A stretch of DNA of 32,651 bases from Nostoc sp. PA-18-2419. GTDB taxonomy: Bacteria > Cyanobacteriota > Cyanobacteriia > Cyanobacteriales > Nostocaceae. Both the position numbers and the translations under genes were made by a program. How positions within the stretch are numbered: the first letter of the stretch is position 1; every line of letters begins with the position of its first letter. Below, piece by piece: positions 1 through 32,651 of the stretch. The notes under the pieces were generated by a model. That model saw only the letters and a program-made list of their open reading frames with translations. It made no database searches and was not told the DNA's origin. The DNA is taken from positions 71,845 to 104,495 of the forward strand of contig NZ_SZNH01000009.1 in assembly GCF_005869855.1 (NCBI RefSeq), in the 5' to 3' direction.

Positions 1-67
1 CAGTATTTTCAAAAATGTCAAACTGCCTCATTTCCAGTATCACCCTCACTCCCACAAATGAGCCTAG

Positions 68-514
68 ATGGGTATGTCAATTTATTGGATAGCCATTGCC
101 TTAGACTCTGTCTCTAGTACAGAACACACCTCTGGGTTAACGCTTTTGGCAGAAAGACTATTGCAAGAATTCGCAATGTTTTTGAAAGTTGTTCTGGAAG
201 GCATTGCAATTTTAACAGTTGCGATCGCTGTGATTCTTACACTCCGAAAAATCTTGCGTTTCTGGAGACGCGATCGGGTTCTCCAAGAAACAATCCGTTT
301 AGAACTGGGAGTCGTATTAGCCTTAGCGCTGGAATTTCTCTTAGCTGCCGATATCGTCGGCACAGCTATTTCCCCCTCGTGGGATGCAGTGGCAAAACTT
401 GCGGCGATTACTGGAATCCGTACCTTTCTTAACTTCTTTCTACAACGAGAAGTACGAGAATTACGAGAAACAGCCCATCCTCTTGATAACGAAGTCAGTG
501 AAAAACTCAGATGA
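68..514 (+). CDS. DUF1622 family membrane protein
   Basis: A 148-residue membrane protein. I see two long hydrophobic segments, at about residues 36-62 (followed by a basic stretch, RKILRFWRRDR) and 78-102 (LELGVVLALALEFLLAADIV), then a conserved amphipathic segment around TFLNFFL. The layout and the ELGVVLALALEFLLAADI-type second helix match the DUF1622 family, widespread small inner-membrane proteins of unknown function. The start is uncertain: ATG at 68 and ATG at 74 are both possible and neither has a strong ribosome binding site. It stands alone, with 172 bp before the next gene. The upstream neighbour lies outside the window. Confidence 0.75.
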   Translation: MGMSIYWIAIALDSVSSTEHTSGLTLLAERLLQEFAMFLKVVLEGIAILTVAIAVILTLRKILRFWRRDRVLQETIRLELGVVLALALEFLLAADIVGTAISPSWDAVAKLAAITGIRTFLNFFLQREVRELRETAHPLDNEVSEKLR

Positions 515-686
515 ATTAGCAATCTATGTGCAGGAACATGAGTAATCCTGGGCAGGCTTGTAAAGGTGAAATCCTTGGAACGGGTGGAGTGTGGTGTAGG
601 AGCAAGCCATAACAATAGTTGACTGTTTATACCTTGCCCAAAGGGCATTAACCAAGCTAATCATTCATACTTCAAGGAGATTAATT

Positions 687-1256
687 ATGCAGTTTCATAA
701 ACTTGTCATCAGTATAACCTTAGCGATCGCTGCCACCACTGCTATACAATCAGCAACTAACACCTCAACCAAAGCCGAAAGCATTTCAATCGACCAATCT
801 GAGCAAACCTTCTTTAATCACCCTCCACAGTTAATTCGGGCTGCTGCCCCTCAAACTGCAAGAGACACATCCTCTACTTATGAATTTACGCTGACCGTTC
901 CTAAAGATGCAGGACAACCTTTGAAAGCAGTTAAAATTGCTCAGGCGAAAAATCTAGAAACAATCAAATTTGATATCAACAAGAGCAAAGCCTTTGCCAG
1001 TGAGCGGTTTGCAGCCGGACCGGAAATCCGATTAGCCAGTATTGGCGGCAACGATCAGCCTTCCACCTTAGGTGAAGCGATCGTTGTGTTCGATCAACCT
1101 GTGCAACCTGGTAGTACTGTCACAGTTGCACTTGCAGCCCAGAAAAATCCCAGTTTGGATGGTGTTTATCTGTTCGGTGTGACTGCATATCCAGTGGGAG
1201 ACAATGGGCTGGGTCAGTTCTTAGGCTATGGACGCATTAACTTTTACAACAACTAG
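687..1256 (+). CDS. DUF2808 domain exported protein
   Basis: A 189-residue secreted protein. Residues 1-30 form a signal peptide (MQFHKLVISITLAIAATTA, then a small-residue stretch). The body contains the DUF2808 pattern: FNHPPQLI near residue 43, a beta-rich centre (YEFTLTVPKDAG, PLKAVKIAQ), the FDQPVQPGSTVTVAL stretch near residue 143, and a C-terminal YLFGVTAYPVG plus YGRINFY. DUF2808 proteins are mostly cyanobacterial and probably periplasmic or outer-envelope; no biochemical role is established. The start is supported by AAGGAGA about 8 bases upstream of the ATG at 687. A HIP1 octamer lies inside the signal-peptide codons. Confidence 0.85.
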   Translation: MQFHKLVISITLAIAATTAIQSATNTSTKAESISIDQSEQTFFNHPPQLIRAAAPQTARDTSSTYEFTLTVPKDAGQPLKAVKIAQAKNLETIKFDINKSKAFASERFAAGPEIRLASIGGNDQPSTLGEAIVVFDQPVQPGSTVTVALAAQKNPSLDGVYLFGVTAYPVGDNGLGQFLGYGRINFYNN

Positions 1257-1310
1257 AATTGCACATATTGCGAGTAAAGCTTATAGCTGCAATAACCAAT
1301 AAGCAAAAGG

Positions 1311-1540
1311 ACACTAAATCGTTCGTCTATTCAACACGAATTGATATTCTCGCAGCAATGCGATCGCAAGTGAATACCTTACTGAATCAAAGTTTAGCAA
1401 CTGCGATCAATTTAAAGGGTCAAACAAATATACTCACAGGAATGTCAAAGTTCAAAACTTTCTATCAACTCATGAACTGTTTGATGAAATTGCCTCAATG
1501 GAAGTAGATATTTAGTTGAAGATATTGTTTTTTGAACAAA
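1311..1540 (+). pseudogene. Decayed Dps-type ferritin, N-terminal half only
   Basis: Two reading frames together give the N-terminal part of a Dps miniferritin. The first frame reads STRIDILAAMRSQV then LLNQSLATAINLKGQT, matching the usual Dps start (TRID..., then LLNQ.LA...DLK.Q). The protein should continue with a HWNVKG..FYQLHELFDEIA motif. This appears only after a frame change, as NVKVQNF...HELFDEIA between about 1440 and 1490, ending at a stop near 1520. A weak trace (YLVEDIV) continues in a third frame to about 1540. The ferroxidase His of AHWNVK and the whole C-terminal half are missing. An AAGGA site near 1305 is followed by AAATCG where an ATG would be expected, so the start codon also seems lost. 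The remnant is non-functional. Confidence 0.75.
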
Positions 1541-1569
1541 TATTCCCAATAGTATTGGAGATTAAATAT

Positions 1570-2865
1570 ATGCAATCTGTCGATGTCTATCGCCCTCTGG
1601 GAGCCGGAGAGCAAATCTTCTGGCTTCATGATCGAGCTCATCCTTTACATTTCGCTCTCACTGCCCAAATCAAAGGAAAATTCACGGTTCCTCAACTTCA
1701 GCAAGCACTTCACCTTGTACAGCAAAGGCATCCACTCCTGCGAGTTCGGATTGCTCTGGATGAATCAAAGCACCCTTGGTTTGTCGAACACCCTGCTGAC
1801 ATTCCACTGCGGGTTGTGCACCGCCAATCGGAACAACATTGGCAGCGAGAAGTTGAGCAAGAAATTGCAACGCCCTTTGTCTGGTGGCAAGCTCCGTTAG
1901 TGCGGGTGGTCTTGGTTCACTCCAGCAATAGTGCAGAATTATCAGAATTGATTGTGACATGTCATCACTCAATCGCAGATGGAATTTCTGTGACTTACTT
2001 AATTCGAGATATTTTGCAGGCTATTGCTACACCCACTACCTTCACAGAGTCTTTATTTGTTCCTCCGTCACTAGAGGAGTTGATTGTTGAGAAAGCTCCT
2101 GAAAGGGTTTCTTGGTTAAAACTGCTCCCTAAGTTCATCAGCGATTCCTTCTTGCTTGAGCAACCTGCGAAGCAAAATAACCGTTCATTTGTCAGTTCTA
2201 GTTCGCTTTCAGCCGAAACAACGCGGTTACTCATAGCTCGCTCTCAGCAAGAGCAGACGAGTGTTCATGCTGCGATTTGTGCCGCCTTTCTCTTAGCAGT
2301 CCGCCAGCAAAATCATTCCCAACAGCCCCAGAACATCAACTGTTCGTCACCGATTAATCTCAGACCCTACTTGACATCTGCAAATCAGGAAGATATCAGT
2401 TTTTGTATTAGTGCCGAACGGACATTGCACTTGCTAAGTTCTGGTGCCAATTTCTGGGAAGTTGCTCGTTCTGTTAAACAGCAGCTCAAGCAAAGTATGA
2501 CTTCTAACAAACTGTTTGAGAAGATTTTCCAACTTCAAGAATGGCTGTCTACCAATCCCAGTCCTGATGATGCTTTACAAGCCTTTAAAGACCAGCTGGA
2601 GTATGATATAGCCGTTAGCAATCTCACGCGATTGACGATCACGCAACAGTTTGGAGAATTAGAACTTCAAGCAATATATGGACCTGTTGTGAGGACAGGT
2701 GTGAAAAACGACCGCTTAGTTGGCGTGGCAACTTTGGGAGAGCGGCTATTCTTTACGCTCGTGTGTTCAGAACAAGTGATGCTGCGATCTCAAACGGAAA
2801 CACTTCATCAGGAAGCTATACATCTACTAAATGAGGCGATCGCATCTAACTTTGTTGTAGTCTAA
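1570..2865 (+). CDS. Condensation-domain / PapA-type acyltransferase
   Basis: A 431-residue protein of the chloramphenicol-acetyltransferase-like fold used by NRPS condensation domains and PapA-type acyltransferases. The catalytic HHxxxDG motif is intact as HHSIADG (residues 132-138). Upstream it has the expected PLGAGEQIFWLH start and RHPLLRVRI element; downstream it has CSSPINLRPYL. It is a single free-standing domain with no adenylation or carrier-protein partner nearby, so it more likely transfers an acyl group onto an alcohol or amine than builds a peptide. Substrate unknown. I chose ATG 1570 because TTGGAGA precedes it at good spacing and the family's conserved region begins right after it; an in-frame ATG at 1516 would add 18 unsupported residues. 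It follows the Dps remnant directly. Confidence 0.8.
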   Translation: MQSVDVYRPLGAGEQIFWLHDRAHPLHFALTAQIKGKFTVPQLQQALHLVQQRHPLLRVRIALDESKHPWFVEHPADIPLRVVHRQSEQHWQREVEQEIATPFVWWQAPLVRVVLVHSSNSAELSELIVTCHHSIADGISVTYLIRDILQAIATPTTFTESLFVPPSLEELIVEKAPERVSWLKLLPKFISDSFLLEQPAKQNNRSFVSSSSLSAETTRLLIARSQQEQTSVHAAICAAFLLAVRQQNHSQQPQNINCSSPINLRPYLTSANQEDISFCISAERTLHLLSSGANFWEVARSVKQQLKQSMTSNKLFEKIFQLQEWLSTNPSPDDALQAFKDQLEYDIAVSNLTRLTITQQFGELELQAIYGPVVRTGVKNDRLVGVATLGERLFFTLVCSEQVMLRSQTETLHQEAIHLLNEAIASNFVVV

Positions 2866-2956
2866 TAAGCTAATCAACATTGCATATTGCGGTTTACGCT
2901 CCCACTACGATCAATGAATGATGTCTATTGAAGTTTTCTACTTAGGAGGAATAAAG

Positions 2957-3364
2957 ATGAAGATTGCTCAATATGGGACAACTATTGTAGTCATCCATAC
3001 GCTTACTAACGGATTACATGGTTTAGCACATGTAGAAATCCCTGTTGCTCTGTCTTTGCTTCAAAGTTCGTTTGTGATTTTTGTGATTTTTCTGACTCCC
3101 ATCGTTGCAGCCGTTTTACTTTGGACACAATTCTACCGCCTTGGTAGCTGGCTGCTGCTCTTTTCAATGGCAGGATCGCTGCTTTTTGCAATCTACAATC
3201 ATTTGATTGTAATTAGCCCCGATCATGTTTCTCAGGTTTCCTTCGCAGGTTGGGGTCTGCTTTTCCAAGTCACAGCTATCCTCATATTAATTGTCGATGG
3301 ATTGGGATGTTGGATTAGCGGATGGGCATTGAAAGGGACTCGGCAACAACAGAAGGTTATATAA
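2957..3364 (+). CDS. Small four-helix membrane protein, unknown function
   Basis: A 135-residue integral membrane protein I cannot assign to a named family. Four hydrophobic segments are visible: about residues 5-25, 30-56 (SSFVIFVIFLTPIVAAVLL), 62-85 (LGSWLLLFSMAGSLLFAI) and 97-125 (AGWGLLFQVTAILILIVDGL). Two histidines sit in the first helix and loop (HTLTNGLHGLAH). The start at 2957 is set by a strong TAGGAGGA site 7-8 bases upstream; an ATG at 2918 lacks one. It lies 76 bp ahead of the UspA gene on the same strand, so the two may be co-transcribed. Confidence 0.7.
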   Translation: MKIAQYGTTIVVIHTLTNGLHGLAHVEIPVALSLLQSSFVIFVIFLTPIVAAVLLWTQFYRLGSWLLLFSMAGSLLFAIYNHLIVISPDHVSQVSFAGWGLLFQVTAILILIVDGLGCWISGWALKGTRQQQKVI

Positions 3365-3440
3365 GTTTTCAAGGGTGATAAGTTCCTCAAATATTTTCTT
3401 TAAAGCCATTGTTTCAAGATTGTTTAATTCAGGAGATTCT

Positions 3441-3968
3441 ATGTTTCGCAAGATTCTAGTTGCAATTGACCGTTCACCAAATGGCAAGGCTATTTTTAAT
3501 GAAGCGCTTGCTCTGGCGAAGGTAACTAAAGCAAGCCTGATGCTATTGCATGTCCTGTCTAGTGATGAAAACGATAGCCCCCAAATCCCTACACTGACTA
3601 CCCTGCAATATTACCCATTAGATAGAGAACTTCTAGAGGATTATTGGAAACAATGGCAAACTTACGAAGAACAAGGTTTCAAATTATTGCGATCGTATAC
3701 AGAGGAAGCAACCAATGCAGGGGTAAGTACTGAATTCACGCAAAATTCTGGCAATCCCAGTCGAAATATCTGTGAAGTTGCTCAAACTTGGGGTGCTAAC
3801 CTAATTGTTGTCGGTCATCGAGGACGTTCTGGCTTGAATGAGTTGATTTTAGGCAGTGTGAGTAATTATGTGTTTCACCATGCTCCTTGTTCTGTGTATG
3901 TCGTTTATGCTCCAGTTACTCTCAAATTTGAAGCACATATAATTAATCAAACCCAGGTAGTTCATTAA
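3441..3968 (+). CDS. Universal stress protein (UspA family)
   Basis: A 175-residue single-domain UspA protein. It begins with the typical MFRKILVAIDRSPNGKAIF strand-loop (Asp10 in the nucleotide pocket) and ends with the ATP-binding signature G-x2-G-x9-G-S as GHRG (125-128) then GS (138-139), followed by VFHHAPCSVYVV. The intact signature predicts the ATP-binding class. It carries about 25 more residues than a minimal UspA between strands 2 and 3 (QIPTLTTLQYYPLDREL) and a short C-terminal tail. CAGGAGA lies 5-6 bases before ATG 3441 and decides the start. Its position next to the PTOX gene suits a role in redox or energy stress, which is an inference. Confidence 0.9.
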   Translation: MFRKILVAIDRSPNGKAIFNEALALAKVTKASLMLLHVLSSDENDSPQIPTLTTLQYYPLDRELLEDYWKQWQTYEEQGFKLLRSYTEEATNAGVSTEFTQNSGNPSRNICEVAQTWGANLIVVGHRGRSGLNELILGSVSNYVFHHAPCSVYVVYAPVTLKFEAHIINQTQVVH

Positions 3969-4172
3969 GTTTAGATAATCACTCAAGTAGCAAATCTGAT
4001 TATTGAACCAGCAAAAACAGGAGCTTCAAGCTAGAATTTAGTAGCCTTAATTATTTATTAGAATGAGTCAAACCTATGCAGACGTAGGGTTGACGCCGGA
4101 AAACAAACCTACATCTATCGGCTTTCAGAATTAGCTAATCAGTAATGTATTCTGATTTTGGAGGAATCCACC

Positions 4173-4865
4173 ATGAAAGTTTTGATTAGAGCGATCGTCA
4201 GTTTTTTCGTATTCATTGTTGATATTGTGTACGGAAATCGTTCCTACGCTCGGTTTTATATGTTGGAAACCATCGCCCGCGTTCCTTACTTTTCTTATCT
4301 ATCGGTATTGCATTTTTATGAGACGCTGGGTTACTGGCGCAAAGCTGACTTGTTAAAAGTTCACTTTGCTGAAACCTGGAACGAATTACATCATTTGTTG
4401 ATTATGGAATCCCTGGGCGGCGGTAGCCTCTGGATTGATCGCTTCATCGCTCAACATGTTGCTGTGGCTTACTACTGGGTGGTTGTGCCGATTTACATGT
4501 TGTTTCCTGCTTACGCCTACTACCTGATGGAACTGATTGAAGGTCATGCTTACCACACTTATGACGAATACTTGCAAACCAATGAAGCCCAACTCAAAGC
4601 TCAAAAAGCGCCCCAGGTTGCAATCAACTTCTACCGCGATGGCGATCTCTATATGTTTGATGAAGTTCAGACTGCACCAGGTCATGACTTTCGCCGTCCC
4701 AAAGTAGATAATCTATACGACGTGTTTGTGAACATCCGTGATGACGAATCCGAACATGTGAAAACTATGGTGGCACTCCAGAAACCAGAAGCACGACTAA
4801 CTTTCAAAAGTCCACATACAGTTTTTGAAGTGACAAAAGTTTTATCAAGCGAAGCAGAAGTTTGA
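4173..4865 (+). CDS. Plastoquinol terminal oxidase (alternative oxidase family)
   Basis: A 230-residue di-iron quinol oxidase of the AOX/PTOX family. It oxidises plastoquinol and reduces oxygen to water without pumping protons, acting as a safety valve on the thylakoid or cytoplasmic membrane. All six iron ligands are visible: Glu32 (LETIARVPYF), Glu71 and His74 (NELHH), Glu123 (ELIEGHAYHTYDEY) and Glu192 with His195 (DESEH). The sequence is of the IMMUTANS/plastid kind (GGGSLWIDRF, ELIEGHAYHTYDEYL). GGAGGAATCCACC sets the start at 4173. It stands 52 bp upstream of a dehydrogenase gene and may share its transcript. A remnant of a second copy's 3' end lies at 6587-6652. Confidence 0.93.
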   Translation: MKVLIRAIVSFFVFIVDIVYGNRSYARFYMLETIARVPYFSYLSVLHFYETLGYWRKADLLKVHFAETWNELHHLLIMESLGGGSLWIDRFIAQHVAVAYYWVVVPIYMLFPAYAYYLMELIEGHAYHTYDEYLQTNEAQLKAQKAPQVAINFYRDGDLYMFDEVQTAPGHDFRRPKVDNLYDVFVNIRDDESEHVKTMVALQKPEARLTFKSPHTVFEVTKVLSSEAEV

Positions 4866-4917
4866 GGAGATAATTACTAATAATAAATTATCCAATTTCT
4901 AATCGACGGTATCGAAT

Positions 4918-5661
4918 ATGAACTACATACTCAAAAATAAACGCGCACTGATCACCGGAGGAAGTCGCGGTATCGGGGCGGCGATCGTTAAGCGTTTGGC
5001 AACTGAAGGTGCTGATGTCGCCTTCACCTATACCAGCTCACCCGATCGCGCCAAGGAAATCGCCGAAGCAGTGCAGGCGCTCGGCGTTCAGGCTTTGTCC
5101 ATCCAAGCTGATAGTGCTGAAGCTAGTGAGGTAGTGGCTGCTGTTGAACAGACAATAGAGAAATTGGGCGGCATTGATATCCTTGTAAATAACGCAGGTG
5201 TAGCGCAGATGGCTCCTATCGATGAGTTCACGCTTGCGGACTTTGATCGCACCTTTGCTATTAATGTGCGTGCCGTATTTGTGGCAACCCAAGCCGCAGT
5301 CAAGCATATGCAAGAAGGCGGACGCATCATCAACATTGGCAGCACCAACGCCGAACGTGTCTCATTTGCCGGCGCCTCTGTTTATGCCATGAGTAAATCT
5401 GCTTTGCAAGGGCTTGTGCAAGGGCTGGCGCGTGACCTCGGCCCACGTGGAATTACGATCAATAACGTCCAGCCCGGACCGATCGCTACTGATATGAATC
5501 CCCCAGAGGGTGAGTTTGCCGAGATGCTCAAAAAGCAGCTAGCACTGCCCCGCTACGGTACTGTTGAGGAGGTTGCAGGGATGGTCGCTTATCTGGCTGG
5601 GCCAGAGGCAGCTTACATCACTGGTGCAAACCTAATGATTGATGGAGGATTCAGCGCCTAA
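4918..5661 (+). CDS. SDR family oxidoreductase (FabG/BdcA-like)
   Basis: A 247-residue classical short-chain dehydrogenase. Cofactor loop TGGSRGIG is at residues 13-20, NNAG at 91-94, catalytic Ser142 and YAMSK (Tyr156, Lys160), and the C-terminal GxxxxIDGG as GANLMIDGGFSA. The absence of an acidic residue after strand 2 (TYTSSPDRAK) suggests NADPH. The closest match I recall is the BdcA-type branch (IGSTNAERVSFAG, ARDLGPRGITINNVQPGPI), a proteobacterial-looking group, and the gene's GC content looks higher than that of its neighbours, so acquisition by transfer is plausible. It has only a weak ribosome binding site and follows PTOX by 52 bp, so translational coupling or read-through is likely. 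The natural substrate cannot be read from sequence. Confidence 0.88.
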   Translation: MNYILKNKRALITGGSRGIGAAIVKRLATEGADVAFTYTSSPDRAKEIAEAVQALGVQALSIQADSAEASEVVAAVEQTIEKLGGIDILVNNAGVAQMAPIDEFTLADFDRTFAINVRAVFVATQAAVKHMQEGGRIINIGSTNAERVSFAGASVYAMSKSALQGLVQGLARDLGPRGITINNVQPGPIATDMNPPEGEFAEMLKKQLALPRYGTVEEVAGMVAYLAGPEAAYITGANLMIDGGFSA

Positions 5662-5671
5662 GTGCCACTGG

Positions 5672-5804
5672 TGTAGCGAATTGCAAACATCAATCCTCAA
5701 AACCGCGTATCCTCACCCATCAGTGATACACTAACTGCAAGTATACTGTAACCCATAGTCAGAGCTATTTTTAGCTTCTTGAGTGAAATCAGCAATTCGC
5801 TACA
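5672..5804. repeat. Perfect 13-bp inverted repeat, spaced 107 bp
   Basis: TGTAGCGAATTGC at 5672-5684 is repeated as its exact complement GCAATTCGCTACA at 5792-5804. With a two-base gap the match extends outward (CACT on the left, AGTG on the right). It starts 10 bp after the SDR stop codon. The spacing and length fit a small MITE-like element or its remnant; there is no coding potential inside. Confidence 0.6.
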
Positions 5805-5891
5805 AGTGAGGAATAACGACCATATTTATCTGAACTTGTCAATGACTATATTCAGTGTATTTCCAGTATGTGGAATCCCAAGGAGGTACCT

Positions 5892-6470
5892 TTGTCAAAG
5901 ATTTACTTTTATTTATATATCTGGTTAAAACAGTACCGGATGTCGGTTGGTGGAATGCTACTGGCGATCGCCCTCATAGGCTGTAATGACTCTGTGAAAT
6001 CACAGCCACCTTCCGTGAATACCCCATCGGTTGAAAATTTCATCGCCTCCACTCCCACACCGTCACCAGCCTCTCCGACACAAAGCCCTGCTAGTGCTGA
6101 GCCGGGGCAGCAAGCAATCCAAGTGATTCGTGACTATTATAGTGCGATCGCCCGTCGAGACTATAGACAAGCTTACTCGGTTTGGGACGGAGATGGGGCT
6201 GCTAGCAAGCAATCGTTTGACCAGTTCAAGCAAGGTTTTGCCAACACCACATCTGTTGCTGTAGAGATTGGAAAACCTGGTAGACCAGACCCAGGGGCAG
6301 GCTCAACCTACATTCAGATTCCGGTTACTATAACTGCGATCGCAACTGATGGAACTCCACAGCGATTTCGGGGCAGCTATGTTCTCAGACGAGTCAATGA
6401 TGTTCCTGGCTCAACTCCAGAGCAGCGAAAATGGCATCTCTACTCGGCGAGAATTACTCAAGTCAAGTAG
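5892..6470 (+). CDS. Putative lipoprotein with NTF2-like fold
   Basis: A roughly 192-residue exported protein. A hydrophobic stretch ends in a lipobox (MLLAIALIGCN), so the mature protein should be lipid-anchored at that Cys. A Pro/Ser/Thr-rich linker follows (TPTPSPASPTQSPAS), then a domain starting IQVIRDYYSAIARRDYRQAY with a later WHLYSARI. That pattern resembles SnoaL/NTF2-like domains of cyanobacterial lipoproteins. The start is a choice between ATG 5868, TTG 5892 and ATG 5940. AAGGAGGT at 5880-5887 sits 4 bases before TTG 5892 and lies inside the reading frame that would begin at 5868, which favours TTG 5892. Function unknown. Confidence 0.65.
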   Translation: MSKIYFYLYIWLKQYRMSVGGMLLAIALIGCNDSVKSQPPSVNTPSVENFIASTPTPSPASPTQSPASAEPGQQAIQVIRDYYSAIARRDYRQAYSVWDGDGAASKQSFDQFKQGFANTTSVAVEIGKPGRPDPGAGSTYIQIPVTITAIATDGTPQRFRGSYVLRRVNDVPGSTPEQRKWHLYSARITQVK

Positions 6471-6586
6471 CCTGTAGCAAAACGCTGGTTTGGCAAGATT
6501 CAAGGCTAAAACCAGCTTTGCTTCAACGCAAAGAAAATACAACTGAAGTGGGATTGAGAGATTTCAAATGATAACCACAGGTATAG

Positions 6587-6652
6587 CGAACCTTCAAAAG
6601 TCCCTATACGGTTTTTGAACTGATGGTTACCAGCACAGATAAAATAGGTTAA
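6587..6652 (+). pseudogene. Remnant of a second PTOX gene (last ~13 codons)
   Basis: The stretch reads RTFKSPYTVFEL, almost identical to RLTFKSPHTVFEV at the end of the intact PTOX gene, and the DNA matches closely (TTCAAAAGTCC, then GTTTTTGAA). Nothing upstream resembles the rest of PTOX, so only the 3' end of an older copy survives. Just downstream, CAGATAAAATAGGTT at about 6636 recurs with one difference at about 12714, beside the Crp gene. That suggests the lost PTOX copy once lay next to a Crp gene. Confidence 0.7.
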
Positions 6653-6755
6653 TTCTAGAGGATACTATGCACTTTTTATTAGCCTAAGAGGCATGATATT
6701 GGGCAATCGCCCTCAACCGCACTATCATCCTCTTTAACAGTAATCAGATTGCGAA

Positions 6756-7325
6756 ATGCTAGAGATCGAATTCACTCAAAAGCATGATGTGGAAGTTCAA
6801 TTCGCCGCACAAGTGCTGCAAGACCTTGCGTCTCGGTTTGACTTGGAACCATTTCTCTTCACGCACCGCATTCGCCTCGATCCCGCTCTCGGACGTGGTG
6901 GCGTAAGTCATCCAATTCTATCGCTTGGTATCATGCACGCTAGAGACCCAGACCGTTTTCTCTCAGTGTTTCTTCATGAGCAGATGCATTGGTTTTTGTG
7001 CATGTGTGACCTGAGTGCTGTTGATGCTGCTATTAATGAGTTTCGGGCTGGTTGGTCAAATGCACCTGACCCATCAATGCGTGATGAAGTAGGGGTAGAT
7101 GAGTATTCTACGTATCTTCATTTTGCAGTGAACTGGTTAGAGCTTGATTCACTTTCTACATTACTTGGTGCTATCCGCGCCCGTGAAGTTTTGTCTAGTC
7201 ACCCGTTCTATCGTTGGATCAACTCATGCGTGCTTCGCGATACAAACAAAATTGCTGCTGTTATGGCTCGACATGGTTTATTGCGTCAAGATGCTCGGTT
7301 GTTGCGCCCAAGTCAAAGTTCATGA
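6756..7325 (+). CDS. HExxH-containing protein, putative metallopeptidase-like
   Basis: A 189-residue soluble protein I do not recognise by name. It contains HEQMH (residues 74-78) in a helix-like context (FLSVFLHEQMHWFLCM), the zincin metal-binding signature. An acidic cluster follows about 45 residues later (DEVGVDEYSTYLHF) and could supply a third ligand. No signal peptide or membrane segment is visible. Length and motif would fit a small gluzincin-like domain, but the fold cannot be confirmed from the motif. It is flanked by remnants (a PTOX 3' end upstream, a Crp 3' end downstream), so it probably arrived by insertion into an older gene pair. ATG 6756 has only a weak ribosome binding site. 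Confidence 0.6.
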   Translation: MLEIEFTQKHDVEVQFAAQVLQDLASRFDLEPFLFTHRIRLDPALGRGGVSHPILSLGIMHARDPDRFLSVFLHEQMHWFLCMCDLSAVDAAINEFRAGWSNAPDPSMRDEVGVDEYSTYLHFAVNWLELDSLSTLLGAIRAREVLSSHPFYRWINSCVLRDTNKIAAVMARHGLLRQDARLLRPSQSS

Positions 7326-7490
7326 CACTCTCTAGTACTCTGTCACAGTAACTTTGCATGGTGGCAAGCTGGGGAGGCAAGGGAGGAAAAAGCGTCATTG
7401 AACAACCACTGCTTTCTTTACCTGTTGCACCTGTTTCCTTGCTCTCCCTGCTCGACCTACATAGCAATTTTGGGTTGCCAAACCACTAGA

Positions 7491-7603
7491 CTATACATCG
7501 TATTCAGCTTGGGCGATCGCAAGCGCATCTAACTTCGCCTACTCTAACATCAGAACTTTACTACCTGGATAATAATCGGTGATCGCCTAGATTTGCTCGA
7601 ACA
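7491..7603 (-). pseudogene. Remnant of a Crp-type regulator, C-terminal end
   Basis: On the minus strand this reads FEQI*AITDYYPGSKVLML, then E*AKLDA, then IAQAEYDV and a stop. It aligns with the last 34 or so codons of the intact Crp gene (FKQIQAIVTYHRGGKILVL, DQAKLDAIAQGGYNL). Two internal stops replace glutamine codons and there is a two-codon insertion before IAQ. The rest of the gene is absent. The remaining 400 bp between the flanking genes hold only purine-rich repeat-like DNA near 7360-7400 and AT-rich sequence. Confidence 0.75.
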
Positions 7604-7733
7604 AACATATCTAGCAAGGTAACAACTACAATCAAAAATCTTTACTGCTCAAATGTCATTAAATAATTCACCAACAAAATGAATAGAAGATTGGGTGAAA
7701 CTCAAAACATTTAACTTGTCAGGAGAAATTCGA

Positions 7734-8015
7734 ATGAAACTATCACTATCAACAAATTGGATAGCAAGTATTAGTTTACTTATCGGCACTTATGCTTTAG
7801 GAATTGCTGTATCTCAAGTTAACTTCAAGGCTTCTGCTACGGCACCAGATATTGCCCCAGGATTGACTAAACTTGGCAACAAATCTTATTTACTGACTTG
7901 GACAGACAATTCTGTTGTATATGTCTCTTGCTATCCCACAGTTAAACCCAAAATGAAGCCTGCACCAATTAAGGAAACACCAAATCGGTATATCCTTACC
8001 TGTAAAAATAAATAG
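7734..8015 (+). CDS. Small secreted protein, unknown function
   Basis: A 93-residue protein with an N-terminal signal peptide or anchor (WIASISLLIGTYALGIAVS) and a mature part of about 65 residues. The mature part has two cysteines (YVSCYP and ILTCKN) that could form a disulphide outside the cytoplasm. No family recognised. CAGGAGAA stands 7 bases before ATG 7734 and fixes the start; a GTG at 7695 would put hydrophilic residues ahead of the signal. It is 14 bp upstream of the DUF4278 gene, so the two form an operon. Confidence 0.65.
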   Translation: MKLSLSTNWIASISLLIGTYALGIAVSQVNFKASATAPDIAPGLTKLGNKSYLLTWTDNSVVYVSCYPTVKPKMKPAPIKETPNRYILTCKNK

Positions 8016-8029
8016 ATTAGGAGCAAAAA

Positions 8030-8353
8030 ATGAAACTTTACTATCGCGGTCTTACTTACGAATACAACTCAACAGAAGCAGCCAAAAAAGCAACACGACC
8101 ATTTGCACCAGTTCCTCATCAAGGTTCTGCTTATAACCTAACTTATCGTGGTCTAACCTATCGTCTTGACCCGAATATCGAGCCTGCAAAAGTTTTTACA
8201 CCATCAGTAACTTATCAATTAATTTATCGGGGAGTAGCCTATTTAGTGGAGAAAACACATACAGGACAAACATCTACAAAATTCTCTCAACCTGTTAATG
8301 CTCTAAAAGTTAGAAAACTTTTCATCAATATTTTGGGATTGCAAAAATCATAA
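8030..8353 (+). CDS. DUF4278 domain protein with three YRG repeats
   Basis: A 107-residue cyanobacterial protein of the DUF4278 type. It contains three copies of a short beta-like unit: LYYRGLTYEYN at residue 3, LTYRGLTYRLD near 37 and LIYRGVAYLVE near 64. A basic, hydrophobic C-terminal tail (KVRKLFINILGL) follows. Most DUF4278 proteins have one such unit at the N-terminus, so triplication is notable. AGGAGC precedes ATG 8030. Function unknown. It shares a transcript with the secreted protein upstream by spacing (14 bp). Confidence 0.8.
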   Translation: MKLYYRGLTYEYNSTEAAKKATRPFAPVPHQGSAYNLTYRGLTYRLDPNIEPAKVFTPSVTYQLIYRGVAYLVEKTHTGQTSTKFSQPVNALKVRKLFINILGLQKS

Positions 8354-8422
8354 AAAGTTTTCTTTAAAAGTTTTGTCTAGCTGACAATTTTTTTACCTAC
8401 AAAACAAAGAAGGAGAATGGAC

Positions 8423-9982
8423 ATGACTCAATATGACTATATTGTGATAGGTGCAGGTTCAGCAGGCTGTGTTGTCGCCAACCGTCTGACAGAAGACAGT
8501 GAAACAACAGTGTTGTTGCTTGAAGCAGGCAATCCAGATACAAAGCCGGAGATTCATATCCCAGTGGAATGCACGCGCTTACTAGGCACAGAGGTAGACT
8601 GGGGCTATTTCTCTGAACCAGAACCGTATATCAACAATCGCCAAATCTTCTGTCCTCGTGGCAAAGTCTTAGGGGGTAGCAGTTCGATTAATTTCCTAGT
8701 GTACATCCGGGGTAATCGGCACGATTATGACCATTGGCAGGAACTAGGGAATCCTGGTTGGAGTTACCAGGATGTTTTGCCCTATTTCAAGAAATCTGAA
8801 CACCAGCAACGTGGTGCCTCTGAGTACCACGGAGTTGATGGAGAGTTGAGCGTTACCGATGTCATTTCCCCGGCTCCCATCTCAAAACGATTTATCGATG
8901 CAGCAGTCGGACTAGGCTACGACTACAATCCTGATTTCAATGGAACACAGCAGGAAGGGGCGGGGCCGATTCAGTTAACGGTCAAAGATGGTAAACGGCA
9001 CAGTGCTGCTGCTGCATTTCTGGTGCCGATTCTCCATCGTCCGAATTTAACAGTGCAAACAAGTACGCTCGTAACACGGTTGTTGTTTGAAGGAACCCAG
9101 ACGGTTGGAGTGGAATACCTACATGAAGGAATGCTGCATCAAGTGAGGGTCAATCAGGAAGTAATTTTAAGTGCAGGTTCGTTTGATTCGCCCAAGCTAC
9201 TGATGCTTTCTGGCATTGGAGATAAAGCACAATTACAAGCAATGGATATTCCAGTTGTTGTTGATTTGCCGGGTGTGGGTCAAAACCTGCAAGACCATAT
9301 TCTCGTTCCTGTACCCTACGAGGCAACTGGTGATTTGCACACGGCAATGACCAGCAATGGGTGTGGTGAAGCTGGATTGTTTTTGCATAGTCAGAGTAAT
9401 CAGGAGGCTGCACCAGATTTAGAATTAATTTTCGGCCCAATTATGTGGGCACCGCCTGGCTATCCCAACTCTGGTGTGGGTTTCACGGGTATAATCGCTT
9501 TGGTTCATCCTGAGAATATCGGTAGTGTCAGTTTGCGATCGCCCAATCCTCAAGATGCACCAGTAATTCGGCTGAACTATCTCCAAAGTGAATTCGATGT
9601 GCAAAAGTTAGTTGAAGGAATTAAACTAATACGCCAATTGTTCCAAACCAGTGGCTTCGATGAGTTTCGCGGTAGAGAAGTCGCTCCTGGTGCTGACATT
9701 CAAGGCGATGCAGCACTCGAAGCTTATGTACGCGAAGTTTGCGGTACTGTGTATCATCCGATTGGCACGTGCAAAATGGGGACTGACCCAATGGCAGTTG
9801 TAGACCCCGAACTACGGGTACGTGGAGTTGAGGGATTGCGTGTCGTTGATGCATCGATTATGCCAACTCTCAACACAGGACATACGAACGCCCCCGCCAT
9901 TATGATCGGCGAAAAAGCAGCCGATTTAATTAAAGCCGCTCTTCGCCTTTCCCCGCGAGTACCTTCAGCAATTGCAAACTAA
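8423..9982 (+). CDS. GMC family FAD-dependent oxidoreductase
   Basis: A 519-residue glucose-methanol-choline oxidoreductase, closest in layout to choline dehydrogenase-like alcohol dehydrogenases. Visible motifs: FAD Rossmann loop GAGSAGCVVANRL (residues 10-22), GMC signature 1 (GKVLGGSSSINFLVYIRGN), signature 2 (GSFDSPKLLMLSGIG) and the C-terminal catalytic region. The active-site pair is His445 (YHPIGTCKMG) and His487 (NTGHTNAP). Many choline-dehydrogenase relatives have Asn at the second position, so a His-His pair, as in glucose oxidase, is a point of interest. The alcohol substrate is unknown. GAAGGAGA ending at 8415 favours ATG 8423 over ATG 8417; the related fragment at 11010 also starts at the MTQYDYIVIG equivalent. 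Confidence 0.92.
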   Translation: MTQYDYIVIGAGSAGCVVANRLTEDSETTVLLLEAGNPDTKPEIHIPVECTRLLGTEVDWGYFSEPEPYINNRQIFCPRGKVLGGSSSINFLVYIRGNRHDYDHWQELGNPGWSYQDVLPYFKKSEHQQRGASEYHGVDGELSVTDVISPAPISKRFIDAAVGLGYDYNPDFNGTQQEGAGPIQLTVKDGKRHSAAAAFLVPILHRPNLTVQTSTLVTRLLFEGTQTVGVEYLHEGMLHQVRVNQEVILSAGSFDSPKLLMLSGIGDKAQLQAMDIPVVVDLPGVGQNLQDHILVPVPYEATGDLHTAMTSNGCGEAGLFLHSQSNQEAAPDLELIFGPIMWAPPGYPNSGVGFTGIIALVHPENIGSVSLRSPNPQDAPVIRLNYLQSEFDVQKLVEGIKLIRQLFQTSGFDEFRGREVAPGADIQGDAALEAYVREVCGTVYHPIGTCKMGTDPMAVVDPELRVRGVEGLRVVDASIMPTLNTGHTNAPAIMIGEKAADLIKAALRLSPRVPSAIAN

Positions 9983-9998
9983 CTCGCTGGCGCGATTT

Positions 9999-10058
9999 CT
10001 AAATCTCATATTCACCTTGGGCGATCGCGTCCAGTTCTGCCCAATCTAAGGAACTGAC
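9999..10058 (-). pseudogene. Remnant of a Crp-type regulator, last 19 codons
   Basis: On the minus strand this reads LDWAELDAIAQGEYEI and a stop, matching LDQAKLDAIAQGGYNL and stop at the end of the intact Crp gene. The stop codons coincide, and the fragment lies convergent to and 16 bp beyond the GMC oxidoreductase. This is the same placement the intact Crp gene has relative to the flavoprotein upstream of it. The fragment breaks off shortly before the palindromic element at 10081. Confidence 0.72.
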
Positions 10059-10080
10059 AGATAAAAAACATCCCAAATTT

Positions 10081-10146
10081 TCTTGTGGGATGGGTGTCCT
10101 CACCCGTCCTATATTTAAGGCGGGCTTTCCTGCCCACCCCACAAGA
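10081..10146. repeat. Palindromic repeat element (66 bp)
   Basis: TCTTGTGGG at the left end and CCCACAAGA at the right end form an inverted repeat, with imperfect pairing continuing inward (GGATGGGTG against TGCCCACCCC). Inside are two smaller hairpins, around GGGTGTCCTCACCC and GGCGGGCTTTCCTGCC. This is the kind of GC-rich interspersed palindrome common between Nostoc genes. It lies just upstream of the GST-like gene and could fold in its leader RNA if transcribed. Confidence 0.6.
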
Positions 10147-10215
10147 GGAATAATTTATTTTATGGAAATGTTCCCTGTGCGATCGCCCGAAATACCATGC
10201 CAGAAGTTTGAGAAA

Positions 10216-10968
10216 ATGATTACTTTATACACTGCCCTATCTCTATGGGAGCTACCAAGCATTAGTCCAGCCTGTATGGAGCTTGAAACCTGGTTTCGGA
10301 TGGCGAAGCTGCCTTATAACACCGTCATCGTTACAGCAGACAATCTAAAGCTAGCTCCCAAAGGTAAAGTTCCATTTATTGACTATCAGGGAAAACTGGT
10401 GAGTGATGCCACCTTAATCATCGAGATGCTCAAGCAAAAACAAGCAATCGATCTCGATGGTGGTTTGACAGATGTTGAGCGAGCGATTTCTTTAGCGTTC
10501 CGCCGCACAATCAAAGAAAATACTTTTTGGGGAATACCTTACATTCGCTACAACATACAAGAAAACTGGCAACACTTTCGAGCAGTATTAGCACATACGC
10601 TATTTCCTGAAACTCCAATAGAATCATCACAACTGTTTGCTGAAGAGTTTCGCAAAACGGTACTCTCTCAAATGCATGGTCACGGAATGGGTCGTCATAG
10701 CAGTGAGGAAATTATCCAAATTATCTGTACTGATTTCCAAGCCCTGTGTGACTTTCTAGCAGACAAACCGTTTTTTATGGGAGAGCAACCCACAACGTTA
10801 GATGCAACAACTTATGCCTATATTGGTAATTTCATTAAGCCACCTTATGGCAGTCCAATTGTTGATTATGTTCTCCAAAGAGCGAATCTCTGCCAGCATT
10901 ATGAGCGAATGACTAAGCAGTTTTTCAGCGAGCGGTTTTTAAATCAATCAATTCCCGTTCATTCCTGA
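10216..10968 (+). CDS. Glutathione S-transferase-like protein
   Basis: A 250-residue cytosolic GST-fold protein. Residues 1-75 look like the thioredoxin-like N-domain (MITLYTALSLWELPSISPAC, then a strand GKVPFIDYQGKLVSDATLII in the usual cis-Pro and Ser-binding positions). The remainder is the all-helical C-domain, with a FFMGEQPTTLDATTYAYIG stretch typical of the domain core. The overall shape resembles the metaxin/FAXC-like group rather than classical GSTs. Substrate unknown; detoxification or stress is a family-level guess. I chose ATG 10216 because the fold begins there; an in-frame ATG at 10162 or the GTG-rich upstream part would encode translated repeat DNA. Confidence 0.75.
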   Translation: MITLYTALSLWELPSISPACMELETWFRMAKLPYNTVIVTADNLKLAPKGKVPFIDYQGKLVSDATLIIEMLKQKQAIDLDGGLTDVERAISLAFRRTIKENTFWGIPYIRYNIQENWQHFRAVLAHTLFPETPIESSQLFAEEFRKTVLSQMHGHGMGRHSSEEIIQIICTDFQALCDFLADKPFFMGEQPTTLDATTYAYIGNFIKPPYGSPIVDYVLQRANLCQHYERMTKQFFSERFLNQSIPVHS

Positions 10969-11009
10969 CTACATTAATCCATTACAGACAATAAAGAAAG
11001 AGAATTTTT

Positions 11010-11171
11010 ATGACTCAATATGACTATATTGTAATTGGTGTGGGTTCGGTAGGCTGTGTTACCGCCAACCAAATGACACAACACCCTAAACTCAAAGTAC
11101 ATGGGGTTAAGGGACTTCCAAGAATTAAATTATCTCAAAAAAATCAAATATACAGTAATGCAAATGCGTGA
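11010..11171 (+). pseudogene. GMC oxidoreductase remnant with internal deletion
   Basis: The first 24 codons (MTQYDYIVIGVGSVGC, then VTANQMTQ) copy the start of the intact GMC gene at 8423. The reading frame then jumps to KLKVHGVKGL, which corresponds to ELRVRGVEGL about 450 residues later in the intact protein. About 1.35 kb of coding sequence has been deleted from the middle. After GLP the homology ends in a short element (ACTTCCAAGAATTAAATTAT) that recurs near 14420, and the frame closes at a TGA. No active site remains. Confidence 0.8.
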
Positions 11172-11236
11172 AAAATCTTTAACCTAATGTATGAGAATGT
11201 TATAAAAGCAAACTATCCTCAGGGAGTCCAGCACAA

Positions 11237-12613
11237 ATGGAAACAGCAGATGTCATTGTGATTGGGAGCGGTCAAGGAGGCATTCCACTGGCAGTTGATT
11301 TTGCCAAAGAGGGGCGCAAGGTAGTTTTGTTTGAGCGGGATGCTTTAGGCGGCAGTTGTATCAATTATGGTTGCACTCCTTCCAAAGCATTCTTGGCAGC
11401 AGCTCATGCAGCGGGGCGTGCCCGCCAGGCAAAGAAATTAGGCATTCACACGGAAGTCAAGGTGGATTTTCCCGCTGTGATGGAGCGAGTACGGGAAATC
11501 CGTAATAGTTTTAATCAAGGTATTCAAAAGCGTTTGGATAATGCAGGCGTCAAAATCGTTTGCGCTGAGGCTTCCTTTGTTGGTGAACGTACCGTTAGTG
11601 GGGGTAATATCACCGTTGAGGCTCCTTTAGTAATTATAAATACTGGTACATCTGCACTGGTTCCTGAGACTCCTGGTCTTGCAGGGACTCCCTACTTGAC
11701 CAACCGTAACTTCTTTGATTTAAAAGCATTACCATCCCGGTTATTGGTAATTGGAGGTGGCTATATTGGATTGGAACTAGGGCAGGGATTGGCGCGTTTG
11801 GGCAGTCAGACCCACTTAATTGTGCGGGGCGATCGCGTCCTCGACCGGGAAGAGGCTGATGTCAGCAAGGTCTTAGCAGAAGCATTGCAGCAGGATGGCA
11901 TTGAGCTTCACTTTGGTGTGAATGTAAATCAAGTTGCACACGAGAATGATGTATTTAAAGTGACATTGAGTAGTGGTGAGCAACTCCAAACAGAGGCGTT
12001 ATTGGTTGTGATTGGACGCAAACCAAATACAGGCGGATTGAATGCAGCCAAGAGTGGAATTGAGCTAGACGAGCAGGGATTTATCAAAATTAACGACCAG
12101 TTCCACACCACCTGTTCTGGAGTCTATGCAATCGGAGATGCTGCCAAACAGCCTGCTTTTACTCATGTGTCGTGGGAGGACTATCGCCGCTTGAAGGCAA
12201 TTTTGTGTGGAGAAAACCGGACGCGCAACGATCGCGTTCTTGGCTATGCTATTTACACAGAACCTCAAGTTGGGCGAGTGGGAATAACATTAGAACAGGC
12301 TCAAAAGCACGGCATCAACGCGCGTGCTGTGACCTTACCCATGAGCCAAATTGCTCGTGCGATCGAGTGGGGACATGATTTGGGGTTTTACCGTATGGTA
12401 ATCGACAGCGACACAGACAAAATCTTGGGAGCCACCCTAGTGGGGTATGAAACGGCTGAATTAGTACATGTTTTTCTGGATTTGATGGAAGCAGGAGCAA
12501 CTTGGCAGTTGTTAGAGCGATCGGTTCATATCCATCCCACCTATGGTGAAGCATTACCAAGCCTAGCAAGGTTGCTGCTTGGAGATAATATGCCAGGTTG
12601 TCCTAACAGGTGA
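11237..12613 (+). CDS. Pyridine nucleotide-disulfide oxidoreductase (MerA/Lpd-like)
   Basis: A 458-residue flavoprotein of the class I pyridine nucleotide-disulfide oxidoreductase family. The FAD loop GSGQGG is at residues 10-15, the redox disulfide Cys41-x4-Cys46 (GGSCINYGCTPSK) is intact, the NAD(P)H loop is GGGYIGLELGQGLARLGS, the second FAD motif is GVYAIGDAA, and the dimer-interface His433/Glu438 pair (HPTYGE) is present. No N-terminal heavy-metal domain and no C-terminal Cys pair for mercury, so it is not a true mercuric reductase on this evidence; the electron acceptor is unknown. GGGAG precedes the ATG. A Crp-type gene lies convergent downstream. Confidence 0.9.
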   Translation: METADVIVIGSGQGGIPLAVDFAKEGRKVVLFERDALGGSCINYGCTPSKAFLAAAHAAGRARQAKKLGIHTEVKVDFPAVMERVREIRNSFNQGIQKRLDNAGVKIVCAEASFVGERTVSGGNITVEAPLVIINTGTSALVPETPGLAGTPYLTNRNFFDLKALPSRLLVIGGGYIGLELGQGLARLGSQTHLIVRGDRVLDREEADVSKVLAEALQQDGIELHFGVNVNQVAHENDVFKVTLSSGEQLQTEALLVVIGRKPNTGGLNAAKSGIELDEQGFIKINDQFHTTCSGVYAIGDAAKQPAFTHVSWEDYRRLKAILCGENRTRNDRVLGYAIYTEPQVGRVGITLEQAQKHGINARAVTLPMSQIARAIEWGHDLGFYRMVIDSDTDKILGATLVGYETAELVHVFLDLMEAGATWQLLERSVHIHPTYGEALPSLARLLLGDNMPGCPNR

Positions 12614-12622
12614 GGAGGTTTG

Positions 12623-12688
12623 ATGAAATTTCTGTTTTATTTGACATGCTTGCAAACACTTCAACCGTTTAATCGCCTACTCGATTGA
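12623..12688 (+). CDS. Possible 21-codon small ORF with strong ribosome site
   Basis: Immediately after the flavoprotein stop (TGA at 12611-12613) comes GAGGAGGT, a near-perfect ribosome binding site, then ATG at 12623. The ORF starts MKFLFYLTCLQTLQPF and stops after 21 codons. It could be a microprotein, or the beginning of a gene whose remainder was replaced when the Crp gene took its present position. The strength of the ribosome site is the only support. Confidence 0.25.
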   Translation: MKFLFYLTCLQTLQPFNRLLD

Positions 12689-12732
12689 TAACTTTAACAA
12701 CTAACTATTGGCGCAGATAAAACAGGTTGATT

Positions 12733-13434
12733 CTAAAGATTGTATCCACCTTGGGCGATCGCATCTAACTTCGCTTGGTCTAACACTAGAATTTTACCGC
12801 CTCGATGGTAAGTGACGATCGCCTGAATCTGTTTGAACAGTCGTACACATTCTTCGTAGGTAATCCCGATGCTACGAGCAATTTGGTAGTAGGACAAATG
12901 CGATCGCAATAGTAATCCTTGTTGAGTCACTTGCGTTCCTTCAGCAATTGCTGCTGCTTGAATAAATTGCGCTAACCGCACGATTGCCCGTTCCGAAGCC
13001 AATCCATGGACAACTTGATGAAGCTGCTGGAGACGCTCTGTAAGTATTGCAATAATCTGTAATGCAACTTCTGGAGTGTTCTGAATCAGCGCTAGTAAAG
13101 CAGTGCGTTGGATTGTGAGAATCTGACAGTCTTGGTGTGCGACGACGGTTGCGGGGGAAGAGCCATTGCCAAGTAGTGCAGGTGCAGCAAACAGTTCTCC
13201 AGCAGGTAACGTCCGCAAAATCGTTTCTTTGCCTGTAGAAGCGGTTTTCTTGATTTCAATTCTACCATCCACAACAGCAAACAGTTGAGCAGGCAAGCGA
13301 TCGCCTTCATGGAGAATAATTTCCCCACGTAAATATTTATTAACTACAGCATGAGCTTGCAACTGTGCAAGTCGATCTAAATCGAGTCCACAAAAGAGTG
13401 GAATTTGCCTTAGCTGTTCAACCGTGACTTGCAT
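12733..13434 (-). CDS. Crp/Fnr family transcription regulator
   Basis: A 233-residue regulator. Residues about 10-125 form a cyclic-nucleotide-binding-type beta barrel (IPLFCGLDLDRLAQLQ, YLRGEIILHEGD, LFAVVDGRIEI, LPAGELFAAPALL). The helix-turn-helix lies at about 183-215 (LSYYQIARSIGITYEEC, RLFKQIQAI) and the tail reads GGKILVLDQAKLDAI. The phosphate-cassette arginine of cAMP-binding Crp is not obvious (the stretch reads ELFAAPALLGNGSSPATVVA), so a cAMP effector is doubtful. I chose ATG 13434; a TTG at 13452 would add six residues. It is convergent with the flavoprotein gene and divergent from the secreted-protein gene at 13633. Fragments of related genes occur at 7491, 9999 and 14052. Confidence 0.85.
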   Translation of the reverse strand: MQVTVEQLRQIPLFCGLDLDRLAQLQAHAVVNKYLRGEIILHEGDRLPAQLFAVVDGRIEIKKTASTGKETILRTLPAGELFAAPALLGNGSSPATVVAHQDCQILTIQRTALLALIQNTPEVALQIIAILTERLQQLHQVVHGLASERAIVRLAQFIQAAAIAEGTQVTQQGLLLRSHLSYYQIARSIGITYEECVRLFKQIQAIVTYHRGGKILVLDQAKLDAIAQGGYNL

Positions 13435-13632
13435 CGTTGAAACCCCCAGCAAGTGGGCTTGACTTTTTCTTTTTCAATTTAACTTTTTCTGTTGCAACTA
13501 TGAGCTAGCTCAAACAAATTGTAGAGAAAAATTGTCATTCTAGAGATAGCTCAAGATTATCAAGGTAGCGATATGACTTTCACAAAAGCAAAGATAACCG
13601 CATCTGGTCAAACTTCACCCGTAGAAAAAACC

Positions 13633-14010
13633 ATGAAAACACTACTAAAAAGATCCACCTTACTTTTTGCTCTAACAACCTGTGTTTGGGCTAATTTCTC
13701 CTTAAAAGCTTCTGCTGATTCTACTGCTGACTTAATCCTAAGTATGAAATGCCGAGGTGGATACAATATCAATGTTTGGAAAAAGCATTCATCGGGTGAA
13801 CTTCTCTACCGCTCTACTAGTTCCCACGGGAATTTAAGTATAGACACAGGAAGTGCCAAAGCAACAGAAGGAGTTCGAGTATATAAGTTTCAAAATGGCA
13901 ATTATCAATACTGGGTATGGGATGGCACACTCGATAGCCAGCAGTCTGGAACTTTAGAAGTGTATAAAGACAATAATCTTTTAATGCAGCAGGCTTGTAC
14001 GAAACTTTGA
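13633..14010 (+). CDS. Small secreted protein, unknown function
   Basis: A 125-residue protein with a clear signal peptide (KTLLKRSTLLFALTTCVWAN, ending near ASA) and a mature beta-rich domain of about 97 residues with cysteines at MKCRGG and QQACTKL. No family recognised. The start is uncertain: ATG 13633 gives a normal signal peptide but has a poor ribosome site, while ATG 13573 has AAGG at good spacing and would add 20 hydrophilic residues. The gene diverges from the Crp regulator and may be controlled from the shared 13435-13630 region. Confidence 0.6.
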   Translation: MKTLLKRSTLLFALTTCVWANFSLKASADSTADLILSMKCRGGYNINVWKKHSSGELLYRSTSSHGNLSIDTGSAKATEGVRVYKFQNGNYQYWVWDGTLDSQQSGTLEVYKDNNLLMQQACTKL

Positions 14011-14051
14011 TGGCAAAGTAAGTGCTGCTTGATTCTTCTAGTCGTAATACC

Positions 14052-14084
14052 TATCTGCTGGAGTTATTCAACTGTGATTTGCAT
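14052..14084 (-). pseudogene. Remnant of a Crp-type regulator, first ~11 codons
   Basis: On the minus strand this reads MQITVE*LQQI, aligning with MQVTVEQLRQI at the start of the intact Crp gene; the stop replaces a glutamine codon. The DNA around the start codon (TTGCATCGTT on the plus strand) is shared with the intact copy. It lies 650 bp upstream of that gene's start in the same orientation, consistent with tandem duplication followed by decay. Confidence 0.55.
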
Positions 14085-14131
14085 CGTTCCTAAGATTATT
14101 TTTCTATAAGTAATGACAGAGGTAAACGATT

Positions 14132-14260
14132 ATGCACGACTGTCCTTATTGCTCTTACCGATTACTACGGCACATCCAACAGCATGAAATTTGCTGGTTC
14201 TGTTCCCACTGTCGGACAAAGGTGGCTGTCCTTTCTGAATTCAGAGGGTTGCATGGTTAG
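14132..14260 (+). CDS. Zinc-ribbon microprotein
   Basis: A 42-residue protein with two cysteine pairs, CPYC (residues 4-7) and CWFCSHC (21-27), separated by a basic helix-like stretch (RLLRHIQQHE). This is a single zinc ribbon. The CPYC..RLLRHI....WFC..C pattern resembles small cyanobacterial zinc-finger proteins that I have seen annotated only as hypothetical. AGAGG lies about 9 bases before the ATG. Its stop codon merges with the GGTGTGGGG repeat that follows, so the C-terminal tail may be degenerate. Confidence 0.55.
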   Translation: MHDCPYCSYRLLRHIQQHEICWFCSHCRTKVAVLSEFRGLHG

Positions 14261-14380
14261 GGTGTGGGGTGTAAAAGAATAGGGTGTGGGGTTGCAGGTA
14301 TTGGGTGTAGGGAAAGACGGAAGAGGGGGGGAATAATTTGATTAAATAGAATTGATTTATTATTCTTAACCCCACACCCT
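14259..14380. repeat. Direct and inverted GGTGTGGGG repeats
   Basis: AGGGTGTGGGGT occurs at 14259-14270 and again, one base longer, at 14281-14293. The exact complement AACCCCACACCCT lies at 14368-14380 and is followed by a run of six T. The outer arms could pair over a 74-base loop as a weak terminator-like hairpin for the zinc-ribbon gene, or they may be the ends of a small mobile repeat. Confidence 0.55.
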
Positions 14381-14455
14381 GTTTTTTGTAAAAGCACTTC
14401 AAAATATTACATAGGGTAACTCCAAGAAATAAATTATCGAGGAAGGCTGGAGTTA

Positions 14456-14524
14456 GGAGGCAGTTCTAGCTGGAGGGCAGTTGCCACACAGAAATAGAAC
14501 TGCTTCTAAAAGATTGTGGCAACT
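14456..14524 (+). other. Two interleaved perfect inverted repeats (pseudoknot-like)
   Basis: Arm A, GCAGTTCTA at 14460-14468, pairs with TAGAACTGC at 14495-14503 (13 pairs from 14456/14507 if G-U is allowed). Arm B, AGTTGCCACA at 14479-14488, pairs with TGTGGCAACT at 14515-14524. The order A-B-A'-B' cannot form two ordinary hairpins together; it gives a pseudoknot or two alternative hairpins. A third small hairpin, GGCAGTTGCC at 14476-14485, competes with arm B. It lies about 200 bp upstream of the dynamin-like GTPase gene, in a 460-bp gap otherwise lacking genes. Confidence 0.6.
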
Positions 14525-14722
14525 ATCTCTTCACAGAAAATTCACAATATTCAAGATTTTTAGATCAAATCAATATTTATTTTTCTTAGCAAAGCCAGAT
14601 TTTTCAAAATTGTCTTGGCCGATTATAAAAACTGAGGAAAAGTTTTCTAATACTCAATAGGCAGGTGGTTGGATAAATCCCTGGCGATCGCATTTTATAT
14701 GTTATAAAGCTCAGAGAAATTT

Positions 14723-17278
14723 ATGTTAGACGGAAACTACTCTATGGAACCAGATAAACTGGCCAGTTTTAAAGAGTACGGTGAATTCATCCTCCGGAAG
14801 ATAGATTCTGTACCTCAATACCCTTCAAAACAAGAAGATTGGGTTCCGGCTAGCCTTGATGAGTGTCTCCGTCGTCTTTTAGAAGCTGCCGAGAAAACTC
14901 TAAATCTCGCTACTTCGCCTGTGAAAATTGGTGTGATGGGAGAATTTAGCAGCGGCAAAACTTTACTTTTAGGCAGTTTGATTGGATATGCAGATGCTTT
15001 ACCAATAAGTGAAAACCCAACTACAGGGAATGTTACCGCGCTTCACATTATACCCGAAGATGACTTTGCAACAACTCAACTCAGCAATTTTACAGTAGAA
15101 TATCTTTCCCATGAAGGGGTACATGAGTGTCTGCGCTTCATGCTGGGAGAAGCCAATAAGCGGACAACAGCAGCAGGACTTCCAGCTATACCAGTGTCAA
15201 AGCTCAACTCTGGCAAAGATATTATTGATTGGTGTGAGGAAGCATGGAACAGTTCTAACAATTTAGAATTACGGTATTTACTCAGAGAATTAGTATTATT
15301 CCTGCGGGCTTATCAAGCTTATGGGGAAATGATGTGTGGTGGACGCTACCAGCTCGATCCGCTCACCGCCCGCGAAGGGCTACAGCTAGTAGAACAGCCA
15401 ATGGCCATCCAAACTCTCAGCTTTGAAGATTTACCGCCAGCGCATATCCGGTTACCGAGTCCACCCCAGAGGTTACCAACGAAATTATTACAAAACAGCT
15501 TTCCACTGATTCGCCGCGTAGATATTGATGTCAAAATATCACGGGAAATTTGGGATGTTACGGGTGCTGCTAAATTTATTTTGATTGATTTTCCGGGATT
15601 GGGAGCTGCTAATTCTGGGGCTAGAGATACCTTTTTGTCGCTGCGAGAATTAGCAGAAGTACAGACGATTTTGGTGTTGCTAAATGGTAAATCTCCGGGA
15701 AGCGATCGCGCTAATAAAATCTTTACGATGATGCAGCAGCAGCGACCTGGACAAGACTTGAAAGATTTAATTCTCGTGGGTGTAGGTCGCTTCGATCAAC
15801 TGCCTTTAGAAAGTGAGGGAGGTGAAAGAGAACTCGACCAATTGACTGAAGATAGGGATTTGCACGAGGAAATTGTTTTCCAAAAACTCAAAGTTCTGCA
15901 AACCACCATTGAGGGTGCAGAGGCGTTTACAACCCAAAAAGACCGCATTGTTTTACTGTCGCCACTCTTAGGATTGGCTGATTTAGCAAAACGTTCGAGT
16001 AAAGTCAAAGCAGGTTCACCAGAGTTTTTAACTAACTTAGATTATCCTGATTATTTAGACAGATCTAAACGGCTACAAGATAAATGGGGACGCTTAAGTC
16101 AACGGCTATTAGAATCTGATACTCGCAGCTATTTGGGCAGACAATTAGGTTACTTTGCTCAAGATGGTAGTCTTGCCAAGTTACGGGAATTAATTCAAAA
16201 CCACGTCACTACTCATGGTTTAAAGCAATTGTATGAAGATACTAAAAGAGCTGCCGATGTGGTGAGTCAGCAGCAAGATCATTTGAAAGATATCATAGAC
16301 GAAATTCACGAGCAAGGTATCCCCACAGGAGACAGTCCTGCTTTTATTGAGTTGCGTTTTCTGGTAGAAACTTTAGACAAAATCTACAGGAATTTTCAAA
16401 AAGATTTAGGGAAAGAACCCCTTAAAGACCGACGTGGTGTTGTTGTCAGCGATATAGTTAAAGACGAACTTACCTTTAAAATACTTAATTGGAACCAGTG
16501 GACTTTATTATTTAATAAAGTCAATAATGGTACTATCACCCTCGCTGAATCCAAAGGTGCTGCTGGCAAATTATTTGATAGAGGAAACCGCTTCAATACT
16601 TCTTTACCTACCAAGAGTGATGAGTTTTATCCAGTATTTGAAAAAACCGTTAAAGAAGTAGAAGAATTTGCCCGCGATCGCATTCGTCAGGCTGTGGGAG
16701 ATTTGTTAAATCAATTGTCAAATCAAGTAGCTCCAGAACGCGACCAATTAAAAGTAATTCTCTACCCAGAAATGGAACAAGAAATTGAATCAAAATTTGG
16801 TGTGGAAGAAGCCGACCTTTTTTATAAGTTATTACTAGGATGTGACCCTAACGAATGGAAAGAAGCAATTATTTCAGAAATTAATCACAAAGACAAATTC
16901 GTTGCACCCGAAATCATTTTTCCCTTAGCCCGTCAAGATGAGAAACATAATGTAGGCCAAATCTTTGACTGGGCACCAGAAAAAAGCCAAGGCTTACCTA
17001 GATCCACTAACCATCAACTTTTAATACTGCGACTGCGAGATGAAATTACTGCTAGCGCCAGCCTTCATCTTGTGCAGTATGTTAGTGAGGTAAATCAGCA
17101 AATTAATTTTGAACTAGAAGGTATTTTGGATCAAATTATTCCGAGTCTGCAAAACCTTTCTAAAAAAGAAGCATTACTGAGATATTTAACGGCTGGTGAC
17201 TTACCATCTGAGATAGCAGTTCCTACTTGGTTGCAGATTCTTTCAGACATTGCCGCCGTTTCTTATTTAGATGTTTGA
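14723..17278 (+). CDS. Dynamin-like large GTPase
   Basis: An 851-residue GTPase. P-loop GEFSSGKT at residues 73-80, a switch-I threonine in NPTTGNVT (about 99-106) and switch II DFPG at 289-292 (FILIDFPGLGA). The guanine-specificity motif is unusual: the expected (N/T)KxD position reads VGRFD (354-358). About 185 residues separate switch I from switch II, far more than in classical dynamins, so there is a large insert in the G domain. The C-terminal 450 residues are charged and helical (for example DVVSQQQDHLKDIIDEIHEQ), as expected for a stalk; no transmembrane segment is obvious. It precedes the Hsp70-like gene by 121 bp on the same strand. SrfC-type virulence-associated GTPases have a comparable design, an inference only. 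Confidence 0.75.
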   Translation: MLDGNYSMEPDKLASFKEYGEFILRKIDSVPQYPSKQEDWVPASLDECLRRLLEAAEKTLNLATSPVKIGVMGEFSSGKTLLLGSLIGYADALPISENPTTGNVTALHIIPEDDFATTQLSNFTVEYLSHEGVHECLRFMLGEANKRTTAAGLPAIPVSKLNSGKDIIDWCEEAWNSSNNLELRYLLRELVLFLRAYQAYGEMMCGGRYQLDPLTAREGLQLVEQPMAIQTLSFEDLPPAHIRLPSPPQRLPTKLLQNSFPLIRRVDIDVKISREIWDVTGAAKFILIDFPGLGAANSGARDTFLSLRELAEVQTILVLLNGKSPGSDRANKIFTMMQQQRPGQDLKDLILVGVGRFDQLPLESEGGERELDQLTEDRDLHEEIVFQKLKVLQTTIEGAEAFTTQKDRIVLLSPLLGLADLAKRSSKVKAGSPEFLTNLDYPDYLDRSKRLQDKWGRLSQRLLESDTRSYLGRQLGYFAQDGSLAKLRELIQNHVTTHGLKQLYEDTKRAADVVSQQQDHLKDIIDEIHEQGIPTGDSPAFIELRFLVETLDKIYRNFQKDLGKEPLKDRRGVVVSDIVKDELTFKILNWNQWTLLFNKVNNGTITLAESKGAAGKLFDRGNRFNTSLPTKSDEFYPVFEKTVKEVEEFARDRIRQAVGDLLNQLSNQVAPERDQLKVILYPEMEQEIESKFGVEEADLFYKLLLGCDPNEWKEAIISEINHKDKFVAPEIIFPLARQDEKHNVGQIFDWAPEKSQGLPRSTNHQLLILRLRDEITASASLHLVQYVSEVNQQINFELEGILDQIIPSLQNLSKKEALLRYLTAGDLPSEIAVPTWLQILSDIAAVSYLDV

Positions 17279-17399
17279 CGCGTAAAAATTTTCATGGATT
17301 TGGGATAGGTAGTTTATTTCCGCACCCCTATACTAGGTTGGGCTACGATTACACTCTAAATAACAAAGTTAGCGTTCAACAGAACAATTTTATACAATA

Positions 17400-20369
17400 A
17401 TGAACCTTTTTCAATTGAACAATTATACTGAGAAACCAAACGAGAAGCAACAAAAAAGATTTCCGGGATGGTTTGCATTAGATTTTGGTACGTCAAATTC
17501 TACTGTCACACTTTTCGATCCAATTGAAGTACCGATCGCCGAAATTTTACCCAAAGAACAAGAAATGCGATTGCGCGATCGCTTATCCCAATGGCTCAGT
17601 TCTCCTGCTGCTGTAGCTTTACCAGATGTCAGTAATGAGGATTGGGAAAAGTTTATTATAGAAATAAGCAAAAACTTGGAAATAGAACCAACTAAATTAA
17701 GTGAAGTTTTTGAAACTGATAACAAAGAACGATTTTTAGAAGCGATTCGTCAGATTGAACTTTGTTTAGGAAATAGTGAAAGATTCCGTCGGGCTGTCAG
17801 CAAAAAACTCTATCAAATCTATCATGAGGTGTTCCGGGTTCCTACCTTGGAATCGCAAAATCTGATTCCAGTTGTGTTAGATATCGACCGCCGTGAAACA
17901 GAAATTCCTAGCGAGTCGGAAATTTCTCATTTACCCGAATTGCAACTGCGGATGGGTAGGGAAGCTAGAGATAATAGAAAAAAAGCGATTGCCCAAGGTA
18001 CAAGCGGTACTTTAAAGGAAATTATTAGTAGGTTTCATCATTCACCCAAACGCTATTTTGGTCAGGAGCGAGCATTTTCAGTTATTTTGGATGGTCAGGA
18101 AGAAACAATTACCGCCAAAGAACTAATTCAATCTGCTTGGGCACATTTAATAAAGTTAACCGAAGACTACCGTCAACGAGCGCAACGCAGGTTTTCAGAA
18201 GGGAATTTGTTAACAGCAGTTGTTACCTACCCAACAGTCGCTCCACCTGTTGTTCGCAAAGAAGTTAAAGAATTAGTTGAGCAGTTGGCGATTGATGATG
18301 TCCAAACTGCTTATGATGAAGCTGTTTCTGTGGCGATATTCTTTCTGTGGCGAGAATTTGGTGGTAATTTAAATATTGGTATCGAATCATTTAAAACTCG
18401 TTGTCGCCAAACTGGAAATAAATGGTCACAAAATGTCCTCGTTTTAGATATCGGCGGCGGCACCACAGACTTAGCTTTGATTGAGTTAACTTTGTCAGAT
18501 GAAACCCCAGCTTTTGCTGGTTATGAAGACCGGGGTTTGGGAGGACGTTATTATAAACTGACTCCCAAACTATTAGGCTCATCTGGTCATTTACAGTTAG
18601 GCGGTGAATTAATTACACTACGAATCTTTCGACTTTTGAAAGTAGTGATCACTGATTTTTTATTAACAGCAGTCAGTACAGGTGACCTCGAAAGCGAAAA
18701 GCTAGAAGATTTAATTAACTCTGAATTAAACGAGCGTTTTTTAGAACAAGGCAAATTCAAAACTGGCAGTCTTTTAAAATGTCTGGATAAAGAAAATCCC
18801 GAAGGTGATATAGCTTATAAAGATGCTTTAGATACTGCCGAGAAAGTATTGCCCACTCGTTGGCAACAAGCACCACAACGCCTACAAACATTTTATCTTC
18901 TGTGGGATTATGCAGAAGCAGCTAAACTGAAACTTGGGCAAAAACTACCGACTGATGATTCTCTATTAACCTTTACACTTTCCGAACAAGAAATTTCCGA
19001 ACTTCTTAGCCAAAGCGCCGTTAAATTGCAAGTTAAAGACCCAAATAACATCTGCGTCACCTTGGACAATCAGCAATTTGAACGAGCTGCAGTTTCCGGA
19101 ATTAAAGAAGCGATTGGGATTGCTAAAGGATTGATGGAAAGCCGTTTGCGTCCCGATAATCTTATTAACGATTCTTGGAATTCTCAAAAAGTTGATTGGT
19201 TAATTTTGTCTGGTAAAACTTGTAATCTTGACTTAGTACAGCGCCAAATCTATCAAGAATTTAGTAAGTCACCATATTTTGTCTGGAATCCAGAACGGAT
19301 TACTTTTGTTCTCGAATTTACCAAATTAGCCACCTCTGCTGGTGCTTGCTATGCCGAAAAATTACGAAGATTGAGATTTGACCCCGAAGAATCTAAAAAT
19401 TTACTGCGTAAAGGAGCCAATCAGTTAGAAATTGATGTTAAAAATTTGTTTTATTATTTGCCCTGTAGCTTCAAACGCAAAACCCAAAGCAACGATTTAT
19501 TGACTATCTTCAAAGCCGGTCAAGAACTTTATCAACTAGCACCTTGGGAAACTGTTGCCAAAGTTCGTACTCCTTGGCAAGGAATACAATTAATTAATAT
19601 TATCTACCGCCAAGATTACGAAGAAGGAGATTTACGACTTTGGGGTAGCTTCGACGGCAAAAACCTGATGAATAAATTAGGAATACAAGAAGCAGAATTT
19701 ATCAAAAAAATAAAAATTCAGTTTGAAATTGACCAAAGTCTCGAATTTAAGGTGCTGCTTTGTCAGGGAAATCCCCATTATTTAATTGATATTCCTGGCA
19801 TTGATTTGGGAGCAGTGGTTTCAGAAACATCAGTGTTATTTGCAGAGGGAAAATTGAAGTGGAATATCGCTGTAGAACGCTCTAATAAAGACTTAAGTGA
19901 TGGTGATATTGCTGTTAATGTTATTGAGTCTGCAACTGTGGATCAACCAGATGCTTATCATCTAGTATTTGAAGTCGAAAATGATGTTCAATCATTCCAA
20001 AAATTTCATTATTTGCGCGATGGTGTTACACAACCAGGAATCGGATTAATTAGTAATCCCTTACCTCCCTTCCCGAAAACTGGACAACATACCTTTTATA
20101 TTTATCAAACAGACGCCGAAACCCAAATCAAAAAATGGATACGAATTGGCGCACTTAGTAAACCAGACATCACAACAGATTACCCTTGTCAATATCATGT
20201 GACTCTTGACAACCAGGGTATTTTACGGATGCACGCAGGTGAAGTGCCTTATTGGACATCTACAAATCAAGAATCTCTCAAACAAGAAGGATGTGTTTAT
20301 ATTGCTGAATTAGAATTACAACCTAATGAAGTTGATAAAGAACGCGATCCATTTTGCGGTATACATTAG
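17400..20369 (+). CDS. Hsp70/actin-fold ATPase, SrfB-like
   Basis: A 989-residue protein with an actin/Hsp70 ATPase core. Phosphate-1 motif LDFGTSNSTVTLFD is at residues 27-40, phosphate-2 motif VLDIGGGTTDLALIE near 348-362, and the adenosine motif WLILSGKTCNLDLVQ near 600. The 310-residue gap between phosphate motifs is much longer than in DnaK (about 180), implying a large insert. The final 350 residues do not resemble the DnaK substrate-binding domain and read as beta-rich. Length and layout recall SrfB proteins, which in proteobacteria are encoded beside SrfC GTPases; here the partner GTPase is directly upstream. The pair probably works together, perhaps on membranes or protein complexes, but the function is unknown. 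Confidence 0.75.
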   Translation: MNLFQLNNYTEKPNEKQQKRFPGWFALDFGTSNSTVTLFDPIEVPIAEILPKEQEMRLRDRLSQWLSSPAAVALPDVSNEDWEKFIIEISKNLEIEPTKLSEVFETDNKERFLEAIRQIELCLGNSERFRRAVSKKLYQIYHEVFRVPTLESQNLIPVVLDIDRRETEIPSESEISHLPELQLRMGREARDNRKKAIAQGTSGTLKEIISRFHHSPKRYFGQERAFSVILDGQEETITAKELIQSAWAHLIKLTEDYRQRAQRRFSEGNLLTAVVTYPTVAPPVVRKEVKELVEQLAIDDVQTAYDEAVSVAIFFLWREFGGNLNIGIESFKTRCRQTGNKWSQNVLVLDIGGGTTDLALIELTLSDETPAFAGYEDRGLGGRYYKLTPKLLGSSGHLQLGGELITLRIFRLLKVVITDFLLTAVSTGDLESEKLEDLINSELNERFLEQGKFKTGSLLKCLDKENPEGDIAYKDALDTAEKVLPTRWQQAPQRLQTFYLLWDYAEAAKLKLGQKLPTDDSLLTFTLSEQEISELLSQSAVKLQVKDPNNICVTLDNQQFERAAVSGIKEAIGIAKGLMESRLRPDNLINDSWNSQKVDWLILSGKTCNLDLVQRQIYQEFSKSPYFVWNPERITFVLEFTKLATSAGACYAEKLRRLRFDPEESKNLLRKGANQLEIDVKNLFYYLPCSFKRKTQSNDLLTIFKAGQELYQLAPWETVAKVRTPWQGIQLINIIYRQDYEEGDLRLWGSFDGKNLMNKLGIQEAEFIKKIKIQFEIDQSLEFKVLLCQGNPHYLIDIPGIDLGAVVSETSVLFAEGKLKWNIAVERSNKDLSDGDIAVNVIESATVDQPDAYHLVFEVENDVQSFQKFHYLRDGVTQPGIGLISNPLPPFPKTGQHTFYIYQTDAETQIKKWIRIGALSKPDITTDYPCQYHVTLDNQGILRMHAGEVPYWTSTNQESLKQEGCVYIAELELQPNEVDKERDPFCGIH

Positions 20370-20674
20370 AATTGCTTCACATAAATACGCAAAGGTTTTC
20401 TTCGCCTGTTGCGTCTTAAGTGTGCCAAAGGCAATCACTTTGCTGCTGCTTCAGTAAAAATAATAATTTAAAACTTAATATTTGAAGTGGCAAAAAATAG
20501 AGTTAAAGCAACTAAAAGGTATACTTGGGAAAGCAAATGAAATCTCATTAGATTTACTATCAAAAAGTAGTAGCCTTTAGCAAATGCGCTCTCTTTTTTA
20601 GCAAAGACTGGCAGAAATTGATAAAGTTATTGCAAGTACAAAATACGTGAAATGTATAGAATTGATATAAACGC
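20370..20674. other. Gene-free AT-rich gap
   Basis: About 300 bp with no coding potential, no convincing hairpin terminator and no repeat family that I recognise. It separates the Hsp70-like gene from the nitroreductase and must contain the latter's promoter if that gene has its own. Confidence 0.5.
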
Positions 20675-21307
20675 ATGAGTAACAACACTGCGAGAAATGA
20701 TCTCATGATAGACAAATTAGCCCAGACTGAATATCCAATTGAAGATTTGTTGCGTCAACGCTGGAGTCCTCTAGCTTTTTCAGATCGAATGGTTGAACCA
20801 GAAAAGTTACACAGTGTCTTAGAAGCAGCACGCTGGGCAGCTTCTTCTTTCAACGAGCAACCGTGGAGCTTTATTGTTGCAACTTCAGACAATCAAACTG
20901 AATTTGAGCGTTTAGTGAGTGTTCTTGCAGAGGCGAACCAAGATTGGGCGCGGAATGCTCCTATACTGATGCTCTCAGTCGCAAAACTCCATTTTGAGCG
21001 TAATGGCAAGCAAAACCGCCACGCTTTTCACGATGTTGGCGCTGCATCTGCCACCTTGGCGATTCAAGCAGCCGCTGTTGGGTTATTTATTCACCAAATG
21101 GCTGGGTTTGATGTTGCCAAAGCCCAACAGATTTACAGTATTCCTTCAGGTTATGAGCCAGTCGCGGCGATCGCCTTGGGTTACATCGGAGATCCACAAA
21201 CCCTGTCTGAAAAGTTGCTGCAACGAGAGAAAGCCCTCCGTACCCGCAAGCCCTTAGAAGAATTTGTGTTTTCTGGCAGTTGGAACCAAACTTTTCCACT
21301 GACATAG
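20675..21307 (+). CDS. Nitroreductase family FMN protein
   Basis: A 210-residue FMN-dependent nitroreductase. The N-terminal R-x-S loop (LLRQRWSPLAFSDR), the ARWAASSFNEQPWSFIV stretch around residue 60 (FMN ring and phosphate contacts) and the C-terminal AIALGYIGDP are all typical. The family reduces quinones, nitro compounds or flavin-like substrates with NAD(P)H and usually forms homodimers. The sequence HDVGAASATLAIQAAAVGL is the central dimer helix. Substrate unknown. ATG 20675 has no strong ribosome site; a second ATG at 20705 is possible. It lies 236 bp ahead of the Dabb-domain gene. Confidence 0.88.
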   Translation: MSNNTARNDLMIDKLAQTEYPIEDLLRQRWSPLAFSDRMVEPEKLHSVLEAARWAASSFNEQPWSFIVATSDNQTEFERLVSVLAEANQDWARNAPILMLSVAKLHFERNGKQNRHAFHDVGAASATLAIQAAAVGLFIHQMAGFDVAKAQQIYSIPSGYEPVAAIALGYIGDPQTLSEKLLQREKALRTRKPLEEFVFSGSWNQTFPLT

Positions 21308-21542
21308 AATCGCACCCTCGTAAAGATGAAACCCTTGCTAGGGAGCTTGTGTAGGTGCGTAGGGGAAAAATAATGCGGAGAATGATTACTCTAAGAGTGT
21401 ACAAATAGCCAAGTGATATGCGTACCGCCTCGCTTCCCTAATACGTTCCGACTTATGCCACTGCATTAACAATAGTCGCGGGTGCAACAAATTCCGGCTC
21501 GTAGTCCTAATAATTGTACAAGTATAAATAAGGAAATCTTAG

Positions 21543-21845
21543 ATGCCTCTAATTCAACATATAGTTTTGTTAAAATTTAAAGCACAAACCCCTGCTGAAA
21601 AGATTGCAGATATATTTAGACATCTCCAAGAAATCACGAAATTGATTCCTGGTATCACCTACTTTACAGGTGGTAGATATTCCAGCAATGAAGGCTTGAA
21701 TCAGGGCTATACGCACGGATTTTTAATGACTTTTGAGAGCGTTGCTGCCCGCGATGCCTATTTACCTCATCCTATTCATGAAAAAGTCAAAGTCGAAATT
21801 TTATCGTGTATTGATGATGTGATCGCATTTGATCTTGAAGGTTGA
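21543..21845 (+). CDS. Stress-responsive alpha/beta barrel (Dabb) protein
   Basis: A 100-residue single Dabb domain. It starts with the diagnostic IQHIVLLKFK strand and continues through IPGITYFTGGRYSSN and HGFLMTFES to the final HEKVKVEILSCIDDVIAFDL. Dabb proteins form dimeric ferredoxin-like barrels; members range from plant stress proteins to small enzymes, so no reaction can be given. The start follows AGGAAATCTTAG at reasonable spacing. Located between the nitroreductase and a MITE-like element. Confidence 0.87.
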   Translation: MPLIQHIVLLKFKAQTPAEKIADIFRHLQEITKLIPGITYFTGGRYSSNEGLNQGYTHGFLMTFESVAARDAYLPHPIHEKVKVEILSCIDDVIAFDLEG

Positions 21846-22063
21846 ACTACCTAACTCAATGCGAAGCAGTAAGCTTCTAATGGCGCAGGAAGAGGCTTTC
21901 AAGGGCAGGAAAATTTGGGGACTTCAACAGGATGGGGCAATAACTACGCCAACGCTCCTCGGCGAACGCGCTCAGATTGTTGCTGCTGAAAAATCCTTGA
22001 TATCGCTTTGCGATTATAACAAAAAAGCAAGTTTGTACAATTAAGTGTGAAATAGAAAAAAGG

Positions 22064-22280
22064 GCGTTGCTGAATTGAAGTATGAAATTTGAAAACTCAA
22101 TACCTCAAACTCTTGCTCTGTGCGTCTCTGTCTTGGAAAGTGTCTCTGTGTGAAGTATAGCAGGAGGCAGGGGGCAGGGGGCAGGAGGTAAAACTATTAC
22201 TATTCCTAGAATTCATCCTTTCAAAATGTCCTAAAGGGTGTGACTACGGCTATAAATTCATACCTGAATTCAGCAACACT
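22064..22280. mobile_element. MITE-like element (217 bp) with flanking direct repeats
   Basis: GTTGCTGAATT (22066-22076) and its complement AATTCAGCAAC (22267-22277) mark terminal inverted repeats that extend inward with a few mismatches (GAAGTATGAA against TTCATACCTG). The 9-bp sequence GAAAAAAGG flanks both ends (22055-22063 and 22281-22289), which looks like a target-site duplication. The interior has no transposase, but it contains a GGGGCAG heptamer tract at about 22161-22186. I infer a non-autonomous transposon in the 490-bp gap before the next gene. Confidence 0.6.
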
Positions 22281-22335
22281 GAAAAAAGGATCTTTCTCTC
22301 CGTGCCTCTGCATGAAATAAAAAAAGGTAATATTA

Positions 22336-23445
22336 ATGCAGTATTTACGTCAATTATTAGAAGTAGAAAACTCTCAATTAGCTCATTTATTGCGGTTTAC
22401 TCTCCACGGACTCGAAGCTACTTTAAATCAGGCTCGCATAGAATTTCCATTAGATCCAGGAGTTAAGGTATGCGATGAGGTTCTGCAAGAAATTCACAGC
22501 TTATTGCAACCTAAGCCTACACTTTTACAGCCAGATATTGGTTGGCAAGATACCATTATACCATCCCAAAATCAATTAAAACTCAGTCATTTAAAAGATG
22601 CTTTTGATTCTGATTCAGAACTTAATTATTATCTAGGTAATTCCCAACTTCAAAGCCAAACTGACTCAGATTTGTGGAATGAAATTCAACGCAAGCTATT
22701 ACGGATACCAGAAGAATTGGCTGCATCTTGGCGACAGCGCAGCTTAGATATGGCTCAAGAAGTTGGTGCGAACGCTGATATTTCTAATCTCTATCAACTT
22801 CCCTTTATCCGCGATGAAATTATCTACCCCGGACTTAGTGGTACTATTCAGACTAAGGGCTTGAGCTTATATCAACAAGCATTTTCAAATTCTCAAATTA
22901 TTCAGAGTAATGCATCCGATGTGCCAGCGGGATTCCTATTTTTATATATGAATTTTATCGAAATAGACTCAGATTTACATCATGCTTTAAAGAGCGTTTT
23001 TAGCTTTGATGTTATTTCCTTACACTCTAAACTAGAACAGCGAAATGAATACGTCAATGCTTTAAGTGAACGCTGCCAACGTATCAAAAAAGCTGAAGAA
23101 AATGCCGATCCCCTGTCTATTTTGCGTAGCTGGATTGACATGGATGAAGCAATACATTCTTTGGTTTTTGTACCACCCGCTGAACGATATTCTTGGTGGG
23201 GTAAGCTGCAACACGAATCACGACGCATCCTGAAGAAAGTCGCCGATCAAGCTATGAATGCAGGTTGTGAAGTCCGAATTCGCCAATTATCTGGACTTTA
23301 TGCAGATATCTGTGCTTCATCCAAAGATGACTTACAACTAGATTTTGGTGGTACTCCTGGGGAAGTATTAACTTGTCTGCGGGTGTATGCACGAATGAAC
23401 CAGGAAGAATCTCCAGGGCGTGTAATATTTCGCTCATCACGCTAG
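22336..23445 (+). CDS. Conserved-looking protein, unknown function
   Basis: A 369-residue soluble protein that I do not recognise. It is mainly helical by composition, with no signal peptide, membrane segment or obvious catalytic motif. Notable stretches are a leucine-rich N-terminus (LRQLLEVENSQLAHLLRFTL), a WNEIQRKLLRIPEELAASW segment near 115, a charged helix EQRNEYVNALSERCQRIKKA near 235 and a C-terminal LDFGGTPGEVLTCLRVY. It lies downstream of the GTPase/Hsp70-like pair on the same strand, separated by two unrelated genes and a MITE. It could be a third component of that system (SrfABC operons have three genes) displaced by insertions, but no sequence feature shows this. AAAGGT precedes the ATG. 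Confidence 0.6.
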   Translation: MQYLRQLLEVENSQLAHLLRFTLHGLEATLNQARIEFPLDPGVKVCDEVLQEIHSLLQPKPTLLQPDIGWQDTIIPSQNQLKLSHLKDAFDSDSELNYYLGNSQLQSQTDSDLWNEIQRKLLRIPEELAASWRQRSLDMAQEVGANADISNLYQLPFIRDEIIYPGLSGTIQTKGLSLYQQAFSNSQIIQSNASDVPAGFLFLYMNFIEIDSDLHHALKSVFSFDVISLHSKLEQRNEYVNALSERCQRIKKAEENADPLSILRSWIDMDEAIHSLVFVPPAERYSWWGKLQHESRRILKKVADQAMNAGCEVRIRQLSGLYADICASSKDDLQLDFGGTPGEVLTCLRVYARMNQEESPGRVIFRSSR

Positions 23446-23701
23446 TACCAATGCGCCTAAGTCAAAAGTCAAAAAATTTGTATTTTCGGCTTTTGCGCCA
23501 TTTTGCAGAGGTAAAGCGGCTACTCTTCCGAGAACGCCCAAAGGCTAACCTCAATGGTATGGTATGTTGATTTGCGGTGTGATGAACTATTTACTGGCTA
23601 TTTTTAACCAAAATAGAAAGTTGTATGGTATGCCAAAGGCAGATGACTCGGAAAATCACTGCCTTCGCTGATAATCTAATGAAGATAGAAAACGTTTAAA
23701 T

Positions 23702-23881
23702 TTATAAAATGCCCCAGAAGTGTAAAATTCCTTGACCAGTAAACACCTCAAGTAGAATGGCGGATAAAAAACCAATCATTGCAAAACGACCATTCCAGTT
23801 TTCACTCTGAGGAGTAAAGCCCCAGCGTAAAGCATTAGGGTCTTGTGAAACCGAAGGCGTAGTCTTGTTAGCATTCGACAT
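23702..23881 (-). CDS. High-light-inducible protein (one-helix CAB-like)
   Basis: A 59-residue HLIP/SCP protein. The chlorophyll-binding signature ExxNxRxAMxGF is complete: Glu27, Asn30, Arg32, Ala34-Met35, Gly37-Phe38 ([12 protein letters not shown]), followed by a hydrophobic run ([19 protein letters not shown]). The family binds chlorophyll and carotenoid as dimers in the thylakoid membrane and protects photosystem assembly under strong light. The N-terminal soluble part ends RWGFTPQSE as usual. I chose the ATG at 23881 because GGAG lies 9 bases upstream; an ATG at 23890 is less likely. It diverges from the methyltransferase gene. Confidence 0.9.
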
Positions 23882-23988
23882 AATTAACACTCCGAGCTTC
23901 TATGTTGTAACAGTTATAGCTATACGTTAAGTAATGTAACAGATTTTTACAAAATTGCAACAAAAATCACACTTTAGTTAGCCCATTT

Positions 23989-24018
23989 ATACTACAAGCA
24001 CGTAGTTTCTTGTGGTAT
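23989..24018. other. Stem-loop in the divergent hli/methylase gap
   Basis: ATACTACAAG (23989-23998) pairs with CTTGTGGTAT (24009-24018) over a 10-base loop, with one G-U pair. No T-run follows on either strand, so it is not a standard terminator. A HIP1 octamer starts 8 bases later. It could be an operator-like palindrome or a leader hairpin of the methyltransferase gene. Confidence 0.35.
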
Positions 24019-24083
24019 GTTGGCGATCGCCGCAACCGCAAATTATCTATGTTATTAGGTCAGTATAAAGATTTCTAGGAATC

Positions 24084-24950
24084 ATGCTCAAAAGTCCTCT
24101 CCGATATCCTGGTGGTAAGTCAAAAGCAATAAATCAAATAGTTGAATACTTACCAGAAAATTTTTCCGAATTTAGAGAACCTTTTGTCGGTGGTGGTTCT
24201 GTATTTATTTACTTAAAACAAAAATTTCCTAATATCAAAATTTGGATTAACGATTTAAACTGCGAACTCTTTTTATTCTGGAAATTTGCCCAATCTGATA
24301 TAGCTCAGTTAGTTAAAGAAATTCGCTATATTAAAGTTAAGTACACAAATGGTAAATCACTGTATACAGAATTGACTAGTATAGATGTCAACAATTTATC
24401 TGATTTTGAAAGAGCCGTTCGCTTTTTTGTCCTGAATAGAATTACGTTTTCCGGCACTGTAGAATCAGGCGGTTTTTCACAAGAAGCTTTCCATAAACGT
24501 TTTACGGATTCTTCAATAGAAAGGTTGGAAAAGTTAGAAAATATTCTAGAAAAAAATGTAATAATTACTAATTTAGATTATAGCTATTTATTACAAAAAG
24601 AAGGTAAAAAAGTATTTTTATTTTTAGATCCACCATATTTTAGTGCTATTAAATCAAAGCTTTATGGTAAGGATGGTGACTTGCACATCTCATTTCAACA
24701 TCAAAGATTTGCTGAACTTTTGCAATCATGTCATCATCGCTGGCTAATCACTTACGACGATTCCCCACAAATTAGAGAAAATTTTCAATGGGTTAATATT
24801 TCAGAGTGGGAATTACAATATGGGATGAATAATTACAAGCAGAGTGGTGCTGCTAAGGGAAAAGAGTTATTTATTACTAATTACAAACATAAACTCGATT
24901 GTAAGAAAAAATTAAAAAATCAGAATCTTGTGAATCCGGCTTTGCAGTAA
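24084..24950 (+). CDS. Dam-type (D12 class) adenine-N6 DNA methyltransferase
   Basis: A 288-residue class-alpha adenine methyltransferase. The N-terminal RYPGGK (7-12) is the family start, motif I is FVGGGSVF (34-41), motif IV is DPPY (182-185) and the region around [15 protein letters not shown] is the target-recognition side. No restriction endonuclease lies beside it, so it appears solitary. Members of this group often methylate GATC, the core of the HIP1 octamer abundant here, and solitary GATC methylases are known in Anabaena; specificity is inferred. It may act in mismatch repair or genome maintenance. The gene is more AT-rich than its neighbours. Confidence 0.88.
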
Positions 24951-25053
24951 AGCCTCGAGCTTTGAACTGAACTTTGATGAAAGCCTATTTTTCGGTAGGA
25001 TAGCTCCCATGCCCTGCAACGTAGCTACACCCTACAACACACAAACCCTAGCG

Positions 25054-26130
25054 ATGACAACTTCTCCAATCCCTGCACAAGAATCCTATTATGTTCTGCT
25101 GCAACAATTAATAGATGGCCAATCATTGTCGCGTACTCAAGCTGCTGAATTAATGCAAGGTTGGCTTAGTGAATCTGTTCCTCCAGAGTTATCAGGAGCA
25201 ATTTTAACAGCACTGAACTTTAAAGGCGTTTCTGCCGACGAATTAACTGGCATGGCTGAAGTATTACAATCGCAGTCAATGCTGGAGACTGGGCAAAAAT
25301 CCACCCAATCTCCAATCCCTAATCCCCAATCCTTAATTGATACCTGCGGCACTGGTGGAGATGGAGCGTCAACTTTTAATATTTCCACGGCAGTTGCCTT
25401 TGTTGCGGCAGCGTATGGGGTACCTGTTGCCAAACACGGTAATCGTTCAGCCTCAAGTCTCACCGGAAGCGCCGATGTTTTGGAAGCTTTGGGTGTAAAT
25501 TTGAGTGCGCCTAGTGAAAAGGTACAAGCTGCTTTACACGAAGTGGGGATCACTTTCTTGTTTGCCCCTGGCTGGCATCCAGCACTCAAAGCAGTTGCCT
25601 CATTGCGACGAACTCTTAAGGTACGAACAGTGTTTAATTTACTTGGCCCCTTAGTAAATCCCTTGCGTCCAACTGGGCAAGTGGTGGGATTATTCACTCC
25701 TAAACTTTTGGCAACGGTTGCTCAAGCTTTACAGAATTTGGCCAAGGAAAAAGCAATTGTGCTGCACGGGCGAGAAAAACTCGATGAAGCTGGGTTAGGA
25801 GATTTAACTGACTTAGCGGTGTTATCAGAGGGAGAAGTGCAGTTAACTAGTATTAATCCCCTAGATTTGGATCTAACTCCTGCTCCCATAGGTATGCTTC
25901 GGGGTGGGGATGTGCAAGAGAATGCAGCGATTCTCAAGGCTGTACTCCAAGGTAAGGGAACTCAAGCACAACAGGATGTAGTAGCTTTGAATGCCTTGTT
26001 GGCATTGCAAGTAGCGGGAGTAATACCATTACTCGATCACGCTCAAGGTATTAAAGTTGCTAAGGATATCCTACAAAGTGGCGCGGCTTGGACGAAGTTG
26101 GAGCAGTTAGTTCAATTTCTAGGGAATTGA
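25054..26130 (+). CDS. trpD: Anthranilate phosphoribosyltransferase
   Basis: A 358-residue TrpD, the second step of tryptophan synthesis (anthranilate plus PRPP to phosphoribosyl anthranilate). The PRPP-binding DTCGTGGDG (96-104), KHGNRSASS (127-135), [10 protein letters not shown] and [16 protein letters not shown] are all intact. An insert of about ten residues (QSPIPNPQS) encoded by heptamer repeats sits just before the PRPP loop. I chose ATG 25054; an in-frame ATG at 25009 would add 15 residues with no family support. The gene's last 71 bp overlap the end of the convergent protease gene. No other trp gene is in the window, which is usual for cyanobacteria. Confidence 0.95.
25304..25331 (+). 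repeat. Heptamer tandem repeat inside trpD
   Basis: Four contiguous 7-base units, CCCAATC, TCCAATC, CCTAATC and CCCAATC. The same unit occurs just before carA (27338-27386) and after it. Here it is translated, encoding approximately residues 84-93 of TrpD in a loop ahead of the PRPP-binding motif. Confidence 0.85.
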
Positions 26131-27115
26131 TTTGTGATCGCAATTGCGGGCGAAACTCTACCACATTACGTTTGATTGTGACATCGTAATTGCCAAAAAA
26201 GTCATGTCCTAAAAGTCCGGTCTCGAGTTCCGTACCAGCGATCGCTACTGGTACTCGATTCACCTTCACCCCTCCAAGTGCCATTGAATCAACATAGCCC
26301 ACAGGAAATTCTACAGATCTGGAACTGGCGGTGTTTGCCTTAGCTCTCCCTACTGGCACTATTCCCAAAGCATTTGCCATCTCTTGCGTGATCACAGTAC
26401 CACTGGCTCCTGTATCTACAATCATTTCAAACTTTTGCTGACCATTGAAGGTGACTTCCACAATTGGCGTACCACCAGCGCGCCTTTTAATCGGCGCTGT
26501 AAACACTGCTTGATCTGGAATTACCACTGCTGATGAAGGTCTTTGTGATTCTGGTGGTAATAGTTTTTTTTGTACAGGAATCGTTATCGGTGAGCTAAAC
26601 CTTGGTATAGTTGCTGTTTGGGGAACTACAACTACTATTTTTCGGGGTTCCTTAACTACTATGGGGCGAGGATTAGCTTTTTGTTTGGCATATTTGATTT
26701 GGCGCTGATATTCTGTGATTTTCGATTGAGCGAAGGCAAACTCTGGGGTTTGTCGATGCACTTTTCGCATCAGAGCGATCGCATCTTGGTATTGACTCGC
26801 GACCAAATTCCAATCATCTGGAGATTGAGCAGATTGGCTAATACTCCAAGCGCTAACAGCTTTATCTAACGCCAACTCAAAAACACTAGGTTCAGTTTCA
26901 GACGGCTCTTGCGGCTGTGCTTCTGGGGTAGCTGCTGATGTTGGTGGTTTGGTAGTGGGAGGCTGTACTGATGCCAAATCCCCAACTGAGGCGGGTTGCT
27001 CGTTGCCAGCAGTCGTAGTGTCTCGTTTGTCTTCACTACAGGCAACAGTCAAAACCGCTAGAGCGCTGAGTACAAAAAAAATTAGGGTTGCACGGGATAA
27101 AAAAGTCGGAAGCAT
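26060..27115 (-). CDS. Lipoprotein with retropepsin-like aspartic protease domain
   Basis: A 351-residue exported protein. The signal peptide ends in a lipobox (VLTVAC, Cys26), predicting a lipid anchor. Residues 30-80 are a Pro/Thr/Glu linker, 80-150 a helical part ([20 protein letters not shown], then [20 protein letters not shown]), and 210-335 a clan AA protease with the active-site motif [10 protein letters not shown] (Asp234). The flap and second hydrophobic-hydrophobic-Gly ([16 protein letters not shown]) fit the single-domain, dimeric retropepsin-like family found in many cyanobacteria. Substrates are unknown. I chose ATG 27115, which gives a normal signal peptide; a start at 27196 would add 27 residues. 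Its stop lies 71 bp inside trpD on the other strand. Confidence 0.85.
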
Positions 27116-27284
27116 AATTAATATTAACTGCCCAAGCTCCTGCAAATCCACTCTCGCGTACCTATTTAAAGATTGTAAGTAAAAGACAACAGACATCAGG
27201 CAACAAGCAATTTTAATTTTTAATTAACAACCTGAAAATTTGTAGTCGCTCAACTTATGGCAAAATTGAGGATCGCAGTCTTGG

Positions 27285-27386
27285 GAAGTAGGGAGTAGAG
27301 AATAAGCAGTAGGGACTAAAGAAAAGTTTTCTCAATGCCCAATCCCTAGACCCAATTCCCAGTAACCAATCCCCAATCCCCAATCT
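27285..27386. repeat. Heptamer-type repeats touching the carA start codon
   Basis: An AGTAGGGA-rich segment (27286-27315) is followed by CCCAATC-type units from 27338 to the base before ATG 27387. The last two units are CCCCAATCCCCAATCT. The tract replaces the region where a ribosome binding site would be expected. Confidence 0.75.
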
Positions 27387-28547
27387 ATGTTCTTGTCTGA
27401 GGCAATACCAGCTTTACTTGTTTTAGCAGATGGAACCGCTTATCATGGTTGGTCTTTCGGTGCTACGGGAACCGCCATCGGAGAAGTGGTATTCAACACT
27501 GGTATGACTGGCTATCAAGAAGTACTAACCGATCCTAGTTACTGCGGTCAGATTGTGATTTTTACTTATCCAGAATTGGGAAATACTGGCGTCAATCCTG
27601 AAGATGAGGAATCAGACCGACCCCAAGTGCGGGGTGTGATCGCCCGTAATATTTGTCATCGACCAAGTAACTGGCGATCAACACAATCCTTACCTGACTA
27701 CCTCAAACAGCATCAAATACCAGCTATCTATGGCATTGATACCCGCGCCCTCACCCGGAAAATTCGCATGTTCGGAGCCATGAACGGTGGCATTTCCACG
27801 ACTATTTTGGATCAAGGGGAATTATTAGAGCAGGTGCAGGCAGCTCCTTTGATGACAGGATTAAATCTAGTTCGTGAAGTGACTACACCAACGACTTATC
27901 AATGGTCAGATCCCACAATTCCAGCTTGGGAATTCAAGCTAGAAACTGCGAATAATAATATTGAAGAACCCTTTATCGTTGTTGCTCTTGACTTTGGCAT
28001 CAAACGCAATATTTTGCGTCGCTTAACCAGTTACGGTTGTCGGGTAATTGTTGTGCCTGCTGATACGCCATCAGAGGAAATTCTCAACTATAATCCTGAT
28101 GGTGTTTTTCTTTCTAATGGGCCTGGCGATCCTGCTGCTGTCAGCGAAGGAATTGCAACTGCCAAAGCGCTGCTGCTGAGTCAAAAACCCATCTTTGGGA
28201 TTTGTATGGGACATCAAATTTTAGGTCATGCTTTGGGAGCAGAAACCTATAAACTCAAATTTGGTCACCGTGGTTTGAATCAGCCTGCGGGTTTACAACA
28301 AAGGGTAGAAATTACCAGTCAAAACCATAGTTTTGCCATCGATCAAGATTCTCTACCTGCGACAGTTGTGGAAGTTAGCCACCTGAATTTAAATGATCGC
28401 ACTGTTGCCGGGGTACGTCACAAGTCTCTGCCTATATTCTCCGTACAGTATCACCCAGAAGCCAGTCCTGGACCTCACGATGCTGATTACTTGTTTGAGC
28501 AATTTGTTCAAGCCATGCGAATAGCACGTCAAGGTGATGGGGACTAG
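27387..28547 (+). CDS. carA: Carbamoyl-phosphate synthase small subunit
   Basis: A 386-residue glutaminase subunit of carbamoyl-phosphate synthase, supplying ammonia to CarB for arginine and pyrimidine synthesis. The N-terminal domain has [17 protein letters not shown] and [13 protein letters not shown]. The class I amidotransferase domain has SNGPGDP, nucleophile Cys273 (GICMGHQ), and His356/Glu358 ([10 protein letters not shown]). Length is normal. The start ATG 27387 directly abuts heptamer repeats and has no purine-rich ribosome site, so translation initiation may be inefficient or use another mechanism; TTG 27393 is an alternative. carB is not in the window. Confidence 0.95.
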
Positions 28548-28548
28548 G

Positions 28549-28673
28549 GGCTGGGGATGAGGGAGAAGCAGGGGAGCAGGGGAGCAGGGAGCAGGGGGAA
28601 AAGAGGTAATTTTTCATTCTCCCCCTTGCCCCCTGCCCCTCTGCCTCTTGTGCTCCAATCCCCAATCCCCCTT
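28549..28673. repeat. Purine/pyrimidine heptamer tract after carA
   Basis: A purine-rich run (GGGGAGCAGGGAGCAGGGGG type, 28560-28600) is followed by a complementary pyrimidine-rich run (CCCCCTTGCCCCCTGCCCC type, 28620-28650) and two CCCAATC-like units. The two halves can pair as a long imperfect hairpin and may end carA transcription, though no clean T-run is present. Confidence 0.65.
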
Positions 28674-28740
28674 ACTCCAGCAGATTGTAGACAACTTGCT
28701 CAAAAACCATCTATACTTGAGCGTTCACTTTAAACTTATG

Positions 28741-28754
28741 AGGAGGGAATTATT
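28741..28754 (+). promoter_or_regulatory. Strong ribosome site followed by an in-frame ATT
   Basis: AGGAGGG at 28741-28747 is an excellent Shine-Dalgarno sequence. The only codon at correct spacing in the frame of the downstream STAS gene is ATT at 28752; the first conventional start in frame, GTG 28776, is 29 bases from AGGAGG. Initiation at ATT would add eight residues ending EPLNLTV. A 9-codon out-of-frame ORF also starts at ATG 28738. Confidence 0.4.
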
Positions 28755-28775
28755 GCTGAGCCACTAAATCTAACC

Positions 28776-29114
28776 GTGAGCCTGAGAGGCACTCGTGAAA
28801 TCCGGGATAACTGCCAGCTATTCCGCCTCACAGGTTTGTTAGATGCTTTTTCTGAACCGACATTTCGCAAGGTACTTGAGAGCAAGATTGACGAGGGTCC
28901 TAAGCATATTATTTTGGATCTTTCACAAATCGACTTTATTGATAGCTCTGGCTTGGGTGCTCTGGTGCAGGCAGCCAAGAAGGCTCAAAACGCTGATGGC
29001 ACTTTGCAAATTGTCACGAATGCTCGGGTAACTCAAACGGTCAAGCTTGTTCGTCTAGAGAAGTTTCTCTCCCTGCAAAAATCAGTTGAAGATGCTCTAG
29101 AAAATGTCAAGTAG
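28776..29114 (+). CDS. Anti-sigma factor antagonist (STAS domain)
   Basis: A STAS-domain protein of 112 residues from GTG 28776, or 120 if it begins at ATT 28752. The core reads FRLTGLLDAFSEPTFRKVL, then HIILDLSQIDFIDSSGLGAL, the motif with the regulatory serine (Ser57 or Ser58 in GTG numbering), and ends LVRLEKFLSLQKSVEDAL. The family binds or releases anti-sigma kinases depending on serine phosphorylation (partner switching). No kinase or phosphatase partner is in the window. The ribosome site at 28741 argues that the true start lies upstream of the GTG. The gene is isolated, 229 bp after carA. Confidence 0.88.
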   Translation: MSLRGTREIRDNCQLFRLTGLLDAFSEPTFRKVLESKIDEGPKHIILDLSQIDFIDSSGLGALVQAAKKAQNADGTLQIVTNARVTQTVKLVRLEKFLSLQKSVEDALENVK

Positions 29115-29732
29115 TCTTGATTGCTCGACCTCTTGAGATTAACTTAGCTATCCAGATTCAACATTGGATAGCTCAATTATTAAAACTTCTGGCAAAAACC
29201 TCTCTCCTTGTGGGAGAGGCAAAAAGCCAGTTGAGCTATTATATTTAAAACTGAATCAGGATAAAGATATAAACAGTCAATTTGGAGACCATACAAAGCA
29301 AGTTTGGAGATTTGTTCATAAAATTACCAACCTGTTGGTTAGGATATTTTGATAAAATATCAAACCAAAGATAATTGTTAGAAAACAAAGCCAACAGATT
29401 AATATATATTTAAACTTTACTTGATATTTCCAGCTTGGAAACCGTTGCTTACTAAGTAAATATGGCAATGTGGTGAATTAAAAAAAAGAGCTACGATGTC
29501 AAAATTTTATCTGATGTAAGGCATAGACCACAATCAGTATACGAAATTATATTCACCGAAGGTTGACATCAGGGTGATCTAAAATGCGAAGTTTTAATCA
29601 AAAAAGATAAAATTTAGTAAGTAATTTTGATAGTGTTGATTATGCTAGGTGTATTATGATGGCATACTTCAGAAATATCAATTTTTGCGAAGAATGCCTG
29701 AAAATTTGAGCTAGTCAAGGAATTATTTATTT
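29115..29732. other. Gene-free 618-bp gap with one hairpin
   Basis: AT-rich, with no convincing gene on either strand. A stem-loop lies at 29202-29218 (CTCTCC, loop TTGTG, GGAGAG); read on the minus strand it is followed by five T, as in a terminator, but no minus-strand gene ends there, so it is more likely an interspersed repeat. The rest may hold the promoter of the Mini-III gene. Confidence 0.45.
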
Positions 29733-30212
29733 GTGAAGTCAAAGGAGGAAGAGCTATTAGATGGACAAGATGAAACTCCAAAAGAGAATTTATCTTGGAC
29801 TCAAGCACTCTTGGCTACTACAGCGCCATTATCCCAACAGATTTCGCTTTCACAAGTACAACAAATTTCTCCCAATGCTTTAGCATATTTGGGGGATGCA
29901 ATTTATGAAGTGTATGTTAGAATGCTCTATCTGTTACCACTACAGCGACCAGAAACTTATCATCGTCTGGTAGTGGCACAGGTAAGAGCAGAAACACAAG
30001 CGCTACATTTGCGATCGCTGACTCCTCATCTGAGGGACACCGAATTAGAAATTGTCCGCCGGGGTCGAAACGCTGCCATAGGACGCCCTAAGCGACTTGA
30101 TCCCGAAATTTATCAACAGGCAACTAGTCTGGAAACTTTAATTGGCTACCTGTATCTCACAGATTACCAGCGCCTAACCGAACTATTGGAAATACTCCAT
30201 CTAAATAAATAG
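29733..30212 (+). CDS. mrnC: Mini-ribonuclease III
   Basis: A 159-residue RNase III catalytic domain without a double-stranded RNA-binding domain. The catalytic signature reads [15 protein letters not shown] (Asp55, Glu59), and the second acidic helix comes from the [20 protein letters not shown] stretch near the C-terminus. Mini-III matures the ends of 23S rRNA as a dimer. It starts at GTG 29733 with AAGGA about 10 bases upstream; an AAGGAGG within codons 3-5 has no in-frame start behind it. The first 20 residues are acidic and variable. It is 46-90 bp ahead of the 23S rRNA methylase gene, so both likely form one transcript. Confidence 0.9.
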
Positions 30213-30303
30213 TGAGAACTTTCACAATCATCAAAACAGTAGAGATAGGTCTGGAAAATTGGCTCGTCAGGATGCCTACTATACGCTATATCCTAAAACT
30301 CAA

Positions 30304-31275
30304 ATGTCGAATAAACCGAGGAAAATGAAGACTTCTAGCGAACCGAATCGTGGGCAACCTGTAAAACTCCAGGGTAAACGTGTTGTTACCAGTCCGATTC
30401 GCAATCCCAGAAAAATAGATAGTAAGCCTATTGCTAACTCACGCCCACAAAATAGCAACTTCTCCCATCCGTCTTTATCTACAAAACTAACAGAAGATAG
30501 CGACTTAATTTACGGTCGTCATCCTGTATTGAGTGCATTGCAAAATCAGCGCGGTCTCAACCGCATCTGGATTACTAGCCGTCTGCGCTACGATCCCAAC
30601 TTTCACCATTTACTGTTGCAAGCAAAAGAAAATGGTACAGTTATTGACGAAGTTGAACCCAAGCGCTTAGACCAAATCACCAATAACTCTAATCATCAAG
30701 GTGTGGCGGCACAAATTGCTCCCTACACATACATCGAATTACCGGATCTGATTGAGCAAGCAAAATCTGTAACCGATGCTGTAATTGTTGTGGCTGATGG
30801 AATTACCGATCCCCACAACTTAGGAGCAATTATTCGCACTGCTGAGGCAATTGGCGCTCAAGGATTAGTGATACCTCAAAGAAGGGCTTCTGGGATCACT
30901 TCCACTGTTGTCAAAGTTGCAGCAGGTGCTTTAGAAAATTTTTCCGTAGCAAGAGTTGTCAACCTTAGCCGCGCTTTAGAAGAATTAAAAACTGCTGGAT
31001 TCTGGATTTATGGTACTGCTGCAACTGGTAGCGAACCCTTACATACAGTCAATTTTAGCGGACCTATCGTTTTAGTAATTGGTTCTGAAGGTGAAGGTCT
31101 GAGTATGTTAACTCAACGCTCATGCGATGTCTTAGTGTCAATTCCCTTACAGGGCAAAACTCCTAGCCTCAATGCCTCAGTAGCAGCAGGTATGGCACTT
31201 TATGAAATTTATCGCCAGCGATCGCTAAATACCCTGCATTTAGATAAATTACAAAAAACCTCTTTGAAAAAATAA
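30304..31275 (+). CDS. rlmB: 23S rRNA (guanosine-2'-O-)-methyltransferase, SpoU family
   Basis: A 323-residue SPOUT methyltransferase of the TrmH/RlmB type, methylating the ribose of a conserved guanosine in 23S rRNA. Residues 1-65 are a basic, unstructured extension. The substrate-binding domain starts [12 protein letters not shown] (69-80). The catalytic SPOUT knot carries [14 protein letters not shown] (Asn172, Arg178), IGSEGEGLS and [19 protein letters not shown]. The start is uncertain: ATG 30304 is conventional, and an in-frame TTG at 30259 would add 15 residues. Pairing with Mini-III is also seen in Firmicutes, which supports a shared rRNA-maturation operon. Confidence 0.92.
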
Positions 31276-31362
31276 CCGTAAAAGAGTATAAAGAAATGTA
31301 AATGTTAATCAAGTAACATATTTTTTGACACCCTGTAGCACGTTTATAAATCCGCGAAAACT

Positions 31363-31665
31363 ATGAAAACCATTTGGCATAACCTTAAGGAAGGGTTGAT
31401 CAATACGTTCGACTACTTCGGCTTGGCTTGGTGGGTAGAGATTGTAACGCAAAATCCCCGCTGCACGTATTACTTCGGACCATTTCTGAGTTCTTCTGAA
31501 GCAAGATTGGCTAGCATTGGATACATAGAAGATTTGGAGATCGAAGGAGCGCAGGGAATTATTGTAGATGTCAAACGTTGTAAACCCAATAATTTAACAA
31601 TTGCTGAAGACTTGGGGGAAAAGTTTGACCGCAAAGTACAGCCTGCCTTTGGCGGTCAGATTTAA
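31363..31665 (+). CDS. DUF1816 domain protein
   Basis: A 100-residue cyanobacterial protein of the DUF1816 family. The pattern FGLAWWVEIVTQNPRCTYYF, then GPFLSSSEARLASIGYIEDL and QGIIVDVKRCKP, is characteristic. These small proteins resemble a free-standing domain found in some phycobilisome-linked or regulatory proteins, but their role is unknown. ATG 31363 lacks a clear ribosome site. It is convergent with the hydrolase gene, with a palindrome between them. Confidence 0.82.
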   Translation: MKTIWHNLKEGLINTFDYFGLAWWVEIVTQNPRCTYYFGPFLSSSEARLASIGYIEDLEIEGAQGIIVDVKRCKPNNLTIAEDLGEKFDRKVQPAFGGQI

Positions 31666-31680
31666 TTCAGGCAAGAGTTA

Positions 31681-31726
31681 AGATAATTCGCAATTCGTAA
31701 TTTAGAGTAGTAATTACGAATTATCT
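31681..31726. terminator. AT-rich palindrome between convergent genes
   Basis: AATTCGTAATT (31692-31702) and AATTACGAATT (31712-31722) are exact complements over a 9-base loop. An alternative outer pairing, AGATAATTCG (31681-31690) with CGAATTATCT (31717-31726), is also perfect. It lies between the ends of the DUF1816 and hydrolase genes, so it may serve as a two-way terminator, though it lacks a GC-rich stem. Confidence 0.4.
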
Positions 31727-31754
31727 AGTTAATAGTCAAAAAAGTTTGAATGGA

Positions 31755-32609
31755 CTATTGACGACGAATTACCTGGGGATGTTCTTCCAACCAATGGTCA
31801 ATATCATTTAGTACTAGGTGGGGAACTTCCCATGGGAAAAGGTGAGCAGTGTTGGGGTAGCATTGCCATTGGCAATTGTTCAGATGTCCAGCAGTTTCTA
31901 AGCTAGAATCAACTGTGATGTGACGGTCTTGGACGCCAGCAAGCATTAAACTAGGACATTGAATTTGTGGCAAGTCTGAAAGTCTGTCATACCCGGCTTG
32001 AATTGCGCTATAAAGAGCGCGAGTCGCAGCAGAAGAGGTTTGCAAATATGCCGGCACTGCTTCGGTGGCAATATAGCTGTAACTAATAAATGTATGTTGT
32101 TGGATTAAGTGGCGAAAAAGCGATCGCTTACCGAAAGTTTCAATATTCCACTGCCAACTCGGTTTTATATAGTTCAGTAAAGCTGCAACACCAGTATATA
32201 AATTATCTTGCCAAGTGATGGGAGGATGACTACCACGGGGTTTTGCGGCTGTCGCTACCAAAATCAAACCTGTAACGCGCTTTGGCAAACGTAATGCCAG
32301 TTCCATTGCCAAAATCCCGCCAAGTGACCAGCCTAATAAAAGGCATTTTTGAATATGAAAACGGTCTAGCAGGGCTTCTAAGTCGTTTAAATGGTCATTC
32401 ATCTCAAAATTGCCATGATAGCGACTTTTGCCATATCCACGTAAATCTGGGGCAAAAGTTTGGTAGCGTTTTGATAAATGATTGGTGAACACAGAAAGAC
32501 TACGACCAGAACCAGGATGACCGTGTAGGGCTAAAATGGGAAATCCTTGACCTTGGACGTAGACGTTGAGATTTGCAGCAGCAGTAGTGTAAGTGTGGCG
32601 ATCGCTCAT
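31755..32609 (-). CDS. Alpha/beta hydrolase
   Basis: A 284-residue alpha/beta-hydrolase fold enzyme. The oxyanion strand is LALHGHPGSG (27-36), the nucleophile elbow GWSLGG (Ser95), and the acid and base are Asp227 (AGVQDRHI) and His255 (NTAHLFPWE). DLRGYGKS (55-62) is the usual conserved loop. The lid region (120-200) is rich in Trp, Tyr and Phe. No signal peptide, so cytosolic; substrate unknown. ATG 32609 and GTG 32612 are both possible, following GAGGAG on the minus strand. The gene is complete within the window, starting 42 bp from its end. Confidence 0.9.
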   Translation of the reverse strand: MSDRHTYTTAAANLNVYVQGQGFPILALHGHPGSGRSLSVFTNHLSKRYQTFAPDLRGYGKSRYHGNFEMNDHLNDLEALLDRFHIQKCLLLGWSLGGILAMELALRLPKRVTGLILVATAAKPRGSHPPITWQDNLYTGVAALLNYIKPSWQWNIETFGKRSLFRHLIQQHTFISYSYIATEAVPAYLQTSSAATRALYSAIQAGYDRLSDLPQIQCPSLMLAGVQDRHITVDSSLETAGHLNNCQWQCYPNTAHLFPWEVPHLVLNDIDHWLEEHPQVIRRQ

Positions 32610-32651
32610 CACTCGCCGTTCTCCTCTCTGGGGAATAAATGTTCTAAAATA

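Follow-up and report, generated by a model that had tools for sequence, protein, structure and literature searches.

A conserved three-gene cassette pairing a dynamin-like GTPase with a divergent Hsp70-type ATPase in multicellular cyanobacteria

Results

Gene content of the locus

The window analysed here is a stretch of 32,651 nucleotides from Nostoc sp. PA-18-2419. A first-pass annotation had described in it two adjacent same-strand genes, encoding a dynamin-like GTPase and an Hsp70-fold ATPase, and both open reading frames are present with the positions, strand, lengths and motifs that it gave (Table 1). The adjacency of the two genes holds, but the conserved unit comprises three genes, the third of which, here called c2, had been overlooked. 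In the window c2 is displaced from the pair by two inserted genes, for a nitroreductase and a Dabb-domain protein; across 94 loci tested, a nitroreductase gene between the Hsp70-like gene and c2 was found only in the window's genome and in its closest relative (L002).

Table 1. Features of the cassette and of the genes inserted in it (positions in the window)
Feature	Position	Strand	Remarks
Dynamin-like GTPase, 851 aa	14723..17278	+	G1 GEFSSGKT, G2 TTGNVT, G3 DFPG, G4-like GRFD
Hsp70/actin-fold ATPase, 989 aa	17400..20369	+	Large inserts; C-terminal third beta-rich (low-confidence model)
Nitroreductase gene	20675..21307	+	Between Hsp70 gene and c2; probably outside cassette
Dabb-domain gene	21543..21845	+	Inserted with nitroreductase gene; probably outside cassette
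c2 (third gene of the conserved cassette), 369 aa	22336..23445	+	Pfam, NCBIfam and PADLOC without a useful match

A GTPase of the dynamin-like superfamily

In a Pfam scan the window GTPase scored above the cut-off for PF00350 (Dynamin_N; 28.4 against 27 bits), and the same family was matched at E<=1 by all 16 GTPase members scanned (best 3.4e-9), with the divergent protein of L062 remaining below the cut-off (20.3 bits). The AlphaFold2 model (mean pLDDT 78.7) places long helices after the head, a predicted arrangement of GTPase head and helical stalk that agrees with the dynamin-like superfamily. Foldseek ranked SynDLP (1.7e-13) and BDLP of Nostoc punctiforme (5e-10) as the top fold matches, and all 45 matches at E<=0.001 were dynamin-superfamily structures, although identity to SynDLP and BDLP in the fold alignments was only 13-15%. 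TM-scores did not exceed 0.33 by query length, low values that leave the domain arrangement uncertain. Searches against solved structures returned weak matches by sequence (best 0.41) and none by profile. The domain, the motifs and the predicted fold identify the protein as a member of the dynamin-like superfamily, in agreement with the first-pass annotation, and make it a putative membrane-binding, assembling GTPase.

Motif conservation was counted in 32 GTPases from the 39 mapped loci, seven loci being left out. The G2, G3 and G4-like motifs were found in all 32, and G1 was canonical in 30 by text pattern and in L064 by alignment, being degenerate in L062. Outside this set, the GTPase of L125 has canonical motifs and that of L117 lacks both a canonical G1 and DFPG. 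The P-loop of L062 and L117, two vWA-linked loci, reads TKT instead of GKT; together with the missing DFPG of L117, this suggests that GTP turnover may be unneeded in some loci. Within the genus, identity to the window GTPase was 89-94% in five other genomes.

A divergent Hsp70-type ATPase and its distant kinship to SrfB

All 14 rows of an alignment carry the ATPase motifs DFGTSNST, DEA, DIGGGTTD and LSG unchanged. A broader set of 36 proteins, which had been selected on GGGTTD, was searched with text patterns, and these recovered DFGTSNST in 31, DEA in 32 and LSG(K/Q)T in 34. About 320 residues separate phosphate motifs 1 and 2, consistent with the large inserts noted earlier. The window protein scored 9.9 bits against PF00012 (cut-off 20.6) and is therefore not a full-length Hsp70 match. 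Foldseek on its low-confidence model (pLDDT 60.8) ranked DnaK/BiP first (5.7e-10), which, with the conserved catalytic motifs, bears out the proposed Hsp70 fold. Among the 50 matches listed for this model, Hsp70 structures with both NBD and SBDbeta (5.7e-10 to 2.5e-6) mostly stood above NBD-only structures (2.1e-6 to 4.5e-5; assigned by title and length), and an SBDbeta-like C-terminus is thus plausible; the earlier statement that there is no known C-terminal domain holds for Pfam and may not hold for the fold. Also overlooked was an N-terminal beta-type region of about 130 aa, carried by the Hsp70-like protein in 30 of the 39 mapped loci and absent from that of the window. Against solved structures the window protein had a weak sequence match to DnaK (0.11), and the profile search gave MreB at 0.085. 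A PADLOC match to PDC-M61B was set aside because it is weak (0.032 in the window, 2.6e-4 in L125). Main copies in genus genomes share 86-97% identity with the window protein, and the recurrence of both reading frames across genomes marks them as real genes.

The best Pfam match of this protein was PF07520 (SrfB; 1.6e-5), and the resemblance extends to an ATPase core with large inserts. Across 386 cyanobacterial genomes the same profile matched in 42; each of these belongs to the window's family, and the matching protein was every time the Hsp70-like one of the cassette. The cassette might accordingly be read as a cyanobacterial SrfABC operon of three genes, one of them of about 990 aa, with SrfB, SrfC and SrfA corresponding to the Hsp70-like protein, the GTPase and c2. 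We regard this as very improbable. The match is local, with a length of 72-118 out of 992 positions around a generic ATPase motif, and its score in the window lies below the cut-off (23.6 against 27.1 bits), which was exceeded in 6 of the 386 genomes. Scans of 16 GTPases hit 23 families at E<=1, and PF10139 (SrfC) was not one of them; this profile also had no match in the window's genome (nor in the controls of that search). For its part, c2 has no named relative. The at most distant SrfB/SrfC relation proposed earlier is thus retained, on sequence, as a real but distant kinship to SrfB, while kinship of the GTPase to SrfC is unsupported. The product of the second gene is a divergent Hsp70-type ATPase, neither an ordinary DnaK nor, by Pfam cut-off, SrfB.

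Linkage of the genes and conservation of c2

Of the 39 mapped loci, counted with their broken copies (L066, L124, L129), 38 carry the GTPase gene and the Hsp70-like gene side by side on one strand; the lone exception, L129, is itself broken and lacks the GTPase. In 50 of 58 shorter loci, which overlap in part with the genomes of the mapped ones, a GTPase gene ends 78-1404 bases upstream on the same strand; in the other eight, 1.5 kb of sequence reached no GTPase end. Overlapping genes occur in L062 and L117, and the distance between the two genes of the pair is often several hundred bases. Their trees are broadly concordant, with the main groups common to both; L060, L062, L120 and L125 are placed differently, and long-branch joins in the GTPase tree were flagged as unsure. 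The pair thus proved to be neighbours in other genomes, with an ATPase that is no ordinary DnaK, as the first-pass annotation required.

The third gene, c2, lies near the pair in 34 of the 39 mapped loci and within 1.5 kb downstream in 55 of the 58 shorter ones. Among the mapped loci it went undetected beside the pair in L060, L065, L067, the broken L066 and L127 (where the contig ends), and among the shorter ones it was missing within 1.5 kb downstream in L028; c2 may therefore be dispensable. Searches of its product against Pfam, NCBIfam and PADLOC gave no match at useful scores, and a profile search of solved structures reached 0.75 (Rv3357/RelJ). Matches to EAD9 (in 2 of the 16 members, 0.0046 at best) and to EAD10 (0.2) were too weak for either identity to be adopted.

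Other neighbours are rarer. A GrpE-like gene (PF01025, 2.5e-9, the match spanning part of the profile) and a PP2C gene lie in the same co-directional cluster in L125, the one locus where GrpE linkage was seen. A blast survey of the 39 mapped loci detected vWA relatives in just three (L060, L062 and L117), of which L060 was the sole locus with MoxR and iSTAND relatives.

Pairing of this kind has been in print since 2018, when a "chaperone clade" of cyanobacterial dynamins was described in which the gene for a DnaK-domain protein lies downstream of that for a dynamin-domain protein; protein sorting was put forward as the role of the pairing (PMC5827413). The present pair is likened to that clade by description, and the section devoted to it treats the pair only, with no third gene, N-terminal beta region, distribution or conflict-operon context. 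There BDLP falls in the "Tandem B" clade, with a second dynamin next to it, and outside the chaperone clade. The earlier remark that no function had been assigned in cyanobacteria stands insofar as we found no proven one, the sorting role being a suggestion.

Distribution among cyanobacteria

Both genes were present in all 43 sampled genomes of the window's family, a count that leaves out a weak match outside the family (G272, 4.6e-4). The Hsp70-like gene was found in 53 of 53 genus genomes, in pieces in G028 and G118, and in 48 of 48 family genomes of a second sample, some copies being broken or split; carrier counts take in such broken copies (G378, G507, G549). These counts indicate a resident role. 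Outside the family the Hsp70-like gene is patchy. A tblastn search with its product through 72,556 plasmid records, a set that may lack genomes close to that of the window, gave no match. A contig scan with two short generic motifs gave at least four loci, of which L081 and L082 encode other Hsp70-like proteins; no GTPase of the cassette kind stood out in the ORF lists of these two, among the loci listed.

In an order-wide sample, 64 genomes carried the Hsp70-like gene, 16 of them outside the family (a weak match in G195, 6.5e-4, also outside it, was left out). HetR_C, which we take as a filament marker in place of a heterocyst-specific one, occurred in 63 of the 64 carriers against 138 of 285 non-carriers (Fisher 3.8e-16), and outside the family in 15 of 16 carriers against the same 138 of 285 (Fisher 3.9e-4), both values taking no account of relatedness. 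The GTPase, the Hsp70-like protein and c2 form a conserved cassette of multicellular cyanobacteria.

The strong association with HetR would fit, as would the fact that none of the 48 genomes sampled from the family lacks the Hsp70-like gene, the family itself being most likely heterocyst-forming (judged from the named relatives Fischerella and Rhizonema), a developmental gene set that remodels membranes at septa or heterocyst envelopes during heterocyst or hormogonium formation. However, HetR also occurs in non-heterocystous filaments, the gene has 16 carriers outside the family, 15 of them HetR-positive, and the portions of the literature covered held no expression evidence for such a role. 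A developmental function is in our judgement improbable.

A conflict-operon version of the pair

At L060, a locus of genome G016, the pair comes immediately after genes for a Trypsin_2 protein, an EAD1-VMAP-M1-iSTAND protein, an AAA protein and a CoxE-type vWA protein. With the pair, these supply the components of the iSTAND ternary systems (PMC7159879), namely MoxR, a CoxE-type vWA protein, an iSTAND protein with an EAD and a variable effector, the AAA gene being taken as MoxR from its position (its best models are generic AAA). The pair of this one genome therefore occupies the variable-effector slot of a predicted iSTAND (MoxR-vWA) ternary immune operon. The L060 GTPase also bears an N-terminal domain of 230 aa, which recurs directly after a homologous vWA gene in both genomes searched (44% and 47% identity to the L060 vWA protein). 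In the window's genome it is joined to a lysozyme domain (muramidase M1, 5.7e-26) and in G016 to a caspase-looking domain (a motif reading, with no PDB sequence match), a placement resembling the variable-effector position of the ternary systems.

The cassette might thus be an antiviral or cell-suicide effector module in which infection triggers the pair, alone or through MoxR-vWA-iSTAND switches, and membranes are disrupted or walled off so that the filament is protected. Its patchy spread outside the family and a weak similarity of the GTPase to LeoA of Eleos (PADLOC, 1.1e-4 in the window, up to 2.5e-6) agree with this, although the score against the NCBIfam model NF041922 (13.5 bits, cut-off 325) places the GTPase outside that family. 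On the other hand, the iSTAND-operon version is confined to L060 (1 of 53 genus genomes), and the Hsp70-like gene does not behave as mobile defence genes typically do, being resident in 48 of 48 sampled family genomes; its product had no plasmid match. Scans of 12 window genes, among them the three of the cassette, found no MoxR, vWA or iSTAND gene, and the window locus had no blast match to the MoxR, vWA or iSTAND proteins of L060, so by these searches it is not a ternary system (L114 and L115, of 3.6 kb, are too short for MoxR and iSTAND neighbours to show). We consider an effector role as the general explanation unlikely.

DO-GTPase/GAP1-N2 systems offer comparable partners across loci (GTPase, Hsp70, GrpE, phosphatase and vWA) but are nearly absent from cyanobacteria (PMC7159879). 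They employ a different GTPase family, and this reading was rejected because the cassette GTPase is a Dynamin_N protein and our Pfam scans named no GAP1.

Discussion

We tentatively favour, at somewhat less than even confidence, a machine with three components: a dynamin-like protein, an Hsp70-type ATPase that is divergent and dedicated to it, and c2 as an adaptor-like protein. The GTP-bound dynamin would assemble on a membrane and bend, seal or fuse it, and the Hsp70-type ATPase would spend ATP on loading, taking apart or resetting the dynamin polymer or a client carried by it, probably aided in one lineage by a GrpE-type exchange factor. The c2 protein might connect the two or choose the target. 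The most likely mechanism would therefore be GTP-driven membrane remodelling, with a dedicated Hsp70 to reset it. The nucleotide-driven machine acting on membranes or complexes, as first proposed, is partly supported, since a dynamin fold consistently paired with an Hsp70-type ATPase fits it.

In heterocyst-lineage cyanobacteria this machine would belong to the resident core and probably act in membrane repair or under stress in filaments, and the same module could serve as the output of a conflict operon. A more specific and rather unlikely version would make the cassette a dynamin executor, gated by a chaperone, of immunity or damage control at the level of the filament; its resident copy would seal or protect membranes within or between cells, and conflict operons would have captured the pair as a plug-in effector. 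If so, a dynamin-Hsp70 module would join the known outputs of iSTAND ternary systems.

As far as we have searched, the third gene, the near-universality, the vWA, GrpE and PP2C contexts and the effector-slot operon of L060 are new. That operon provides a concrete, testable link of bacterial dynamins to predicted multicellular immune switches. A dynamin-like membrane GTPase is tied to a dedicated Hsp70-type ATPase throughout the sampled genomes of one family of complex cyanobacteria, and both the role of a bacterial dynamin in vivo and the reset of its polymer may become testable through one three-gene cassette in genetically tractable strains.

Cassette composition and gene neighborhood

Both open reading frames proposed in the first-pass annotation, encoding an 851-aa GTPase and a 989-aa ATPase, are present as claimed. 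In a survey of gene neighborhoods these two genes adjoined on one strand in 38 of 39 mapped loci, the exception being L129, a broken copy without the GTPase gene; short ORFs lie between them in some loci (e.g. L070 and L128). Of 58 shorter loci, which overlap in part with the genomes of the 39 mapped ones, 50 carry the end of a same-strand GTPase gene 78-1404 bases upstream of the Hsp70-like gene, and in the other eight the available 1.5 kb of upstream sequence was too short to reach it.

The unit is larger than the first-pass annotation proposed and includes a third gene, c2 (~370 aa). In 17 of the 21 sequences compared by ORF clustering (20 loci plus the window), c2 follows the Hsp70-like gene. 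It was present in 34 of the 39 mapped loci (not found in L060, L065, L066, L067 and L127, the contig of the last stopping there) and within 1.5 kb downstream in 55 of the 58 shorter loci, the exceptions being the window's own locus (L001), L002 and L028. Among 94 loci tested, nitroreductase and Dabb genes lie between the Hsp70-like gene and c2 only in L001 and L002, the latter from the closest relative of the window's genome (96%). Searches of c2 against Pfam, NCBIfam and PADLOC yielded no family at useful scores. Trees of the three proteins recovered the same main groups, with L060, L062, L120 and L125 placed differently among them, several on long branches. Cassette genes are broken or frame-split in L066 (G378), L124 (G549), L129 (G507) and L070 (G118), so some strains tolerate loss, unless the breaks are errors of sequencing. 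Further downstream, the window carries genes common to several relatives' loci.

Features of the cassette in the window and of related loci
Locus	Feature	Coordinates	Remarks
Window	Dynamin-like GTPase	14723-17278	851 aa
Window	Hsp70-like ATPase	17400-20369	989 aa
Window	Nitroreductase and Dabb genes	20675-21845	
Window	c2	22336-23445	Third cassette gene, pushed away by the nitroreductase and Dabb genes
Window	Downstream genes	24084-28547	D12-class adenine methyltransferase, glycosyl transferase family 3, aspartyl protease, carbamoyl-phosphate synthase small chain
L062	GTPase	2702-5287	
L117	GTPase	5785-8388	
L060 (G016)	Gene run, in order		Trypsin-like peptidase, EAD1-VMAP-M1-iSTAND, AAA, CoxE-type vWA, GTPase, Hsp70-like
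L114 (window's genome, G000)	vWA gene, then 230-aa coupling domain-lysozyme fusion	Contig C1, near 358776-359384	
L125/L132 (G598)	Gene cluster, in order		Hsp70-TPR, thioredoxin, 2Fe-2S ferredoxin, two unassigned ORFs, two dynamins, GrpE-like, cassette, PP2C phosphatase

Family assignment of the two nucleotide-binding proteins

The GTPase scored 28.4 bits against Dynamin_N (Pfam cut-off 27), a domain matched at E≤1 by all 16 members of its family alignment. Its AlphaFold2 model (16 sequences; mean pLDDT 78.7, pTM 0.58) was compared with the PDB by Foldseek; SynDLP was the top match (1.7e-13), followed by BDLP, mitofusins, Mx proteins and LeoA, and 45 of 45 matches at E≤0.001 were dynamin-superfamily structures. 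This predicted structure clearly assigns the protein to the dynamin superfamily, but with TM-scores of at most 0.33 by query length and large rmsd values it leaves the relative placement of head and stalk uncertain. In L062 and L117, where a vWA gene directly precedes the GTPase gene, the P-loop reads TKT instead of GKT, and the L117 protein lacks DFPG; judged from these motifs, GTP hydrolysis may be altered or lost in this branch.

The actin/Hsp70 ATPase motifs of the 989-aa protein are invariant in a 14-row alignment with identity down to 44%. It is not an ordinary DnaK, scoring 9.9 against PF00012 (cut-off 20.6). The distant kinship to SrfB raised in the first-pass annotation was borne out insofar as SrfB is the best Pfam match, but this match (23.6) falls below the cut-off of 27.1 and covers residues 294-367 only. 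SrfABC is reported to occur widely among the gamma-, alpha- and betaproteobacteria (PMC6950479). The AlphaFold2 model was poor (pLDDT 60.8, pTM 0.39), with residues 1-50 and most of 146-328 at pLDDT below 50. Among the best 50 of 136 Foldseek matches (E≤0.001), 48 were Hsp70-family by title and two had uninformative titles (a ciliary-complex chain and a modified protein); structures with NBD and SBDbeta (5.7e-10 to 2.5e-6) mostly outranked those with NBD alone (2.1e-6 to 4.5e-5), a class assigned from title and length. An SBDbeta-like C-terminal domain is plausible on this model. A beta-type N-terminal region occurs in 30 of the 39 mapped loci, as a separate ORF in L062. All three resident copies mapped within the genus (the window, L070 and L075) lack it; resident-copy open frames, at most 1019 aa, are too short to hold it.

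Distribution

The Hsp70-like gene was found in 53 of 53 genomes of the genus, fragmented in G028 and G118. Among 386 cyanobacterial genomes, it and the GTPase gene occurred in the same 43, every one in the window's family (G378 with fragments only); G272 gave a chance-level GTPase match. As the non-matching genomes, seemingly ordered by kinship, begin with other families, both genes are read as present in 43 of 43 family genomes. On the same reading, the Hsp70-like gene was present in 48 of 48 family genomes among 349 of the order, and also in 16 genomes from eight further families. These 64 carriers were counted after removal of one weak match, and at least three of their copies are broken.

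The relatives with names are Fischerella muscicola PCC 7414 and a Rhizonema. Both form heterocysts, which makes it most likely that the window's family is the one that does so. HetR_C scored above cut-off in 201 of the 349 genomes: in 63 of 64 carriers (all except G052) versus 138 of 285 non-carriers (Fisher p 3.8e-16, relatedness ignored), and in 15 of 16 non-family carriers versus the same non-carriers (p 3.9e-4, relatedness again ignored). In the trees, Fischerella-type copies fall outside the window's group and cluster with those of families f2 and f5, a placement that suggests either old paralogy or transfer.

Operon contexts

In L060, a second copy in genome G016, all genes point the same way and either overlap or lie at most 128 bases apart, the AAA gene being labeled MoxR-type from its position. 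The GTPase here carries a 230-aa N-terminal addition, and a search of G016 and the window's own genome found two further copies of this domain, each immediately behind a homologue of the L060 vWA gene (44% and 47% identity). In the window's genome the domain is fused to a lysozyme domain (muramidase M1, 5.7e-26), likely the output of a ternary conflict operon; in G016 it is fused to a domain with caspase-like motifs by motif reading, for which a PDB sequence search gave no match. Ternary iSTAND systems are described as having variable effectors as output, caspase-like peptidases among them (PMC7159879). Taken together, the gene order, the fusions after vWA genes and this description suggest that in G016, at this single locus, the dynamin-Hsp70 pair occupies an apparent effector position.

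L125 together with L132 forms a twelve-gene, same-direction cluster with three dynamins, counting the cassette GTPase; its GrpE-like gene matched PF01025 (2.5e-9) over profile positions 91-163 only. The partner set of cassette loci (Hsp70, GrpE-like, PP2C, vWA) resembles that given for DO-GTPase/GAP1-N2 systems (HSP70 with GrpE, PP2C, vWA), whereas their GTPase belongs to another family; they are stated to be nearly absent from cyanobacteria (PMC7159879).

Proposed mechanism and significance

The dynamin-Hsp70 pairing is not new, as a 2018 paper grouped those cyanobacterial dynamins whose genes are followed by one for a DnaK-domain protein into a "chaperone clade" and proposed for them a role in protein sorting during membrane remodelling (PMC5827413). 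The examined passages of PMC5827413, PMC7159879, PMC8195603, PMC6950479 and PMC9950537 contain no mention of the third gene or of a link between the pair and conflict operons.

BDLP is reported to assemble on membranes after GTP binding (PMC5827413). Most likely, the GTPase would likewise bind GTP and assemble on a membrane, and the Hsp70-type ATPase, served in one cluster by the GrpE-like factor, would act as a chaperone that resets or targets the dynamin polymer, with c2 as a putative adaptor; we infer the chaperone role from adjacency, co-occurrence and the GrpE-like gene of that cluster. In complex filamentous cyanobacteria the resident copy has the behavior of a core gene, and the L060 case suggests that the module can come under conflict-system control.
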